A stretch of 64,000 nucleotides of DNA, taken from positions 268,513 to 332,512 of the forward strand of contig NZ_KZ679049.1 of assembly GCF_003024195.1 (NCBI RefSeq), in the 5' to 3' direction. Origin of the DNA: Streptomyces dioscori. Lineage in GTDB: Bacteria > Actinomycetota > Actinomycetes > Streptomycetales > Streptomycetaceae. The position numbers and the translations under genes were made by a program. Each line of letters opens with the position of its first letter. Position 1 is the stretch's first letter. Below, piece after piece: positions 1 to 64,000 of this stretch. The notes under the pieces are model-generated. The model ran no database searches. It was not told the origin of the DNA and was given only the letters and a program-made list of their open reading frames with translations.

Positions 1-386
1 GCGCGGGTCTGTGGCATGGAGGCCTCGGCACCGATGGTTCCCACTGTCAACCGCCCGGCGAGCTGACGCTGCTGCACTTCCGCGGCCCGGCGTAAACGGT
101 CTATCGCTTCAACCGCCGCTCGCGCCTCGGGCAGCAACGACCGACCCGCCGAGGTGAGCGCGACTGACCGGCTGGTGCGCTCGAAGAGACGTACTCCAAG
201 GCGTTTCTCCAAGGTGCGCATTTGTTGACTCAGGGCGGATTTGGTGACGAACAGGCGAGTGGCGGCGTAGCCGAAATGGAGTTCTTCACTCAGCACGAGG
301 AAGAACCTCAATTGCTGCGTGCTCGGTTCTATCGACGTTGCGAAGTCTACGACGTGAGGATGTTTCGGCCTCTTCGGTGCGACCAT
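1..386 (-). CDS. LysR-family transcriptional regulator (partial, N-terminus)
   Basis: About 128 codons are visible, and the gene runs off the left edge. The N-terminal winged HTH of LysR regulators is clear: a 'QQLRFFLVLSEELHFG' helix, then 'TKSALSQQMRTLEKRLG' and 'LFERTSRSVALTSAG'. These are the family's signature segments. The start is placed at the ATG at 384-386. The effector-binding domain lies outside the window, so neither ligand nor targets can be deduced. It is divergent from the small secreted protein that starts at 582, and LysR proteins often control a divergent neighbour, but that is inference. It marks the left flank of the arsenic/PKS region and may be unrelated to it. Confidence 0.85.
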   Translation of the reverse strand, partial: MVAPKRPKHPHVVDFATSIEPSTQQLRFFLVLSEELHFGYAATRLFVTKSALSQQMRTLEKRLGVRLFERTSRSVALTSAGRSLLPEARAAVEAIDRLRRAAEVQQRQLAGRLTVGTIGAEASMPQTR

Positions 387-581
387 ACAGGAGAGCTTAA
401 CAATCCCACCGGATCTCTCACCATCGGCTGACTGCCGCAGGCCAACGCGCCGTGCCAGGCTGAGGGACACCGACGTCGACGGTCTACCAGTGCCGACCAA
501 GTGGGCTCTGTACATGGCAGGCCGGCGACGCGTCCTGCCTCACACCAGTGAGACAGGAACAAGAATGGAAAGAGGTGTGCC

Positions 582-896
582 ATGCGTCGTAAATTGAAAG
601 CAGCCGGTGCTGCCGTTTCTTTGGCCATGTCTCTCGTGCTGCTGCCGTCGGCGGCTTCAGCGGCGTCGGGGAATGACGTTTCAATTCAAGCCTGCGGATA
701 CTACGAGACTCAGACGGACGCGTATTACAACCACTGTGTGAACAATCCCCCGCCGGGGGTCGGGGCGCGACTGCAGGTGGACTACGACTGGACGCCGTTC
801 GACGGATATGAGTGCGTGCGGCCGGGCGAGACGCACCTCGGATCCACGAGCGACATCGACAACGCCTGGTACCTCAGCACCTGCCGATTCGCATAG
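582..896 (+). CDS. Small secreted protein, DUF6355-like
   Basis: This 104-residue protein has an obvious Sec signal peptide: a basic 'MRRKLK' start, a hydrophobic core and a likely cleavage after 'SAASAAS'. The mature part is about 75 residues, rich in aromatics, with four cysteines (CGYYE, YNHC, ECV and a C-terminal STCRF) that could form two disulfides outside the cell. The 'CGYYET...YNHC' pattern resembles what I recall of DUF6355, a family annotated in actinobacteria as natural-product associated; this assignment is from memory. A purine-rich RBS (agagg) sits just upstream of the ATG. A strong hairpin at 963-1002 follows. Function is unknown, and its relation to the PKS operon on the opposite strand is unproven. 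Confidence 0.75.
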   Translation: MRRKLKAAGAAVSLAMSLVLLPSAASAASGNDVSIQACGYYETQTDAYYNHCVNNPPPGVGARLQVDYDWTPFDGYECVRPGETHLGSTSDIDNAWYLSTCRFA

Positions 897-962
897 CAGC
901 ACGCTCAAGTCGGATCAGCTTCACGGGCTGGCTCGTCGAGCTGCACGGGGTTCCCGCCCTGC

Positions 963-1002
963 GAGTCGGCTCCGCCCTCCGGGGGGAGGGCGGAGCCGAC
1001 TC
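963..1002 (+). terminator. Perfect 18-bp hairpin, likely terminator
   Basis: Two perfect 18-bp arms (963-980 and 985-1002) flank a GGGG loop. The hairpin lies 67 bases past the small secreted gene, and no T-run follows, as is usual for Streptomyces terminators. It may act in both directions. Confidence 0.75.
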
Positions 1003-1242
1003 ACTGAATGTGCGGGCACAACATAAGGGATGGCGCCGTTTTCAATTGATCTCCGGTACGGGGTGAGGAGGATGAGCCAGCAGCCTCGGAGGCCCCCCGC
1101 GACACCGATGAGTATCGTGATGATGACCGAATCTTTGCCGGGCGTGAGCGCCTTAGCCATGGGGGGGACACCGTATGGGCAGTGTCCCGGTTGTGCAGGG
1201 CAAGCAGCATCCACCCGATCCTCCTCGGCAGGTTGCAGCCCA

Positions 1243-1294
1243 GTGCCGTTGGTGTGGACCCGCCTGTTGAGGCAATTCCAGACACCAACGGCAC
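1243..1294 (-). terminator. 13-bp hairpin just past the decarboxylase stop
   Basis: Arms 1243-1255 and 1282-1294 are perfectly complementary (13 bp) around a 26-base loop. The structure begins 6 bases past the stop of the leftward phosphonopyruvate-decarboxylase-like gene, so it is well placed to end the PKS operon transcript. The rest of 897-1299 holds no convincing gene. Confidence 0.65.
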
Positions 1295-1299
1295 ACAGG

Positions 1300-2406
1300 T
1301 CAGTTGCCGTGCAGGTCCTGCTGGAACCGTTCGCGAATACCGTCTGGAGTGAGGGCGTTGGTGGCGCGCGGCGGTATCGCGCCAGTGCGTGGCAGGGTCC
1401 GCACGCTGATCAAGTGCGGTCCGGGTGCGGCCTTGGCGTTCAAGACTGCAGTGCGCAGAGCATCCTCGTTGTCGCAGCCCTCCGCGGTGCGGTAGCCGGC
1501 TGCGAGGGCCGCGGCCGGGAACGAGGTGTTGCCCGAGGTGGTCGACTGGCCGCCGGTGGACTCGTGGATCTGATTGTCGAGGATCACGTGGATCAGGTTG
1601 GCGGGTGCCTCGTGTCCGATCATCGACAGGGCGCCGAGGTGCATCAGCGCGGCGCCGTCGCCGTCCAGGACGACGACGGTGCGTTCGGGGTGGGCCAGCG
1701 CGACGCCCAGGCCGAGCGACGAGGCGTGGCCCATGGAGCCCTGCATGTAGAAGTTTCCGGGGCGGTCGGCGACGGCGAAGACGTCGCGGCCGGTGAAGCC
1801 GGTGGTGGCGATGACGGATGCGTCGGGGCAGGTGTCGGTCACCACGCGGATCGCGGTGCTGCTGGCCAGGCCCGTGGGCGTCTCGGTCTCCTGGGCAGCT
1901 GCCTTGCCGATGGCTCCGCGTTCGACAAGGACGAAGGGGGCCCGCCGGTCGGCCAGGTCCTTGTCCGCGGCGTCGAGGATCTCGGTGAACCGCTCGATGC
2001 CGTCCGCGGCGTGCAGCGTGTAGTGCGGGCTGCCGACGCTGTCGAGGATGCCGTGGGTGGATGGGCCCATGACGGCGTGCTGCGGCTCGTCGCTGGCCGG
2101 GTCGGGCCAGCCGCGCAGGCTGGCGAAGGTGAGGATGGGCAGTTGGTAGGTCATCACCAGTGAGGTGAGCGGGTTGATGAGGTTGCCCAGTCCGGAGTTC
2201 TGCAGCATGACGTAGGCGCGCTGCCCGCCCAGGGCGGCGCCTGCCGCGACCGCCAGGGCGTTGCCCTCGTTGGGGGCGGGGACGTAGCGGCCGGGCTGGG
2301 TGCTGAGGTGGGCGATGGGGCCGCCGAAGTGGGAGCAGGGCACACCGCTGGCGGTGGTGAAGCCTCGGTCGGCGAGGATGTCGCAGAAGTCTTCAGCGGA
2401 GATCAT
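1300..2406 (-). CDS. TPP-dependent phosphonopyruvate decarboxylase-like enzyme
   Basis: This 368-residue protein has the usual length of the phosphonopyruvate/sulfopyruvate decarboxylase family (Ppd, Fom2). An N-terminal Pyr-type domain ('GVPCSHFGGPIAHL', 'NEGNALAVAAGAALGG') precedes a PP domain whose TPP/Mg motif runs from 'GDGAALMHLG' to 'ILDNQIHEST'. The family decarboxylates 3-phosphonopyruvate to phosphonoacetaldehyde. In organoarsenical clusters a homologue is thought to act on the arsono analogue. The ATG at 2404-2406 overlaps the dedA stop by 4 bases (ATGA), so the two are translationally coupled. It is the last gene of the leftward operon. No PEP mutase is visible in the window, so the substrate (phosphono-, arsono- or sulfopyruvate) is open. 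Confidence 0.88.
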   Translation of the reverse strand: MISAEDFCDILADRGFTTASGVPCSHFGGPIAHLSTQPGRYVPAPNEGNALAVAAGAALGGQRAYVMLQNSGLGNLINPLTSLVMTYQLPILTFASLRGWPDPASDEPQHAVMGPSTHGILDSVGSPHYTLHAADGIERFTEILDAADKDLADRRAPFVLVERGAIGKAAAQETETPTGLASSTAIRVVTDTCPDASVIATTGFTGRDVFAVADRPGNFYMQGSMGHASSLGLGVALAHPERTVVVLDGDGAALMHLGALSMIGHEAPANLIHVILDNQIHESTGGQSTTSGNTSFPAAALAAGYRTAEGCDNEDALRTAVLNAKAAPGPHLISVRTLPRTGAIPPRATNALTPDGIRERFQQDLHGN

Positions 2407-3107
2407 GGGCGGGGCAGCTCCGTTTCCGTGGCGGGTGTCGCGGCGGCCTGGGGTGTGGCCGCCGGTTCGTCGGTGGACGCTGCCTGGCGGCTGCGGCGCC
2501 TCATCTTGATGCCCTCGATGATGATCGGGATACCGGAGATCAGGACGATGCCGATGACCATGCCTTCGATGTTGTCGCGGACGAAGGCGATCTGGCCGAG
2601 GTAGTAGCCGACCAGGGTGAGGCTGACGGACCACAGGACGGCACCGATGACGTTGAACAGGAAGAACGTCCGGTAGGTCATGCGGCCGACGCCTGCGGTG
2701 ATGGGGATGAAGGTGCGGAACACCGGGATGAAGCGGGCCATCACCAGGGCTTTGGGGCCGTGCTTGAGCATGAATTCCTGCGCGCGTTCGGCGTTCTCCT
2801 GCTTGAAGAAGCGGGAGTTGGGCCGCCTGAACAGTGCGGGGCCTATCTTGCGGCCGAAGGCATAGCCGAACTGGTCGCCCAGGACGGCGGCGACGGCGAT
2901 GGCGAGCATGACCACCCATAGGGGCTGGTGAAGGATCTGGTCGTTGGCGACCAGGAGGCCTGCGGTGAACAGCAGTGAGTCGCCGGGCAGGAAGAAGCAG
3001 ACGATCAGGCCCGACTCCGCGAAGACGGTGGCCATGATGCCCAGCAGGCCGAAGGTGGAGATGAGTTGTTCGGCATCGAGTAAGGGTGAGGCAGCGAGGT
3101 TCAGCAT
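2403..3107 (-). CDS. DedA-family membrane protein
   Basis: This 234-residue integral membrane protein has DedA/VTT hallmarks: the re-entrant 'ESGLIVCFFLPGDSLLF' segment, 'GDQFGYAFGRKIG', and 'MARFIPVFRTFIPITAGVGRM' with its conserved arginines, then C-terminal TM helices and an Ala/Pro/Thr-rich polar tail. DedA proteins act in membrane homeostasis and lipid-carrier recycling, and one is reported in selenite/arsenic-type tolerance. Here it sits between the KAS III-like gene and the decarboxylase and overlaps the latter by 4 bases. A role in moving or tolerating the pathway product is plausible but inferred. The start is the ATG at 3105-3107. Confidence 0.9.
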   Translation of the reverse strand: MLNLAASPLLDAEQLISTFGLLGIMATVFAESGLIVCFFLPGDSLLFTAGLLVANDQILHQPLWVVMLAIAVAAVLGDQFGYAFGRKIGPALFRRPNSRFFKQENAERAQEFMLKHGPKALVMARFIPVFRTFIPITAGVGRMTYRTFFLFNVIGAVLWSVSLTLVGYYLGQIAFVRDNIEGMVIGIVLISGIPIIIEGIKMRRRSRQAASTDEPAATPQAAATPATETELPRP

Positions 3108-3190
3108 GGCCGGAGGTCCCTGGGTGGTGAGGCGGGAAATGGAAGATCCGGGAGCCGGCCCGTATGGGGGCCGGCTCCCGGAAGCGCGGG

Positions 3191-4228
3191 CTACTGGGCC
3201 CAGTGGGGTCGGTGGTCGATGCGTACGACGGCGCAGGTGATGGAAACTCCGCCGCCGTGGGCGACGATGAGGACGTGGTCGCCCGGCCCGACCTGGCTGG
3301 TGGCGACGAGGTGGTCGAGGCCGACGATCTGGTCGTTGACCGTCAGGTGGCCGAGGTTGCGGCCGAAGTCGAGCAGTCCCAGGTCGGTCGAGAGGCCCAT
3401 CGGGTCGAGGATGACCTTGAGGTAGCTCTCCTGGCCGGTGAAGACGTGGGCGACGCGGGTGACGTCCGCCGGTTCCAGGCCGGCTTCGGCCAGGGTGCGC
3501 AGGGCTATCTCGGTCCGCAGTTCGCCCTGGCGGCGTACGACTTCGGCGACGGTCTCCTCCAGACCACCGGCGGCAGCCAGACGTTCCTTGAAGTCCATGC
3601 TGCGTCCGACCGTCAACGACGGGGGGAAGAGCGGCTCGGCGCCCCGGTACTGCTCCTCGACCTCGGCGGTGGAGCCGGTGTTGATGGACAGCAGGCTGGC
3701 GAAGCCGTCGGTCTTGGACAGCAGGACGGCGCTGCCGGCGTCACCCAGCACGCCGTTCTGGATGCCGAAGGCCCACCGGTTGAAGTTCGGGGTGCCGACG
3801 TTGTCGGCGCCGGTGAGCAGGGCGGTGGTGCGCTCGGGGACGGCCTGGAGGTAGCAGGCGGCCAGTTCCAGCGAGCCGATCAGGCCGCTGCAGGCCTGCC
3901 AGACGCGGAAGGAGGGCACGTCGCGGTCGGTGATGTGGCGCAGGATGTAGTGCTGTGGCGACCAGCCTTCTGGGCCCTGCTCGTGGCCGCAGGCGTGGAT
4001 GTGCATGTCGATGTCGTGCGGGTGGGTCTGGGAGCGTTCCATGGCCTGGCGGGCTGCGGCGACGGCCATGTCGGGTGCGGGCATGTCGTCGGCGACGGCC
4101 GCGCCGGTCCAGCCGTACCACTCGTAGTCGTCGGCGTCGTACAGGCCGAGTGCGACGGCCTTTCGGGCGTCGACGATCTCGGGGATGTAGGTGCCGAGAC
4201 CGGCTATGCGGATGTCTGTGGTCTTCAC
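3191..4228 (-). CDS. KAS III-like (FabH-fold) acyltransferase
   Basis: This 345-residue thiolase-fold protein has the nucleophile Cys113 in 'VWQACSGLIGSLELA' and a His261 ('AHVFTG') where FabH has its catalytic histidine. The third catalytic position, Asn in the FabH 'GNTSAAS' motif, appears to be His294 in 'NLGHLTVND'. True chain-starting KAS III enzymes keep Asn. Divergent members that transfer acyl groups to hydroxyl or amine acceptors lose it, so this protein may release or esterify the PKS chain rather than condense malonyl-ACP (inference). It lies 29 bases past the PKS stop and 83 bases before dedA, within the same leftward operon. Confidence 0.85.
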   Translation of the reverse strand: MKTTDIRIAGLGTYIPEIVDARKAVALGLYDADDYEWYGWTGAAVADDMPAPDMAVAAARQAMERSQTHPHDIDMHIHACGHEQGPEGWSPQHYILRHITDRDVPSFRVWQACSGLIGSLELAACYLQAVPERTTALLTGADNVGTPNFNRWAFGIQNGVLGDAGSAVLLSKTDGFASLLSINTGSTAEVEEQYRGAEPLFPPSLTVGRSMDFKERLAAAGGLEETVAEVVRRQGELRTEIALRTLAEAGLEPADVTRVAHVFTGQESYLKVILDPMGLSTDLGLLDFGRNLGHLTVNDQIVGLDHLVATSQVGPGDHVLIVAHGGGVSITCAVVRIDHRPHWAQ

Positions 4229-4257
4229 GGGTGGCTCGATCCTCGTCTGTCGCTCGG

Positions 4258-7200
4258 TCAGGCCGAGGCGTTGGCTGAGTTGAGTTCGGCGGTCAGCGCC
4301 TGGACGACCGTGGTGATCGTGCCGTCCTTCAACAGCTGCACCATCGGCAGCTTCACCTGGTACTCCCGCTCGATGCGGTTGCGCAGCTCCACCGCCATCA
4401 GCGAATCCATACCGAGCCGGTTCAAGGGCCGGCTGACGTTGAGGCGCTCCGCTCGCAGCCCCATCACGACCGCCACCGCTTCCTTCACGAAGGCCAGCAC
4501 CGTGTCGTCGGTGCCGTTGACCGGTGCCGCGTCGTCCTCGACCGGCTGCGCCCGCAGTTCCGGCTTCGGCTGCGGAGCGGCGGTCTTCTCGGGCTGGACC
4601 GGGACCGGGGAAACGGCTGCCGGTGCGGGCACACGGGGAGCTGCCGGGGCCGCCGCGGCGGGGGTTGTCGGGGCAGGCGCTGTCTCGGGCTGGGAGGCCG
4701 AGGGGTTGGCGGAGTTGAGTTCGGCGGCCAGGGCCTGGACGACCGTGGTGATCGTGCCGTCCTTCAACAGCTGCACCATCGGCAGCTTCACCTGATATTC
4801 GCGCTGGATGCGGTTGCGCAGCTCCACCGCCATCAGCGAATCCATACCGAGCCGGTTCAACGGTCGGCTGACGTTGAGGCGCTCGGGCTTCAGACCCATC
4901 ACCACGGCCACTTCCCGCTTGACCGACTCCAGCAGTTCCGTGCTCGGCGCGACGGCTGCGGGTGTCTGCACGGTGTCGGCCGACCGGGGGGCGGGGATGC
5001 GGGCCTTCTTCGGCGTCGCCGCGGCGGGTGCGGGCTTCGCCGCGGGCTTGCTCGGGGCGGGTGTCTCTACCGCGACGGGTGTGGGCACCGCCGGGGCCGG
5101 GGCTGCGATGACCGGTGCCGGGCCGGACGCGGCCGTGCGGGTCGTGACGGTGAGGTGCTGCAGCAACGGCGCGGTGGCCGCCGTCGGGTAAGCACGTGCC
5201 CAGGCGGGCCAGTCAGCGCGCAGGACGGCGGTGTGCAGGCGCCCTGAAGCGAGGATGCCGCCCAGGACGGCGAATCCGTCGTCGGGGCTGAAGGAGGACA
5301 TGCCCTGGGGCAGGAGGGTGCGTTCTTCCTGCTGTTCCTTGCGGGCGACCATGCCCACGCTGTCCCAGAAGCCCCAGTTGATGACGGTGGCCGGTCGGCC
5401 GTGTGCGTTGCGGTGGTGGGCCAGGGCGTCGAGGAAGGCGTTGCCGGCCGCGTAGCCGCCGAGCATGGGCGAGCTGAGGATCGCTGAGCCGGAGGAGAAG
5501 AGTACGAACGCGTCGACTTCCTGGTCGTGCAGGAGGCGGTGCAGGTTCCAGGCTCCGGAGACCTTGGCCGCCAGGACCGTGTCGAGGTCGGCGGGGGTCA
5601 TGTCGCTGAGCGGGGCGTAGTCGATGACGCCTGCCGCGTGGAAGACGCCGCGGACGGGCGGCAGGCCCTGGCGGTGGCGGCCGGTCAGCAACCCCTGCAT
5701 GGCCTGGTGGTCGGCGACGTCGGCGGCCTCGTACTGCACGCTGACGCCGCGCTCGGCGAGTTCGTCGAGAACGGCGAGCGCAGCAGCGTGCGGGTGGTCG
5801 GCGGGCAGCGGGGTTCCGCTGGCGGGCAGGGGGCTGCGGCCGGTGAGCAGGAGGTGGCGGGCGCCCTGGTCGGCGAGCCACAGGGCGAGCCGGCCGCCGA
5901 TGCCGCCTGCTCCCCCGGTCACCAGGTAGGTGCCCTCGCCATGAATGGCGACGGCCGGTGTACGTGCTGCCGACTGCGTGTTGGAGGCGGTGTGGTGACT
6001 GAACGACAGGACGATCTTGCCGGTGTGGCGGGACTGGGCCATGAACCGGAACGCGTCAGCGGCCTGGCCGGCGGGGAATTCCGTGTGCGGCAGGGGCTGC
6101 AGGTCGCCGCGTTCGACCAGGGCGGCTGCGGCGCGCAGGATGCGTCCGGCACGCTCCGGTGCGTTCTGGATCATGTGGACGACGTCGACGGCGTGGAAGG
6201 ACAGGTTGCGGGCGAACGCGCCCAGGGGCAGCGGGTTGTCGTCGAGGATGTCGCGCTTGCTCAGTTCGAGGTAGTGCCCGTAGGGCGCCATCAGGGAGAG
6301 GTTGGCAGGGATGGCCTCGCCCGCCAGGGTGTTGAGGATGACGTCGAAGCCGTTCTCGCCGGCGGCGGGGCGGAAGGTGTCGGCGAAGTCCAGGCTGCGG
6401 GAGTCGGCGACGCGGTCGACGCCGAGCTTGGCGAGGAGTTGGCGCTTGGCGTCGCTTCCGGCGGTGGCGTAGATCCGGGCGCCCTTCCAGCGGGCGACGT
6501 TCAGGGCGGCAAGTCCGGTGCCGCCCGTGGCTGAGTGGATGAGGATCTTGTCGCCGCGGTCGATACGGGCGAGGTCGTGCAGCGCGTGGTAGGCGGTCAG
6601 GTAGGAGGCGGGCAGCGTCGCGGCCTGCGCCGAGGTGAGGCGGGCCGGCTTGGGAGCGGTCAGGCAGGCGCGCGTGACGACTTCGCTGGCCAGGGAGCCG
6701 TCGGCGAAGGCGATGACCTCGTCGCCGATGGCGACATCGGTGACGCGGCTGCCGGTCTCGGTGACGGTGCCCGCGCACTCCCAGCCGAGGGTCGGTGGCT
6801 GGTCGTCCTGTCCCGGGTACATGCCCAGGGTCAGCAGGACGTCGCGGTAGTTGACTCCGGCGTGGGCGACCTGGATGCGGACGTCGTCGGGCCCGAGGGG
6901 CCGGCGCGCGGCGGGCTGGAGACCAAGGTCGTCCAGGACGCCGGGGGTGGGCAGTGACAGGTTCCGCGGTCCGTCGTCGGCGGCGGGGGCCGGGCGCAGG
7001 CGGGCGGCGAGACGCTGGCCGTCGCGCAGTGCCGTCTGGTCTTCCGTGTCGGGCTTCTGCAGCAGGTCGGCCAAGGCGGGGATGCTGTCCGGGGACCGGT
7101 CGAGGTCGACCAGGCGGGGGCTGAGAGCCGGGGTCTCGGCGGCGAGGGTGCGGCCCAGGCCCCACAGGGGTGCCTGGAAGGGGTTGCGGACCGTGTCGGC

Positions 7201-10200
7201 GGGGCTGGTGGACTGGGCGAGCTGGGTGATCAGCCAGAGCGGTGGGTGGCCGAGGGAGTGCTTGTCCAGGGCCCTCATCAGGTGCAGGACGCTGTGGCCG
7301 GTGAGGAGTTGGGTGCGGCCGATCTCGGTGGCGGTGGCGTCGAGGCCGGCCTGCGCGTCGAGTGCCCACAGGTGGATGACGCCGCGGCAGGTGCCCTCAC
7401 GGGCGATGTCGGCCAGGGTGTCGACGTAGTGGTCGGGGTTGGCGGGGTCGAGGCGGTAGCGCTCGCCCGCTCCGGCCATACGGCCGGCCGCTGCGGTGAT
7501 GGCGATGACGCGCTCGCCGCGCCAGGTCAGTTCACGGATGAGGGAACGGCCGGTGGGGCCGCTGTCGGTAAGCACCAGCCAGAAGCCGTCCGGCTGCCGG
7601 GCGGTGGCCGAACCCTGGTGCGGGGCGGCTTCCCAGGTGAGGGTGTGCAGCCAGGACTCCTGTCCGCCGGAAGCGGGTACGGGCGGGACGGCTTCGGTGG
7701 CGGTCACAGTGGTGTCCTCGTGGTGCGGTGTCAGCGGTGCGGGGGCGTGGCCGGCCAGGTATTGCAGGCGCAGGCCGCGCATCTGGGCCAGCAGCCGGCC
7801 GTCGTCGTCGCGGATGTCGATGTCGGCGCTGAAGGAGTCTTCGCGGGGGGCGGGCAGCAGGCGGGCGTGGCTGTGCATGGAGGCGGTCGGCCGGCCGAAG
7901 AAGCGGACTTCGTCGATGCCTCCGAGGACGAAGACGCCTTCCTCGCCGGGAGCGGTCAGCGGCCGGGCGGCGGCCATGGAGTGGCCGCTGGCGTCGAGAA
8001 GGGCGGGGTGGAAGTGGTGCTGCTCCAGGCCCTCGCGCAGTTCGGCGGGGCAGATCAGGTGGGCGAGGACTTCCCCGTCGGTGCGCCACAGTTCGGCCAC
8101 GCCCTGGAAGGCGCCGTTCCACTGGTTGCCGCGTTCGGCGTTCCAGGGGTAGAAGTCGGCGGCGTCCTGGTGCTCGCCGCACCGGCCGCGGATGGCGTCC
8201 AGGGGTTCGGCTCCGGCGGCGGCCTGCGCGGTGAGGGGGCGGGCGGTGGCTTCGGTGTGCAGCGTCCAGTCGACGCTGTCGGTGTCGGCGTCCCGGCTGT
8301 AGATGGAGCAGTGCAGGCTGCCGTCGGCGGCGGGGGTGGCGACGACCCGTACCTGGGGCGGCGGTGCGGACTCTTCCAGGAACAGGGCGCGGTGGTAGTG
8401 CACGTCGGCCAGTGACAGCGCGCCGTCGCCGAGCACGATGCGCGAGGCTGCGCCGACGAGTTCGAGGTGGGCGGTGCCGGGAAGGATGATCGTGTCCTGG
8501 ATGCGGTGGTCCCGCAGATAGGCGTTGCGCGTCAGGTCCAGGGGGCCCTGCCAGATCCGGGTGGTGCCCTCGCCTGCGAGCTCCGTGCCCAGCAGCGGAT
8601 GCGATGCGGCGGCAGCGGTCGAAGGGCGCGGAGTCGCCGCGTCGGCCGGGGTAGGAGCGGACGGTTCGGCAGCGTTGGGGGCGGGGTCGATCCAGTGCCG
8701 GGTGCGCTGCCACGGGTAGGTCGGCAGGGGCACGTAGGAGCCGGGGCCCGTCAGGGCGTCGAAGTCGAGCGGCACGCCCGCGGTGTGCAGCAGGGCGGCG
8801 AAGGTGAGCAGGCAGCCGCGTTCGTCGTCCTGGCGGCGCAGGCTGCCGACGGCCGTCACTTCCTGGCCGTCCGCGCGGCCGGTCTCCCGGATGCCGTTGA
8901 CCAGCAGGGGGTGTGGGCTGACTTCGATGAATACGGTGTCACCGAGGGCGAGTTGCCCGCGGACGGCGCCGACGAAGTCGACGGGCTGGCGGATGTTGCG
9001 TACCCAGTAGTCGGCGTTCATGGCCGACCCGTCGATGACTTCGTTGAGCAGGGTGGAGTGCAGCGGGATGGTGCCCGGCCCGGGGTTCAGGTGTGCCAGT
9101 TCGGCCAGGAGGTCGTCGCGCAGGGCGTCCATCTGCGGGCAGTGGGAGGCGAAGTCCACGTTGACACGGCGGTTGGCGACCTCGCGGGTGTCGAGGTCGG
9201 CCAGCACCTTGGCGAGGGCGTCTCCGTCACCGGACAGCAGGGTGGAGGTGGGGCTGTTGATCGCCGCGACGGCGACCTTGTCCTCGTAGCCGGCCAGCGC
9301 GCGGGCCGCTTCCTCGGCGGGCAGTCCGACCCAGGCCATGGTGCCGCGTCCGGAGAGCCTCTTGGCGAGGCGGCTGCGGCGGCAGATGACGGCGGCGGCG
9401 TCGGTGAGGCTGAGGGATCCGGCGATGTAGGCCGCGGCGGACTCGCCCATGCTGTGGCCGATGACCACGTCGGGCTCGACGCCCCAGGAACGCCACAGCT
9501 GGGCGAGGGCGATCTCCATGGCCCACAGGGTGGGCTGGATGACGTCGAGTTCCTTGAAGCGGTCCTCGTCGCCGAAGCGCAGGAGGTCGATGACCGACCA
9601 GCCGGTCTCGGTGCGGATGGCGGCGTCGCACTCCCGCATGACGTCGTGGAACACGGGTTCGGTGTTGAGGAGTTGGCGTCCCATGCCGACCCACTGCGAA
9701 CCCTGCCCGGGGAAGACGAACGCGATCCTGGGCGGGCTGGTGGGGTCGGTGTAGTCGCTGTAGGACAGGCCGGGTTCGTCCTGCCCGTCGGCGAAGGCGC
9801 GCAGGGCGTCGGCTGCTTCGCTGTGGTTGTCGACGGGGACGGCCAGGCGTGCGTCGTGCAGGGTGCGGCGCAGTGCTGCGGAGTGGCTGATGTCGCGCAG
9901 GCTCTGGGCGGCTCCGTCGCCGGTGAGGTGGTCCGCCATGCGCCGGGCGGCGTCGACGAGGGCCTCGGGGCTCAGTGCGGACAGGGTCAGCAGCTCGGTG
10001 CGAGCCGGCTCCTGGTCGTGCGGGGCTTCGGCCTGGGGTGCGGGGGCTGCTTCGAGGACCAGGTGGGCGTTGGTTCCGGAGAAGCCGAAGCTGCTGACCG
10101 CGGCGACGTGCGGGCGGTCTCGGTCGGGCAGCGCGGTGGCCTGCGTGGGGATCTGCAGCGGCAGTTCGTCCCAGGCCACGGCCGGGTTGGGGTTGTTCAG

Positions 10201-11361
10201 GTGCAGGTTGGGCGGCACGGTGCCGTTCTCCAGGCACAGGATTGCCTTGATGAGTCCGGCGATGCCGGCGGCGGCCTCGGCGTGACCGATGTTGGTCTTG
10301 ATGGAGCCGACCAGGCAGCGCTCGTCGTCGGCGCGGGGGCCGATCACGTCGGCGAGGGCCTGCAGTTCTACGGGGTCGCCGACGCTGGTGCCGGTGCCGT
10401 GGGCCTCGATGTAGTCGACGTCGGCGGGGTCGATGCCGGCGTTGGCGTAGGCGCGTACGAGCACGTCGCGCTGGCCTTCGACGGCGGGGGTGACGAGGTA
10501 GCCGGAGCTCTGGCCGTCGTTGCCGATGGCGGAGCCGCGGATGACGGCGCGGATGCGGTCGCCGTCGGCGAGGGCGGCCTTCAGCGGCTTGAGGATGACG
10601 GCGCCGATGCCGTCGCTGCGGACGAATCCGTCACCGGAGGCATCGCCGAACTTGCAGCGTCCGTCGCTGGCGAGCATCCCCGCGCCGGAGTAGACGACGC
10701 CTTCTTCGGGCAGCAGGACGATGTTCACGCCGCCGGCGATCGCCAGGTGGCATTCTCCCAGCCGGAGGGCCTGTACGGCGTTGTGCACGGCGACCAGGGC
10801 GGAGGAGCAGGCGGTGTCGACGGTGAAACTGGGCCCGCGCAGGTCGAAGGCGTAGGAGAGACGACCGGAGGTGATGGCGCGGGAGGCGGCGCCGGTCATC
10901 GCGTACAGGTCGAGCTGGTCACGCCGGTCGTACTGCAAGTGCCAGTAGTCGCCGCCGAGTTGTCCGATGAAGACGCCCGCGTCGGAGCCCGCGAGGCGGG
11001 CGGCGGACTGTCCGGCGTCTTCGAGTGCTTCGTAGGCGGTTTCCAGCAGCAGCCGCTGCTGGGGGTCCATGCGGTCGGCCTCGCGGGGAGAGACTCCGAA
11101 GAACTCCGCGTCGAAGGCGTCGATGTCACGCAGGAGGCCGCCCCACCGGCTGACGGTGCGCCCGGGCGTACGGGGGGCGGGGTCGTAGACCGCGTCGATG
11201 TCGTAGCGCTCGGAGGGTATTTCGGTGATGGCGTCGCGGCCCTCCAGGAGCATCTTCCACAGTTCCTGAGGGCTGGTGGCGTCGGCGAACCGGCCGGCCA
11301 TGCCGATGATGGCGATCGGTTCGCTGACAGGGTCTGCGGCAGGTGTGGGGTCGTGCGGCAT
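4258..11361 (-). CDS. Type I PKS: KS-AT-DH-ER-KR-ACP-ACP
   Basis: This single, fully reducing module has 2367 residues. The KS has Cys185 (DTACSS), His321 (EAHGTGT) and His360 (NIGH). The AT has Ser637 (GHSMGE) and the specificity motif FASH at 737-740, closer to methylmalonyl-type YASH than malonyl-type HAFH. The DH has His952 and Asp1123 (LLDASGH); the usual Gly of HxxxGxxxxP is Asp. The ER lies roughly at 1470-1780 with a 'HSATGGTGLAA' nucleotide loop. The KR starts near 1807 with TGGAGGIGG and Tyr1970. Two nearly identical ACPs have Ser2175 and Ser2320 (GMDSL). No thioesterase or docking domain is seen, so it probably acts iteratively and hands its chain to the downstream KAS III-like enzyme. 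The ATG at 11361 is preceded by GGAAGGA. Confidence 0.95.
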   Translation of the reverse strand: MPHDPTPAADPVSEPIAIIGMAGRFADATSPQELWKMLLEGRDAITEIPSERYDIDAVYDPAPRTPGRTVSRWGGLLRDIDAFDAEFFGVSPREADRMDPQQRLLLETAYEALEDAGQSAARLAGSDAGVFIGQLGGDYWHLQYDRRDQLDLYAMTGAASRAITSGRLSYAFDLRGPSFTVDTACSSALVAVHNAVQALRLGECHLAIAGGVNIVLLPEEGVVYSGAGMLASDGRCKFGDASGDGFVRSDGIGAVILKPLKAALADGDRIRAVIRGSAIGNDGQSSGYLVTPAVEGQRDVLVRAYANAGIDPADVDYIEAHGTGTSVGDPVELQALADVIGPRADDERCLVGSIKTNIGHAEAAAGIAGLIKAILCLENGTVPPNLHLNNPNPAVAWDELPLQIPTQATALPDRDRPHVAAVSSFGFSGTNAHLVLEAAPAPQAEAPHDQEPARTELLTLSALSPEALVDAARRMADHLTGDGAAQSLRDISHSAALRRTLHDARLAVPVDNHSEAADALRAFADGQDEPGLSYSDYTDPTSPPRIAFVFPGQGSQWVGMGRQLLNTEPVFHDVMRECDAAIRTETGWSVIDLLRFGDEDRFKELDVIQPTLWAMEIALAQLWRSWGVEPDVVIGHSMGESAAAYIAGSLSLTDAAAVICRRSRLAKRLSGRGTMAWVGLPAEEAARALAGYEDKVAVAAINSPTSTLLSGDGDALAKVLADLDTREVANRRVNVDFASHCPQMDALRDDLLAELAHLNPGPGTIPLHSTLLNEVIDGSAMNADYWVRNIRQPVDFVGAVRGQLALGDTVFIEVSPHPLLVNGIRETGRADGQEVTAVGSLRRQDDERGCLLTFAALLHTAGVPLDFDALTGPGSYVPLPTYPWQRTRHWIDPAPNAAEPSAPTPADAATPRPSTAAAASHPLLGTELAGEGTTRIWQGPLDLTRNAYLRDHRIQDTIILPGTAHLELVGAASRIVLGDGALSLADVHYHRALFLEESAPPPQVRVVATPAADGSLHCSIYSRDADTDSVDWTLHTEATARPLTAQAAAGAEPLDAIRGRCGEHQDAADFYPWNAERGNQWNGAFQGVAELWRTDGEVLAHLICPAELREGLEQHHFHPALLDASGHSMAAARPLTAPGEEGVFVLGGIDEVRFFGRPTASMHSHARLLPAPREDSFSADIDIRDDDGRLLAQMRGLRLQYLAGHAPAPLTPHHEDTTVTATEAVPPVPASGGQESWLHTLTWEAAPHQGSATARQPDGFWLVLTDSGPTGRSLIRELTWRGERVIAITAAAGRMAGAGERYRLDPANPDHYVDTLADIAREGTCRGVIHLWALDAQAGLDATATEIGRTQLLTGHSVLHLMRALDKHSLGHPPLWLITQLAQSTSPADTVRNPFQAPLWGLGRTLAAETPALSPRLVDLDRSPDSIPALADLLQKPDTEDQTALRDGQRLAARLRPAPAADDGPRNLSLPTPGVLDDLGLQPAARRPLGPDDVRIQVAHAGVNYRDVLLTLGMYPGQDDQPPTLGWECAGTVTETGSRVTDVAIGDEVIAFADGSLASEVVTRACLTAPKPARLTSAQAATLPASYLTAYHALHDLARIDRGDKILIHSATGGTGLAALNVARWKGARIYATAGSDAKRQLLAKLGVDRVADSRSLDFADTFRPAAGENGFDVILNTLAGEAIPANLSLMAPYGHYLELSKRDILDDNPLPLGAFARNLSFHAVDVVHMIQNAPERAGRILRAAAALVERGDLQPLPHTEFPAGQAADAFRFMAQSRHTGKIVLSFSHHTASNTQSAARTPAVAIHGEGTYLVTGGAGGIGGRLALWLADQGARHLLLTGRSPLPASGTPLPADHPHAAALAVLDELAERGVSVQYEAADVADHQAMQGLLTGRHRQGLPPVRGVFHAAGVIDYAPLSDMTPADLDTVLAAKVSGAWNLHRLLHDQEVDAFVLFSSGSAILSSPMLGGYAAGNAFLDALAHHRNAHGRPATVINWGFWDSVGMVARKEQQEERTLLPQGMSSFSPDDGFAVLGGILASGRLHTAVLRADWPAWARAYPTAATAPLLQHLTVTTRTAASGPAPVIAAPAPAVPTPVAVETPAPSKPAAKPAPAAATPKKARIPAPRSADTVQTPAAVAPSTELLESVKREVAVVMGLKPERLNVSRPLNRLGMDSLMAVELRNRIQREYQVKLPMVQLLKDGTITTVVQALAAELNSANPSASQPETAPAPTTPAAAAPAAPRVPAPAAVSPVPVQPEKTAAPQPKPELRAQPVEDDAAPVNGTDDTVLAFVKEAVAVVMGLRAERLNVSRPLNRLGMDSLMAVELRNRIEREYQVKLPMVQLLKDGTITTVVQALTAELNSANASA
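4271..4915 (-). repeat. Tandem ACP-coding direct repeat (offset 435 bp)
   Basis: Two copies of about 210 bp (near 4271-4485 and 4706-4915) encode the two ACPs. They are offset by exactly 435 bp (145 codons) and remain almost identical even at third positions over long stretches. This points to recent duplication or ongoing gene conversion. Confidence 0.9.
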
Positions 11362-11881
11362 GGGTGTCCTTCCGGGCATGGCGAAGCCGTTCACTGGAAC
11401 GCAGCACGTGTGGGACCCATTGCGTGCACGCGGCGAGCTGACGGCAGTGCCTGCTCGGTGGCGGGCGTGCACGCGAATGGTGTTCGAAGGTGGCGGGAGA
11501 GTCGGCTCCGTCTACGAGGACGGTGGCGCGGCGCATGGCGAGTGCGTCGTGCGGTCGATGAGCCGTGGCGGCTTGTCGGCGAAGCCACCGGTCTTCCAAC
11601 GTTGTTGCGGCACAGGGCAGTTGCCCGTTGCCGAACGCCCCCGTTGTTTCGACATGTATCGAGATTGGCTTGTGAAAGCATACTTCGCAACGCGCGACTC
11701 GGTGACGCTAGTCACACGCCGTAGATCTCTGGGTTCAGGTTGACATCCATCGAATCAGGAAAGATCCTGGAGTCTTGATTCGTCATTTGTCTATATAAGC
11801 GTCGGCGATCAACCGGCCGCGACAGCGGCGAACGGGCCGCCGCCGACGCCACGCAGAGACCCTCGACAGGAGTCGATCTCG
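11362..11881. promoter_or_regulatory. Divergent promoter region of the PKS operon and the Cys-Cys peptide operon
   Basis: This 520-base stretch carries no convincing gene. It contains a perfect TTGACA at 11740-11745 and a 7-bp inverted repeat, CGAATCA (11751-11757) and TGATTCG (11776-11782). ArsR-type sites often use such ATCA/TGAT half sites. A TATATAA-like box lies at 11792-11798 and a GTGAC/GTCAC dyad at 11702-11715. Spacings do not fit one canonical promoter, so the exact starts are uncertain. Control of both divergent operons by an arsenite-responsive ArsR is the natural guess. Confidence 0.55.
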
Positions 11882-12076
11882 TTGAGCGAACAGACCACCA
11901 GCTCGGGCCCGGGCCAGACCGGTCAGAACGCCGGGGCCGAGACCGGCGGCGCCTGCTGTGCGGGCATCGCCGATCTGCGTCGGCGGGCCGAACAGGCCGC
12001 AGCACTCCGCGCCGAGCGGACCGCTTCCGGCGCGGACGGCACCACACCGTCTCCCGCACCCTCCGGCGCCGCGTGA
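11882..12076 (+). CDS. Small Cys-Cys peptide upstream of the flavoprotein
   Basis: A 64-residue ORF with a TTG start has an RBS-like cAGGAG 9 bases upstream. The N-terminal 20 residues are Ser/Gly/Gln-rich, then comes 'GGACCAGIADLRRRAEQAAALRAERT' (a vicinal Cys pair before an amphipathic helix), then a Pro/Ser-rich tail. There is no signal peptide or TM. The gene ends 45 bases before the flavoprotein start and is probably co-transcribed with it. No family is recognised. A vicinal Cys pair in an arsenic locus suggests As(III) binding, but that is inference. Codon use and a good RBS support a real gene; the TTG start lowers confidence. Confidence 0.6.
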   Translation: MSEQTTSSGPGQTGQNAGAETGGACCAGIADLRRRAEQAAALRAERTASGADGTTPSPAPSGAA

Positions 12077-12121
12077 TGCCGCCGACCGCCTTAGTCCCCG
12101 CGTCTGAAAGGACACGACACC

Positions 12122-13585
12122 GTGGTTGACCACAGCCTCGACCAGCTCCCCGTCGCCGTGATCGGAGCGGGCCCGATCGGCCTGGCCGCCGCCGCGCACC
12201 TGGCCGAACGCAACGTCCCCTTCGTAGTGCTGGAAGCCGGAGACACCGCGGCGGCAGCAGTACGGTCCTGGTCCCACGTCCAGCTGTTCAGCCCCTGGGA
12301 ATACAACACCGACCCGGCCGCCCAGCGCCTGCTGGCCGAGGCCGGCTGGCAGGAGCCGGACGCCTCGGAGCTGCCGACCGGCGGAGACCTGGTCAAGCAG
12401 TACCTGCAGCCGCTGGCCGAACTGCCCGCCCTGGCCCCGCACATCCGCTACGGCGCGACCGTCACCGCTCTGAGCCGGCTGGGCATCGACCGGCTGCGCA
12501 CCGCCGGCCGCGAGCAGGCTCCCTTCGTCGTCCGCCTCGCCGACGGCGAGGAACTGCTGGCCCGTACGGTCATCGACGCCTCCGGCACCTGGCGCCAGCC
12601 CAACGCCGTCGGCGCCAACGGACTGCCCGCCCACGGCGAGCAGGACGCGGCCGCGTGGATCACCCACGGACTGCCCGACGTGTTCGGCGCGGACCGCGAT
12701 CAGCACGCCGGGCACCACACCGTCGTCGTCGGCGCCGGGCACTCGGCGGCCAACACCCTGCTGGCTCTGGCCGAGTTGGCGGACGCAGCGCCGGGTACCT
12801 CCATCACCTGGGCCATCCGCAGCGCCGACCCGTCCGCCTCGTTCGGCGGCGGCAGCGACGACGAGCTGCCCGCGCGCGGCGCGCTCGGTTCGGGACTGAA
12901 GATGCTGGTGGACACCGGCCGCGTCACCCTGGCGGCGAACTTCCGCACCCACAGCATCCGCCGCACGGGCGACAACCAGGTCGAGCTGATCTCCACCCAG
13001 GGCGGCGAACAGAGCATCACGGCCGACCGGATCGTGGCAGCCACCGGCTTCCGCCCGGACTACGGCATCAGCGACGAACTGCGCCTGGAACTGGACCCGA
13101 TCATGTCCGCGCCCCGTGCGCTGGCCCCGCTGATCGACCCCAACCAGCACTCCTGCGGCACCGTCACCCCGCACGGCTACCGCGAACTGGCCCACCCCGA
13201 GCCGGGCTACTACATCGTCGGCATGAAGAGCTACGGCCGCGCCCCCACCTTCCTCATGCTCACAGGCTACGAGCAGGTGCGTTCCATCGCCGCGGCACTG
13301 GCGGGAGACCTGGAGTCCGCCCAGTCGGTGGAACTGCAGCTGCCGGAGACCGGGGTGTGCTCGGTGACGGCCGGCGGCGAGGCGATCGCCCTGCGGCTGG
13401 GCCTGAGCAAGGAGGAGCACGAGCAGCTCCTGCACGTCACCGCCAAGTACCTGGGCACCTCGGCCACCGCGGCGGACGCGGTCCTGTCCGCGGCCACCGA
13501 ACTCGGCATCGACCACACGGCGGCACTCCAGCTGGCGGCCTACGCCGCCGACCAGTTCGACGCGCCCGGCGCCACCGGCTGCTGA
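12122..13585 (+). CDS. ArsO-like flavin-dependent monooxygenase
   Basis: This 487-residue protein is a two-dinucleotide-binding flavoprotein. An FAD-type GAGPIG lies at residues 15-20, an NAD(P)H-type GAGHSAA at 204-210, and an 'ATGF' element precedes the C-terminal lobe. This matches the flavin-binding monooxygenase group that includes ArsO of Streptomyces arsenic islands. Such enzymes oxygenate small metabolites with NADPH and O2; the ArsO substrate is not firmly established. A roughly 100-residue C-terminal extension ends in Cys. The GTG start at 12122 has AAAGGA 8 bases upstream. It follows the Cys-Cys peptide and diverges from the PKS operon, so a tailoring or arsenic-oxidation step in the same pathway is likely but inferred. 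Confidence 0.85.
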   Translation: MVDHSLDQLPVAVIGAGPIGLAAAAHLAERNVPFVVLEAGDTAAAAVRSWSHVQLFSPWEYNTDPAAQRLLAEAGWQEPDASELPTGGDLVKQYLQPLAELPALAPHIRYGATVTALSRLGIDRLRTAGREQAPFVVRLADGEELLARTVIDASGTWRQPNAVGANGLPAHGEQDAAAWITHGLPDVFGADRDQHAGHHTVVVGAGHSAANTLLALAELADAAPGTSITWAIRSADPSASFGGGSDDELPARGALGSGLKMLVDTGRVTLAANFRTHSIRRTGDNQVELISTQGGEQSITADRIVAATGFRPDYGISDELRLELDPIMSAPRALAPLIDPNQHSCGTVTPHGYRELAHPEPGYYIVGMKSYGRAPTFLMLTGYEQVRSIAAALAGDLESAQSVELQLPETGVCSVTAGGEAIALRLGLSKEEHEQLLHVTAKYLGTSATAADAVLSAATELGIDHTAALQLAAYAADQFDAPGATGC

Positions 13586-13591
13586 CAGCAC

Positions 13592-13651
13592 GCCCCGGGG
13601 CCGTCTGCTCCCTCACGCCAACAAGCGCGAAGGAACAGACGGCCCCGGGGC
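13592..13651. terminator. 16-bp bidirectional terminator
   Basis: Perfect 16-bp arms (13592-13607 and 13636-13651), very GC-rich, lie between the convergent flavoprotein and SDR genes. The position fits termination of both transcripts. Confidence 0.8.
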
Positions 13652-13674
13652 CGTTCGCCAGGAGACGCGACCCG

Positions 13675-14442
13675 TCAGGAGACGCGGTGCACCTTGTGCT
13701 GGGCCGCCTGCGCCCGCGGGCGCACCACCAGCAGGTCGATGTTGACGTGCGAGGGCCGGGTCACCGCAAAGGCCACCACATCGGCGACGTCCCCGGCGAC
13801 CAGCGGGAAGGGCACCCCCGCATAGACGGCATCGGCCTTCTCGCTGCTGCCGCGGTAGCGGTTGAGGGAGAACTCCTCGGTGTGCACCATGCCGGGTGCG
13901 ATCTCGATGACCCGCAACGGCTGACCGCACACCTCCAGGCGCAGTGTCTCCGCCAGCACGTGGGCTCCGTGCTTGGCGGCGCTGTAACCGCCGCCGCCCT
14001 CGTAATTGGTGAAGGAGGCGGTGGAGGTCAGTACGACGACCACGCCGTCGCCGCTGGCGACCAGCAGGGGCAGCAGCGACTGGGTCATGTGGAGCGCACC
14101 GACGACGTTCACGTCGTACATGCGCTGCCAGTCAGCCGGATCAGCCTGGGCGATCTCCTCGGTCCCGTACGCGCCGCCCGCGATGTTGACCAGCACGTCA
14201 CAGGATTCGAGCTGTCCGGCGAACGCGGTCACGGCCTCGCGGTCGGTCACGTCGAGCGGATGGACCTTCGCCGTCCCGCCGTCGGAGTGCACCTGCTTGG
14301 CAACGGCTTCCAGCCGGTCCGCTCTGCGCGCCGTGAGCACCACGGTGTAGCCCTGGCGGGCCAGTTCCCGCGCGGTGGCCGCGCCGATGCCGCTGCTTGC
14401 TCCGGTGATCACAGCCGTACGCGACTGAGTGGGCTCTGCCAT
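13675..14442 (-). CDS. Short-chain dehydrogenase/reductase
   Basis: This 255-residue classical SDR has the cofactor loop TGASSGIG at residues 13-20, an 'NIAGGAYGT' NAG-type segment, the catalytic serine in 'LTSTASF' and the YSAAK tyrosine/lysine pair. It is a soluble NADP(H) oxidoreductase; the substrate is unknown. The start is the ATG at 14440-14442, preceded on the coding strand by GGGGGACC. It is divergent from arsR at 14527, with ArsR-like dyads between them, so it is probably under arsenite control. It could reduce the aldehyde formed by the decarboxylase or a polyketide carbonyl; both are inference. Confidence 0.85.
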   Translation of the reverse strand: MAEPTQSRTAVITGASSGIGAATARELARQGYTVVLTARRADRLEAVAKQVHSDGGTAKVHPLDVTDREAVTAFAGQLESCDVLVNIAGGAYGTEEIAQADPADWQRMYDVNVVGALHMTQSLLPLLVASGDGVVVVLTSTASFTNYEGGGGYSAAKHGAHVLAETLRLEVCGQPLRVIEIAPGMVHTEEFSLNRYRGSSEKADAVYAGVPFPLVAGDVADVVAFAVTRPSHVNIDLLVVRPRAQAAQHKVHRVS

Positions 14443-14463
14443 CAAACGGTCCCCCACACCCTT

Positions 14464-14519
14464 GATTAGACGGTTATCTAAACAGGTGATCTTGGCATCC
14501 TGTTGAACGAGTGTCAACA
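14464..14519. promoter_or_regulatory. Putative ArsR operators between SDR and arsR
   Basis: TTAGA (14466-14470) and TCTAA (14477-14481) form one dyad. TGTTGA (14501-14506) and TCAACA (14514-14519) form a second, with perfect 6-bp arms. The second dyad ends 7 bases before the arsR ATG at 14527, where no clear Shine-Dalgarno is seen. Confidence 0.55.
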
Positions 14520-14526
14520 TAGACGC

Positions 14527-14898
14527 ATGTCGAAGCTTCAGGAGAAGGTGGCCGCGCTCCCGGCCGAGCGGTGCTGCCCAGCCCTGACCGAGAGGGAACT
14601 CACGGCGGAAGAGGCCGAACTCACCGCCGCCATGTTCAAAGCCCTGGGCGACCCGGTGCGGCTGCGCCTGTTCTCCAAGGTGGCTTCGCACCCGGACAGT
14701 GAGGCCTGCGTCTGCGACATCGCCGACGTCGGCGTCTCACAGCCGACCGTCTCCCACCACCTGAAGAAGCTCAAGGAGGCAGGCCTGCTGACCTCCGAGC
14801 GGCGCGGAACGTGGGTCTACTACCGGGTCGAGCCGTCGGTGCTGGCCGCCATGGGGCATCTGCTGACGCCGACGCCTGCGTCCGCCCAGGTGGCCTGA
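14527..14898 (+). CDS. arsR: ArsR-family arsenite-responsive repressor
   Basis: This 123-residue winged-helix ArsR/SmtB protein has the DNA-recognition segment 'SQPTVSHHLKKLKEAGL' followed by a beta hairpin ('SERRGTWVYYRV'). The As(III)-type site Cys61-Val-Cys63-Asp lies on the helix before the recognition helix, like the ELCVCDL motif of plasmid ArsR. A further Cys16-Cys17 pair sits near the N-terminus. Binding of trivalent arsenic should release DNA. It is divergent from the SDR, and its start ATG lies 7 bases past a dyad, so autoregulation is likely. An alternative TTG start at 14503 would fall inside that dyad and is less likely. Confidence 0.93.
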   Translation: MSKLQEKVAALPAERCCPALTERELTAEEAELTAAMFKALGDPVRLRLFSKVASHPDSEACVCDIADVGVSQPTVSHHLKKLKEAGLLTSERRGTWVYYRVEPSVLAAMGHLLTPTPASAQVA

Positions 14899-15032
14899 CT
14901 CTCCTCACCCGCCACCCCGGCAGTACCTGCAACCTCGGCGACCGGTGCCGCGCCTCGCAGACCCTTTCGCCGACGATCCGGCGCGTCATCCGCCGCGACT
15001 GTGCACAAGCTCGACAGCAGGCGCTGGGCGAC

Positions 15033-15064
15033 TTGCCCTTCCAGTCGGGTCGAAGGTTTACCGT
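15033..15064 (+). promoter_or_regulatory. MerR-type promoter with long spacer
   Basis: TTGCCC (15033-15038) and TACCGT (15059-15064) are 20 bases apart, the long spacing typical of MerR-activated promoters. CCTTC (15037-15041) and GAAGG (15052-15056) form the dyad between them. Transcription would start near 15071-15072, on or next to the merR ATG, suggesting a leaderless mRNA. Confidence 0.6.
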
Positions 15065-15071
15065 CGGCCGT

Positions 15072-15845
15072 ATGGCGACCTACCGCATCTCGCAGCTGGC
15101 CGAGCGCTCCGGTGTACCAGCGACGACGCTTCGCTACTACGAGGGCGCCGGTCTGCTGTCTGCAGATCGGACTCCGGCCGGCTATCGGGTGTACGGCGAG
15201 GCGGCGGTCGAGCGGCTGGGGGTCATCGGTGCGGCCAAGCACTTGGGGCTGCGGCTGGAGGAGATCGTCGAGCTGCTCGCGGTATGGGAGGCCGGTACCT
15301 GCAGTGAGGTGAAGGCCGATCTGCGACCGCGTATCTGTGCACGTCTGACCGACGCCGAGGCCCGTGCCGCCGAGTTGGCCGCGTTCACTGCCTCACTGCA
15401 CACGGCCCTGGAACGCTTGGACGCATTGCCCGACCGCGCGAGCCCCTGTGATCCGCAATGCGGCTTCCTCTCGCCCGTGGCGTCCGGCAGCAGCCGTCCA
15501 CCGGTGGATGTAGTGCTCTCTCCCAGTCGTCAGGCTGCCGAGTCCGAGGCTTGGCGCACGGCGCCGGTGGCCTGTTCCCTGATCGGCGAGGGCCTGGCCG
15601 AACGGACCGTGCAGTGGCGCGAGGCGGTCGACGGTGCCGTGCGGGCCGCGGTGCCGGACGGGCTGCGGCTGACGTTGCCCGTCGAGCGGACCTCGCGGAT
15701 CGCGGAACTGGCCGCGGCCGAGCAGCAGTGCTGCGCGTTCTTCGACTTCCGTCTCCACCTCGACGGCCCTCACCTGCACCTGGAGGTCCGTGCGTCCGCC
15801 GAGGGGACAGGCCTGCTCAACGACCTGTTCGGCACGGCCGCCTGA
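15072..15845 (+). CDS. MerR-family metal-responsive regulator with C-terminal extension
   Basis: This 257-residue protein has an N-terminal MerR HTH ('[25 protein letters not shown]') followed by the coiled dimer helix. Cysteines at 77, 89, 126 and 130 (CDPQC) sit where MerR metal sensors bind their ligand. An extra domain of about 120 residues with Cys168 and a Cys220-Cys221 pair follows, ending in a beta-rich segment; it is not part of standard MerR. The metal is uncertain (Hg, As or similar). The long-spacer promoter at 15033-15064 fits autoregulation. It probably also drives the YnfA-like gene 55 bases downstream. Confidence 0.85.
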
Positions 15846-15900
15846 CCGTGTTGCCTCTGCCAGTTCCTGTTCGTTTCCCCTGCTCCGGAAAGTCTCCGCC

Positions 15901-16236
15901 GTGCTCGTCGCCCGTTCCATCGCCCTGTTCGTCGTCGCCGCGCTGTTCGAGATCGGAGGCGCCTGGCTTATCTGGCAGGGCATCCGCGAGCACAAGGGCT
16001 GGATCTGGATCGGGGCCGGCGTCATCGCGCTCGGCCTGTACGGGGTGGTGGCCACCTTCCAGTCCGATGACAACTTCGGCCGGATCCTCGCCGCGTACGG
16101 TGGCATCTTCGTCGCCGGTTCGATCGCCTGGGGCATGGCCGCCGACGGCTACCGCCCCGACCGCTTCGACATCATCGGCGCACTGGTCTGCCTCGCCGGG
16201 ATGGCGGTCATCATGTACGCCCCGCGCGGCCACTGA
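15901..16236 (+). CDS. YnfA/UPF0060-family membrane protein
   Basis: This 111-residue protein with four predicted TM helices matches the small UPF0060 (YnfA) family in length and motifs ('[13 protein letters not shown]', '[14 protein letters not shown]', '[15 protein letters not shown]'). YnfA is an SMR-like membrane protein with efflux functions proposed for some members. The GTG at 15901 has GGAAAG 8 bases upstream. It follows the MerR regulator and ends 13 bases from the convergent permease gene. Confidence 0.88.
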
Positions 16237-16249
16237 ATCGCCGCACAAA

Positions 16250-17044
16250 TCAGAGCAGGGCCTGGGCTGCGTACAGCGCGCCCAGGGCAGCGGCGAGGGT
16301 GCCGAGCAGGAGCCGGAGCGCGGTTTCGGGCAGGTGCGGCTGGAGACGGGCACCGAGGTAGCCGCCGACCAGTCCGCCTGCGCCGTAGGCCACGCCCAGC
16401 AGCCAGTCGGGGGCGACGGGCCCTGGACTGACCAGGGCCAGCACGGCGTAGGCGGCGGCCCCGGCGAGAGAGGTGGTGAAGGTCGCGGCAAGGGTGGCCG
16501 GTGCGATACGGGCCATGGGCATACCGCGCGCAGCGAGGATGGGGCCGAGCAGGGAACCGCCACCGATTCCGTAAACCCCACCGACCATTCCGACCGTGAG
16601 AGCGAGGGCGGCGAGAGCGGGCGCCGACGGCCCGTGCGCATTGGACCGTACGCAGGTGGGGTGCAGGGTGCGCAGGCACAGCCAAGTGCCGAGCGGCAGG
16701 AGGAAGGCGGCGACCAGGACGCGGAAGACGCCAGGGCCGGGGAGGGCGAAGACGCGGACGGCTGCGCCGGCGATGACGCCGGGCAGTGTCCAGGCGACAA
16801 GGCGCCGGGCCAGGGGGCCGCGCAGAGCGCCGTCGCGGCGGTAGCGCCACAGTGCGCCGGGCCCGGCCACCACGTTGAACAGCAGGTTTGTCGGTGTAAC
16901 CGCGGGGCTCGGCACGCTGAGGACGCTGAGCTGGACGGGTAGCAGGAAGACCGCTCCGGACACGCCGACCGGAGCGGTCACCGTCGAGATCAGCAGGCCG
17001 GCCGCGAACCCAGCCCAGATCGTCCACTCCACCGCTGCCCCCAC
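16250..17044 (-). CDS. TauE/SafE-family permease
   Basis: This 264-residue polytopic protein has two repeated halves, each with a Gly/Pro-rich TM pattern ('SGAVFLLPVQLSVLSV..PAVTPTNLLFN' and 'GGVYGIGGGSLLGPIL'), typical of TauE/SafE (former DUF81) anion exporters. The family moves sulfite, sulfoacetate or other organic anions. In this setting an arsonate or sulfonate substrate is possible but unproven. It is convergent with the YnfA-like gene and followed upstream by the cation transporter pair. Confidence 0.85.
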   Translation of the reverse strand: MGAAVEWTIWAGFAAGLLISTVTAPVGVSGAVFLLPVQLSVLSVPSPAVTPTNLLFNVVAGPGALWRYRRDGALRGPLARRLVAWTLPGVIAGAAVRVFALPGPGVFRVLVAAFLLPLGTWLCLRTLHPTCVRSNAHGPSAPALAALALTVGMVGGVYGIGGGSLLGPILAARGMPMARIAPATLAATFTTSLAGAAAYAVLALVSPGPVAPDWLLGVAYGAGGLVGGYLGARLQPHLPETALRLLLGTLAAALGALYAAQALL

Positions 17045-17111
17045 CGTCCCTCAATCGCCCGTTCAGTATCGGCTGACCAGGATGCGCGGGGGCAGTTGGG
17101 CAACGAGATGT

Positions 17112-17840
17112 TCACGAGCAGCAGGCACAGCCCGGCGCACAGTCGCACGCGACGGTCTCGGCCGCGGTGCTCTCGGCGGGGGCGCGGGTGTGGGCAACGG
17201 GAGCGCAACAGCCCTTGCCCTGCCAGGCGTCGCGGCCTTCCTTGGCCGCGACGGCTGCGATGACGAGGGCGGCGATCGGGTCGGCCCAGGCCCAGCCAAG
17301 CGTGGCGTTGAGGACCAGGCCGGCCAGGAGTACGGCGGACAGGTAGGTGCACAACAGCGTCTGCTTGGAGTCGGCGACCGCGCTGGCGGAGCCGAGTTCG
17401 CGGCCGGCCGTGCGCTGAGCGGCGGACAGGAAGGGCATGACCGCGAGCGAGAGCGCGGCGATCACGATGCCGAGGACGGAGGGTTCGGCATCTCCCGTCC
17501 CGACGAGGGCACGGACGGCGTCGATGCCGACGTACGCGGCGAGAGCAAAGAACGACACCGAAATGATCTGCAGCGTCCGCCTCTCCCGGGCCTGGCGCAC
17601 TGTGTGCTCGCGGGCGGAGAACTGCCAGGCGACTGCTGTGGCTGAGGAGACCTCGATGACCGAGTCCAGGCCGAAGCCGATCAGAGCCGTTGAGGAGGCG
17701 AGCGTCCCGGCGGTGATGGCGACGCCCGCCTCGATGACGTTGTAGGTGATGGTCGCTGCGACCAGCAGCCGTATCCGGCGGGCCAGTGCGTCGCGGCGGG
17801 CCGGGGACGGGCCGATACCGAGGGATATCTCGGCGGTCAT
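17112..17840 (-). CDS. Cation-diffusion-facilitator-like transporter with Cys-rich tail
   Basis: This 242-residue protein has about six TM helices and CDF-like polar TM motifs ('GFGLDSVIEVSSA' and 'WADPIAALVIA'), suggesting export of divalent metal by proton exchange. The cytoplasmic C-terminus carries GCC, CDC and a terminal CACCS, giving seven cysteines in the last 35 residues, a probable soft-metal chelating tail. The ATG at 17838-17840 is separated by a single base from the stop of the CmtR-like gene, so they are co-translated. Cd, Pb or Zn export under CmtR-type control is the likely role. Confidence 0.85.
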   Translation of the reverse strand: MTAEISLGIGPSPARRDALARRIRLLVAATITYNVIEAGVAITAGTLASSTALIGFGLDSVIEVSSATAVAWQFSAREHTVRQARERRTLQIISVSFFALAAYVGIDAVRALVGTGDAEPSVLGIVIAALSLAVMPFLSAAQRTAGRELGSASAVADSKQTLLCTYLSAVLLAGLVLNATLGWAWADPIAALVIAAVAAKEGRDAWQGKGCCAPVAHTRAPAESTAAETVACDCAPGCACCS

Positions 17841-17841
17841 C

Positions 17842-18177
17842 TCAGCAGCAGCCCTTCTCGTCGGCGTCCGCGCAGGTTTTGTCGGCCGCGACCGCCACGA
17901 CGGCGGTACGCAGGTCGTCCAGTGCATGTCCGAGCCGTTCATCGGCGAGCTCGTAGCGGGTGCGGCGGCCTACGGGCACGGCGACGACGAGGCCGCAGTC
18001 CCGCAGGCACGCCAAGTGGTTGGACAGCCGCGTACGGGAGATCTCCAGGGCGTCGGCCAGGTCGGCGGGATGGGCAGGGGCCTCGCGGAGGGCGAGGAGG
18101 ATCCGGCAGCGGATCGGGTCGGCGAGGGCGCGGCCGAACCGCGCCAGCACCTCGATATCAGCAGCGAGAGTCAGCAC
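17842..18177 (-). CDS. CmtR-like ArsR-family Cd/Pb sensor
   Basis: This 111-residue ArsR/SmtB protein has cysteines at 57 and 61 (NHLACLRDC) and 102, the same numbers as the Cd(II)/Pb(II) ligands of Mycobacterium CmtR. It ends in an extra Cys110-Cys111 pair. The N-terminal 'RFGRALADPIRCRILLAL' also matches that subfamily. The start is GTG at 18175-18177. It leads a two-gene operon with the Cys-tailed transporter. Three TGAATTC elements lie directly upstream (18193-18223). Confidence 0.9.
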   Translation of the reverse strand: MLTLAADIEVLARFGRALADPIRCRILLALREAPAHPADLADALEISRTRLSNHLACLRDCGLVVAVPVGRRTRYELADERLGHALDDLRTAVVAVAADKTCADADEKGCC

Positions 18178-18192
18178 ACCAACGACAGTACA

Positions 18193-18223
18193 TGAATTCC
18201 TGAATTCAGGAAGCTATGAATTC
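18193..18223. promoter_or_regulatory. Triple TGAATTC operator of the cmtR-like operon
   Basis: TGAATTC occurs at 18193-18199, 18201-18207 and 18217-18223. The central copy sits in a perfect 12-bp palindrome, CCTGAATTCAGG (18199-18210). It begins 15 bases upstream of the cmtR-like GTG, as expected for an autorepressor site. The remaining 18225-18601 shows no gene, and no cobalamin riboswitch was recognised before the mutase. Confidence 0.6.
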
Positions 18224-18601
18224 AAACCCACGACCCGCCCAACAGTGGACGCGGGCTCACTGCCGCGAGCTCCACACGGATCCTCATCCGCACGAATGGA
18301 ATCCACCCTCCGAGGCTTGCCGGACACCCACTCACGTCACATCCAGGCATTGACATGCCCGGGACGGCGGCACCATGCTGACCTTACTTCGGCGTTCATC
18401 GATACAAGCCGGTCGGTTGTACCTGCTGCCGTGCGCGCACGGCTGTCCGCAACCAGACAACCGACGTCCACGGCGACATACACCGCTCGCTCCCGATGTC
18501 GCTCCAGCGGCAGACCGGATGCAACCCACAACCATGCGTCGTACGCCAGATTGCGGGCGCGCACCAGGATTTGGCATCGACCGTGACAGAAGGAGCTTCA
18601 C

Positions 18602-20182
18602 GTGACGCGTGTGTCGGAGTCCGGGCTGCCCATCGAACCGGTTTACGGGCCGGTCGACTTGGAGGGCTGGGACCCGGCGGAGAAGCTGGGCGAGCCGGGT
18701 GCGTACCCGTTCACCCGCGGCGTCCACCCGTCCATGTACACCGGTCGGCCCTGGACCATGCGGCAGTACGCCGGTTTCGGCACGGCCGTGGAGTCCAACG
18801 CCCGCTACAAGCAGCTGATCGCCGACGGCACAATGGGCCTGTCGGTGGCGTTCGACCTGCCCACGCAGATGGGCCACGACTCCGATGCGCCGATCTCGCA
18901 CGGTGAGGTCGGCAAGGTCGGCGTGGCGGTCGACTCGATCGACGACATGCGGGTGCTGTTCGGCGGGATCCCGCTGGACAAGGTGTCGACGTCGATGACG
19001 ATCAACGCACCGGCCGCCCTGCTCCTGTTGATGTACCAGTTGGTCGGCGAGGAGCAAGGCGTGTCGCCCTCGCAGCTGACGGGCACGGTCCAGAACGATG
19101 TGCTGAAGGAGTACATCGCCCAGGGCACGTACATCTTCCCGCCCAAGCCTTCTCTGCGTCTGACCGCGGACATCTTCAAGTACTGCCAGGCCGAGATGCC
19201 GAAATGGAACACCATCTCGATCTCCGGCTACCACATGGCGGAGGCAGGTGCCTCGCCGGCGCAGGAGATCGCTTTCACGCTGGCGGACGGCATCGAGTAC
19301 GTGCGCACGGCGGTCGCGGCCGGCATGGACGTCGACGACTTCGCGCCCCGCCTGTCGTTCTTCTTCGTGGCGCGTACGACGATCCTGGAGGAGGTCGCCA
19401 AATTCCGTGCGGCGCGCCGGATCTGGGCCCGGGTGATGCGGGACGAGTTCGGCGCGAAGAGCCCCAAGTCGCTGATGCTGCCGTTCCACACGCAGACGGC
19501 AGGGGTGCATCTGACGGCTCAGCAACCTGAGGTCAACCTCGTCCGGGTTACTGTGCAGAGTTTGGCCGCCGTGCTCGGTGGCACGCAGTCGCTGCACACG
19601 AATTCTTTCGACGAGGCGATCGCCCTGCCGACGGACAAGTCCGCTCAGCTGGCCCTGCGTACCCAACAGGTCCTCGCATACGAGACGGACGTGACGGCGA
19701 CGGTCGACCCGTTCGCGGGCTCGTACGCCGTCGAGAAGATGACCGACGACGTCGAGGCCGCCGCGATCGCATTGATGAGACGGATCGAAGACCTGGGTGG
19801 CGCGGTCGCGGCGATCGAACAAGGCTTCCAGAAAGGCGAGATCGAGCGCAGCGCCTACCGGGTCGCGCAGGAGACGGGCTCCGGCGAGCGGGTCGTGGTC
19901 GGTGTCAACCGGTTCCAGCTCGACGCGGAGGAAGCGTACGAGCCCCTGCGCGTCGAGCCGGCCATCGGAGCCCAGCAGGCAGAACGGTTGGCGAAACTGC
20001 GGGCCTGGCGTTGCCAGGAGCGAGTGGACGCCGCCATCGCCCTTACCCAGAAGGCAGCCGCAGGCACCGACAACGTGCTGTACCCGATGAAGGAAGCGCT
20101 CGCGGCGGGCGCCACCGTCGGCGAAGTGTGCAATGCGCTGCGCGAGGTGTGGGGCGTATACGTCCCACACGACAGTTTCTGA
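18602..20182 (+). CDS. Methylmalonyl-CoA mutase-like large subunit lacking a B12 domain
   Basis: This 526-residue TIM-barrel subunit is of the acyl-CoA mutase family. It keeps Tyr56 (RQYAGF), Arg186 (PSLR) and His211 (SGYHMAEAGA), matching Tyr89, Arg207 and His244 of methylmalonyl-CoA mutase. Isobutyryl-CoA mutases replace the first two with Phe and Gln, so the substrate is predicted to be methylmalonyl/succinyl-CoA. The protein ends before a cobalamin-binding domain, and no small B12 subunit is encoded beside it, so it must borrow one. The GTG start has AGGAG 6 bases upstream. It may feed methylmalonyl-CoA to the PKS; in my recollection S. coelicolor also has a mutase pair near its arsenic locus. 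Confidence 0.92.
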   Translation: MTRVSESGLPIEPVYGPVDLEGWDPAEKLGEPGAYPFTRGVHPSMYTGRPWTMRQYAGFGTAVESNARYKQLIADGTMGLSVAFDLPTQMGHDSDAPISHGEVGKVGVAVDSIDDMRVLFGGIPLDKVSTSMTINAPAALLLLMYQLVGEEQGVSPSQLTGTVQNDVLKEYIAQGTYIFPPKPSLRLTADIFKYCQAEMPKWNTISISGYHMAEAGASPAQEIAFTLADGIEYVRTAVAAGMDVDDFAPRLSFFFVARTTILEEVAKFRAARRIWARVMRDEFGAKSPKSLMLPFHTQTAGVHLTAQQPEVNLVRVTVQSLAAVLGGTQSLHTNSFDEAIALPTDKSAQLALRTQQVLAYETDVTATVDPFAGSYAVEKMTDDVEAAAIALMRRIEDLGGAVAAIEQGFQKGEIERSAYRVAQETGSGERVVVGVNRFQLDAEEAYEPLRVEPAIGAQQAERLAKLRAWRCQERVDAAIALTQKAAAGTDNVLYPMKEALAAGATVGEVCNALREVWGVYVPHDSF

Positions 20183-20305
20183 CCTGTACGACTCGTCGTC
20201 GTCCTCAGCCGCCCGCTGCCGGGGATCTGCCAGCCCGTTGCGCCCACCCCCTACCCGGCGTACGCCGTCAGCGCACCGATGCAGAGATCGGACGGGGTGC
20301 CGGTT

Positions 20306-20923
20306 TCAGTTCTCCACGTACAGGCCGTCGAGATACACCTGCAGAATGCGCGGGCTGAACTGGTCGGTGGCGGACCAACTGGTGCCTGGCAGTGGGCGGC
20401 TGAGTTGGATGACAACCCCCATGAACTCTTCCAGGGAGATATCCGCGCGTATCTGTTGCGCCTGCTGCGCACGGCTCAGCAGGCGCTGCGCGGCGTGCAC
20501 CAGACGCTCTCTCTGCTGAGCCAGTCCCTGCCATTCCTTGGTGAGTTCGTCCGACACGCAGCACAGAGCGGCGAGCCGCGCACGGGCGATGGCCTGCGCG
20601 AAGCTGCTGAGCGCGGCAAACGGATCGTCTTCCCGGGCGGCGGCCTCTTCCGCCGCGTCGGCTCCGGTCACGACAATCCGCTCCAGTGCTGCCGCGAGGA
20701 GGGCATGGCGTCCAGGAAAGTGGCGGTAGAGAGTCGCGTTGCCTATTCCTGCGCGGCGCGCAATCTCGTCCAAGGAAGCCTTCGGCCCCTGCTCCCCGAA
20801 CAACTCCTGGGCGACGGCCAAGATCCTGTCCCGGTTGCGTGCAGCGTCCGTCCGCAGTCCCCTCCAGTGACATCCTGTGGCGTCCGCATCCGATTCCCGA
20901 GCCCGCATGCGTGCCCCTCTCAA
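20306..20923 (-). CDS. TetR-family transcriptional regulator
   Basis: This 205-residue protein has an N-terminal TetR HTH ('RILAVAQELFGEQGPKASLDEIARRAGIGNATLYRHF') and an all-helical ligand domain resembling the SbtR-type C-terminus. The start is the ATG at 20921-20923, with another in-frame ATG at 20908. It is convergent with the mutase and upstream of nothing obvious, so its targets are unknown. Confidence 0.88.
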   Translation of the reverse strand: MRGARMRARESDADATGCHWRGLRTDAARNRDRILAVAQELFGEQGPKASLDEIARRAGIGNATLYRHFPGRHALLAAALERIVVTGADAAEEAAAREDDPFAALSSFAQAIARARLAALCCVSDELTKEWQGLAQQRERLVHAAQRLLSRAQQAQQIRADISLEEFMGVVIQLSRPLPGTSWSATDQFSPRILQVYLDGLYVEN

Positions 20924-21126
20924 CTCCGCCGCCTCTCCCCCGAATTATGTGCCGTTCCTTGCACCTGTAGTCGCAGTACGGCAGGGCCAGCCCGCCCGTC
21001 TTCCCTATCCGCTCATCTCAGCGTTACAGACTCCGCGGGGCGGTCCGGCCCGCCCATACTCCAGGGCCGCACGGGCTGTGCCGCAGGTCTTCGACCGCGC
21101 CTCGCCGGAGCAGTCCCTGCAGCGCA

Positions 21127-22239
21127 TCAGCTTTCGTGTGAGGTGGACGTCAGCTGTCGGTCGGCGCTGAACTTCCTTCGCCAGGCCAGGGAGACGTACA
21201 CGAGGGCGACCAGGACCGGCACTTCGATGAGCGGGCCGACGACGCCCGACAAGGCCTGTCCTGAGGTGACACCGAAGGTGGCGATGGCGACCGCGATCGC
21301 CAGCTCGAAGTTGTTGCCGGCAGCCGTGAAGGCGAGCGTCGCCGTGCGGTCGTACGCCAGGCCGATCACTTTGCCGAGGGCGAAGGTACCGAACCACATG
21401 ACCGCGAAGTACACGAGCAGCGGCAGCGCGATACGGACCACGTCCAGCGGCTGGGAGGTGATCGTCTTTCCCTGCAGGGCGAAGAGGATGACGATCGTGA
21501 AGAGCAGGCCGTACAGGGCCCAGGGGCCGATCTTCGGGAGGAAGTTGGACTCGTACCTCTCGCGGCCGAGTTTCTTCTCGCCGATCCGGCGGGTCAGGAA
21601 CCCGGCCAGGAGCGGGACTCCGAGGAAGATGACGACGTTCAGGGCGATCTTCCACATGGAGATGTCGAGGTGCTCGCCGTCGCCCAGGCCGAGCCAGCCG
21701 GGCAGCAGGTCGAGGTAGAACCAGCCGAGCAGGCCGAACGCCAGGACCTGGAAGACCGAGTTGAGCGCGACCAGGACGGCGGCGGCTTCGCGGTCGCCGC
21801 AGGCGAGGTCGTTCCAGATGATGACCATGGCGATGCAGCGGGCGAGCCCGACGATGATCAGGCCGGTGCGGTACTCGGGCAGGTCCGGCAGGAAGATCCA
21901 GGCCAGCGCGAACATGATCGCGGGGCCGACGATCCAGTTGATGACCAGCGACGCGGCCATGAGCCTGCGGTCGCCGGTGACGGCGTCGAGCTTGTCGTAG
22001 CGGACCTTGGCCAGGACCGGGTACATCATGATCAGCAGGCCGACGGCGATGGGCAGCGAGATGCCGCCGATCTCGACCTTGGCGAGAGCGTCGTTCAGGC
22101 CGGGGATGAGCCTGCCGAGGCCCAGGCCGAGGGCCATGGCGGCGAGGATCCAGACGGCGAGAAAGCGGTCGAGCGTCGAGAGCTTCGCGACGACCGAGGG
22201 GTCCTCGGTGGTGGTCGCGGGTGCTTCGGTGGGGGTCAC
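21127..22239 (-). CDS. acr3: Arsenite efflux permease Acr3
   Basis: This 370-residue protein has ten predicted TM helices and strong Acr3 motifs: 'VGLLIMMYPVLAKVRYD', the essential Cys135 in 'GLARCIAMVIIWNDLA' and the glutamate of 'AAGNNFELAIAVAI'. Acr3 exports As(III)(OH)3 or arsenite from the cytoplasm. The GTG start at 22237-22239 overlaps the arsR stop by 4 bases (GTGA), giving coupled translation. Confidence 0.96.
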   Translation of the reverse strand: MTPTEAPATTTEDPSVVAKLSTLDRFLAVWILAAMALGLGLGRLIPGLNDALAKVEIGGISLPIAVGLLIMMYPVLAKVRYDKLDAVTGDRRLMAASLVINWIVGPAIMFALAWIFLPDLPEYRTGLIIVGLARCIAMVIIWNDLACGDREAAAVLVALNSVFQVLAFGLLGWFYLDLLPGWLGLGDGEHLDISMWKIALNVVIFLGVPLLAGFLTRRIGEKKLGRERYESNFLPKIGPWALYGLLFTIVILFALQGKTITSQPLDVVRIALPLLVYFAVMWFGTFALGKVIGLAYDRTATLAFTAAGNNFELAIAVAIATFGVTSGQALSGVVGPLIEVPVLVALVYVSLAWRRKFSADRQLTSTSHES

Positions 22240-22544
22240 GGACAGGCCCTCTTGTTGTCGGCGGCGCTGCGAGCGGACGCGGCCAGGTCGGCGAACTGGC
22301 CGGCGAGCCGGTCGATCACGTCCGGGCGGAGCTTGTAGTAGGTGAACCGCCCGCACGGCTCGGTCTCGACGACCCCCGCCTCGCGCAGCACCCTGAGGTG
22401 GTTGGAGAGGTTGGTCTGCTTGGCACCGGTCTCCTCCACCAGGTGGGTGGTGCACAGCGTTTCGCGGGCGAGCAGGGTCACGATGTGGAGTCTGAGCGGG
22501 TCGGCTAAAACACGGATCAGATCAGTGTCGACTGATGTCAGCAT
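22236..22544 (-). CDS. arsR: ArsR-family repressor of acr3
   Basis: This 102-residue ArsR/SmtB protein has a winged helix ('GAKQTNLSNHLRVLREAGVV') and cysteines at 31 (ETLCTTH), 64 (EPCGRF) and 101 (near the C-terminus). This arrangement differs from the CVC type at 14527 and resembles actinobacterial ArsR with a separately evolved As(III) site. It heads the arsR-acr3 operon and is divergent from the two arsenate reductases. A 6-bp dyad lies between the divergent starts. Confidence 0.93.
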   Translation of the reverse strand: MLTSVDTDLIRVLADPLRLHIVTLLARETLCTTHLVEETGAKQTNLSNHLRVLREAGVVETEPCGRFTYYKLRPDVIDRLAGQFADLAASARSAADNKRACP

Positions 22545-22546
22545 GC

Positions 22547-22566
22547 ACTGATACTGTCACATCAGT
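22547..22566. promoter_or_regulatory. Putative operator between arsR-acr3 and arsC genes
   Basis: ACTGAT (22547-22552) and ATCAGT (22561-22566) are perfect inverted arms 8 bases apart, 3 bases upstream of the arsR ATG. A further ATCAG/CTGAT pair flanks it on both sides (near 22517-22535 and 22571-22576). The site is placed to control both divergent operons. Confidence 0.6.
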
Positions 22567-22648
22567 CGGGGCTGATACCAGTCCGGGCTGACCTTTGGGC
22601 CCGCCAGCAGCACCCACTGGGCCCATGACCCGTAGAAGGGGGTCACCA

Positions 22649-23284
22649 ATGAACGCATCCCCACCCCCGGTTTTCCCCGATCAGCGCCTTGCAGCAGGCG
22701 TGTCCCGGCTCGCGTCGCGTTACCGCGGCCAGTTCTCGGCAGAGACCATCCAGCGAGTCGTCATCGACTCCTACGACCGTCTCGCCCAGCCCGCCCGCGT
22801 CCGCGGTCACCTCGTCGTGCTCGCCGAGCGCCTCGCCACCGAGCGTCTTGACGCTCTCGCCCACGTCGAGGAACAGCCCGACGTCGGACTGCCCCGAGTG
22901 CTGTTCGTCTGCGCTCACAACGCCGGCCGCTCCCAGATGGCGGCCGCCCTTCTCGCCCATCGCGCGGCCGGGCAGGTGGTCGTCTCCTCCGCCGGCACGC
23001 ACCCGGCCTCCGAAGTCGAACCGGCCGTCGTCCAGGTGCTGACCGAGGCCGGCCTGAATCTCGGCGACGCGTTCCCCAAGCCGCTCACCGAGGAGGTCGT
23101 CCAGGCCGCCGACGTCGTCATCACCATGGGCTGCGGCGACGCCTGCCCGGTCGTACCGGGCCGCCGCTACCTCGACTGGCCCATCAGCGACCCCGAGGGC
23201 GCACCGATCACTGTCGTACGCGATATCCGCGACGAGATAGACGCCCGCATCACCGACTTGCTCGATTCCCTGCCGCACGCCTGA
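22649..23284 (+). CDS. arsC: Arsenate reductase with N-terminal helical domain
   Basis: This 211-residue protein has a C-terminal low-molecular-weight phosphatase fold with the P-loop Cys88-x5-Arg94 (VCAHNAGRS), 'MGCGDACP' and 'YLDWPISDPEG' supplying the acidic residue. About 80 N-terminal residues form a predicted three-helix domain, seen in actinobacterial members. The family reduces arsenate to arsenite using mycothiol or thioredoxin-type partners. The ATG at 22649 follows GAAGGGGG. It is followed 44 bases later by a second, short arsC. Confidence 0.93.
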   Translation: MNASPPPVFPDQRLAAGVSRLASRYRGQFSAETIQRVVIDSYDRLAQPARVRGHLVVLAERLATERLDALAHVEEQPDVGLPRVLFVCAHNAGRSQMAAALLAHRAAGQVVVSSAGTHPASEVEPAVVQVLTEAGLNLGDAFPKPLTEEVVQAADVVITMGCGDACPVVPGRRYLDWPISDPEGAPITVVRDIRDEIDARITDLLDSLPHA

Positions 23285-23328
23285 CGGGCCGGCCGCTCCA
23301 CCTGATCCACCTCGTAAAGGAAGAACCG

Positions 23329-23748
23329 ATGTCCCCGACTCCACTCGCCTCCGTGCTGTTCGTCTGCGTCCACAACGCGGGGCGATCACAGATGGCCGCC
23401 GGATTCCTCAACCACCTCGCGGGCGACCGGGTCGAGGTCCGCTCCGCTGGTTCGATCCCGGGCAACCAGGTCAACCCGGCCGCCGTCGAGGCCATGAACG
23501 AGGTCGGCGTCGACATCTCCGACCAGAAGCCGAAGATCCTCACCACCGAGGCCGTGCAGGCGTCCGACTACGTCATCACGATGGGCTGCGGGGACGCCTG
23601 CCCGATCTTCCCTGGCAAGAGGTACCTGGACTGGGACCTGGAAGACCCGGCCGGCAAGGGCGTCGAATCCGTGCGCCCCATCCGCGACGAGATCAAAACC
23701 CGTATCGAGACCCTGATCGCCGAGATCGACGCCGACCAGGAGCCCTGA
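23329..23748 (+). CDS. arsC: Arsenate reductase (short form)
   Basis: This 139-residue LMW-phosphatase-type ArsC has P-loop Cys13-x5-Arg19 (VCVHNAGRS), MGCGDACP and 'YLDWDLEDPAG'. It is about the usual length of the stand-alone actinobacterial enzyme and lacks the N-terminal helices of its neighbour. AAAGGAAG precedes the ATG. It is co-transcribed with the longer arsC; the two probably differ in electron donor or dimer partner. It is convergent with the DUF6083-like gene 20 bases away. Confidence 0.95.
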   Translation: MSPTPLASVLFVCVHNAGRSQMAAGFLNHLAGDRVEVRSAGSIPGNQVNPAAVEAMNEVGVDISDQKPKILTTEAVQASDYVITMGCGDACPIFPGKRYLDWDLEDPAGKGVESVRPIRDEIKTRIETLIAEIDADQEP

Positions 23749-23768
23749 TTTAGCAGCCTGCCAACAAG

Positions 23769-24653
23769 TCACGGTTTGGTAGGCGTCGACGCATTGCCAG
23801 CCGAAACCCCGCCTCGCTTACGGATGGGCAGCCGAGCCCGAATGTGCTCGTGATGGAGGAAAGGATCGAAGGCCTCCCACTCGGTCACGGCAATATCTGC
23901 GGCAGTGGGACTTGCCGCATGCTGAGTGCAACGCTGCGTACGCCAACGCAGTTGCTCCTGATAGGGCAGAGCCATGAGGTCATAAATAGCCATGACCTCG
24001 TTGATCAAGGCAAGTTGCCCCCGCTCGGCAGTAGCAGGTACCAGGTTCCACTGACCCGCCGGACCGTGCGAGTCGGCCACGGTGCGGGTGCATCGATGGC
24101 GCCGCCGAGTTTGAGCAACACACTGAATCTCATCGATGGGACGGGCAGCCAGGTAACGCACGCACAAGAGCTGCACGATTGGCCGGGCCGGGCGGCATAC
24201 GGTCAGCGGTGCCGTTCGGCCAATCGGTGCGGCGACCGGCTCGAAGACGCCGTTGTCGACCAAACGGCGCATGTTGACGGCAAGACTGCGACGCAAAGCA
24301 GCCAACCTGGACACCGTTGCCGAATCAACGTCGCGGGCGGGGCAAACGACCGCATGCGGCAGGCGGCACCATGCACTGCCATCGTCGGCTGGATACGCAA
24401 CTCCGGAACTGACGTGCCAGCGGCAGGATTCGGGCACTGTGGCTGCCGGTAGTTCGCGCGGGTGGAGTCGCACGGGCCGCTCGTTGCCGCGGTGGTACCA
24501 CTCGATCCAGTTACCGCAGTCCCTGCAGCGATCTGGTTGGCCACAACGCAGGAGCCGGCTGGCACCGCCGGGCTCAAGGCGTAGCGATCGGCGGTGATGA
24601 ACGGTTCGATAGCCCTGATCCCGGCGGTGCAGGGAGGAAGATGAGGAACGCAT
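23769..24653 (-). CDS. DUF6083-like protein
   Basis: The protein has about 294 residues. The N-terminal part resembles the Streptomyces DUF6083 pattern: 'RRSLRLEPGGASRLLRCGQ', a CRDCGNWIEW zinc-knuckle-like motif, 'VRLHPRELP', 'RWHVSSGVAYP' and 'WCRLPHAVVCPARD'. The C-terminal half has two more Cys clusters and a conserved-looking helical region. No function is established. The ATG at 24651-24653 is used; an earlier ATG at 24677 is possible. The gene begins an accessory stretch between the ars genes and the CBASS locus. Confidence 0.7.
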   Translation of the reverse strand: MRSSSSSLHRRDQGYRTVHHRRSLRLEPGGASRLLRCGQPDRCRDCGNWIEWYHRGNERPVRLHPRELPAATVPESCRWHVSSGVAYPADDGSAWCRLPHAVVCPARDVDSATVSRLAALRRSLAVNMRRLVDNGVFEPVAAPIGRTAPLTVCRPARPIVQLLCVRYLAARPIDEIQCVAQTRRRHRCTRTVADSHGPAGQWNLVPATAERGQLALINEVMAIYDLMALPYQEQLRWRTQRCTQHAASPTAADIAVTEWEAFDPFLHHEHIRARLPIRKRGGVSAGNASTPTKP

Positions 24654-24813
24654 GTCCGTGAAGGTGCCAGGCAACACGCCGCACTAGTGGCGCCAGGGCC
24701 GATCGAGTCCCCCGGATGGCCTTAATCTGTGAAACGTATTGCCGACCATTCGGTCACGCGTTCGCCACCTATCGCTGGTTCGAGTGGTCGGCGCGACCCC
24801 CTACAGGTGGCAG

Positions 24814-25077
24814 TTAGGCGCCCGCCTGCCCTGTCGACTCGTGCCCTTCACACACGGTTCCGAAGAGTTCAACGAATGGTGCATTCAATGCGTGCGCGAG
24901 GGCGTGCCAGGTTTTGAGGGTGCCGATAGTGCGCCCCTGCTCGATCTCGATGAGAGTCCTCCTGGCCAGGCCGCTTCGGGCAGCGAGCTCGTCGTAGCTC
25001 CAGCCTCGCGCCGCCCGCAACCGCGCGAGCTCCAGACGCAGCGCCTCAAAATTCGGATCGGGCGGGAAGATCGTCAC
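24814..25077 (-). CDS. XRE-family HTH regulator
   Basis: An 87-residue protein with a Cro/C1-type HTH ('ALRLELARLRAARGWSYDELAARSGLARRTLIEIEQGRT'). The GTG at 25075-25077 is chosen as start. A longer reading to ATG 25173 would translate through repeated operator elements and gives a low-complexity leader. It is divergent from the Cys-rich gene at 25243, with three related 16-bp elements between the two genes. Confidence 0.82.
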   Translation of the reverse strand: MTIFPPDPNFEALRLELARLRAARGWSYDELAARSGLARRTLIEIEQGRTIGTLKTWHALAHALNAPFVELFGTVCEGHESTGQAGA

Positions 25078-25091
25078 TCGACAATCCGACG

Positions 25092-25173
25092 GTGCAGACC
25101 ACTGCCCTGTCAGTGCAGAGCTCTGCCCTATTTCTGCAGGTGGCGACATCGACGTCAGGGCAGAGGTCTGCAC
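25092..25173. promoter_or_regulatory. Three 16-bp operator-like elements
   Basis: GTGCAGACCACTGCCC (25092-25107) and GTGCAGAGCTCTGCCC (25113-25128) are direct copies, and GGGCAGAGGTCTGCAC (25158-25173) is the inverted copy. The core is GCAG-N4-CTGC; the middle copy contains a perfect 12-bp palindrome. They fill the gap between the divergent XRE and Cys-rich genes. Confidence 0.65.
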
Positions 25174-25242
25174 TACCGTGTGCGGGCCGCCCTCTCCCTC
25201 TGCGGGTACGGCGCGGAATACGACGGGAGGAACACGCCCCCC

Positions 25243-26277
25243 ATGAGGCTTTGCACCACCCGGCCCACAGTCCGACGCACCTGGACCGTGGAACTGCGCG
25301 CACTGCCCGGCGGACCGGTTCTCGTCTGCCAGGAGTGCCCGCGCAGCGGACGCGCGCTCAACAGCTCATCCGCACGATCAGAACTCCTCGCCCATCTGGC
25401 ACGGCACGCCCGCCACGAACTCCTCGCACCCCACCTGCGCACATGCCAGTGTTACGAACGTGGCTGCAGCTGGCATCCGCGCCACCGCGGCTGCAGCGGG
25501 CCTATCCGACTCGTGCTCGCCCGCGATCGCGGTGGCCGAATGTGGCGCCTGGCCGACGCATGCACAGCCTGCGCCATGGCCACCTCGCAGGCCGCAGTCG
25601 TCCCGGACACGCTCTTGTCATCCGCACCTCCCGCGCCGCTCGGGCGCGCACGACGTAGAGGGCGCCGCTTCAAGAAACCGGACCAGCAGACCCGAGTTCG
25701 CGAAATGCTCAGCTACCTCGCGGCTGCGCTACCTAGTGACGTTGGCGCTGCCGCCCGACTCATTGCCTTGCAATGCATTCTGCGCATAAACGACTCAGCA
25801 CAGGTCAGCCTGCCCACAGGCGTGCTGCGCAGCCTGCGGCTAGGGTCCGATTCGGCGCCGTGGCGGGAGCTTGAACAGTCACGGTGGCTGCATGCCGACC
25901 CTCCCCTTCCACCCCGCGCCAGCGCCGTCGTGACCGCGCAACTGCTTGACGCCGGACTGTTCATCCAGCACCCGGCGCGGCCCGATCGACTCAGGGCCGC
26001 CGACTGGGCACTACGCGCCGCCTCCCGAGCCCAGTCTGGCTCGGCACCGGTTGCCCGACTAGTCGCAGTCTGCCTCGCGTCTCACACGGAACCGGAAAGC
26101 AGGTACGCAAGTTCCGAGAGAGACCGTTTGGCTCACGAATGCGGTTTGACCGGCGCGGCGTTCACCGGCGCACTCGACCAGTTGACGGCGGCGCGATTCC
26201 TCAGCTCTTGGCGCCTCCACTCAACATCGGGCGATCTTGAGTGGACACTGACAAAGACTCTCAGCCACGGAGGCTAA
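25243..26277 (+). CDS. Cys-rich hypothetical protein with helical C-terminus
   Basis: This 344-residue protein matches no family I can name. Residues 25-125 hold several CxxC/CxC pairs (CQECP, CQCYERGC, CTACA) and histidines, suggesting one or two zinc ribbons. An Arg/Lys-rich linker follows, then an alpha-helical region reminiscent of winged-helix replication or DNA-binding proteins of actinomycete mobile elements. The start ATG at 25243 has GGGAGG 12 bases upstream, rather distant. It is divergent from, and probably regulated by, the XRE protein through the three 16-bp elements. Confidence 0.65.
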   Translation: MRLCTTRPTVRRTWTVELRALPGGPVLVCQECPRSGRALNSSSARSELLAHLARHARHELLAPHLRTCQCYERGCSWHPRHRGCSGPIRLVLARDRGGRMWRLADACTACAMATSQAAVVPDTLLSSAPPAPLGRARRRGRRFKKPDQQTRVREMLSYLAAALPSDVGAAARLIALQCILRINDSAQVSLPTGVLRSLRLGSDSAPWRELEQSRWLHADPPLPPRASAVVTAQLLDAGLFIQHPARPDRLRAADWALRAASRAQSGSAPVARLVAVCLASHTEPESRYASSERDRLAHECGLTGAAFTGALDQLTAARFLSSWRLHSTSGDLEWTLTKTLSHGG

Positions 26278-26506
26278 CTGGAGATCAGACGCGCAGCAAT
26301 CGGCGTCAGGTGCGATCCGTCCGTAGGCTGGCCAACTCCACGCACAGCTATCGCACATATTCGCGCGGTCAGGCCCTGTCCAATCTGACACCGTCCACAA
26401 CCCACACCTTTGCGGTAAGACGGAACCCGCCCGACGACCTACACCCGGAAGCAGTGTCCGCTGAGTCGCGTTCCCGAATTCGTCGGATGCGCATGCATCA
26501 GCTGCG

Positions 26507-27031
26507 TCAGCTCACAAGCCCGAGATTAATGAGGCGGAATCCCATCGCCGATTCACTGACGTCGAAAACCTCAGCCAATGCGCTGGTGCAGCGATCCGGA
26601 TCTTGGCGGACCGCACCGGGCAACTGCTGCAGCATCGATCGAACAAGGCTTGCCGGCATGAGGAGACTGGCCGCGAAGGTGTTCGCTTCGATCTCTTCCC
26701 GGTCGGTTGCCATGCTGGAGGTCTTGTCACGGAGGTTAACCCGGACAGGCCGGTCCAGCACAACATCGCGCCCTGGATGCAACAGGAAGTGACCCAGTTC
26801 GTGGGCGATGGTGAATCGTTGGCGGTGATCGGAATGGGTGTCGTTGACGCCTACGACAGGGGGTTGACCGTCTTGGCGGACGAGCATGCCTGAGACGTCT
26901 CCATCCTTAAAGGCACTCCGCGAGACAACGATGCCGAGGTGAACGGCAAGCCGCTCCACTCGGACGGGTGGGGCGGTCTCTCCCGCTTCCGCCAATAGGC
27001 GTACCGCCGCCTGCTCCGCCCGACTAGCCAC
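26507..27031 (-). CDS. ImmA/IrrE-type metallopeptidase (CapP-like)
   Basis: This 174-residue zinc peptidase has the HExxH motif at His77-Glu78-His81 (AHELGHFLLHP) and Glu115 in 'EIEANTFAASLLMP' as the third ligand, typical of COG2856 ImmA/IrrE. These peptidases cleave a partner XRE repressor. In CBASS loci the equivalent, CapP, cuts CapH after DNA damage. The GTG at 27029-27031 overlaps the stop of the XRE gene (27024-27026), so the two are coupled. The pair lies directly upstream of, and divergent to, the CD-NTase gene. Confidence 0.88.
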   Translation of the reverse strand: MASRAEQAAVRLLAEAGETAPPVRVERLAVHLGIVVSRSAFKDGDVSGMLVRQDGQPPVVGVNDTHSDHRQRFTIAHELGHFLLHPGRDVVLDRPVRVNLRDKTSSMATDREEIEANTFAASLLMPASLVRSMLQQLPGAVRQDPDRCTSALAEVFDVSESAMGFRLINLGLVS

Positions 27032-27332
27032 GACCTGCCTCCTTCTGCGCGTTGGCCAGCACGTTCTGAGCCCAGCCACGTACGTCTTCCGGAACCTCGT
27101 CCAAAACGTCTGAGCGGCCGTCGGGCGCGGGCAGCAGCGATTCGGCGTCCACCCGCAGCACCGCCGCGAACTCGAACAGCATGTGCAGCGCGACCCTCTG
27201 GCGCCCCTTCTCAATGTTGCTGATTGACGTGCGATTGAGCCCGACGGCACCCCCCAGCTCCTGCTGGTTCATCCCTTGGGCGGCACGCGCCTTACGGACC
27301 CGCTCCCCGAATGCCTCGTAGAACTCGTCCAT
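27024..27332 (-). CDS. XRE-family repressor (CapH-like)
   Basis: This 102-residue protein has an HTH_3 domain ('RVRKARAAQGMNQQELGGAVGLNRTSISNIEKGRQ') and a short acidic C-terminal region that could be the cleavage substrate of the coupled metallopeptidase. The ATG at 27330-27332 is preceded by AGAGGA. It is divergent from the CD-NTase gene across 122 bases containing a GAGTG/CACTC dyad. By analogy with CapH it should repress the CBASS operon and itself. Confidence 0.85.
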   Translation of the reverse strand: MDEFYEAFGERVRKARAAQGMNQQELGGAVGLNRTSISNIEKGRQRVALHMLFEFAAVLRVDAESLLPAPDGRSDVLDEVPEDVRGWAQNVLANAQKEAGRG

Positions 27333-27384
27333 GTGTTCGCATCCTCTCGCACCCACGCCCGTCTTTCCAGTCTCACAAACACTG

Positions 27385-27423
27385 TTGCCAAGAGTGGAAC
27401 ACTCATGGTTTGCTAAAGTGGAA
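27385..27423. promoter_or_regulatory. Putative CapH-like operator/promoter
   Basis: GAGTG-GAA-CACTC (27392-27404) is a perfect dyad, and a related AGTGGAA recurs at 27417-27423. TTGCCA (27385-27390) could be a -35 element for the rightward CBASS operon. The position between the divergent repressor and CD-NTase genes supports repression of both. Confidence 0.5.
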
Positions 27424-27454
27424 ACCAGGGGGGCCTGAGTCCAGAGAGGTACAG

Positions 27455-28480
27455 ATGGTTCGCAAAGAGACCCTTGCGTCGCTCGTCGACAAAGGACGCC
27501 GCAAGATCCAGGTGACCGACGAAGAACTCGACGAGGCCAAACGCCGCCGCCGACTCCTCGCCAGGTCCGCCCTCCGGGCCTTCCCTGGATCGACTACCTA
27601 CTTCAACGGCAGCATTGCGCACGGCGACGCCAACACCCCGCTGACAGATGTCGATCTGGGCGTGGTCCTGACTGCGGAGGACGCCAAGCCATACGGACCG
27701 GGCAAGAAGAGCGCCCTATCCCTCATGGAAACGGTGCGGGACGTGATCCACGAGGACCTCGATGAGGAGTTCCCGAAACTCACGATCGAGGTAGTCGGCC
27801 GACGCCGTGCCGTTCTGGTGCGTTTCGGAGACCCGGTGACGAACGGGCAGCCAGACTTCACCGCGGACGTCATGACCGCGATCCCACACCCATCGGGCTG
27901 CGGGCTGTACATCCCGAACACAAAGATCGCGGACCAGTGGGACCGCGCCGATCCGATCACCCACACGAAAATGGTGCTGCAGGCCATCGAGGACACAAAG
28001 GTGATCTTCGCCCGTACGGTCCGGCTGCTGAAACACTGGAACGGCACCCACAGCAAGCCCCTGTGCTCGTGGAACATCAAAGCCCTCGCCCTCGGGTGTC
28101 TCGGTGAGCCGATGCCCCTGGTAAACGCACTCCAGGTCTTCTTCACCCACGCAGCAGACGAGATCAACAAGGGGCGTACACCGGACCCGGCCGGCGTGGC
28201 AGGACCCATCCCTCTGAACATGACGCGCCCCGAAGTTCACAAACGGCTGTGCACTGCCCGCGACTACATCAACCTCGCGATCGAGCACGAGGCCGCCGGA
28301 CGCCCGCTGAGCGCCCAGCACGCCCTCCACCAGATCCTCCCCGAGTTGGTCCCGGATGCGAACGCCACACAGGAGGAAGCCGACAGACTGGCGTCAACCG
28401 TCCGCTCAGGCGGCACCGCTGCCACCGGCCTCGGGCTCGCAGTCGGACTCGTCACGCCCACCCGGGCCTGGGGAATCTGA
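27455..28480 (+). CDS. CD-NTase (CBASS nucleotidyltransferase)
   Basis: This 341-residue protein has the cGAS/DncV-type nucleotidyltransferase core: Gly52-Ser53 in 'FNGSIAHGDANT', the Asp65-x-Asp67 pair (TDVDLGVVL) and a third acidic residue in 'DFTADVM' (Asp134 or Asp138). The helical half carries 'RLLKHWNGTHSKPLCSWNIKALAL', as in CdnD/CdnG-type proteins. It should make a cyclic oligonucleotide on phage infection. The ATG at 27455 has AGAGAGG 5 bases upstream. It is followed 3 bases later by an E2-like gene and then a TM protein, the content of a short type II CBASS operon. The C-terminus reads '...RAWGI'. Confidence 0.9.
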   Translation: MVRKETLASLVDKGRRKIQVTDEELDEAKRRRRLLARSALRAFPGSTTYFNGSIAHGDANTPLTDVDLGVVLTAEDAKPYGPGKKSALSLMETVRDVIHEDLDEEFPKLTIEVVGRRRAVLVRFGDPVTNGQPDFTADVMTAIPHPSGCGLYIPNTKIADQWDRADPITHTKMVLQAIEDTKVIFARTVRLLKHWNGTHSKPLCSWNIKALALGCLGEPMPLVNALQVFFTHAADEINKGRTPDPAGVAGPIPLNMTRPEVHKRLCTARDYINLAIEHEAAGRPLSAQHALHQILPELVPDANATQEEADRLASTVRSGGTAATGLGLAVGLVTPTRAWGI

Positions 28481-28483
28481 CCC

Positions 28484-29008
28484 ATGCCGACCTGGTACGG
28501 GGTCCAGCCTGCCTGGTGGGCCCCGCTCGAACGCGATGCCCGACGGCGGATCGGCTCCGCCCTCCGGCACACCTACCGTCACGGTTCACTGACGTACGAA
28601 CTCACTGGCCTCGACGTCACGGGCGAGCCAGAGCCGGTCGACGTCCGCATCAGCTTCTACAAGGACCCGCCCTACCCGACGTACGGTCTGAAGCCACAGG
28701 ACTTCCCCCGTGTCCACGCTAAACAGGGGGCTCTCTCGAAGCATCGCTACTCGGCAGACGACGCCCTCTGCCTCTGGCACCCGCTGGATCCAGAAGAGCG
28801 AAGGTGGACGAGTTCGAAAGGACTCCTGGACCTCATCGAGATAGTGCGCACACACTTGTTCCTCGAACACTACTGGCGGCTCACCGGCGGTGAGCACGAC
28901 GGCCGGTGGCTGGTGGAGGATGCCCCACATGGCATGCCGGGGAGTGGTGCGTGGAGGTCATCGCGGCGACGGACAGCGGGTGGACGTGGGCTCAGACAAC
29001 CGCGCTGA
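28484..29008 (+). CDS. E2-like conjugating protein of CBASS
   Basis: The protein has up to 174 residues. Residues 37-135 look like the prokaryotic E2 fold: a beta strand 'VDVRISFYKDPPYP', 'DFPRVHAK' with the conserved His, and candidate catalytic Cys96 in 'ADDALCLWHPLD', then two helices. Compact type II CBASS systems pair a CD-NTase with an E2 alone, which conjugates or primes the CD-NTase C-terminus. The ATG lies 3 bases after the CD-NTase stop. The last 19 or so residues overlap the next gene out of frame and look less conserved. Assignment rests on context plus weak motifs. Confidence 0.75.
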   Translation: MPTWYGVQPAWWAPLERDARRRIGSALRHTYRHGSLTYELTGLDVTGEPEPVDVRISFYKDPPYPTYGLKPQDFPRVHAKQGALSKHRYSADDALCLWHPLDPEERRWTSSKGLLDLIEIVRTHLFLEHYWRLTGGEHDGRWLVEDAPHGMPGSGAWRSSRRRTAGGRGLRQPR

Positions 29009-29448
29009 TCGTGCCTTTCATCGCCGTGTTCGGCGCCTTCTTGACCTACGCCCTCAACCAGCGGGCGGTACGACGAGAGCGTCGGGCCAAGACCTTCGCA
29101 GAAGCCCTGACTGCGGTCGAGGAATACCTGGAGATGCCCTACCGCATACGGCGTCGCCCGGAGTCCTCGGCCCAGGTCCGACAGGAACTTACGGACGAGG
29201 TGAGCAGCCTCTTGGCGCGTATGGCATTTCACCAGGCCTGGCTCCAGATCGAAGCGTCGTCCGTAGCCGGACCGTACGCGACTCTCGTCTCCACGGCCCG
29301 TGCAGAAGCTGGTGCACAGATGAGTCTCGCCTGGCAGCAGCCCCCCTTGACGTCCGACGACAGCATGAACCTCGGCTCCGCCTATCCCCGCGACCGGTCA
29401 AACGGCGCCCGAGCCAGCTGCATCGACGCGATGCGCCGCCACCTCTGA
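28951..29448 (+). CDS. One-TM membrane effector of CBASS
   Basis: This 165-residue protein has one strong TM helix at about residues 12-34 ('TTALIVPFIAVFGAFLTYAL') followed by a basic stretch (RAVRRERRAK) and a cytoplasmic helical domain. This fits membrane-disrupting CBASS effectors by position and topology; no effector family is recognised by sequence. The GTG at 28951 is chosen because GGGGA lies 8 bases upstream and it precedes the TM. It overlaps the E2 ORF by 58 bases, so either start could be off. Confidence 0.7.
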   Translation: MEVIAATDSGWTWAQTTALIVPFIAVFGAFLTYALNQRAVRRERRAKTFAEALTAVEEYLEMPYRIRRRPESSAQVRQELTDEVSSLLARMAFHQAWLQIEASSVAGPYATLVSTARAEAGAQMSLAWQQPPLTSDDSMNLGSAYPRDRSNGARASCIDAMRRHL

Positions 29449-30273
29449 AGACGTGGACACGCTGGCGGTCCAACGGCAACCGGGAACACTAGTGCGGTGT
29501 GAAGCTCGCCACGCTCGACAGCGCCGACTGGGCCGGGGTGGAGAACTGCCGCGCCCAACAGAGGCAATCCACGCGACGAGACAGGGTCTATGTCCGTGAT
29601 GTCGCACCCGAGTGAGGCCAACTATCAGTCCTTAACGCGGCCACAATGGATCCTCGCAGACTCTCCTACCAGGCAACCCTCCAGACGCTGAGGCCAACTA
29701 TCAAACCTCGTCACACCTGCGCGACGGAGACCCATGAAGATCCACGGAGATCGCCGGCTGACCCCTCGCGACCCCGTCACGCTGCGTCGCGGGCGGTACC
29801 GGCGACACACCCGGGACGCCGGCCGGACCGCGGCGTCCCCCGCAGGCGCCCGCGCCGGTGTGCGCCGGCACGTCCGAGGCGGATGGGGCTGCCCGGAGCC
29901 GTGAGGCCTCCCTGTTCCGACACAATGCTCCAGCCCTCTGCGCCCGGCCGCGAGCGGCCCTATGATGCACTCAGCGTGACCGCCCCGTCGGCTCGGCCGT
30001 ATGCCGCCCCGACGGACGGCGAGGGGGAGGTACGGGGGCGATGGACAGAAACGATCTCGGGGCAGCCACCTGCCCGTCCACGGCGGCGAGAACTCTCACG
30101 ATCCGGTGCTGTTGATCAGCCGGCCGACTTGGCATCCGGCCCGCGTTCCGGACAACTCCGCCTTTTTTCAACGCTGTTGACACCCGCGGATTCCCGCAAC
30201 GACCACGCCGACGGGCAGAGGGACCCGGCGGGGGTGACAGTCACACCGAGTTGGACCGCACCAGGGGGGAAAC
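29449..30273. other. 825-base gene-poor spacer with 15-bp direct repeat
   Basis: No convincing gene is seen. TGAGGCCAACTATCA is repeated exactly at 29613-29627 and 29689-29703, 76 bases apart. A short GTG-started ORF near 29497 begins like a fumarylacetoacetate hydrolase ('MKLATL') but stops after about 38 codons. The stretch separates the CBASS operon from the signalling trio and may be decayed sequence or an insertion scar. Confidence 0.55.
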
Positions 30274-32376
30274 ATGGTGCACTCATCACTGCACGGCCGG
30301 GGGGCACTGTTCGACACCGAACCGCCGGGGCTCGCTCCGCGGCTCACCGGCCTGCGGCCCTACCAGCACATTCCCACGCCGTACGAACACCAGGGGGAAC
30401 TGCCCTTCGTGGTGCTCGCGGGCGGGAGGGGCCTCGGCAAGAGCGCGGTCCTCGGCGAACTGCGTTCCGCCTATCGCGGCCACACGCCTGTCGCGCTGAT
30501 CGACGGGGAGGACGCGCAGTTCGACCGGCCCTCCCCGGACGGGCACGCCGAATCCTGGTCGCCCGTGTCGCAGGCGACGGTGACGATCGCCGAGCAACTC
30601 GCCGAGCCCGTCACCGGCGCAGGGCGCATCAGTTTTCCGCGCCTGGCATCCGGGCTGCTCGCCGTCGCCGCCGGCGGCTGGAGCGACCGCGATCTGCCGC
30701 GGATCAGGCAGGAGGCCGAGCGGATCCTGCTGATGAACGACACCGGGTCCTGGGTGGCCGGGTTCGCGGGACGGTGGATCGGCAAGGTGGTGGCGAAGCT
30801 CGTCGCGTCGTTGTCGGAGACGGGGCCGGTGGTCGAGCCGATCATCGAGGCGGCTCTGGAGGCGTTCGGCGAGGGCGTCGCGCCGACCCAGCGGCGGCTG
30901 CGCAAGGGAGCCGCGTGGTACTGCGACTACCCGAACGCGGGCGGCAACCCGAAGCTCGGACTGATCCTGCTCTCCGGGCACTTCAGGGCGGGCGGGGCCT
31001 CGCACACCCACGCGGAGCGCTATCTCGTACGGGCTCTGCTGGCCGATCTCGACGACGCGTACGCGGGGGTCGTGCAACGTGCACACCGCCTGGGGCGGCC
31101 GGTCGTACTGATCGACAACGTCCAGGAGCCCGCCGGGTTCCATCTCATGGAGTCGGTGCTGCGGGACCGCGCCGACGGCATCGCCGACCGGGTCGTCTTC
31201 TTCGCCGCGCTGCGCGGCCACGGCCATCCGGCGCTGCGCAACACCGTCCGCCGCACCCTGCCCGAGCTGGCCCGGGGCAGCGGCTGGGTGCCGGGCAGCG
31301 CACCGTCCTCCCGGGCCCTGCTGGTCGCGCTGCCGCCGCTCTCGCCCGACGAGACCCTGCACATGGTGAACGCCGCCTGCCCGGGACAGCCGACACATCC
31401 CCAACTCCCGCACGCGGTCCATCGGTTGACCGACGGGAATCCGCTCGGCATCGCCCTGATCGCCGAGTCGGCCCGCCAGAACCTGCCCCAAGGGGCGGTG
31501 TCACTCGGGGAGTTGCTCATGGCCGACGTGGCCCTGCACGACGACCGCACCGGGCACCCCGCCCACCGGGAGCTGCTCGACCGGCTCGCGCCGGACGACA
31601 GACTCGACGAACTGACCGTCCTTGCCGCCGCGCACGACCGTGACTCGGCCTTCGTGCTCGCCGAGACCGGGCTCCCGGACGACTTCGGCACCGCCGGTGT
31701 CCTCGATCTGGAGGAGCGGCTGGCCCAGGAGGGCCGCCCGGGAACTCCCGGGCACTTCGTCGGCGACCCCTTCCTCCGTGTGCTCCTCCTGCTCCGGCTG
31801 CACCGTCACGACCCCGACCACGCGGCGTGGCAGTGGGTCCACCGCACCCTCATCGACCACTGCCGCGGCACGTCCCCGGACCACTCCGGCTACCGCGTCC
31901 GTCACGAACTCGCCCTGGGCAACGTCGATTTCGCGGTCGCGCACCTGCGCGACACCTTTCTCAGGCTGGACACCTGCGACTGGCTGTCCGCGCTCGTCCT
32001 CATCGCCTCGGCGCCCTGCTACGACGCGTACGACCCCGAAGGGCGGCACCTGGGCAACGAGCTGTACGACGACCGGGGAGCCGTCGCGCTCGGCCGCACG
32101 GACGCCGCACAGCACCTCCCGGACGGCGTGGACGTGACGCTCCATCTGCGCGTACGACGCATCCTGCACGCCGTCTGGCAGTTGACCGATCCGCTGGTGC
32201 TGCCGGACCCGAGGGTGACCGAACGGCTGCGGTGGGAGCTGGAACAGCTCTCCAACCAGAAGCCCGCGGGCAGTGAAACGCTCTGGCGGGCCTCCCGGGA
32301 CTGGCCGGCGGACGCGGCGGCCGGGCGGCCGTTCCGTGTCCCGGGCGACGACGAGGAACAGAACGGGGGCCACTGA
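30274..32376 (+). CDS. STAND-like P-loop ATPase
   Basis: This 700-residue soluble protein has Walker A GGRGLGKS at residues 50-57, a Walker-B-like 'PVVLIDNVQEP' and a long helical C-terminus without clear repeats. It resembles AAA/STAND ATPases paired with signalling proteins in Streptomyces. The ATG at 30274 has GGGGGGA upstream. Its stop overlaps the next ATG by one base, so the two are coupled. The operon continues to a binding-protein-like membrane protein and a Ser/Thr kinase, suggesting a sensor-kinase-ATPase module. Its function is unknown. Confidence 0.8.
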   Translation: MVHSSLHGRGALFDTEPPGLAPRLTGLRPYQHIPTPYEHQGELPFVVLAGGRGLGKSAVLGELRSAYRGHTPVALIDGEDAQFDRPSPDGHAESWSPVSQATVTIAEQLAEPVTGAGRISFPRLASGLLAVAAGGWSDRDLPRIRQEAERILLMNDTGSWVAGFAGRWIGKVVAKLVASLSETGPVVEPIIEAALEAFGEGVAPTQRRLRKGAAWYCDYPNAGGNPKLGLILLSGHFRAGGASHTHAERYLVRALLADLDDAYAGVVQRAHRLGRPVVLIDNVQEPAGFHLMESVLRDRADGIADRVVFFAALRGHGHPALRNTVRRTLPELARGSGWVPGSAPSSRALLVALPPLSPDETLHMVNAACPGQPTHPQLPHAVHRLTDGNPLGIALIAESARQNLPQGAVSLGELLMADVALHDDRTGHPAHRELLDRLAPDDRLDELTVLAAAHDRDSAFVLAETGLPDDFGTAGVLDLEERLAQEGRPGTPGHFVGDPFLRVLLLLRLHRHDPDHAAWQWVHRTLIDHCRGTSPDHSGYRVRHELALGNVDFAVAHLRDTFLRLDTCDWLSALVLIASAPCYDAYDPEGRHLGNELYDDRGAVALGRTDAAQHLPDGVDVTLHLRVRRILHAVWQLTDPLVLPDPRVTERLRWELEQLSNQKPAGSETLWRASRDWPADAAAGRPFRVPGDDEEQNGGH

Positions 32377-33917
32377 TGGCAGGCATGACAGCGGGCTGGC
32401 CGGCGTGGCTGCGTGAGCACGTCTGGGAGATCCGTTTCCGCCGGTACGTCGCCCTGATGCTCGCGGTCGTCCTGGTGGCCGCCGGCGTGTGGGGCGGTAT
32501 GACGCTCGCGCGGGAGGACCGGAGCTGTGCTCCCGGAATCGAACGGCCCGAGGGCAGCGACGAGTGCGTGGGCGTGTCGACGACGGCGTACGACTTCGGG
32601 CAGCGCCGGCTCACCGACGTCATAGCGGCGATCGACCGGGAGAACGACTCCATCGCCTCCCGCGCCCGGGTCACCGTGGCGGTCTTCCAGCCGTTCTCCA
32701 CGGCCGACAACGACACCCTGCGTGAGCTGCAGGGGGCCTACCTGGCCCAGTACGAGGCCAATCACCACGAGAGCGGGCAGACTCCCGCCGTCCGGCTCGT
32801 CCTCGCCGACCCCGGTGCGGACAGCGCCCACTGGCGGGAGACGGTGGACGCGCTGGGACGCATGGCGAAGGGGCCCGACCGGCTGCGGGCGGTGACCGGC
32901 ATAGGAAGCAGCACCGACACCAACAAGGAGGCCGTCAGGGAGCTGACCCGGCTCGGCATCCCCGTCATCGGCACCTCCATCACCGCCGACGATCTCGCCA
33001 ACGGCCAGAACGGGAAGGACCCCTTCCCCGGTCTCGCCCGGGTCGCTCCCACCAACACCGATCTGGCCCGTGCGCTCACCTCGTCCGCGAGGATCTCGAC
33101 CGACAGGGCCTATCTGGTCTACGACAAGCCGGGCGATCCTTACACCCGTACGCTCCGGCAGTCCTTCGAACGACTGCTGAAGGGCTCGCCGTACCAGCCC
33201 TCCGCGTTCCATCCACCCCAGGACCGCACCCGGGAAGGGGCCACGGCCAACGCCTTTCGCAACATCACCTTCAACATCTGCGACACACCGCGCACCACGG
33301 ACACGCTGCTCTTCGCGGGCCGCCACACCCAACTGCGGCAGTTCGTCAACGCGTTGGGCAGGCGCGGCTGCCTGGACAGGAAATTCACGGTGCTCACCGG
33401 TGACGAGGGGTCGTACCTCACGAGCGACAAGGAGCTGGAGACCGCCGCGCTGGGCCGCAACCTGACCGTGCGCTACACCGCTCTCGCGCACTTCGACGCC
33501 TGGACCGACAACCCGCCCGCGCGGGGCGGTTCACGGGCCGACGCGCGAACCCTGGCCAAGTTGCTCGCGCAGGCCGAGCACGAACCCGTCGGCCCCATCG
33601 GCAGCGCCCCCCTCGACGGCGGCCAGCTGACGGTCGCGTACGACGCCACGCGTCTCGCCGTGAAGGGCATCCGCCAGGCCACACCCGACGGCAGCAGGTT
33701 CCCGGGCCTCGCCGACGTCGGGGACGTGTGGCCACAGCTGCGGGGCAGTCTGCGGGTCTACGGCGCGAGCGGCTGGCTCTGTCTCGACAACCACGGCAAC
33801 CCGTACGACAAGGCCGTGCCGATCGTGGAGTTGACCCCGGCCGGCGGCTCCGAGTTCGTGGAACTGGCGTGGCCGGAGGGCCGACCGCCGAAGGACAACT
33901 GCCTGCCACCTGCCTAG
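32376..33917 (+). CDS. Membrane-anchored periplasmic-binding-like protein
   Basis: This 513-residue protein has an N-terminal TM anchor at about residues 25-45 ('VALMLAVVLVAAGVWGG') and an extracellular type 1 periplasmic-binding (Leu/Ile/Val receptor) fold: 'AVTGIGSSTDTNKEAVRELTRLGIPVIGTSITADD' and 'RVAPTNTDLARAL'. Cysteines outside the membrane are likely disulfide-bonded. It may sense a ligand for the co-encoded kinase and ATPase. Translation is coupled to the ATPase (TGATG). Confidence 0.82.
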   Translation: MAGMTAGWPAWLREHVWEIRFRRYVALMLAVVLVAAGVWGGMTLAREDRSCAPGIERPEGSDECVGVSTTAYDFGQRRLTDVIAAIDRENDSIASRARVTVAVFQPFSTADNDTLRELQGAYLAQYEANHHESGQTPAVRLVLADPGADSAHWRETVDALGRMAKGPDRLRAVTGIGSSTDTNKEAVRELTRLGIPVIGTSITADDLANGQNGKDPFPGLARVAPTNTDLARALTSSARISTDRAYLVYDKPGDPYTRTLRQSFERLLKGSPYQPSAFHPPQDRTREGATANAFRNITFNICDTPRTTDTLLFAGRHTQLRQFVNALGRRGCLDRKFTVLTGDEGSYLTSDKELETAALGRNLTVRYTALAHFDAWTDNPPARGGSRADARTLAKLLAQAEHEPVGPIGSAPLDGGQLTVAYDATRLAVKGIRQATPDGSRFPGLADVGDVWPQLRGSLRVYGASGWLCLDNHGNPYDKAVPIVELTPAGGSEFVELAWPEGRPPKDNCLPPA

Positions 33918-34083
33918 ACCGGGGCACCCGGACAGGAGCGGTGTGCCGAGCGCTATATTCTTCGTCCTCAGGGCGGAGCGACGTAACGGTGGCACCGGAA
34001 CCGACATCCCGCCGCAGAGAGTCTTGGACACCAGCCCCGTCCCTACGGACGCGCGTGTCTCGACTGCCTGGAGGGCGTGTCAG

Positions 34084-35715
34084 GTGTACCCGCTGCAAGA
34101 TTCCGACCCGACGAACATGGGCCGCTACCGTCTACTGGGCCGGCTCGGTTCCGGCGGCATGGGAAGCGTCTACCTCGGCCGGACGCCCGGGGGCCGGCCC
34201 GCCGCGGTCAAGGTCATCAACGCCCATCTGCAGTACGACCCGGCGGCGTTGCAGCGCTTCCGCCGCGAGGTGGAGACGCTGGGGACCATCCGCAACGCCT
34301 TCACGGCGGCGCTCATCGACGCCGAGGTGGACAGCCCGCCGTTCTGGATGGCGACCGAGTACGTGCCCGGTCCGACGCTGGCCGACGCGGTCGCCGCGGC
34401 GGGGCCCTTCCCGGTCGACCTCGGCCGTGCCGTGCTGGCCGCGCTGGCCGAGGGACTCGCGGACGTCCACGTGCACGGTGTGCTGCACCGGGACATCAAG
34501 CCGCAGAACGTCATCCTCTCGGCCACGGGTCCCCAGCTCATCGACTTCGGGATCGCCCGCAGCGACGACATGGCGAACATCACGCAGGTCGGCACCGCGA
34601 TAGGCACCCCGGGGTTCATAGCCCCGGAGAGCCTGACCCGCAGCGAGGCCGGTCCGCCGTCCGACGTGTTCGCGCTCGCCGTCACGCTGGCCTACTGCCT
34701 CACCGGCCGCGCGCCGTACGGGCAGGGCTCGCTCGCGACCGTCTCCTACCGCACCGTCCACGAGGACATGGACCTCGCCGGGGTTCCCGCGGAGATGGCC
34801 GAGCTGCTCGCCCTCTGCGCGCACAAGGACCCGGCGATGCGCCCGGAGCCGCAGCGCATCGTGGAACTCTGCGCCAGCGAGACCGACATCGTGCGGCATC
34901 CCGCCTACCAGCGGATCATCGCCATGGCGCCCGCCTCGGACCCGACCGCGACGGCGACCACGGCCGTGGCGGCTCCTTCCGCGTCGCCCGCGCCCGCGGC
35001 GCCGTACGCACCCACGGAGATCAACGCCGGCACGCCGGCCGCCGCCGAGCCCGCCCCGCCGACCGTCGCCCAGACACGGTTCCTGGCGTCTCCGCCGTCG
35101 ACCGGACCGGCCGGCACGCCCGCGCGCGGCACCCGGCCGCCCTGGTACCGCCGCACCCCGCTCATCGTCGCCGGCGCGGTGGTCACGGTCGCCGTCGTGG
35201 TGGCCACCGTGTTCGCCCTGCAGGGCGCCGGTTCGGACGCCGAGGCCAAGGACCCGAAGGGGTCAGCGAGTCGTGACGGCTCCCACCGGAGCACGGACGG
35301 CGCGGACGATCCGGAGGCGAGCGGGAAGCCGGAGGCGAGCGAGGAGCCCGAGAGCCCCACGCCCCTGCCGGAGACGCTGACGGTCCAGCCCCGGCGGACC
35401 CTGCAGACGGGTGAGTTCCTGCAGACCGCGCACCTGAAGCTGATCATGCAGCCGGACGGCAACCTCGTCGCCTACGACGCGAACGACAAGGCCACCTGGG
35501 CGTCGCTCACCTCCGGCGAGAACTACAAGGCCGTGTTCCAGGAGGACGGCAACCTGGTCGTCTACACCGCCGACGACAAACCGGTGTGGGCCACCAACAC
35601 GGGCTACCCCGACGGAGGAGCCGTCCTCGAACTGCGTGCCGACGGCAGCTTCGCCGTCACGAAGAACGGCCAGGACCTGTTCCTGAGCACCAACGACACC
35701 ACCGAGAAGGGCTGA
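34084..35715 (+). CDS. Ser/Thr protein kinase with extracellular bulb-lectin domain
   Basis: This 543-residue membrane kinase has a Hanks-type domain (GSGGMG at 22-27, Lys43, HRDIKPQN with Asp137, DFG at 154-156). A Pro/Ala-rich juxtamembrane follows, then a TM at about 359-379, an acidic linker, and an outer beta-prism B-lectin domain from about 436 to the end with two QxDGNLVxY motifs and a degenerate third. B-lectin repeats bind mannose-type sugars. The GTG at 34084 has a GGAGG-like RBS about 9 bases upstream. It sits 166 bases after the binding-protein gene and probably forms one signalling module with the two upstream genes. Confidence 0.92.
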   Translation: MYPLQDSDPTNMGRYRLLGRLGSGGMGSVYLGRTPGGRPAAVKVINAHLQYDPAALQRFRREVETLGTIRNAFTAALIDAEVDSPPFWMATEYVPGPTLADAVAAAGPFPVDLGRAVLAALAEGLADVHVHGVLHRDIKPQNVILSATGPQLIDFGIARSDDMANITQVGTAIGTPGFIAPESLTRSEAGPPSDVFALAVTLAYCLTGRAPYGQGSLATVSYRTVHEDMDLAGVPAEMAELLALCAHKDPAMRPEPQRIVELCASETDIVRHPAYQRIIAMAPASDPTATATTAVAAPSASPAPAAPYAPTEINAGTPAAAEPAPPTVAQTRFLASPPSTGPAGTPARGTRPPWYRRTPLIVAGAVVTVAVVVATVFALQGAGSDAEAKDPKGSASRDGSHRSTDGADDPEASGKPEASEEPESPTPLPETLTVQPRRTLQTGEFLQTAHLKLIMQPDGNLVAYDANDKATWASLTSGENYKAVFQEDGNLVVYTADDKPVWATNTGYPDGGAVLELRADGSFAVTKNGQDLFLSTNDTTEKG

Positions 35716-35774
35716 CCCGTCCGCGCACCGGGGCGGTCCGGGCAGCCGCCACCACGCCCGGACCGCCCGGCCGG

Positions 35775-38291
35775 TCACCCCTTCTTGATCCGCAGGAACG
35801 TCACCGAGTTCGCCGGGAAGGTGTACGTGAACTTCCTCGCGACTCCCGAGAAGGTGGACGCGACCGGTGCGACGGCCGTGGCCGTCTCGGTGTTCACGGC
35901 GTCGGGCGCGGCGGCGAGGGTCGTCACCTCGGCCCTCGGGCGGACCTGCGCGCTTCCGAGGTCGACCGCCGTACGGGCGTCCACGGCCTGGGCGTTGACC
36001 ACCTTCACGATCAGGTCACCGGTCTTCTTGTCCTTGGTGACCACCTGCCGGAACGGCTCGGCGGGCTTGTCGTCGGTGAAGCCGCCCCACTCCTGGCCGT
36101 CGAGGTAGAGGGTGACCTGCCGGCCGCGCACCTTGATGTCGATGTCGTAGGCGCGGCCCGTCTCGATGGACCCGGCCTTGGAGACCAGCGTGGACTTGCC
36201 GCCGTCCACGGCCTGTTCGACGGCGGACTGGGTGTTGTTCCAGCCGCCCAGGTTCCACCAGTAGTAGTTACCGGTGTCCTTGACGCCGAAGGCGACGAGG
36301 AAGCCCTCCTTGCCGGCCTTCTTGGTGGCCTTCACGTGCACGTCGTAGTCGTGCCAGGCGGGGTCGCCCGCGGAGACCATGGTGTTCTCGGCGGCCTCGT
36401 CGCTCTGCACGTACTGCCCGTCCTGGACGCTCCAGCTGCCGCCGCCGGTGTGGGTCCACCGCGAGGCGTCACCGGAGAAGTCGTCGGCGAGCAGTTCGGT
36501 ACCGTCCGCGCCGGTCACCTTCACATCGTCGTACGCGGCGCTCGTCGCCCATGTCGACAGGCCGACCGCGCCCGTGACGGGACCGATGACCGACGGTGTG
36601 CCGGTCGCGCGCGACGGTACGACCCGGTCGCCGACATTGCGCATGAAGAGCTTCTGCACCTCGTAGTTGGCGGAGTTCCAGGACGCGTGGTTGTTGAACC
36701 AGATCAGGTCCGGGCGCCACTGCACGTAGTCCTCGTTGGCGAGCAGCGGGGCGTACGAGGCGAGCTTCACGACGTCCGCGTTACGCTCCAAGCCGGTCAT
36801 GAACGCGGCTTCGGAGAGGGCGTTCCTGAAGGTGTTGCCCTGGGAGGCGTACTCGCCGAGGAAGACCTTGGGGCCGCTGCGGTCGTACGAGTCGTAGCGG
36901 TCGTTGTTCTGCAGGAACCACTGCGGGCTGTTGTAGTAGTGCTCGTCGACCAGGTCGACGTTCGCTTCCCGGTTGAGCTTCCAGGCCGTGTCGAAGGTCG
37001 AACCGCTGTCATCCGGCCCGGAGTTGGAGACGACGGTGACGTCCGGGTACTTCGCCTCGACGGCCGCGCGGAACTGCTTGAACCGCTCGAAGTACTCGTT
37101 CGGCAGGTTCTCCTCGTTGCCGACCGCGAGGTGCGTGAGGCCGAAGGGCTTCGGGTGGCCCATCTTCGCGCGCTTCTTGCCCCACTCACTGGTCACCGGC
37201 CCGTTGGCGAACTCGATGAGGTCCAGGGTGTCCTGGATGTGCCGCTTGAGGAGCGCGTCGTCGTCGACGGCCTGGTTCTGGCCGCAGCCGGTGACCAGGG
37301 CGGGCACCACAGGCAGCGGCATGGCTCCGATGTCCTCGGAGAACTGGAAGTACTCGTAGTACCCGAGTCCGTAACTCTGGTTGTAGCCCCAGAAGTTGGC
37401 GTTCGTGGCGCGCTGCTCGACCGGGCCGATCGTGTCCTTCCACTGGTACGCGCGCCTGCGCTCCCAGCCGGACTCCTCGTCGTACCCCTTCATGCTGCCG
37501 GTGTTGACCAGGCAGCCGCCCGGGAAGCGGACGAAGCCGGGGTCCAGGGCGGCGATCTTCCGGGCGAGGTCCGCGCGCAGGCCGTGACCCTTGTACGTGT
37601 CGCGCGGGATCAGCGAGATCATGTCGAGCGCGGCCGGGCTGCCCGACGCCACCGTGAGTCGCCCGGTGGCGCTGGTACGGGTCGCGGTGAGGCGTGCCGT
37701 GTACCGGGCCCAGCCGCCGCGCGCGGTGACGCGGCGGGCCTGCGCCAGTTCGCCGTCGGCGTCCTGGAGGGTCACCGTGAGGGCGGCGGATCCGTCGGCG
37801 CGGGCCCATACGGAGAAGTCGTACGTCTCGCCCTCCTGCACCGAAAGGCCGGTGTTGTAGCCGGAGTTGGTGACGGACGAGCCGGCGCCCAGGGCGAGGT
37901 AGGTGCGGTTGCGGGCGTTCAGCCGGCCGTCGTCGTCCGCGGTCGCCGCGGTGCCGGTGGTGGCCCAGGAGGTGAGCGGGGTGTACGAGCGGTTGTCGGC
38001 GGTCGAGTACTCGAACGACCGGTTCTGCACCAGTTCCGCGTAGAGCCCGCCGTCCGCGGCCCGGTTGATGTCCTCGAAGAAGACGCCGTACATGGTGTCG
38101 TCGATCTTCGCGCCCGTGGCCTTCGGGTCGACGGTGATCGCGTAGTCGGTGGCGTCCTCGGCGGCGGCGTTCACGGGCGTGGCGCTCACCGGCGTGGCGC
38201 TCACCGGGGGCGGGACGAGGAAGGAGGCGGCCAGCAGGGCGGTGGCCGTGAGGGCGAGTCTCCACCGAGTGCGGGTGCGGGCATGTGACAT
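35775..38291 (-). CDS. Secreted GH51-like alpha-L-arabinofuranosidase
   Basis: This 838-residue enzyme has a Sec signal peptide (basic start, hydrophobic core to about residue 30). A carbohydrate-binding-like beta region (about 110-230) is inserted before the (beta/alpha)8 domain. Glu393 in 'VGNEE' is the acid/base and Glu480 in 'FLGEYASQ' the nucleophile. A C-terminal beta-sandwich contains a concanavalin-like segment ('YYWWNLGGWNNTQS'). GH51 enzymes release arabinose from arabinoxylan or arabinan outside the cell. A short imperfect tandem repeat (SATPV-type) lies just after the signal. The ATG at 38289-38291 has CGGAGG upstream. Confidence 0.93.
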   Translation of the reverse strand: MSHARTRTRWRLALTATALLAASFLVPPPVSATPVSATPVNAAAEDATDYAITVDPKATGAKIDDTMYGVFFEDINRAADGGLYAELVQNRSFEYSTADNRSYTPLTSWATTGTAATADDDGRLNARNRTYLALGAGSSVTNSGYNTGLSVQEGETYDFSVWARADGSAALTVTLQDADGELAQARRVTARGGWARYTARLTATRTSATGRLTVASGSPAALDMISLIPRDTYKGHGLRADLARKIAALDPGFVRFPGGCLVNTGSMKGYDEESGWERRRAYQWKDTIGPVEQRATNANFWGYNQSYGLGYYEYFQFSEDIGAMPLPVVPALVTGCGQNQAVDDDALLKRHIQDTLDLIEFANGPVTSEWGKKRAKMGHPKPFGLTHLAVGNEENLPNEYFERFKQFRAAVEAKYPDVTVVSNSGPDDSGSTFDTAWKLNREANVDLVDEHYYNSPQWFLQNNDRYDSYDRSGPKVFLGEYASQGNTFRNALSEAAFMTGLERNADVVKLASYAPLLANEDYVQWRPDLIWFNNHASWNSANYEVQKLFMRNVGDRVVPSRATGTPSVIGPVTGAVGLSTWATSAAYDDVKVTGADGTELLADDFSGDASRWTHTGGGSWSVQDGQYVQSDEAAENTMVSAGDPAWHDYDVHVKATKKAGKEGFLVAFGVKDTGNYYWWNLGGWNNTQSAVEQAVDGGKSTLVSKAGSIETGRAYDIDIKVRGRQVTLYLDGQEWGGFTDDKPAEPFRQVVTKDKKTGDLIVKVVNAQAVDARTAVDLGSAQVRPRAEVTTLAAAPDAVNTETATAVAPVASTFSGVARKFTYTFPANSVTFLRIKKG

Positions 38292-38334
38292 GGATCCTCC
38301 GCGGCTCTGAGAGGTGCGTCTGAGAGGCAGTACA

Positions 38335-38371
38335 CGTTCGAGATACCGGACGCTGATCAATACTTCGAACG
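38335..38371. promoter_or_regulatory. Inverted repeat upstream of the arabinofuranosidase
   Basis: CGTTCGA (38335-38341) and TCGAACG (38365-38371) are perfect 7-bp arms 23 bases apart, in the gap between the divergent arabinofuranosidase and DUF6314 genes. It could be a regulator site for either gene. Confidence 0.4.
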
Positions 38372-38401
38372 GCAAGATAGGTAGGGGGCAGGATCACGTC
38401 A

Positions 38402-38902
38402 ATGGGTTGGACAGGAGAGGCCGCGGTGACGGAGGGGATGGCCGGATTCCGGCCGGTGGACGATGTACTGGCATACCTGGCCGGGAGCTGGCACGTGGAG
38501 CGTTCCGTGCGGGACCTCGCGAGCGGAGCGGACGGCACGTTCCGCGGGGTGACGGTGTTCGAGCAGGTGAACAGCGACCCCGGGCTGCTCCACCACGAGT
38601 CCGGCACCTTCGTGTGGCAGGGCGTGGCCCGGCCCGCCGAACGCACCCTCAGGTTCCTGCCGGGCGAGGGGGCGAGCCGGGCCGACGTACGGTTCGCCGA
38701 CGGCCGCCCCTTCCACGACCTGGACCTCGCCACCGGCAGGTACGTCGCCGACCATCCGTGCTCGGCGGACCTCTACCGGGGCGAGTTCACCGTGTACGAC
38801 GCGGACCGCTGGCGGACGGTGTGGCGGGTGGGCGGCCCCGCCAAGGACCTGGTTCTCACGACCGACTACACGCGCTCGACCGACTACACACGCTCGGTCT
38901 GA
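38402..38902 (+). CDS. DUF6314-family protein
   Basis: This 166-residue soluble protein has the DUF6314 pattern of a lipocalin-like beta barrel ('AYLAGSWHVERSVRDLASGADGTFRG', 'YRGEFTVYDADRWRTVWRVGGPAKDLVLTTDYTR'). No catalytic function is established. The C-terminus has an 18-bp tandem duplication (38861-38896) adding a second 'TDYTRS'. Its 3' end overlaps the convergent histidine-phosphatase-like gene by 19 bases. The ATG at 38402 or the GTG at 38426 could be the start. Confidence 0.85.
   Translation: MGWTGEAAVTEGMAGFRPVDDVLAYLAGSWHVERSVRDLASGADGTFRGVTVFEQVNSDPGLLHHESGTFVWQGVARPAERTLRFLPGEGASRADVRFADGRPFHDLDLATGRYVADHPCSADLYRGEFTVYDADRWRTVWRVGGPAKDLVLTTDYTRSTDYTRSV
38861..38896 (+). repeat. 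18-bp tandem duplication at a gene end
   Basis: Two 18-base copies, differing at one base, sit in tandem and duplicate six codons at the end of the DUF6314 gene. The second copy overlaps the stop region of the convergent gene. Confidence 0.85.
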
Positions 38903-39468
38903 GCGTCGAAGCGGAGGTTCCAGCGGCCGGCCCAGCCGATGAGGGTGGCCGTCGACAGCGGGCGCACGTCGAAGTTCCAGTATGTCGACGGGTGCGACTT
39001 CAGGGCGTAGACGAGCGCGGCGCGGACGACCGCGGGTTCCGCCACGGCGACGATCCGGCCGCCGTCGTCGGCGGGGCGGGTGTCGAGCCAGCCGCCGATC
39101 CGCTGAATGAACTCCGCGAGCGGTTCGCCGCCGTGGGCCGCGGAGTACGGGTCGGCGAGCCAGGCGTCCACCGCCTCGGGCTCACGGGCCATCGCCTCAC
39201 CGAGGGTCATACCGCGCCAGCGGCCCATGTCGCAGTCCCGCAGGGCCGGCTGGGCCAGCGGCGCGAGACCCAGCGCGTCCCCGGTGGCCCGGCTGCGCGG
39301 GGTCGGCGAGCAGTACCGCAGCTCGGCGGCGGCGAGCGGGATGAGGGCATGGGCGACGCGCTGCACCTCGCCCCAGCCCGCCTGGTCCAGCGGCCGGTCG
39401 TCGTCGAAGCGCTCGGCGAGCAACGAGGAACCGCGGGCGGCGGCGATCAGCGTGACCCGAACATGCAT
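38884..39468 (-). CDS. Degenerate histidine-phosphatase-like protein
   Basis: This 194-residue protein has the phosphoglycerate-mutase/CobC-like fold pattern ('DRPLDQAGWGEVQR', 'YCSPTPRSRATGDALG', 'CDMGRWRGMTLGEA'). The RHG catalytic histidine is missing (ARG at 'AAARGSS'), and the second histidine is Glu ('AVAEPAVVRA'). It is probably not a normal phosphatase. The ATG at 39466-39468 is used; an earlier ATG at 39522 adds an unlikely extension. It is convergent with the DUF6314 gene. Confidence 0.82.
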   Translation of the reverse strand: MHVRVTLIAAARGSSLLAERFDDDRPLDQAGWGEVQRVAHALIPLAAAELRYCSPTPRSRATGDALGLAPLAQPALRDCDMGRWRGMTLGEAMAREPEAVDAWLADPYSAAHGGEPLAEFIQRIGGWLDTRPADDGGRIVAVAEPAVVRAALVYALKSHPSTYWNFDVRPLSTATLIGWAGRWNLRFDAQTERV

Positions 39469-39564
39469 GCGGCGATGGTGAGCGCCGGAACTGCGCAGGT
39501 CAAGAGCTGATCGACGGCACACACGGAATGCTCACGCGAAGGCCCGCACAAAGTACGTGGACGA

Positions 39565-39630
39565 CCCACGGAAGGAGAATCCAGACACCGTCAATCGGCA
39601 CACCGTCCATCGGGGCACCGTCACTCGAAG
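39565..39630. repeat. Short degenerate CACCGTC tandem repeats
   Basis: About three copies of a 15-base unit (ACACCGTCAATCGGC-like) run just past the stop of the GNAT gene. This is probably slipped-strand sequence with no evident function. Confidence 0.5.
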
Positions 39631-40058
39631 TTCAGTGCCATCCACCGGTCGGGCCGGTCCAGCGCCTTGAACCCGAGCTTCTCGTACACCCCGTGCGCGT
39701 CGTGCGTGGCGAGCAGCACGCGGCGCAGACCGAGGGGTCGCAGGTGGTCGCGGACTGCGGTGACCAGGGCGGTGCCGAGCCCCTTGCCCCGTGCGGACCT
39801 GTCGACGTACACATCGCAGAGCCAGGCGAAGGTGGCTCCGTCGGTCACCACGCGCGCGTACGCCGCCTGGTCGCCCGAACCCGTCTCGTACGCCCCGAAG
39901 TTGAGCGATCCGGCGATCGCGCGCTCCTGCTTCTCGCGCGGTCGGCCGAGTGCCCAGTACGCGTCGTCGGCGAGCCAGCGGTGGACCCGGTCCACGTCGA
40001 GGCGCGCGGGGTCGGTGGAGATCTCGTAGCCCTCGGGCAGGCTGGGTATGTCCGTCAT
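39621..40058 (-). CDS. GNAT-family N-acetyltransferase
   Basis: This 145-residue protein has the GNAT acetyl-CoA loop 'RSARGKGLGTALV' (RxxGxG/A) after strand 4 ('CDVYVD') and a C-terminal 'VYEKLGFKAL'. The substrate is unknown. It starts 17 bases past the MocR stop in the same direction and is probably co-transcribed with it. Confidence 0.92.
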   Translation of the reverse strand: MTDIPSLPEGYEISTDPARLDVDRVHRWLADDAYWALGRPREKQERAIAGSLNFGAYETGSGDQAAYARVVTDGATFAWLCDVYVDRSARGKGLGTALVTAVRDHLRPLGLRRVLLATHDAHGVYEKLGFKALDRPDRWMALNFE

Positions 40059-40075
40059 GGCGGGAGAGTCGCAGG

Positions 40076-41554
40076 TCAGGCTTCCGCTGTCGAACCGGTT
40101 TCGGCGCAGGCCGCGCGCAGCCTGCGGACGCCCTCAGTGATCTCGGCGGTGCTCGCGACCGCCGCGAAGCTCAGGCGCAGGTGGGCCGCCGGGGGTTCGG
40201 CGCTGAAGTAGGGGCGGCCCGGGGTGACGGCCACGCCCGCGCGCAGGGCGGCGGACAGGAGCGCCGACTCTCCCCCGGAGCCGAAAGCCTGGGAGGTGCC
40301 CCCGGTGCCGTCGGGCAGGCGCAGCCACAGCTGGTAGCCGCCGGACGGGATGTGCGGCAGGGCGAGTTCGGGCAGCTGCAGGCGCAGCGCGGCGGCCATC
40401 GCGTCGCGCCGGACGCGCAGTTCGGCGGAGACGGCTCGCAGATGGCGGGGCCAGGCGGGCGAGCCGACGAGTTCGAGGGCCGCCTCCTGGAGGGGGCGCG
40501 GTACGAAGAAGGTGTCGACGACCTGGATGGCCCGCAGCCGTTCCAGTACGGGCCCGCGGGCGGCCAGCGCGCTCACGCGGAAGCTCGGCGAGGTGGCCTT
40601 GGTCAGCGAGCAGACGTGCACGACGACTCCGTCGGGGTCGTCCGAGGCCAGCGGACGCGGCAGCGGGCCCGCGTCCTCGTGCACGAGCCGGCGTACGAAG
40701 TCGTCCTCGATGACGAACGCGCCCGCCGCGCGAGCGATCCGCAGCACCTCGCCGCGCCGCTCGGGGGCGAGCACCGCGCCGGTCGGGTTCTGGAACAGCG
40801 GCTGGCAGACGAAGACGCGGGCGCCGGTGGCCCGGAAGGCGTCGGCGAGCAGGTCCGGTTTCACCCCGTCCCGGTCCACGGGCACGGGCACGGGCCGCAG
40901 TCCGGCCGCGCGGGCGATCGCCAGCATGCCGGGGTAGGTGGGCGACTCGACGAGGACCGGGGCGCCCGGCGGGGCGAGTGCGCGCAGGGCCGTGGTCAGC
41001 GCGGACTGGCCGCCGGCCGTGATGAGCACCTCGGCGGCGGTGATGGCGCCGCCGATGCCCCGCGCGAACCACTCACGCAGCTCAAGCAGTCCCTCCACCG
41101 GCGGGCGCGCCCAGACGCCCGGACGGCGGCCCGCCCGGGACAGCGCCGCGGCCATCGCCCGTTCCGGCTGCAGCGAGGGGTGCAGATAACCGCCGTTGAA
41201 CTCGATGACTCCCGGCGGCGGCGCGGCCAGCGAGACGAGCACGCCCGAGGCGTCCACCGTGCGGGGTACGAGTTCGGTCGTGGCGTCCGCGCTGAGGGCG
41301 ACCTCCTGCCAGGAGGTGTCCCCGACGGCGGGACCGGCGGCGCGCGGCTCGGCCCGGAACGCCCCCGCCCCGGGCCGGGTGACCACCAGGCCCTCGGCGG
41401 CGAGCCGGGCCAGCGCCCGGGACACGGTCACGGGGCTCACCCGGAACCGCTCGACGAGTACACGACTGGACGGCAGCTTTCCACCGGGAGAGTAGCGGTC
41501 CAGCTCGTTCCGCAGCCGATCGGCCAGTTCAGCGACGCTGCTACGCTCATGCAT
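40076..41554 (-). CDS. MocR-type GntR/aminotransferase regulator
   Basis: This 492-residue protein has an N-terminal GntR winged helix ('LPSSRVLVERFRVSPVTVSRALARLAAEGLV') fused to a fold-type I aminotransferase domain with the PLP lysine in 'VCSLTKATSPSF' and 'FQNPTGAVL'. MocR proteins are PLP-dependent regulators of amino-acid, vitamin B6 or transporter genes. The ATG at 41552-41554 shares CATG with the start of the divergent DMT transporter, its likely target. Confidence 0.92.
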   Translation of the reverse strand: MHERSSVAELADRLRNELDRYSPGGKLPSSRVLVERFRVSPVTVSRALARLAAEGLVVTRPGAGAFRAEPRAAGPAVGDTSWQEVALSADATTELVPRTVDASGVLVSLAAPPPGVIEFNGGYLHPSLQPERAMAAALSRAGRRPGVWARPPVEGLLELREWFARGIGGAITAAEVLITAGGQSALTTALRALAPPGAPVLVESPTYPGMLAIARAAGLRPVPVPVDRDGVKPDLLADAFRATGARVFVCQPLFQNPTGAVLAPERRGEVLRIARAAGAFVIEDDFVRRLVHEDAGPLPRPLASDDPDGVVVHVCSLTKATSPSFRVSALAARGPVLERLRAIQVVDTFFVPRPLQEAALELVGSPAWPRHLRAVSAELRVRRDAMAAALRLQLPELALPHIPSGGYQLWLRLPDGTGGTSQAFGSGGESALLSAALRAGVAVTPGRPYFSAEPPAAHLRLSFAAVASTAEITEGVRRLRAACAETGSTAEA

Positions 41555-42560
41555 GAGAGCAGAGAATAGCGCTACCACGCGGACCTCGATAGCGGTGACC
41601 GGCACACCCCGTCCGTCCGGCACACCCCGTCCGCCGGGCGCACCCCGCGCATCCGGCACAACCGGCGGCCCTTCCGGGGACATCCGGGACTCCGGCCACG
41701 CGGATCCCCGTACCGGAACGCTCATGGCCGCGCTCGGTGTCGTCGCCTTCTCCCTCACCTTTCCCGCCACCGCGTGGGGCCTGGAGGGCTTCGGCCCCTG
41801 GTCGCTCGTGGCCGTGCGGAGCGTCCTGGCCGCGATCGTCGCGGGCGGCTGTCTGCTCGCCCTGCGCGTCCCGCTGCCCGGCCGCCGGCACTGGGCGGGG
41901 CTCGCCGTCGTCGCCGCCGGAGTCGTCCTCGGCTTCCCGATGCTCACCACCCTCGCCCTGGAGACGTCCACCACCGCGCACGCCGCGGTCGTCGTCGGCC
42001 TGCTCCCCCTGACCACCGCCCTGTTCTCCGCCCTGCGCGTCGGCACCCGCCCCTCCCGCACCTTCTGGGCGGCGGCGTCCGCGGGCGCCGCCGTGGTCAT
42101 CGCGTTCACCGTGCAGCAGAGCGGCGGCGCCCTGAGCAGCGCGGACGCCTACCTCTTCGGCGCCCTCCTGATCTGCGCGGCGGGGTACACGGAGGGCGGC
42201 CGGCTGGCCCGCGTGATGCCGGGCTGGCAGGTCATCGGCTGGGCGCTGGTCCTGTGCCTGCCGCTCACCGTGCCGGTGGCGGCGATCGCCCTGTCGTACG
42301 AGCCCGTCGAGCTGACCGCGCACAGTGTGACCGGGCTGCTGTGGGTCGCGGTCGGCTCGCAGTTCGTCGGCCTGGTCGTCTGGTACCGCGGGATGGCGGC
42401 GATCGGCATACCGAAGGCCAGCCAGCTGCAGCTGGCACAGCCGCTGCTCACCCTGGTGTGGTCGGTGCTGCTCCTGGGCGAGCACCTGACCCCGGCCGCT
42501 CCGCTGACGGCGGCCGCCGTACTCGTCTGCATCGCGGTCACGCAACGGGCCCGGGGCTGA
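41553..42560 (+). CDS. EamA/DMT-family transporter
   Basis: This 335-residue protein has a Pro/Gly-rich N-terminal extension of about 55 residues (with degenerate 'TPRPSG' repeats) followed by ten predicted TM helices and two EamA domains. It is a likely amino-acid or metabolite exporter. The ATG at 41553-41555 overlaps the MocR start on the opposite strand in the palindrome CATG. A start nearer the first TM is possible if the extension is not translated. Confidence 0.88.
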   Translation: MRAENSATTRTSIAVTGTPRPSGTPRPPGAPRASGTTGGPSGDIRDSGHADPRTGTLMAALGVVAFSLTFPATAWGLEGFGPWSLVAVRSVLAAIVAGGCLLALRVPLPGRRHWAGLAVVAAGVVLGFPMLTTLALETSTTAHAAVVVGLLPLTTALFSALRVGTRPSRTFWAAASAGAAVVIAFTVQQSGGALSSADAYLFGALLICAAGYTEGGRLARVMPGWQVIGWALVLCLPLTVPVAAIALSYEPVELTAHSVTGLLWVAVGSQFVGLVVWYRGMAAIGIPKASQLQLAQPLLTLVWSVLLLGEHLTPAAPLTAAAVLVCIAVTQRARG

Positions 42561-42653
42561 CCGGTTCGTCCGGCCCGGCCCCAACGCGCGCCACCCGCCG
42601 TAGACTTGCGGTCACGAAGCGCCACTCCCGTGCGGAACGAGGAGGCCCCACAG

Positions 42654-42851
42654 ATGCAGGCAACGGTAGGCGACCATCTGCTGGTGCACGGCAGGATCGT
42701 CGGGCAGCACGACCGGGTCGCGGAAGTCATCGAAGTGCTCGGGCAGAAGGGGAGTCCCCCGTACCGGGTCCGCTTCGAGGACGGTCACGAGTCCCTGATG
42801 TCACCCGGCCCCGACTGCGTGGTCCAGCACCACGAGGACACCCCCCGGTGA
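42654..42851 (+). CDS. DUF1918 protein
   Basis: This 65-residue small beta-barrel-like protein has the DUF1918 signature ('GDHLLVHGRIVG', 'VAEVIEVLG..GSPPYRVRFEDGHESLM..GPDCVV'). Many sit near cold-shock or transcription genes; function is unknown. GAGGAGG lies upstream of the ATG. Confidence 0.92.
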   Translation: MQATVGDHLLVHGRIVGQHDRVAEVIEVLGQKGSPPYRVRFEDGHESLMSPGPDCVVQHHEDTPR

Positions 42852-42888
42852 ATGAGCGGGTGCGTCAACGCGTGAATCAGCGTGTGGA

Positions 42889-44187
42889 TCAGCGTGAGGG
42901 CTTCGCCGGCTGCTGGTAGTGGTCGGCGACCACCCTCGCCATGGCACCGATCCGGTCGGCGGCCACTTCCTTGGCCGAGAAGAAGACATGTCCGGCCACC
43001 TGCGGATGGTCCGCGGCGAGAGTGAGATGCCCGGACAGCTCGGCCGGGTCCTGCCAGGCCGCGGGCTGCGCCGGGTCACCGGCCTTGTACAGCGCCTCGC
43101 CCACGTACAGCTTCGTCCTGGTGCCCTGCGCGACCTGCGACCACCAGGGGACGAGCTTCGCGTAGTCGGCCGCGGCGAAGCCGATGTTCCAGTACAGCTG
43201 TGGGCAGATGTAGTCGATCCAGTTCTCCCGGACCCATTTCCTGGTGTCCGCGTGCAGGTCGTCGTACGTCTGCACGCCGGCCCGGCTGTCCGAGCCCAGC
43301 GGGTCGGTCGTGGCGTTGCGCCACACCCCGAAGGGGCTGATCCCGAACCGCGTGCCGGGCCGGACCTCCTTGATCCGGGCGGCCGTCTCCAGCACCAGCC
43401 GGTCGATGTTGTCGCGCCGCCACGCGGCCCGGTCGGGGAACAGCCCGCCGTGCGCGGCGTACGCGGCGTCGTCGTCGAAGACCTGGCCCGCCACCGGGTA
43501 CGGATAGAAGTAGTCGTCCCAGTGGACGGCGTCCACGGCGTACTTCTTCACCGCGTCCAGCATCGCGTCCTGCACGAAGGCGCGGACCTCGGGCAGACCG
43601 GGGTTGTAGTAGAGCTTCCCGCCGTAGGGCACGATCCAGTCGGGGTGCACGCGGGCCGGGTGCGAGGCGACGAGCCGCGTCGGGTCGGTGTGGTTGGCGA
43701 CGCGGTACGGGTTGAACCAGGCGTGCAGTTCGAGCCCCCGCGCGTGGGCCTCCTCGACGGCGGTGCCCAGCGGGTCCCAGCCGGGGTCCTTGCCCTGGAC
43801 CCCGGTCAGGTACTGCGCCCAGGGTTCGAAGGGTGAGGCCCACAGGGCGTCTGCGGTGGGGCGCACCTGGAAGATCACGGCGTTCAGCCGGCGCTCCACC
43901 GCCGTGTCGAGGTGCGCGAGCAGTTCGGCGCGCTGCTGCGCCGCGCTCAGGCCGGGCTTCGAGGGCCAGTCGCGGTTCGCCACGGTCGCCAGCCACATAC
44001 CGCGCAGCGCGCCGGCCGGGTCCCGGCGCCGGTGCCGGCGGCCACCGTGCCCGCCTCTGCCTCCGCCGCCTCCGCCGCCGCCCCCTCCCCCGGACAGCTC
44101 CGCCGCCACGGCCACTCCCGCGGTGACGAGTCCCGACAGTCCGGCCGCCGCGGTGAACGCGAATCCCCGTCGTGACATACGCCCCAT
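42889..44187 (-). CDS. Tat-secreted GH10-like glycosidase (GHL10/DUF187)
   Basis: This protein of about 432 residues has a Tat-like signal (SRRGFAFTAAAGLSG) and a run of eleven glycines after the signal. The catalytic region has the family-10-like motifs 'RGMWLATVANRDWPSK', 'FQVRPTADALW', 'HAWFNPYRVAN' and 'VHWDDYFYPYP'. Such enzymes are putative extracellular glycosidases for bacterial polysaccharide. The ATG at 44187 is preferred; 44196 and 44178 are alternatives. Confidence 0.9.
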   Translation of the reverse strand: MGRMSRRGFAFTAAAGLSGLVTAGVAVAAELSGGGGGGGGGGGRGGHGGRRHRRRDPAGALRGMWLATVANRDWPSKPGLSAAQQRAELLAHLDTAVERRLNAVIFQVRPTADALWASPFEPWAQYLTGVQGKDPGWDPLGTAVEEAHARGLELHAWFNPYRVANHTDPTRLVASHPARVHPDWIVPYGGKLYYNPGLPEVRAFVQDAMLDAVKKYAVDAVHWDDYFYPYPVAGQVFDDDAAYAAHGGLFPDRAAWRRDNIDRLVLETAARIKEVRPGTRFGISPFGVWRNATTDPLGSDSRAGVQTYDDLHADTRKWVRENWIDYICPQLYWNIGFAAADYAKLVPWWSQVAQGTRTKLYVGEALYKAGDPAQPAAWQDPAELSGHLTLAADHPQVAGHVFFSAKEVAADRIGAMARVVADHYQQPAKPSR

Positions 44188-44373
44188 GCCGCACACCCCA
44201 AACGCAGTGGGTCCGCCCGGTCACGGACCGTCTACGTCGCACAGCATGCACGACCCGGCCCGCCGTACGTGGACAGATCCGGAGTAACGTGCGTGGCGTC
44301 GGCGGGTACCGGACAACGGACACCCGCCGGACCCATGACAGTGAGAGCGGACAGTGAGAGCGAAAGGGACGAT

Positions 44374-45234
44374 GTGACCGACATCGAACGCGTCGGAGTG
44401 GTGGGCTGCGGCCAGATGGGAGCGGGCATCGCCGAGGTGTGCGCCCGCGCCGGCCTGGATGTGAAGGTCGCCGAGACCACTGGTGAGGCGTTGGAGATTG
44501 GCCGGACCCGGCTCTACAACTCGCTCTCCAAGGCCGCCGAGCGCGGCAAGATCTCCGAGGAGGAGCGGGACGCCACCCAGGCGCGCCTCTCCTTCACGAC
44601 CGACCTCGGCGAGTTCTCCGACCGCGATCTGGTGATCGAGGCGGTCGTCGAGAACGAGCAGGTGAAGACGGAGATCTTCCAGGTGCTCGACCAGGTGGTG
44701 CTGCGGCAGGACGCGATCCTCTCCTCGAACACCTCCTCCATCCCGCTGGTGAAGCTCGCGGTCGCCACGTCGCGGCCCGACCAGGTCATCGGCATCCACT
44801 TCTTCAACCCGGCCCCGGTGCAGAAGCTCGTCGAACTGATCCCGGCGCTGACCACGTCCGAGGGCACCATCAGCCGGGCGCAGTCCCTGGTGGAGAAGGT
44901 CCTCGGCAAGCACGCGATCCGTGCGCAGGACCGGTCGGGCTTCGTGGTCAACGCGCTGCTGATCCCGTACCTGCTCTCCGCGATCCGGATGTTCGAGTCC
45001 GGTATGGCGAGCCGTGAGGACATCGACAACGGGATGGAGCTGGGGTGCGCGCACCCCATGGGGCCGCTCAAGCTGTCCGATCTGATCGGGCTCGACACGG
45101 TGGCTTCCGTCGCGTACTCGATGTACGAGGAGTACAAGGAGCCGCTGTACGCGGCTCCGCCGCTGCTTCAGCGGATGGTCGACGCGGGGCGTCTTGGGCG
45201 GAAGTCGGGGTCCGGGTTCTACACGTACCCGTAG
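44374..45234 (+). CDS. 3-hydroxyacyl(butyryl)-CoA dehydrogenase
   Basis: This 286-residue NAD-dependent dehydrogenase has the Rossmann GCGQMGAG at residues 11-18, 'HFFNPAP' with the catalytic His and 'KSGSGFYTYP' at the C-terminus, matching FadB2/Hbd. It oxidises 3-hydroxyacyl-CoA in fatty-acid degradation or polyhydroxyalkanoate metabolism. The GTG at 44374 has AAAGGGA 6 bases upstream; an in-frame ATG at 44335 is an alternative. Confidence 0.95.
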   Translation: MTDIERVGVVGCGQMGAGIAEVCARAGLDVKVAETTGEALEIGRTRLYNSLSKAAERGKISEEERDATQARLSFTTDLGEFSDRDLVIEAVVENEQVKTEIFQVLDQVVLRQDAILSSNTSSIPLVKLAVATSRPDQVIGIHFFNPAPVQKLVELIPALTTSEGTISRAQSLVEKVLGKHAIRAQDRSGFVVNALLIPYLLSAIRMFESGMASREDIDNGMELGCAHPMGPLKLSDLIGLDTVASVAYSMYEEYKEPLYAAPPLLQRMVDAGRLGRKSGSGFYTYP

Positions 45235-45270
45235 GCGGCCCCGCCCGGCGGTTCGGGGGCTGCGGCTGCT

Positions 45271-45334
45271 TGTCGGGTGCGGGTCCGCTGTGGCTGGGCG
45301 CGCAGTTCCCCGCGCCCCTTAAAAGCAGGGGCGC
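45271..45334 (+). repeat. Streptomyces-type dispersed intergenic palindromic repeat, copy 1
   Basis: The element runs from TGTCGGGTGC through TGGCTG...GCGCAGTTCCCCGCGCCCC and ends in a hairpin GCGCCCCT/AGGGGCGC (45312-45319 and 45327-45334). Related copies lie at 48184-48265 and, inverted, at 49601-49656. It follows the dehydrogenase stop and could terminate it. The gap 45235-45567 otherwise holds no gene. Confidence 0.75.
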
Positions 45335-45567
45335 CGGCGCCCCCTTAAGCGCCCGGGCCCTCGCCAAGCCGAAATAGTCACCCTCCGTATAAGTCTTGGC
45401 CTGTGCGGGCCCGGCTCTCTTTTGAGGGCCGGGCCCGCCGTATTCACACACCGTGTGCGCTCCGGGCCCGCATATGCCCCTCGCACACGCTCCCCACGCA
45501 CCCACCAGCACTGTTGACTTTCCGTGCACATGTTAGGGATGTGACGACTACGGAAAGGAGCGGACAC

Positions 45568-45825
45568 GTGACCGCCGACCCGGAGCATCCCGTGGTCCGA
45601 GGAGAAGTCGCAGAGTTACGTCGCCGTCTCGATGTGGCCCATGCCACCGTCGAGGGGTGCATGACTCTGCTCAGTCATCGCGCCGAACAGACCGCCAAGG
45701 AGCTCGACGACCTGAGTACCCGGGTCATCGCGCTGGAGCACACCCGCTGGCCGCTGCGCGCGGTCGCGGTCGTCACGGCAGTGGGCGCGCTGGCCGTGGC
45801 GGTCTGGCAGGCTCTGGGCCATTGA
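45568..45825 (+). CDS. Small membrane-anchored protein
   Basis: An 85-residue protein: a soluble amphipathic N-terminus ('RGEVAELRRRLDVAHATVEGC', likely coiled coil) and one TM near the C-terminus ('AVAVVTAVGALAVAVWQAL'). No family is recognised. The GTG at 45568 has AAAGGAG 7 bases upstream; an earlier GTG at 45541 lacks an RBS. It is convergent with the Nudix gene. Confidence 0.78.
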   Translation: MTADPEHPVVRGEVAELRRRLDVAHATVEGCMTLLSHRAEQTAKELDDLSTRVIALEHTRWPLRAVAVVTAVGALAVAVWQALGH

Positions 45826-45846
45826 GCCCGTGGACGCGGTGGGGGA

Positions 45847-46392
45847 TCAGGGCAAGGCGTCCTGCCCGAGCCTCAGATGGTGCAGGAGGAGCAGCGCGGC
45901 AGCCATATTGGCGGCCGGAACCTCACCGCGGGCGACCATGTCGGGAGCGAGCTTCAGGGGAACCCATTCCCGGCGGTCGGACTCGAAGTCGTCCACAGGA
46001 TGCCCGATGTACGCGCCTTCGTCGGCCCAGTAGATGTGGTGCCGGGCGTCGGTGAGCCCGTTCGAGGGCTCGACGCTCATCAGATGGCGCAGAGGTCCCG
46101 GCCGCCAGCCGGTCTCCTCCTCCAGTTCGCGGGCCGCCGCGACGGCGATGTCCTCACCGTCCTCGACGACACCCGCGGGAAGCTCCCATCCCCAGCTGTC
46201 GGTGATGAAGCGGTGCCGCCACAGCAGCAGCACCTCGTTCGCCTCGTTCACGACAGTGGCCACGGCGACGGGACGCAGCCGTATTAAGAAGTGATCGAGA
46301 TGCCGCCCGTCGGGCAATGCGACATCCGCGAGATTGACGCTGAACCAGCGATTTGCGTACACGATTTGTTCGTTCTGTTTCGTCCACTGCAC
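45847..46392 (-). CDS. Nudix hydrolase
   Basis: This 181-residue protein has a complete Nudix box ('GVVEDGEDIAVAAARELEEETGW': Gx5Ex7REUxEExGU). The N-terminal 'VVNEANEVLLLWRHRF' and length fit ADP-ribose/ADP-sugar pyrophosphatases. It hydrolyses nucleoside diphosphates linked to another moiety; the exact substrate is unknown. Confidence 0.92.
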   Translation of the reverse strand: MQWTKQNEQIVYANRWFSVNLADVALPDGRHLDHFLIRLRPVAVATVVNEANEVLLLWRHRFITDSWGWELPAGVVEDGEDIAVAAARELEEETGWRPGPLRHLMSVEPSNGLTDARHHIYWADEGAYIGHPVDDFESDRREWVPLKLAPDMVARGEVPAANMAAALLLLHHLRLGQDALP

Positions 46393-46556
46393 TTTTCTGC
46401 CACCTTTCGACGGGTAGGTGGCAATATCGCAGCAGGAGTGTCCGCACAGCAGGCTCGCAGTGGGCCGCTACCGGCGCAGTGGCAGGCGCAGAGGCAGCCG
46501 CCGGGAGAGCTCGTGGCCCCCCGGGCGGTCGGGACGGTCGATGGTCGGAGCTGTTC

Positions 46557-47897
46557 CTAGAGCGGCACGCGCAGCGCTCCGTCGATGAGTTCGGCGGCCT
46601 CGGAGGTGCCCGCGCATCCGCTGGCCACCAGGTGTTCGCGTACCGCCCGCAGTCTGTCGCGCAGCCGCTGGGACTCCATCCCCCGGGCCCGTTCGGCCAT
46701 TTCGACCGCGGTGACCACCGCTCTGTCGGCGTTGCCCTGGCGCAGTTCGATCTGGCTGAGCATGGCGAGCCGGTGCACCCTGCCCCGGTCGTGCGCCGGG
46801 TTGTCCACGGCTGCCGCGGCGTGCTCCTGGGCGGCGCTCAGGTCGCCGAGGCTCAACAGCGCCTCCGCCACCTGCACATTGACCAGACCGGGCTGGACAT
46901 AACCGGTCTCGTCCGGCTCGTAGCCGCGCCGGATGCGGTCGGCGGCCTGCTCGGCCCGCCGGATGCAGGACAGCGCGCTGCTGCCGTCACCGAGGTGCGC
47001 GTACGCCTTGGCCTGCATCGCGGAGAGGTCCGACGCGAGCGCCGGCGTGATGTGGCGCCCCGCGGCGCGCAGCGCGGCCTCGGCGAAGGCGACCGCCTGC
47101 CGGTGCTCACGCATGAACAGCGCCTGGTTGACGAGCAGTGCGATCACATAGGCGCCGAGTCCCCTGTCCCCGCTGGCCTTCGCGAGCCTGAGCGCCTGGT
47201 GGAAGTAGCGCTGGGCGAGCCCGTGCGCGTCGGAGTCGTACGCGCAGATGCCGGCGATCGCCACCAGGCCGCCGGTGGCCCGGTGGAGCTGCCGGCCGGT
47301 GGCGTCGGTGTAGCTGCCGCGCAGGAGCGGCGCGGTCTCGGAGTTGAGGAATCCGACGATGCGCGTACGGGTCGCGACGCCGCCGGCCTTGCGGTACATC
47401 TGCTCGTAGTGGGCGCGGGCGGCGCGCAGCATCTCGATGTCGGACATGCGGACGCGGTGCCGTCCGCCGCGTGAGACGTCCACGTCCTCCGGCGGATTCT
47501 CCCACTCCCACACGGGCATCACGGCGGGTGTGCCGGTGACGGCGGGGGCGCCCAGTATGTGCGGGCGCTGCTGTTCGTCGGAGCGCCACAGGGCGGTGGC
47601 CCGCTCGACGAAGCCGGAGAGCGTCGTACCGTGCGGTGTGGCCGGTTCGCCGGGTACGCCGAGGCCGATGTCGTCGAGCGTGACGGGCCGTTGGAGGCGG
47701 GTGGCGAGGACCTCGCAGATCAGGTCGGGCACCTGGCCGCGGGGGCGCTGGCCCTTCAACCAACGGGCCACGGCGGTGTGTTCGTAGCGGAGTGCGAGAC
47801 CGCGCACCCGTCCTGCCTGGTTCACATGGGCCGCGAGTCCCGCGTGGGAGATTCCGGCCTCGTCGAGGATCGCGTCGAGCAGAGTGTTGGGCTGCAT
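46557..47897 (-). CDS. NsdA-like TPR transcriptional regulator
   Basis: This 446-residue protein has an N-terminal Cro-like segment ('LLDAILDEAGISHAGLAAHVNQ..', 'AVARWLKGQRPRGQVPD') and a C-terminal array of TPR-like helices ('GLAQRYFHQALRLAKASGD', 'ALSCIRRAEQAADR', 'EHAAAAVDNPAHDRG'). It belongs to the Streptomyces NsdA/NsdB-type family of developmental and antibiotic regulators. The ATG at 47897 is preferred; 47906 is an alternative. Confidence 0.8.
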   Translation of the reverse strand: MQPNTLLDAILDEAGISHAGLAAHVNQAGRVRGLALRYEHTAVARWLKGQRPRGQVPDLICEVLATRLQRPVTLDDIGLGVPGEPATPHGTTLSGFVERATALWRSDEQQRPHILGAPAVTGTPAVMPVWEWENPPEDVDVSRGGRHRVRMSDIEMLRAARAHYEQMYRKAGGVATRTRIVGFLNSETAPLLRGSYTDATGRQLHRATGGLVAIAGICAYDSDAHGLAQRYFHQALRLAKASGDRGLGAYVIALLVNQALFMREHRQAVAFAEAALRAAGRHITPALASDLSAMQAKAYAHLGDGSSALSCIRRAEQAADRIRRGYEPDETGYVQPGLVNVQVAEALLSLGDLSAAQEHAAAAVDNPAHDRGRVHRLAMLSQIELRQGNADRAVVTAVEMAERARGMESQRLRDRLRAVREHLVASGCAGTSEAAELIDGALRVPL

Positions 47898-48183
47898 GAA
47901 GGCCATCCGATGGCTGGGTGCAGACGGTGCTTTTCAACCTAGCGCCTCTCCCTTCACACGGGGTGTGAACGGAGTGCCCGGATCCGGGCAGTGTGCGCGC
48001 TGTCGCGGAGAGTGGTGAGCCGGTTGACTGAACTGCCTCGCAAGAGGCCGGCCGGGCCGCCGGCTCCCCCTCGTACAGTGCGGCGGCCCGGAATTACGCC
48101 GTCCGTCCCGCTGCCTGCCCGACACTCCGTGGCGGGCGGACGGTGCCGTTCCACTGGGCTGGGCTTGGCAACTGGGCGTTTGC

Positions 48184-48265
48184 TGTCGGGTGCGGGTTCG
48201 ATGTGGCTGGTCGCGCTCACGCGGCGGAGCCGCATATGTCACAGCCCCGCGCCCCTAGAGGGGCG
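48184..48265. repeat. Dispersed intergenic repeat, copy 2
   Basis: TGTCGGGTGCGGGTTCGATG, then a 'GTGGCTGGTCGCGC' segment, and the CCCCGCGCCCCT...AGGGG hairpin recur here. Compared with copy 1 it carries an extra ACGCGGCGGAGCCGC insert. The element lies between the NsdA-like start and the PP2C stop, and 47907-48254 has no gene. Confidence 0.75.
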
Positions 48266-49400
48266 TTGCCAGTTGCTCTCGGTGGGCTGTCTGAACCTGG
48301 GTTCTGCCGTTGGCCACTACCAACAGGGCCACGTCGTCCGTCGGGAAACCGTCTGCGTGGGCCAGCAGCTGGGTGAAGACCGTGCCCAGGACCTCCTGGG
48401 GGGCGGTCGGGTGGGTGCGGGTCGCCTCGGTCAGGGCGGCGGGGAGGGGGAAGAAGCGGCCCTGGCTGTCGCGGGCGTCCTCGACACCGTCCGTGTACAG
48501 GAACAGTGCCTCGCCCGGCAGCAGGGGTCCGCAGCGGACGACGGGCAGTTCGGTCGGGAGCGGGAAGGCCCCGAGCGGCGGCAGCGGATCACCGAACCCC
48601 AGATGCTCCACCCGGTCCCCTCCCCCGGCCCCGCCCCCGCCCCCGCGCAGCAGATACGGCCATGGATGCCCGCAGTTGAGGGCGCGCATCTCGCCGTCGC
48701 GGCCGATCTCCAGCAGCAGCACGGTGACGAACTCCTCGGCGACCGGGCTGTCGGGGTCGGGTCCGGACGGCCCGGACGAGGGGTGCCCGGCCTTGGCTCG
48801 CTCCCTGAGGTGCCGGGCCATGGCACGCTCCAGTCTGCGCAGCACGCCGGGGAGTTCGGGTTCGTCGTGGACGGCCTCGCGGAAGCTGCCCAGTACGGCG
48901 GCGACAGTTCCGATGGCGGCCAGTCCGTGCCCGCGGACGTCGCCCATCACGACCCGGACGCCGTGCTCCGTACCGATCACCTCGTACAGGTCGCCGCCGA
49001 CACTGGCCCCTCGGTCCGCGGAGACCTGGGCGGCGGCGACGTTCAGGCCGTCGACGCTGGGCGGCAGCGGACGCAGGAGGACGCCCTGAGCGGCCCCCGC
49101 CACTCTGCGGATCTGCCGCAACTCGCGCAGCAGCCCTCGTCTGACGTGCAGGATCAGTCCTGTGCCGACGGCGAAGAACACGGCGCAGGTGGCGATCCGC
49201 GCGCCGAGCCCGTTCTGCTGGGCGAGCGGACAGGCCAGTTTGTAGGTGATCGCCACCGCGCCCCAGGCGGTGGGCAGTCCCAGCGCGAGCAGCCGGCGCA
49301 GCCGCTGCCGACGGCGGGCGCCGGCCCTGGTGCGACCGAATGTCAGGTGTTTCCCCCGGGGCCCCGCCCGACGGGGCACCCCAGCCTTGCTACGGATCAT
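48255..49400 (-). CDS. PP2C/SpoIIE-type phosphatase, membrane-anchored
   Basis: This 381-residue protein has two TM helices near the N-terminus ('LLALGLPTAWGAVAI', 'IATCAVFFAVGTGLILHV') and a SpoIIE-like PP2C domain ('DRGASVGGDLYEV', 'VMGDVRGHGLAA', 'LFLYTDGVEDARD', 'TDDVALLVV'). It probably dephosphorylates anti-sigma-factor antagonists. The ATG at 49398-49400 is used; upstream ORF extensions look noncoding. Confidence 0.9.
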   Translation of the reverse strand: MIRSKAGVPRRAGPRGKHLTFGRTRAGARRRQRLRRLLALGLPTAWGAVAITYKLACPLAQQNGLGARIATCAVFFAVGTGLILHVRRGLLRELRQIRRVAGAAQGVLLRPLPPSVDGLNVAAAQVSADRGASVGGDLYEVIGTEHGVRVVMGDVRGHGLAAIGTVAAVLGSFREAVHDEPELPGVLRRLERAMARHLRERAKAGHPSSGPSGPDPDSPVAEEFVTVLLLEIGRDGEMRALNCGHPWPYLLRGGGGGAGGGDRVEHLGFGDPLPPLGAFPLPTELPVVRCGPLLPGEALFLYTDGVEDARDSQGRFFPLPAALTEATRTHPTAPQEVLGTVFTQLLAHADGFPTDDVALLVVANGRTQVQTAHREQLATPL

Positions 49401-49600
49401 GCCGACGGCCCCCCTAGGCCCTGTCCAGCACAGGCACCGGCCACTTCGGCCGGGTCGATTCTGTCGACCCCACCCCCCGCCCACCCCGAACCCCCCACAC
49501 TTGTCACCCAAATGAGTGATCCCCCACAAACACCACAAAGGACGCCCCCACAAGGAGGCGCCCTCAGCACTCAAGCGGCGCGGGAACCCGCGCGCCCAGC

Positions 49601-49656
49601 CCCCGAAGGGGCGCGGGGAACTGCGCGACCGGCCACGATGCACCCGCACCCGACCA
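49601..49656. repeat. Dispersed intergenic repeat, copy 3 (inverted)
   Basis: The inverse of copies 1 and 2: AGGGGCGCGGGGAACTGCGC, then a GGCCACGATG segment and CACCCGCACCCGA. It lies between the PP2C start and the pheT stop. Confidence 0.75.
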
Positions 49657-49694
49657 GCGACCGCAGTCCCCCGCCACCACACCAACTAGCGGAG

Positions 49695-52196
49695 CTAACT
49701 CCGCAGAACAGCCCCCGTACGCGAGCCCGCCAGGGCAACCGCCGCATCCCGCGCGGCAGACGCCTCGTCCACGGTCAACGTGCGATCCCCCGCGCGGAAG
49801 CGCAGCGCGTAAGCGAGCGACTTCCGCCCCTCACCGAGCTGCTCCCCCTCATACACGTCGAACAGCCGCACGGACTCCAGGAGTTCACCCGCGCCCTCAC
49901 GCAACGCGGCCTCGACGTCGGCGGCCGGGACGTCCCGGTCGACGACGAGCGCGACATCCTGCGTGGCGACGGGGAACGTGGAGATGCGCGGCGCGGCCGG
50001 CACACCGACGCCCGCCTGCTCCAGCAGATCGAGCTCGATCTCCATGGCGCAGCTGCGCTCCGGCAGATGCAGCGCCTTGACGACCCGCGGGTGCAGCTCA
50101 CCGGCGTGACCGACGAGCGTCTCCACGCCGTCCACCGTGACGTACAGCGCGGCGCAGCGCCCCGGGTGCCAGGGCGCGTGCCGGTCACCGCGCACGGTCA
50201 GTTCGACACCGGCCTCCCGGGCGACGGTACGCGCGGCCTCGACCGCGTCCGCCCAGTCGGCCGGACGGCCCTTGCCCCACCAGCCGGCCTGCTCACGGGC
50301 GCCCGCGAGGACGACGGCGGCGCGGCGCGGCTGCCGCGGCAGCGCGGAGTCGATCCCGGCGATCTCCTCGTCGGTGGGCCGGCGGTCGACGGGCAGCCGC
50401 TCGGCCTTGTGCTCCTGACCGGTCGGCCGGAAGACCAGACCGGTCTCGAAGAGCGCGAGGTCGTGCGAGCCCCGGCCGTCGTTGCGGCGCAGCGCGCCGA
50501 GGAGCCCCGGCAGCAGCGTCGTACGCATCGCGGGCTCTTCGTCGGAGAGCGGGTTGGCGAGCGTCACCACGGTGCGGCGCGGGTCGTCAGCGTCCAGGCC
50601 GAGCTGGTCGAGCACCTCGGTGCCGATGAACGGGTAGTTCAGCGCCTCCACGTACCCGGCGCCGGCCAGCGCGCGGCCGACCCGGCGGTGCAGCCGCTGC
50701 CGGTCGGTCAGGCCCAGGCCCGCGGGGGGCTTGGGCAGCGTCGAGGGCAGGTTCTCGTAGCCTTCGAGCCGGATGACCTCTTCGGCCAGGTCGTTCGGGT
50801 CGGTGAGGTCGGGCCGCCACGACGGCACGGTGACGATCAGCTCGTCCTGGCCGTAGACGTCGCAGCCGACCTGCTGGAGGCGGCGTACGACGGTCTCGCG
50901 GCCGTAGTCGACGCCCGCGACCTTGTCGGGGTGGTTCGCCGGGATGGTGATGGTGTGCGGCGCGGACGGGGAGATGACCTGGGTGACACCCGCGTCGGCG
51001 GTGCCGCCCGCGAGGAGGACCAGCAGGTCGACCGTGCGCTGCGCGGCGGCGGCAGCGGCCTCGGGGTCGACGCCCCGCTCGAAGCGCTTGGACGCCTCGG
51101 AGGCCAGCTTGTGCCGGCGGGCCGTACGCGCGATGGAGATCGGGTCGAAGTGCGCGGCCTCGACGACGACCTCGGTGGTGGTGCCCTCGGTGTCGTCGAT
51201 CTCGGTGTTGGCCCCGCCCATGACACCCGCGAGACCGATGGGCCCGCGGTCGTCGGTGATGACGAGGTCCCCGGCGTCGAGCGTGCGCTTGGCGCCGTCG
51301 AGGGTGACGAGCTTCTCGCCCTGCTCGGCCCGGCGCACCCCGATCGCACCCTGGATGCGGGAGCGGTCGTACGCGTGCAGGGGCTGGCCGAGCTCCAGCA
51401 TCACGTAGTTGGTGATGTCGACGGCCAGCGAGATCGGGCGCATGCCGGCCTTCTGGAGGCGGCGCGTCAGCCAGATCGGGGAGCTCGCCTCGGGCGACAG
51501 ACCGGTGACGGTCCGTGCGGTGAAGCGGTCGCAGCCCAGCGGGTCGGCGACCTGGACCGGGTACCCGAAGGCGTTCGGGCCGGGCACGTCGAGCAGCGCC
51601 GGGTCGCGGAGGTCGAGGCCGTAGGCGGTGGCGGCCTCACGGGCCACACCGCGCATCGACAGGGCGTAGCCGCGGTCGGGCGTGACGGCGATGTCGAGGA
51701 CCTCGTCGACCAGTTCCAGCAGCTCGATCGCGTCCGTGCCGACCTCGTGCTCGGGCGGCAGGACGATGATGCCGCCGCTGCCGTCGTCGCCCATGCCCAG
51801 CTCGTCGCCGGAGCAGATCATGCCGTGCGAGGTCTTGCCGTACGTCTTGCGCGCGGCGATCGCGAAGTCGCCGGGCAGGACGGCGCCGGGCAGGACCACG
51901 ACGACCTTGTCGCCGACGGCGAAGTTGCGGGCGCCGCAGACGATCTCCTGCGGTTCACCCGTGCCGTTGGCGCTGCCGACGTCGACGGTGCAGAAGCGGA
52001 TGGGCTTCTTGAAGCCCTCCAGCTCCTCGATGGTCAGCACCTTGCCGACGACGAGCGGCCCCTTGAGGCCGGCGCCGAGCTGCTCGACCCGCTCGACCTC
52101 AAGGCCTGCGGACACGAGCTTGGCCTGCACGTCGCGGCCGGTCTCGGTGGCGGGGAGGTCGACGTACTCCCGCAGCCAGGAAAGCGGGACCCGCAT
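49695..52196 (-). CDS. pheT: Phenylalanyl-tRNA synthetase beta subunit
   Basis: This 833-residue protein has the expected order: N-terminal EMAP/tRNA-binding domain ('[26 protein letters not shown]', 'EIVCGARNF'), B3/B4 editing domain, B5, catalytic-like core and C-terminal FDX-ACB domain ('[24 protein letters not shown]'). It forms the alpha2beta2 PheRS with PheS. Its ATG shares one base with the pheS stop (TGATG), giving tight coupling. Confidence 0.98.
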
Positions 52197-53338
52197 CAGA
52201 TCTCCATCCCGAACGGCCGGGTGAACCGGACGTCACCCTCGACCATGTCTCGCATGTCTTCGACGTTGTGGCGGAACATCAGCATCCGCTCGATGCCGAA
52301 CCCGAAGGCGAATCCGCTGTACTTCTGGGGGTCCACACCGCAGGCGGTGAGCACCCGCGGGTTGACCATGCCGCAGCCGCCCAGCTCGATCCAGCCCTCG
52401 CTGGAGCAGGTGCGGCAGGGACGGTCGGGGTTGCCGACGGACTCGCCCTTGCAGACGTAGCAGAGCATGTCCATCTCGGCGGACGGCTCGGTGAAGGGGA
52501 AGAAGTTCGGCCGCAGCCGGGTCTTCATGTCGGCCCCGAAGAGCGAGCGGACCATGTGGTCCAGGGTGCCCTTGAGGTCGGCCATGGTCAGGCCCTCGTC
52601 GATGGCGAGCAGCTCGATCTGGTGGAAGACCGGGGTGTGCGTGGCGTCCAGCTCGTCCGTGCGGTACACGCGGCCGGGGCACACGATGTAGACGGGCGGC
52701 TCGCGGTCCAGCATGGCGCGGGCCTGCACCGGCGAGGTGTGGGTGCGCAGCACGACCCCGGACTCGTCGCCGGAGCCCTCGGCGCCCCGCGCGCCCTTCG
52801 CGCCCTGGACGAAGAAGGTGTCCTGCATCTGCCGGGCCGGGTGGTCCGGGGTGAAGTTGAGGGCGTCGAAGTTGAACCACTCCGCCTCGACCTCGGGGCC
52901 CTCGGCGATCTCGTATCCCATGGACACGAAGACGTCCGCGACCCGCTCCATCATGGTGGTCAGCGGGTGCCGGGCGCCGGCCGGTACGCGGTCGTGGGGC
53001 AGCGTGACGTCCACGGCCTCCTCGACCAGCACACGGGCGTCCCGCTCGGCCTCCAGTTCGACCTGGCGGGCGGCGAGTGCCTTGTTCACCGCGCCGCGGG
53101 CCTGGCCGACGAGCTTGCCGGCGGCGGCCTTGGCGTGCGGGGGCAGGGCGCCGATCTCGCGGTTGGCGAGGGCCAGCGGCGAGGCGCCCCCGGTGTGGGC
53201 GACCTTGGCCTCCTGGAGCGTGTCGAGGTCACCGGCGGCGGCGAAGGCGGCGAGCGCCTCGTCCCGCATGCGCTCGATCTCTTCCGGTTTCAGTGCCTCG
53301 ACCTCAACAGGGTCGTACGACTTGTTCGGTGCCGACAT
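52196..53338 (-). CDS. pheS: Phenylalanyl-tRNA synthetase alpha subunit
   Basis: This 380-residue class II synthetase subunit has an N-terminal coiled-coil tRNA-binding region, motif 2 ('[14 protein letters not shown]'-like), '[15 protein letters not shown]' and motif 3 ('[15 protein letters not shown]'). It ligates phenylalanine to tRNA(Phe) with PheT. No T-box leader was recognised in the 198 bases upstream. Confidence 0.98.
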
Positions 53339-53536
53339 CTCTTCCCGTGCTTCCGATTGGTTGGCCGACGGTCCCCGTCGTGACTCGCGGGACGCTGTGT
53401 CCCTGAAAAGCCCTGTCCCTGAAATGGGGACACAAAAGTGCCAAAGGCCAAGTCTAACGGGGGTGAGTGCCCGGCTCGGACGCCTGGTCCGGGCCGGGCC
53501 GGGTGTGCGAATGCGCCCGTGGGGGCCGCTTCGGCG

Positions 53537-54691
53537 TTACTGCAGATACGCCGGGGTGCCCACGGGCAGCGTAAATCGGAACTGTGCGCCGCCCTCGGGG
53601 GCGCGGCCGACGGTGATGGTGCCGCCGTGGGCTTCGACGATGCCCTTGACGATGTACAGCCCGAGGCCGGTGCCGCCGCGCTTGCTGCCCCGCCAGAAGC
53701 GGGTGAAGACGCGGTTCATGGACTCCTCCGGGATTCCGGGGCCCTCGTCGCTCACCGTGACCGACGTGCAGACGTCCTCCCCTTCGCGGGGCGACGGCGC
53801 GGGCTCCACGTCGATGGTGACGGTTCCCTCGCCGTGCCGCACCGCATTTTCCAGCAGATTGCTGAGGACCTGGTCGACCTTGTCGGGGTCGGCCCACAGG
53901 TCGGGCAGCGGCTGGCCGATGCGCAGCAGGAAGCGGTCGGCGGACTGTCCTGAGGCCACGTACGCCTGGATGTGGCGGCCGACGGCGGCGCCTATGTCCA
54001 CCGGCTGCCGCCGTACCTCAAGGCGCCCGGAGTCGATGCGGGAGATGTCGAGGAGTTCGGCGATGAGGCGGGTGACCCGGTTGGCGTCCGCGTCGACCGT
54101 CTCCAGCATCAGCTTCTTCTGGTCGTCGGTGAAGCGCTCCCACTTGGCGAGCAGTGTGGCGGTGAAGCCCTTGACGGAGGTGAGCGGCGAGCGCAGTTCG
54201 TGGGCGACCGTGGCGATCAGCTCGGCGTGGCTGCGCTCGGTGCGGCGGCGGCCCTCGGTGTCGCGGAGCGAGACGACGACCCGGCGGACCGGTCCGGTGG
54301 GCCGCACCCGTACGTACCGCGCCGTGACCAGGACCTCGCGGCCGCCGGGAAGCAGGAGGTTGCGCTCGGGCTGCCCGACCCGGATCGCGAGTCCGCCGTA
54401 CGGGTCCGTCAGCTGCCACCAGCGGCGGCCTTCGAGGTCCTCCAGGGGCAGGGCCCGCTCCAGATGGTGGCCGAGTGCCTCGGCGGCCGGGGTGGCGGTG
54501 ATCCGGGCGGCGGCGGCGTTGAAGCAGATCACCCGGCCGCGTTCGTCGGCGATCACGAGGCCGTCGGGGAGGTCGTCGGGGTCGATGCCGAGCTCTTGGA
54601 TGCTCGCGGGATCGGCGTGCCGGGGCGCGGGCGCGCTCCGCACCTCGTGTGCCCGCAGCGCGCTCTGCGCACCGCTCGTGCCGACACTCAT
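53537..54691 (-). CDS. PAS-domain sensor histidine kinase
   Basis: This 384-residue kinase has a PAS-like region ('LPDGLVIADERGRVICFN'), the H-box His164 ('ATVAHELRSPLT'), N-box ('VLSNLLENAVRHGEG') and G-boxes ('DEGPGIPEE', 'GGTGLGLYIVKGI'). It has no TM and is probably cytoplasmic. No response regulator is adjacent. It lies between trmH and pheS in the leftward core block. Confidence 0.93.
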   Translation of the reverse strand: MSVGTSGAQSALRAHEVRSAPAPRHADPASIQELGIDPDDLPDGLVIADERGRVICFNAAAARITATPAAEALGHHLERALPLEDLEGRRWWQLTDPYGGLAIRVGQPERNLLLPGGREVLVTARYVRVRPTGPVRRVVVSLRDTEGRRRTERSHAELIATVAHELRSPLTSVKGFTATLLAKWERFTDDQKKLMLETVDADANRVTRLIAELLDISRIDSGRLEVRRQPVDIGAAVGRHIQAYVASGQSADRFLLRIGQPLPDLWADPDKVDQVLSNLLENAVRHGEGTVTIDVEPAPSPREGEDVCTSVTVSDEGPGIPEESMNRVFTRFWRGSKRGGTGLGLYIVKGIVEAHGGTITVGRAPEGGAQFRFTLPVGTPAYLQ

Positions 54692-54815
54692 CCCCGTACC
54701 CCACCTCTCGTCCGGCATCCGGGGCCAACCTCCCTGCTCAAGCGCAGCCGAGAGCTTGGGGGGCGGGTCCCCGGGCCCGTCACCCTACTAGCTGGGAGTG
54801 ACCGGACGGACCCCC

Positions 54816-55658
54816 TCAGGAACGAGCACGGCGGGCACGCTGCGCGCGAGCCGACGCGTAGAGACATACGGCGGCGGCCGTCGCGAGGTTCAGGCTTTCG
54901 GCCTTGCCGTGGATCGGTACGCGCACGACGGCGTCCGCCAGCGCACGCGTCTCCGCCGGGAGCCCCCACGCCTCGTTGCCGAAGACCCAGGCGGTCGGCC
55001 CGCCCATGGTGCCCTTGTCGAGTTCGTCGTCGAGGTCGTCCTCGCCCGCGCCGTCGGCGGCCAGGATGCGTACGCCGGCGTCCCTGAGCCCTTGCACGGC
55101 CTGCTCCACGGGGACGCCGACCGCGACGGGCAGGTGGAACAGCGAGCCGACCGACGCCCGTACGGACTTGGGGTTGTAGAGGTCGACGGAGGCGTCGGTG
55201 AGGACGACGGCGTCGGCGCCGGCCGCGTCGGCGCAGCGCAGCACGGTGCCCGCGTTGCCGGGGTCCCGGACGTGCGCCAGGACGGCGACCAGCTTGGGCC
55301 GGGCCGCGACGATCTCTTCGAAGGGGGTGTCCAGGAAGCGGCAGATGCCGACGAGTCCCTGCGGGGTGACGGTCGTCGAGATGTCCGCGATCACGTCGTC
55401 GTCGGCGAGGTGCAGCCGGGCTCCGGCGTCCCGGGCCTCCCCCACGATGTCGGCGTACCGCTCGGCGGCGTCGACCGTGGCGAACAGTTCGACGAGCGCG
55501 GGTTCGCCGCCGACGCGGTGGGCGGCGGCCTCCCGTACGGCCTGGGGGCCCTCGGCGAGGAACAGCCGCTCCTTGCCCCGGAAGCTGCGCCTGGCGAGCC
55601 GCCGGGCGGCGGAGACGCGCTGCGAGCGGGGGGAGATCAGCTCGGGGCCGGTGGGCAT
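54816..55658 (-). CDS. TrmH/SpoU-family rRNA 2'-O-methyltransferase
   Basis: This 280-residue protein has an N-terminal substrate-binding region ('SFRGKERLFLAEGPQAVREA') and a SPOUT knot domain with motif 1 ('RDPGNAGTVLRCADAAG'), motif 2 ('VFGNEAWGL') and motif 3 ('PIHGKAESLNLATAAAVCLY'). It methylates ribose in 23S rRNA with SAM. It follows rplT in the same direction. Confidence 0.95.
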   Translation of the reverse strand: MPTGPELISPRSQRVSAARRLARRSFRGKERLFLAEGPQAVREAAAHRVGGEPALVELFATVDAAERYADIVGEARDAGARLHLADDDVIADISTTVTPQGLVGICRFLDTPFEEIVAARPKLVAVLAHVRDPGNAGTVLRCADAAGADAVVLTDASVDLYNPKSVRASVGSLFHLPVAVGVPVEQAVQGLRDAGVRILAADGAGEDDLDDELDKGTMGGPTAWVFGNEAWGLPAETRALADAVVRVPIHGKAESLNLATAAAVCLYASARAQRARRARS

Positions 55659-55869
55659 GGCTTCACCTTCGGTTCACGGGCAGCGGCGGAGCGCCCTCTG
55701 TTGTTTCCGCCGCGGCGGTGCTCTGCCACGACGGCGGATTCCGGCGGTGCCGATCCGGCCGACTCCACGCGCAGCGAGAAGAAACCACATGAGAACAAAA
55801 CAAATGTGGGCCCGCAGCCGTGAGGCGAGCGAGCCCACACACAGGTTCCGGCCGAGGCCAGCGCCAGCG

Positions 55870-56253
55870 TCACGCAGCCTTGGGCGCGTTGACGTCCGAC
55901 GGCAAAGCCTTCTGCGCGACCTCGACGAGCGCGGCGAACGCGCCCGCGTCGTTGACGGCCAGCTCCGCGAGGATCTTGCGGTCCACCTCGATGTTGGCGG
56001 CGTTCAGACCCTGGATGAGGCGGTTGTACGTCATGCCGTTCTGGCGGGCCGCAGCGTTGATGCGCTGGATCCACAGCCGGCGGAAGTCGCCCTTGCGCTT
56101 CTTGCGGTCGTTGTAGTTGTAGACCAGGGAGTGGGTGACCTGCTCCTTGGCCTTGCGGTACAGACGCGAACGCTGACCGCGGTAGCCGCTGGCGGCTTCG
56201 AGGATCGCCCGGCGCTTCTTGTGGGCGTTGACTGCCCGCTTGACGCGTGCCAC
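55870..56253 (-). CDS. rplT: 50S ribosomal protein L20
   Basis: This 127-residue protein has the expected L20 sequence ('[25 protein letters not shown]', '[22 protein letters not shown]'). The start is GTG at 56251-56253. L20 binds 23S rRNA and often autoregulates the infC-rpmI-rplT operon. Confidence 0.99.
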
Positions 56254-56347
56254 TTGTTAACTCCTTGTAGCGGGACCGTGGTGGTCGTCACACGGTCCGA
56301 AATCGACTGGGTCCCGGTCCTGACGTGCGGCGCCGAAGCGCCGGACG

Positions 56348-56542
56348 TCACTTGCCGAGAAGCTTCTTGATCTTCTTGGCGTCGCCCGGGGCCATCTCGG
56401 CGTTGCCGGTGAGGCGGCGCGTCACGCGCGACGACTTGTGCTCAAGCAGGTGGCGCTTGCCGGCACGCTCGCGGAGCACCTTGCCGGAGCCGGTGATCTT
56501 GAAGCGCTTGCTGGCACCGCTGTGCGACTTGTTCTTCGGCAT
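56348..56542 (-). CDS. rpmI: 50S ribosomal protein L35
   Basis: A 64-residue protein beginning [20 protein letters not shown] and ending '[14 protein letters not shown]', diagnostic of L35. It is short, as usual, and sits between infC and rplT. Confidence 0.99.
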
Positions 56543-56671
56543 GGCGCCGTTCTCTCCTCGTCGGTGGCGTTCCTGTGCCCGGTCGTCAGACCGGGCACAA
56601 CGGAACGTCATATGTATCGGTTGACGTCCCCGGACTCGCGTCCGGAAACCCCTGGGACTCGCACCCCGGGA

Positions 56672-57349
56672 TCAGGCTTCGGCGGGAGCCTCGGCCGGGG
56701 CCTCTGCGGCCTCGGTCGCGGCGACCTCCTCGTCGGAGATGTCGTCACCCGCGTGGTTCTGCGACTTGCCCGGGTTGGCCTTCGCCTCCGCCTTGCGGGC
56801 CGCCTGGGCCTCGCGGGCTTCGGCCATCGCCTCTGTCTTCTTCTTGTGCGGGCCGAGAACCATGATCATGTTTCGGCCGTCCTGCTTCGGGTTCGACTCG
56901 ACGAACCCGAGGTCCTCGACGTCCGAGGCGAGCCGCTGCAGCAGTCGGTAGCCGAGTTCCGGCCTGGACTGCTCGCGACCACGGAACATGATCGTGATCT
57001 TGACCTTGTCGCCCTGCTTGAGGAACCGGACGACGTGACCCTTCTTGGTGTCATAGTCGTGCGGGTCGATCTTCGGCCGGAGCTTCATCTCCTTGATGAC
57101 CGTGTGCGCCTGGTTCTTGCGCGCCTCACGGGCCTTCATGGCCGACTCGTACTTGAACTTGCCGTAGTCCATGAGCTTGCAGACCGGCGGACGCGCGGTC
57201 GCGGCCACCTCGACCAGGTCGAGGTCGTACTCCTGCGCAAGCTCCAGGGCCTTGGCAAGCGGAACAATCCCGACCTGCTCACCGCTGGGACCGACAAGTC
57301 GTACCTCGGGAACGCGAATCCGGTCGTTGATGCGGGGCTCGGCGCTGAT
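56672..57349 (-). CDS. infC: Translation initiation factor IF-3 (non-canonical AUC start)
   Basis: This 225-residue protein has the full IF-3 N-domain ('[25 protein letters not shown]', '[25 protein letters not shown]') and C-domain ('[22 protein letters not shown]') plus an actinobacterial acidic Ala/Glu tail. No ATG, GTG or TTG lies in frame before the conserved N-domain. An ATC at 57347-57349 sits 4-5 bases after a strong GGAGG, so AUC is the likely start. IF-3 discriminates against such codons, giving autoregulation, as with E. coli AUU. A GTG/ATG-started form at 57208 would lose the N-domain. Confidence 0.95.
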
Positions 57350-57774
57350 GGATCCTCCTCGGATAGCACCACACGGCTGTCTGGCAGACAGCTCGCGTAC
57401 GTCTTCTCACTGAACCAACCGCCATGGGACATGAAAAATGCCCCGGACGGGACACAGGCGGTGGCTCCAAGGATGACCGGAGCACCGCCGCGGTCAACCG
57501 CGGGGCGCATATCCAGCGGCTCCATCGTCCGTACGGAACGATGGGGGCCGCCTGACCGGGTGACCCGCCTTCCCGGAGGATGGTCGGGTGGGAGTTCGGA
57601 GCCTCCACTTGTGGGCCGGGCACAGGAGTGTCCGGCCGGTCGTTACACAAGGTTAGCAGTTCCCCCCGGGTGGTGCGAATCGGTGTGCGCGCACCGGTTC
57701 CGGCTCTCGCGCGCGCGGGGTGTACGCGTCTCCCGCGGGCGGGGCCCGGCGGGCCGGGGCCTATCGTGTGGGGC
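57350..57774 (-). promoter_or_regulatory. infC leader region with hairpins
   Basis: A 425-base gap upstream of infC. On the infC (minus) strand an imperfect hairpin spans 57516-57551, with gcggc/gccgc and catcgt/acgatg stems around a central CCGTACGG. A smaller CCCG-CGGG hairpin followed by a T-run lies near 57434-57451 and could be an attenuator. L20- or IF-3-based control is plausible by homology but not shown here. Confidence 0.5.
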
Positions 57775-58131
57775 ATGAGTGACACCCCTCCTGAGTCCCC
57801 CGGTTTCGACGACATGACCCGCGACATCGCCGAGGTCCCCGCGGTCGAGGTCCTGGTCACGGTCGCCGTGAACCTGATGAGCGCCGCCGCCGTGAAGCTC
57901 GGCCTGTCCGAGGAGGGCGACAAGTACAAGGACCTCGACGAGGCCCGCAAGCTGGTCCACGCCCTGGCCGGGCTGCTCGACGCGAGCGCGACCGAGATCA
58001 GCTCCTTCCACGCCTCGCCGCTGCGCGACGGCCTGAAGTCGCTGCAGCTGGCGTTCCGCGAGGCGTCGCTGGTCCCGGACGAGCCGGGCCAGGGCCCGGG
58101 CGAGAAGTACACGGGTCCGGTCTACGGCTGA
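57775..58131 (+). CDS. DUF1844 protein
   Basis: This 118-residue helical protein has the DUF1844 pattern ('PAVEVLVTVAVNLMSAAAVKLGL', 'DLDEARKLVHALAGLLDA'). Function is unknown. It is conserved beside infC in Streptomyces and divergent from it. Confidence 0.93.
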   Translation: MSDTPPESPGFDDMTRDIAEVPAVEVLVTVAVNLMSAAAVKLGLSEEGDKYKDLDEARKLVHALAGLLDASATEISSFHASPLRDGLKSLQLAFREASLVPDEPGQGPGEKYTGPVYG

Positions 58132-58160
58132 TACCGACCGCCTCCTCGCACGGGGCGTAT

Positions 58161-58892
58161 CTACTGGCGTACGTACAGGGGCTCGCCCGGTGGCGTCGCC
58201 TCGGCCGGCAGGAGTGCCAGGTCGAGGCCGCGCACCAGGCGGGCCCTCAGTGTCTCGTCGGCCGCGAGCCGCCGGGCGACGGCCTGCGCGGCGCCGGCCG
58301 GGTCGGCGGCCGGGTCCAGCACGAGGGCCAGGGTGCCGTCGGCCCGCCCGGGGCCGAGGTGGGCGCGCAGCACCAGGGGCTCGGCGGCGACCGCGGCGCG
58401 TACCGCGGCGACCACGGCGGGGTCGGCCAGCGGGTCCGTCGTCGTACGCCCCTCGGCGAGCGCCAGCAGCGCCGGTCCTGTCAGCTCGTACGCGACCGGT
58501 CCCGCCAGGTCCAGGACGACCGTGTCGGCCTTCTCGTGCGCGGCGGCCTGGAGGGCCTGGCGCAGGGGTACGGCGACGGGGCGGGCCGCCGGGTCCCAGC
58601 GGGCCAGCGACTCCGTGGAGGTGAAGGCGGGCAGCGCGGTGCGGTCGCCGGCCTTCAGGGTGGGGACGGCCATGTCGCTGGTCTTCTCGCGGCGCAGACC
58701 GTTCTCGTCCTCCTCGACCTCGCCGAGCACGGCGACGACCGGTACGAGGAGCCGCGCGTCCTTGAGGGCCGCCAGGACGGGGCCGTGCGCGGACCTGTCC
58801 TCGGCCCAGGCCGCGAGCGCCGCGCTCAGCCGGGGGTCGGCGGAGCCGTCGTCGTCGGAGAAACCGGGGTCGGGGATGTTCTTGTTCGCCAC
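58161..58892 (-). CDS. SseB-family protein
   Basis: This 243-residue protein has an SseB-like N-terminal domain ('LSAALAAWAEDRSAHGPVLAALKDARLLVPVVAVLG', 'LPAFTSTESLARWDP') and a C-terminal beta-rich part. The start is GTG at 58890-58892. Function is unknown. Confidence 0.85.
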   Translation of the reverse strand: MANKNIPDPGFSDDDGSADPRLSAALAAWAEDRSAHGPVLAALKDARLLVPVVAVLGEVEEDENGLRREKTSDMAVPTLKAGDRTALPAFTSTESLARWDPAARPVAVPLRQALQAAAHEKADTVVLDLAGPVAYELTGPALLALAEGRTTTDPLADPAVVAAVRAAVAAEPLVLRAHLGPGRADGTLALVLDPAADPAGAAQAVARRLAADETLRARLVRGLDLALLPAEATPPGEPLYVRQ

Positions 58893-59104
58893 GGGAGCCG
58901 AGCCTATCGGTGGCGCCCGCCCAGCTGATCCGCCGGGCCGACCGCTTGATCCGCCGGCCGACCGCGCGCTTTGCCCGTCCCTGCCCGCGCCTGTCCGTCC
59001 CGGAAACAGGCTGTTCACCGGACTCAGGGGTTTCTCAGCGATCCCTGACACGCTTCTCACACGCGTCTAACCGGGCGCACAGTGGCACGCCCCAGGCTCG
59101 CGGC

Positions 59105-60073
59105 ATGTTCCCTCACAGAGCACGCCGGCACGGTGACCGCCCGTCCCGCGCCAGGCCGCTCGGGCACGCGGCGATCGCCTCCCTCGTCCTGCTCGGCGCC
59201 ACGGCCTCGGGGACGGTGTACGTGACGGCGCGGGCGCACGACGCCGGTGAACTCGTATCCTCCTCGGCGTCCCGGACGACAGCCACCAAGGAGGCGACCG
59301 TGGAACCTGTGACGGCACCCACGTCGGCGGAGCCCGCCTCCGTGTCCGGGGACGCGCTGCTCGCCGAGGCGATGGAGTCCGTCCCTGTGGAGGCCGGTGC
59401 GCGGCTGTCGGTGGCGGTGCTGGACACGGAGTCCGGGCTGAGCGCGGTGTACGGGGACGCGGCCTTCGACACCGCGAGCATCGTGAAGGCCGACATCCTG
59501 GCCGCGCTGCTGCTGCAGGCGCAGGACGCGGGGCGGGAGCTCACCGCGCAGGAGAGGACGTACGCCTCCGCGATGATCCGCGACAGCGACAACGCGTCCG
59601 CCACCGCGCTGTGGAAGGCGATCGGTCAGGCGCGGGGGCTGGCGGCGGCCAACGCGCGTCTCGGCCTCGACGACACCGAGGGCGGCGACGGAGCGCTGTG
59701 GGGACTGACGCAGACCACGGCCGCCGATCAACTCACCCTGCTGGGGCAGGTGTTCGGGGATACGGCCGACTCGGAGCTGGACGCGGGCTCCCGGTCGTAT
59801 CTGCGGGGGCTGATGGGTGACATCGCCGCGGGGCAGGACTGGGGGGTGTCGGCCGCGGGGCCGGCCGGGTTCGCCCTGAAGAACGGGTGGCTGCCGCGGA
59901 CCGCGACCGGACTGTGGGACATCAACAGCGTCGGGCGGGTGGAGGCGGACGGCCGCGAGTACCTCGTCGCGGTGCTGTCGGACGGCAACTCCACGAAGGC
60001 CGAGGGGATCTCGATGGTGGAGGCGGCGGCGAAGGCCGCAGTGCGCGCCCTGACGGAGCCCTCCGAGAACTGA
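59105..60073 (+). CDS. Class A beta-lactamase-like serine hydrolase
   Basis: This 322-residue secreted or membrane-anchored protein has an N-terminal TM/signal ('IASLVLLGATASGTVYVTA'). It has the SxxK motif Ser125-x-x-Lys128 (SIVK), the SDN motif Ser161-Asp-Asn163 and a degenerate KTG (KNG in 'LKNGWLP'). It is probably a penicillin-interacting or esterase-like enzyme rather than a true lactamase. The ATG at 59105 is preferred over upstream ORF starts. Confidence 0.88.
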   Translation: MFPHRARRHGDRPSRARPLGHAAIASLVLLGATASGTVYVTARAHDAGELVSSSASRTTATKEATVEPVTAPTSAEPASVSGDALLAEAMESVPVEAGARLSVAVLDTESGLSAVYGDAAFDTASIVKADILAALLLQAQDAGRELTAQERTYASAMIRDSDNASATALWKAIGQARGLAAANARLGLDDTEGGDGALWGLTQTTAADQLTLLGQVFGDTADSELDAGSRSYLRGLMGDIAAGQDWGVSAAGPAGFALKNGWLPRTATGLWDINSVGRVEADGREYLVAVLSDGNSTKAEGISMVEAAAKAAVRALTEPSEN

Positions 60074-60119
60074 GGCTCGCCGCAGGTCGCTGAGGCTTAC
60101 GGGATGTCGGAGTGGCGGC

Positions 60120-61328
60120 TTACGGGGTGTCGGGGTGGCGGGGCCGTCTGCTGCCTCGCCAGAGGATGGTCGCCATGACGAGGAGGACGCCGCCGACGCT
60201 GCCCGCCAGGGGGCCTGCCCAGGCGGTCGAGGGTCCGTCGTCCTCGGCGGTGTCGGGGCCCTTGCCGAAGTACTGGTCGGAGTTGGCCGCCGCCCTCAGG
60301 TTCTCCGGCTTCAGACCGGCCGCCGCCTTGATGGCGGCCGCCGGGTCCACGAAGCCGTATCCCAGGGAGTCGTCACGGCCGCCGGAGGGTGCGTTGCGGG
60401 CCGTGTCCTCAAGGAGGTCCTTGATCTGCGCCGGGGACAGCCCGGGGTGCGCGGCCTTGACCAGGGCGACGGCCCCGGAGACGAAGGCCGAGGCGGCGCT
60501 GGTGCCCCAGCCCTCGTAGTACTTGCGGTCCGGATCGGCTATCACCACGTCGACGCCGGGGGCGCTGACCGTGGCGTACCAGCGGCGGGTGGAGAACGAG
60601 GCGCGGGTCCCGTAGCGGTCGACGGCGGTCGCGGCGATCACACCCGGGTAGGCCGCCGGGTACGAGATGTGGTCGCCCTTCTCGCCGCCGTTGCCGGCCG
60701 AGGCGATGACGGCGGCGCCCTTCTTCAGGGCGTACTGCACGGCGGCGTCCTCGGCGGGCTCCGGGTGGGCGGACTTGGAGTCGTCGCCGAGGGAGAGGTT
60801 GATGACGTCGGCGCCGTGGTCCGCGGCCCAGCGGATGCCTTCGGCGAGGGCGTTGCCGCGGGTGTTGCGGGCCTTGCCGCGGGCCGAGTCGCCGTCTTCG
60901 AGGATCACGCGGACCGGGAGGATCTTCGCCTCGGGGGCGATGCCCATGACTCCCTCGTCGCTGCCCGAGCCGTGTCCGTGGCCCGCGATGATGCCGGCCA
61001 TCGCCGTGCCGTGCCGGGCCCAGGGGCGGTCTCCGCGGCCGGCGCCGAAACCGACCATGTCCTTGCCGTCGAGGACGTTGCCCGCGAGGTCGGGGTGTTC
61101 GTCGTCGACACCCGTGTCGAGGACGGCGACGGTGATGCCCGCGCCCTTCGTCGTCTGCCACGCCTCGGTCGTGTGCATCGCCTCCAGCGCCCACTGCTTG
61201 GCGCGGATGCCGTCGGCGTGGGCGGCGGTGGAGGGCAGGAGGGCGAGGCCCGCGGCCAGCGTGACGACCAGCAGGCCCCTCGCGCGGGGCGGCGCTCCGC
61301 GGGCTCCGCGCGGGGTCCGGGGGCTCAT
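60120..61328 (-). CDS. Mycosin-type (S8) subtilisin protease
   Basis: This 402-residue protein has a signal peptide, the catalytic triad Asp71 (LDTGVD), His106 (RHGTAM) and Ser277 (WGTSAAS), and a C-terminal TM ('PLAGSVGGVLLVMATILW'). Mycosins process type VII secretion substrates. Its ATG overlaps the stop of the proline-rich partner by 4 bases (ATGA). No ESX ATPase is visible in the window. Confidence 0.92.
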   Translation of the reverse strand: MSPRTPRGARGAPPRARGLLVVTLAAGLALLPSTAAHADGIRAKQWALEAMHTTEAWQTTKGAGITVAVLDTGVDDEHPDLAGNVLDGKDMVGFGAGRGDRPWARHGTAMAGIIAGHGHGSGSDEGVMGIAPEAKILPVRVILEDGDSARGKARNTRGNALAEGIRWAADHGADVINLSLGDDSKSAHPEPAEDAAVQYALKKGAAVIASAGNGGEKGDHISYPAAYPGVIAATAVDRYGTRASFSTRRWYATVSAPGVDVVIADPDRKYYEGWGTSAASAFVSGAVALVKAAHPGLSPAQIKDLLEDTARNAPSGGRDDSLGYGFVDPAAAIKAAAGLKPENLRAAANSDQYFGKGPDTAEDDGPSTAWAGPLAGSVGGVLLVMATILWRGSRRPRHPDTP

Positions 61329-63715
61329 GACGGCTTCTCCGTGGCCGAGTCGACGGTCTTGCGGAGGCTGCGCTCGACGCGGTCGGCGAGGCCCTGCGCG
61401 TCGTGGCCGAGGCCCGCCTGGGCGGGCGCGGTGGTGGCGCCGGCCTTCATCGCGTCCGCGGCGGGCTGCGGCTCGCCGACGGGACGGCCGTCGGCGAAGC
61501 CGGAGACCGCGTAGGTGACGACCGGGGCGTCGGTCAGGACCGACAGGGCCCACGACGCGCGCTGGCCGTCACCGAAGCCCTCGGCGACGGTGCCCTTCGC
61601 CGCGTACGTACGGGGCATGAGGTCGCCCCGGCTGTCGAGCTTCTGCTCCTCGAAGCGGCGGTGCAGTACGGCCATGGCGGCGGAGTCCGCCTTCGTGAAC
61701 AGCAGGCCGACCGTGGTGACGTGGCTGCGGGTCGCGTCCGTGTACGTGGCCCGCAGGAGGCGCAGGCAGCCGGCGGGCGCGAGGGCCTTCTGCAGGAGCG
61801 GGTCGAAGGCGTCGCCGCAGCCGCTGTCGGGGGCGACGGCGATACGGGTCCAGGTGCGGTCGGAGCCGCCGGGGCCCGCGCCGTCGCCCTTGACCGTGGG
61901 CGGGAAGAGTTCGTCGACGGGCACGCTGTGCCAGAGGTCGCCGGCCGCGGTGAACGCGTCCGGCTTCCCGGCTCCGTCCGAGCTGTCCCCGGTGAGCCAA
62001 CTCCCGGTCAGCGCACCGCCGATGAGCCCGAGCCCCAGCACCACGCAGGCCGCGGCGGCGGCCACGCTGCTGCGCCGGCGGGGGCCCGTCGGACGCACCC
62101 GCGCGGTGTCGGCGTCGTACGTGTCCGGGTCCGCGAGGGACACGAACGGCCTGAGCGGCGGCTCGGCGGGGGGCGCGGGTGCGTGCCGGACCGCACCCGC
62201 GAAGGGCTCCCCGGTGAAGGACTCCCCGATGAACGGCTCACCGGGCCCGGACATCGCCCTGCCGGACGGAGCCGTACGCGGCGGCGCCGGGGCAGGCTCG
62301 GCGGGAACGGGCCGCAACCGGGTCGTGGTCTCCGACGGAGGCTGCGCGTCCGCCCCACCCCGCCCCACGAAGGCCTGATGGGCCCCGGGCACCGGCGGCG
62401 GCGCGAAGGCCCGCAACGACGGCCCGCCACCGGCCCCCTGACCGACGTCATCACCGGCCGCACGGGACTCGCTCCGGTCGGGTCGCTGCCCTGAGGTGCC
62501 ACCGGCCGTTCGGGGCTCGGCCCGATCGGCGCCGGGCCGTTGCGCGTAGCCGCCGCCGACCCCTCCGGGCGCGCCCGGAGGACGGGCCGGGGCCGCACCG
62601 GACCACTGCGTGCTGTCGCCACCAGCCGCTCCGGCGACGGGCCGCGGCGCGGTGTCGCCACCGGCCGCCCGGGACTCGCCCCGAGCGGCGCCGGGCCGCT
62701 GCGCGGAGCTGCCGTCGGCGGCTCCGGGCGCGGTCGCAGGACGAGCTGGGGCCCCGCCAAGCCACTGCGCGGCGTCGCCGCCCACCGCACGGGACTCGGC
62801 CCGATCGGGGGCGGGCCGTCGCGCGAAGTCAGCGCCCGGCGCTCCGAGCTCGGTCGTACGGGGCTCGGTTCGGTCGGTGCCGGGGCGTTGCGCGGTGTCG
62901 GCGGTGTTTGTCCGGGGCTTCGTCGCCGGGCGGGGCGGCCGTTCCGGGTCGTTCGGCGGCGTGGGGTGCGGGGCGCTCGTGGGACGTGGTGGGACCTCGG
63001 GGCGTCGGGTGGTCGACGGGGCGCCGGGTTCGTTCGCGGGGCGGAGCGGGAAATCCTGCTGGTCGGAACGCGGGGGCCGCCCGGGAGTCGTGCCCGGACC
63101 CGACTGCGTACCCCCTGCGTCCGCCGGACGCGCGGCGGAACGCGACGGGGGCTGTGCCGAGGGGACGCCCGGTGCGGCGCTCGACCACTCGGCGCCTGCC
63201 ATGGGGGCACGCGGCTCCGTCGTGGGGCGCGCTGGGGCAGCGGCACGGGCCGCGTCCGCCCCGGTGCCGGGGCGCGGCGTGACGCCCGCCCACTCGGCGT
63301 TCCCCGGAGGGGCCGGCGGAGTGTCCGGGTAGCGGGTCGAAGCCTGCGGGGGCGAGGCCGTCTCAGGAAGGGGGCGCTGTCCGCTCTCGCCGGGGCGGAG
63401 GTTCGGGAAGCGCGTTGTTCCGGTGGGCGCCGCTTCCTCGGAGGTGCGCGGTCGCGGCGGCGCCCCGACAGGGCGGCGCGGTCCGAACCAGCCGCCCCCG
63501 GTGGACTCCCCGCCATCACGATCCGAGGCCGAGGCCGCCTTCGACGTCGAAGGCGAAGGCGAAGGCGAAGGCGAGGGTGCAGGCGGTCGCCGGTCCGTGT
63601 TTCCGGGCCACTCCGAAGGGTCGCGGTCACCGTCCGCCGCAGGCGTCCCCGCAGGCGTCCCCGGCGGCGTCGCCGGACGCGGAGGAATGGAGGCGCGGCG
63701 CGCTTCCGTGCTCAT
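61325..63715 (-). CDS. Proline-rich membrane protein paired with mycosin
   Basis: A 796-residue protein: about 530 residues of Pro/Ala/Gly/Arg low-complexity cytoplasmic tail, one TM near residues 545-565 ('SSVAAAAACVVLGLGLIGG') and an extracellular domain of about 220 residues with two or more cysteines ('DSGCGDAFDPLL', 'APAGCLRLLRATY'). No enzymatic motif is seen. Coupled by overlap to the mycosin, it may be its membrane partner. Confidence 0.82.
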   Translation of the reverse strand: MSTEARRASIPPRPATPPGTPAGTPAADGDRDPSEWPGNTDRRPPAPSPSPSPSPSTSKAASASDRDGGESTGGGWFGPRRPVGAPPRPRTSEEAAPTGTTRFPNLRPGESGQRPLPETASPPQASTRYPDTPPAPPGNAEWAGVTPRPGTGADAARAAAPARPTTEPRAPMAGAEWSSAAPGVPSAQPPSRSAARPADAGGTQSGPGTTPGRPPRSDQQDFPLRPANEPGAPSTTRRPEVPPRPTSAPHPTPPNDPERPPRPATKPRTNTADTAQRPGTDRTEPRTTELGAPGADFARRPAPDRAESRAVGGDAAQWLGGAPARPATAPGAADGSSAQRPGAARGESRAAGGDTAPRPVAGAAGGDSTQWSGAAPARPPGAPGGVGGGYAQRPGADRAEPRTAGGTSGQRPDRSESRAAGDDVGQGAGGGPSLRAFAPPPVPGAHQAFVGRGGADAQPPSETTTRLRPVPAEPAPAPPRTAPSGRAMSGPGEPFIGESFTGEPFAGAVRHAPAPPAEPPLRPFVSLADPDTYDADTARVRPTGPRRRSSVAAAAACVVLGLGLIGGALTGSWLTGDSSDGAGKPDAFTAAGDLWHSVPVDELFPPTVKGDGAGPGGSDRTWTRIAVAPDSGCGDAFDPLLQKALAPAGCLRLLRATYTDATRSHVTTVGLLFTKADSAAMAVLHRRFEEQKLDSRGDLMPRTYAAKGTVAEGFGDGQRASWALSVLTDAPVVTYAVSGFADGRPVGEPQPAADAMKAGATTAPAQAGLGHDAQGLADRVERSLRKTVDSATEKPS

Positions 63716-63903
63716 GCACCCCCCGTTTCCTCGACCCCGGACGACCGAGACTGACCGAAGGAACCCCTCCGGATCCGTTCCCCGCTTGCGTGCGCGTCAC
63801 TCTACGGGCTGACGCCATGCCCGTGGGAACCAGTCCGCAGGCCCGGGGCATCTGCCCGGAACGTCCCCCTACCCTGCGGTAATCCGGTCTGGCAGGCTTC
63901 GCA

Positions 63904-64000
63904 CATGACAGCCCGCGCCGCAGACCGAGCCCGATACGACCGGGCCACCGCCCACCTCGACGCCCCCGTCGCGATCGTGGACCTGGAGGCCTTCGACGCC
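63904..64000 (+). CDS. Amino-acid deaminase/aldolase (partial, N-terminus)
   Basis: Only the first 32 codons are visible before the right edge. 'RARYDRATAHLDAPVAIVDLEAFDA' matches the start of the PLP alanine-racemase-N / D-threonine-aldolase-like family in Streptomyces. The catalytic lysine lies outside the window. Confidence 0.78.

Follow-up and report, generated by a model that had tools for sequence, protein, structure and literature searches.

Does this locus of Streptomyces dioscori encode an arsenolipid pathway that dispenses with a synthase for the C-As bond? The window, i.e. the whole stretch of 64,000 nucleotides that was analysed (G000:C12:268513-332512), contains a polyketide synthase (PKS) and a Ppd homologue in a cluster with ArsR, Acr3-type and ArsC-like arsenic genes. 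An earlier note had compared it with bisenarsan-type loci, but missed an arsenoenolpyruvate synthase and a PEP-mutase-like gene in the window, and therefore considered a shorter variant, a split cluster or a different arsenolipid pathway.

Clusters of this kind are known from Streptomyces, as is the product class, fatty-acid-like arsenic compounds. The bsn cluster is that of Streptomyces lividans 1326 (reviewed in PMC12159101), and the arsenopolyketide gene cluster of S. coelicolor spans SCO6812-SCO6837 (PMC13170358). The locus described here has in common with the S. lividans/S. coelicolor cluster an EPSPS homologue, a phosphoglycerate mutase homologue, Ppd, a PKS and arsenic resistance genes together with regulators (PMC12159101). 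According to the sections of that review used here, bsnM, bsnN and bsnJ are required in S. lividans, and bsnPKS together with bsnFB yields 2,4,6-trimethyl-2-nonenoic acid.

The genes for the C-As bond lie beyond the window edge

A tblastn comparison of BsnM and BsnN with the window gave chance-level matches alone (E 3 or worse), and the earlier note was thus right that arsenoenolpyruvate synthase is absent within it. Both genes do exist on the same contig, 8.5-11.3 kb beyond the left end of the window; their reading frames are open and the gene order is a conserved one.

C12:258724-260046, about 8.5 kb left of the window's first base: BsnM-like EPSP-synthase paralogue (PF00275, 374.5 bits)
Directly after BsnM, start overlapping the BsnM stop: BsnN-like phosphoglycerate-mutase-like (iPGM-like) gene (PF06415/PF01676)

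The BsnM-like protein is 34.5% identical to the EPSPS-family copy encoded on contig C19 of the same genome. Other members of the cluster are likewise located on this side, outside the window. No C-As synthase is visible in the window because these two genes sit beyond its left edge, and its absence is an artefact of that edge. Counterparts of bsnM, bsnN, bsnJ and bsnPKS are all present, where orthology to the named genes is judged from their domains, from which genes occur together and from the description in PMC12159101; equating bsnFB with the KAS III-like gene described below is a guess, the family of bsnFB not being given in the sections of the review used here. We put the probability at about 0.88 that the locus is a complete organoarsenic cluster of the bsn (bisenarsan) type, which is probably regulated by arsenic. 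Gene content, order, conservation, family membership and key residues were observed directly; the product of the S. dioscori cluster is predicted to be a bisenarsan-like ester.

That the locus resembles the bisenarsan cluster, as the earlier note had proposed, is now firm. A shortened or different pathway that works without arsenoenolpyruvate synthase would agree with the window taken alone, from which the gene is absent, but is scarcely credible with both genes just past the edge in their conserved order. The shorter variant, the split cluster and the synthase-free pathway were consequently dropped, which removes a false lead that had arisen from the window edge.

Occurrence in other Streptomyces genomes

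Other Streptomyces share both the gene set and its order (L010, L012-L015 and L017; the other end in L101-L108). The clusters of G109, S. apricus (L010), S. canus V4I20 (L012), S. physcomitrii (L014) and S. thermovulgaris (L015) show the block order found here, and their BsnM proteins are 85-98% identical. Eighty loci were kept in the comparison, none of them S. lividans or S. coelicolor by title. Loci L032-L089, which show 39-48% identity and none of which has an actinobacterial title, gave scattered weak or generic matches to other cluster genes and were left out.

Counts refer to 37 BsnM genomes, the own genome included. Four loci (L011, L020, L024 and L026) come from genomes that duplicate sampled ones, as judged by identical coordinates, and these genomes were removed; that of L013 is not included. 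In 21 of the 37, Ppd is found on the BsnM contig at a distance of up to about 10 kb; G095, whose 189-bit Ppd match is not on the contig of BsnM, counts as Ppd-negative. The genomes show nested sets of BsnM/BsnN, extended by Ppd and a short-chain dehydrogenase (SDR) and further by PKS and the KAS III-like enzyme, which would help to predict the products of related clusters. Methylmalonyl-CoA mutase, considered as a conserved neighbour, was matched in two of the 20 stretches L101-L120. In four BsnM matches a single TGA falls within the aligned part.

The leftward operon

The leftward run of PKS, KAS III-like, DedA and TPP decarboxylase genes that had been described before is present in full, from 11361 down to 1300.

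4258..11361, minus strand: single-module reducing PKS, KS-AT-DH-ER-KR-ACP-ACP (Pfam, NCBIfam)
3191..4228, minus strand: KAS III-like enzyme of the ChlB3/CerJ/DpsC group, Cys113-His294-Asp299
2403..3107, minus strand: DedA-family membrane protein, VTT domain (PF09335)
1300..2406, minus strand: Ppd, BsnJ-like phosphonopyruvate decarboxylase (TIGR03297, 344.3 bits, cut-off 312.5)

The decarboxylase is of the phosphonopyruvate type, as had been proposed: it exceeds the cut-off of TIGR03297, whereas both sulfopyruvate models stay under theirs (beta 148.5 against 221.5 bits, alpha 76.4 against 147.95 bits). Among the findings that would speak against its own idea the earlier note had named a sulfopyruvate-type or catabolic decarboxylase and a lack of arsenic-biosynthesis genes elsewhere in the genome; the genome instead combines this Ppd with C-As genes. 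We predict from family membership that the Ppd acts as an arsonopyruvate decarboxylase. Its start codon overlaps the stop of the DedA gene, which lies between the KAS III-like gene and Ppd also in L010, L012-L015, L017 and L101-L108. A role of DedA in lipid or product transport is possible, but a guess.

Since Ppd belongs to a phosphonate family, the Ppd-PKS block could in principle make a phosphonolipid instead of an arsenolipid. The genome-wide search for arsenoenolpyruvate synthase and PEP mutase, which had been suggested earlier, gave besides the BsnM-/BsnN-like genes on C12 a PEP-mutase-like gene on contig C9, where it adjoins a second Ppd-like gene. That pair is however located on C9, while the block itself stands among BsnM-/BsnN-like, ArsR, Acr3-type and ArsC-like genes, and we consider a phosphonolipid very improbable. 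An involvement of PEP mutase was rejected, as this sole match (281.7 bits) is below the cut-off of 319.55 and on another contig. The published route works without PEP mutase as well, the mutase step being assigned to the phosphoglycerate-mutase-like BsnN (PMC12159101).

For the PKS the ATG at 11361 is favoured as start over the GTG at 11472. It resembles methyl-branching synthases such as Pks2, with 1314.7 bits below the model cut-off of 2400, and is probably iterative. No thioesterase was matched in it by Pfam.

The best PDB matches of the KAS III-like enzyme are ChlB3 (280 bits), DpsC entries (171 bits) and CerJ (136 bits). It shares the sequence family and the Cys-His-Asp triad with ChlB3 and CerJ, and Cys113-His296-Asp301 of ChlB3 (PMC9573744) aligns with its Cys113-His294-Asp299. 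Of the 26 aligned rows, in which several loci are counted twice, all have Cys113 and 24 have His294 and Asp299; the gapped rows, L012 and L103, represent one locus, with a match covering 78%. His261 is conserved too, in addition to the triad. The acceptor is an ACP for ChlB3 and a sugar hydroxyl for CerJ, and would be a small arsonate alcohol here.

We lean towards an ester-forming O-acyltransferase rather than a condensing enzyme. Our confidence in this is moderate, because ChlB3 passes its acyl group to an ACP and not to a hydroxyl, and its relatives other than CerJ are counted as Claisen enzymes (PMC9573744). The enzyme might instead load a propionyl starter like DpsC, which is among its relatives, or hand the chain to another ACP like ChlB3, with the ester formed spontaneously or by another enzyme. 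The retained His261 fits with that, the 2,4,6-trimethylnonenoyl chain implies by its carbon count a propionyl starter, and PMC12159101 pictures 2-hydroxyethylarsonate as attacking the ACP-bound chain directly. On the other hand ChlB3 is nearer than DpsC by bit score, the nucleophile is a Cys with His-Asp, as in the O-acyltransferase CerJ, where DpsC has Ser-His-His (PMC9573744), and a PKS without thioesterase match means that the chain needs some releasing agent. Starter loading or transfer to another ACP is therefore possible but somewhat doubtful.

A short-chain dehydrogenase as candidate reductase

A further gene, which the earlier note did not list, lies between flavoprotein and ArsR.

13675..14442, minus strand: SDR, candidate arsonoacetaldehyde reductase

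All 24 aligned rows, with some loci represented twice, have its residues Asn112, Ser140, Tyr153 and Lys157. The SDR is the best candidate for the arsonoacetaldehyde reductase: of the 21 genomes with a cluster-type Ppd, 17 have it at most 23 kb from BsnM, and of the 16 without such a Ppd none has. In 11 of these 16 the best SDR match is on a different contig, so that a position near BsnM is conceivable there. Within the inspected locus of ±10 kb no SDR was found in eight of the 16. Among the four Ppd-positive exceptions the contig of G130 ends before the place, the SDR of G152 and G295 is on another contig, and G313 has none near BsnM.

SDRs are often promiscuous. It could thus be a general arsenic-stress or stray reductase, with an unrelated enzyme reducing arsonoacetaldehyde; G313 and the copies, 55-70% identical, elsewhere in many of these genomes point in this direction. 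We consider this unlikely, as the presence of the SDR tracks that of Ppd, and in four genomes the gene precedes BsnM by 77-91 bp in the same orientation. In the tree the cluster SDRs do not form a single clade, but the cluster copies fall outside the clade of 17 paralogues.

Flavoprotein, Cys-Cys peptide and regulators

The Cys-Cys peptide and the flavoprotein are divergent from the leftward operon, as noted before, and the arsenic genes reported earlier, an As(III)-type ArsR, acr3 and two arsC genes, were recovered as well.

11749..11784: operator-like inverted pair ATCGAATCAG ... TTGATTCGTC, before the Cys-Cys peptide, resembling the SDR-ArsR motif
11882..12076, plus strand: Cys-Cys peptide, 64 aa, TTG start
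12122..13585, plus strand: ArsO-like flavoprotein with a C-terminal tail of about 70 aa replacing the Cys-Cys tail
14443..14526: SDR/ArsR divergent promoter region with a TTGATTAGAC-type operator-like site
14527..14898, plus strand: ArsR repressor, ACVCDI motif, apparently leaderless start (NF033788)
Within 21127-22455, minus strand: SBF-family (Acr3-type) protein
22595-23284: ArsC-like, LMWPc-type
23329-23748: ArsC-like, LMWPc-type

The flavoprotein resembles ArsO, yet with 49.7 bits in NF040505 (cut-off 425) it is no member of that equivalog and was rejected as ArsO proper. Flavoproteins of 51-56% identity are encoded near ArsR genes in L010, L011, L013, L014, L016, L018, L021 and L031. A PETG[VI]C search retrieved nine ArsO-like flavoproteins that belong to arsenic resistance genes, and all nine have Cys-Cys tails, whereas the cluster protein has the tail of about 70 aa and a separate Cys-Cys peptide encoded alongside.

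The peptide has no Pfam match. A similar one precedes the flavoprotein in 10 of the 12 bsn-type loci, the window included. The genome search (E up to 0.01) gave matches in 10 of the 37 genomes, eight of them at or beside a bsn-type locus (G299 with an extra match elsewhere), and those in G238 and G313, which lie elsewhere, are considered fortuitous. In G047 and G050 a short Cys-Cys frame is visible by eye that this search did not pick up.

The ACVCDI motif of the window ArsR is one that we take to resemble the As(III)-ArsR motif. The TTGATTAGAC-type site is recognisable by eye, with small changes, in all 11 loci inspected. TTGATTMGAY with up to one mismatch occurs six times in the window, which is statistically weak (shuffles give a mean of 2.76, and five of 100 as many), and no match was found in L009; we do not rely on this putative operator motif.

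Proposed route

In the proposed route the BsnM-like enzyme would form arsenoenolpyruvate from As(V) and an enolpyruvyl donor, and the BsnN-like mutase would convert it to arsonopyruvate, forming the C-As bond. Decarboxylation by Ppd would give arsonoacetaldehyde, which the SDR may reduce to 2-hydroxyethylarsonate. The PKS would build the methyl-branched acyl chain on its ACPs, and the KAS III-like enzyme may transfer the chain to the hydroxyl of 2-hydroxyethylarsonate, so that a bisenarsan-like ester is released. The cluster would be switched on via the ArsR proteins, DedA and an MFS protein may move the product, and the redox state of the arsenic is probably adjusted by the flavoprotein with the Cys-Cys peptide, together with a molybdo-enzyme. 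No SAM-dependent enzyme was found among the genes scanned, which cover part of the ORFs.

We propose only tentatively that all three additions hold, namely the SDR as arsonoacetaldehyde reductase, the ChlB3/CerJ-like enzyme as a dedicated arsonate-ester acyltransferase, and the separate Cys-Cys peptide, working with the cluster flavoprotein, as the As(III)-binding part that replaces the fused tail of ArsO-like flavoproteins. These three parts are left unassigned in the sections of the 2025 review used here (PMC12159101), relative to which the reductase and the ester-forming enzyme are new assignments; Cruz-Morales 2016, Wang 2020 and Hoshino 2023 may already name them. If they hold, there would be a candidate enzyme for each chemical step from arsenate to the arsenic lipid, and the formation of 2-hydroxyethylarsonate and of the ester would become directly testable.

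A stretch of passenger genes

Judged by description and not by alignment, the locus differs from the S. lividans/S. coelicolor cluster by 3.4 kb with NUDIX, LysR and DUF6355 genes between ArsR and Ppd.

1..515 in the window, minus strand: LysR regulator, passenger, crossing the left edge (whole gene C12:267939-269027)
582..896, plus strand: DUF6355 protein, passenger

None of the three relatives examined for the Ppd-ArsR interval (G109, G068 and S. apricus) shows these passenger genes there, and the stretch is unmatched in each; G109 has 927 unmatched bases at this position and S. apricus 160.

Predicted C-As genes beyond the left edge of the window

The genes listed in the earlier note are present in the window as described there, among them a PKS/Ppd operon for which no C-As synthase was visible. 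An EPSP synthase search of the whole S. dioscori genome gave six matches, the best of which (258760-259980) is located on the contig of the window (C12, NZ_KZ679049.1), to the left of it. An EPSPS paralogue similar to BsnM could be read there at 258724-260046, 8,466 bases short of the window start, and the start of a phosphoglycerate-mutase-like (BsnN-like) gene overlaps its stop. Because both genes sit left of the window, and BsnM- and BsnN-like proteins gave only chance-level matches inside it, the absence of the synthase is a window-edge effect and the oddity disappears. The pair is preceded on the left by an ORF without family assignment and a PstS-like protein. To the right follow a molybdopterin oxidoreductase, a GATase-domain protein, an MFS transporter, an ArsR, a passenger stretch and then the Ppd-DedA-KAS III-PKS run.

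Genes left of the window (positions on contig C12, on which the window covers 268513-332512)
255433-256455, minus strand, PstS-like protein
257195-258727, minus strand, BsnN-like protein
258724-260046, minus strand, BsnM-like protein
260090-262669, minus strand, molybdopterin oxidoreductase
262719-263438, minus strand, GATase-domain protein
264112-265815, plus strand, MFS transporter
265831-266325, plus strand, ArsR outside the window
266653-267555, plus strand, NUDIX protein, passenger gene
267939-269027, minus strand, LysR protein, passenger gene, cut by the left edge of the window

All 32 aligned BsnN-like rows, some loci being represented twice, carry a Lys at residue 206 (gene at 3196-4728, minus strand, of locus L009, numbered after the 519-aa frame). 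It aligns with an Arg of 5vpu, the single canonical phosphoglycerate mutase compared, and is possibly a mark of an arsono-mutase.

Gene content and distribution of the cluster

The excerpt of the bisenarsan review (PMC12159101) names the EPSP synthase homologue bsnM, the phosphoglycerate mutase homologue bsnN, the phosphonopyruvate decarboxylase bsnJ, a PKS and bsnFB. It also states that the product depends on bsnM, bsnN and bsnJ and that disruptants are rescued by added 2-hydroxyethylarsonic acid. Clear counterparts of bsnM, bsnN, bsnJ and the PKS were identified here, whereas the family of bsnFB is unstated in that excerpt. The S. dioscori locus is a bsn-type cluster, one more example of an already known kind.

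The Ppd scores 344.3 bits, above the cut-off of 312.5 for the phosphonopyruvate decarboxylase equivalog and below the cut-offs of the sulfopyruvate models. The domain search of the PKS revealed KS, AT, DH, ER, KR and two ACP domains but no thioesterase match; judged from the sequence, the ATG at 11361 appears better placed as its start than the GTG at 11472. The window also encodes a protein similar to the methylmalonyl-CoA mutase large subunit (18602-20182, plus strand, 526 aa), in which only the mutase domain and not the B12-binding domain is matched. L116 (84%) and L115 (90%, with a partial match that lies at the end of the contig) also encode a relative near the cluster ArsR. The enzyme could be a source of methylmalonyl-CoA for the PKS.

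Related loci were fetched with the BsnM-like protein, of which the best 80 matches were listed; L010-L031 are actinobacterial (57-87% identity), and among these listed matches a BsnN-like gene adjoins the BsnM-like gene in 22 of 22. The order PKS, KAS III-like, DedA, Ppd, ArsR, MFS, GATase, molybdo-enzyme, BsnM, BsnN is common to S. apricus (L010), L012-L015 and L017, while L011 is cut at its edge. The opposite end, with PKS, flavoprotein, SDR and ArsR, was found in the fetched flanks L101-L108. When loci are combined, two genomes contain the whole set including PstS and the Cys-Cys peptide, namely G298 (L014 and L104) and G299 (L015 and L105). A BsnM-like gene at E <= 1e-120 is encoded by 20 of 295 sampled Streptomyces genomes, S. 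dioscori included, and ten of these 20 also contain a cluster-type Ppd.

The passenger stretch was compared with three genomes. Between ArsR and Ppd S. dioscori has 3,435 bases (NUDIX, LysR, DUF6355) without a match in G109, and the gap between the matching blocks comprises 927 other bases in G109, 102 in G068 and 160 in S. apricus.

The SDR as candidate reductase

The gene list of the earlier note lacked an SDR gene, which is located at 13675-14442 (minus strand) of the window. In the bisenarsan review the aldehyde reduction is presumed to be due to cluster reductases or an orphan one (PMC12159101). We consider the SDR, with a probability of about 0.65, a candidate enzyme for this step left open there. 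Among 37 BsnM-positive genomes 21 contain a cluster-type Ppd (more than 400 bits, on the BsnM contig). In 17 of these 21, but in none of the 16 others, the SDR and BsnM are at most 23 kb apart (Fisher p = 6e-7, which is only a guide as the genomes are related). Four Ppd-positive genomes deviate: in G152 and G295 a copy with 80-81% identity is located on a different contig, the contig of G130 stops some 1.6 kb beyond the Cys-Cys peptide, and G313 has no copy near BsnM. The best SDR match of the 16 negative genomes is far off on the same contig in five and on another contig in 11; in eight of the 16 the locus was inspected up to 10 kb on each side and contained no SDR. The gene lies 77-91 bp upstream of BsnM on the same strand in G089, G184, G314 and G315, and SDR and ArsR have a common promoter region in the 11 SDR-ArsR stretches compared. 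Asn112, Ser140, Tyr153 and Lys157 are kept in all 24 aligned rows. In a tree of 39 rows the cluster copies are placed outside a clade of 17 paralogues, but the cluster label requires two changes, so the tree does not show that these copies arose only once.

Smaller clusters of SDR, BsnM, BsnN and Ppd are found in L118, L119 and L120, whose fetched stretches contain no KAS III-like gene and only short weak PKS matches. They may stop at 2-hydroxyethylarsonate or yield a different end product.

The KAS III-like enzyme

Among solved structures the KAS III-like protein is closest to ChlB3 (280 bits), followed by two structures annotated as "3-oxoacyl-ACP synthase" (259 and 236), by DpsC (171) and by CerJ (136). 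According to the excerpt of PMC9573744, ChlB3 relies on Cys113-His296-Asp301 to pass the acyl product of an iterative type I PKS without thioesterase on to an ACP. CerJ instead acts on the hydroxyl of a sugar, which it malonylates, DpsC has Ser-His-His, and these relatives other than CerJ are classed there as Claisen enzymes. The Cys-His-Asp triad of ChlB3, whose acceptor is an ACP, is shared by our protein: Cys113, His294 and Asp299 align with it and are conserved among relatives. Because of the aligned and conserved triad we somewhat favour an acyltransferase that forms the ester, a step left open by the bisenarsan review excerpt (PMC12159101). An argument against this assignment is that His261 is conserved as well, and DpsC-like starter loading or a hand-over of the chain to an ACP is possible.

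Flavoprotein, Cys-Cys peptide and regulation

ArsO-like proteins were searched for in actinobacterial loci with the motif PETG followed by V/I and C. Nine different ones that are not of the cluster type were found, and all nine end in a Cys-Cys-bearing tail. The 12 cluster-type flavoproteins (window, L101-L108, L114-L116) have no such tail and share a conserved C-terminal segment, about 70 residues long, that includes a terminal Cys. A short Cys-Cys frame directly precedes the flavoprotein in ten of the 12 loci; L108 has none before the flavoprotein, L116 has masked bases at this position, and the nearly identical peptide of G109 is not independent of that in the window. The simplest reading of these sequences would be that the Cys-Cys part moved from the flavoprotein tail to a separate peptide, which may bind As(III).

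The SDR-ArsR region contains a TTGATTAGAC-type site, recognisable by eye in 11 loci, and a similar inverted pair is present in the PKS-peptide region. The motif was not found in L009, and its count in the window is only slightly above chance.

Other arsenic and phosphonate loci

Surroundings of bsnMN are already described as variable in the review excerpt (PMC12159101). Within the fetched flanks of the BsnM/BsnN pairs of L019 and L022-L027 neither a Ppd nor a PKS match was found; a GATase-like protein is present in 7/7, a PstS relative in 6/7 and an Acr3-type relative in 6/7. These loci likely make a different arsenic product. On contig C9 of S. dioscori (45649-47705, L007) a PEP-mutase-like gene (281.7 bits, below the cut-off of 319.55) lies beside a second Ppd-like gene, which is likely a separate phosphonate locus. 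On contig C13 of the same genome (255878-258456) an EPSPS-family gene adjoins a KAS III-like gene (33% identity), and the two may belong to another specialised cluster.
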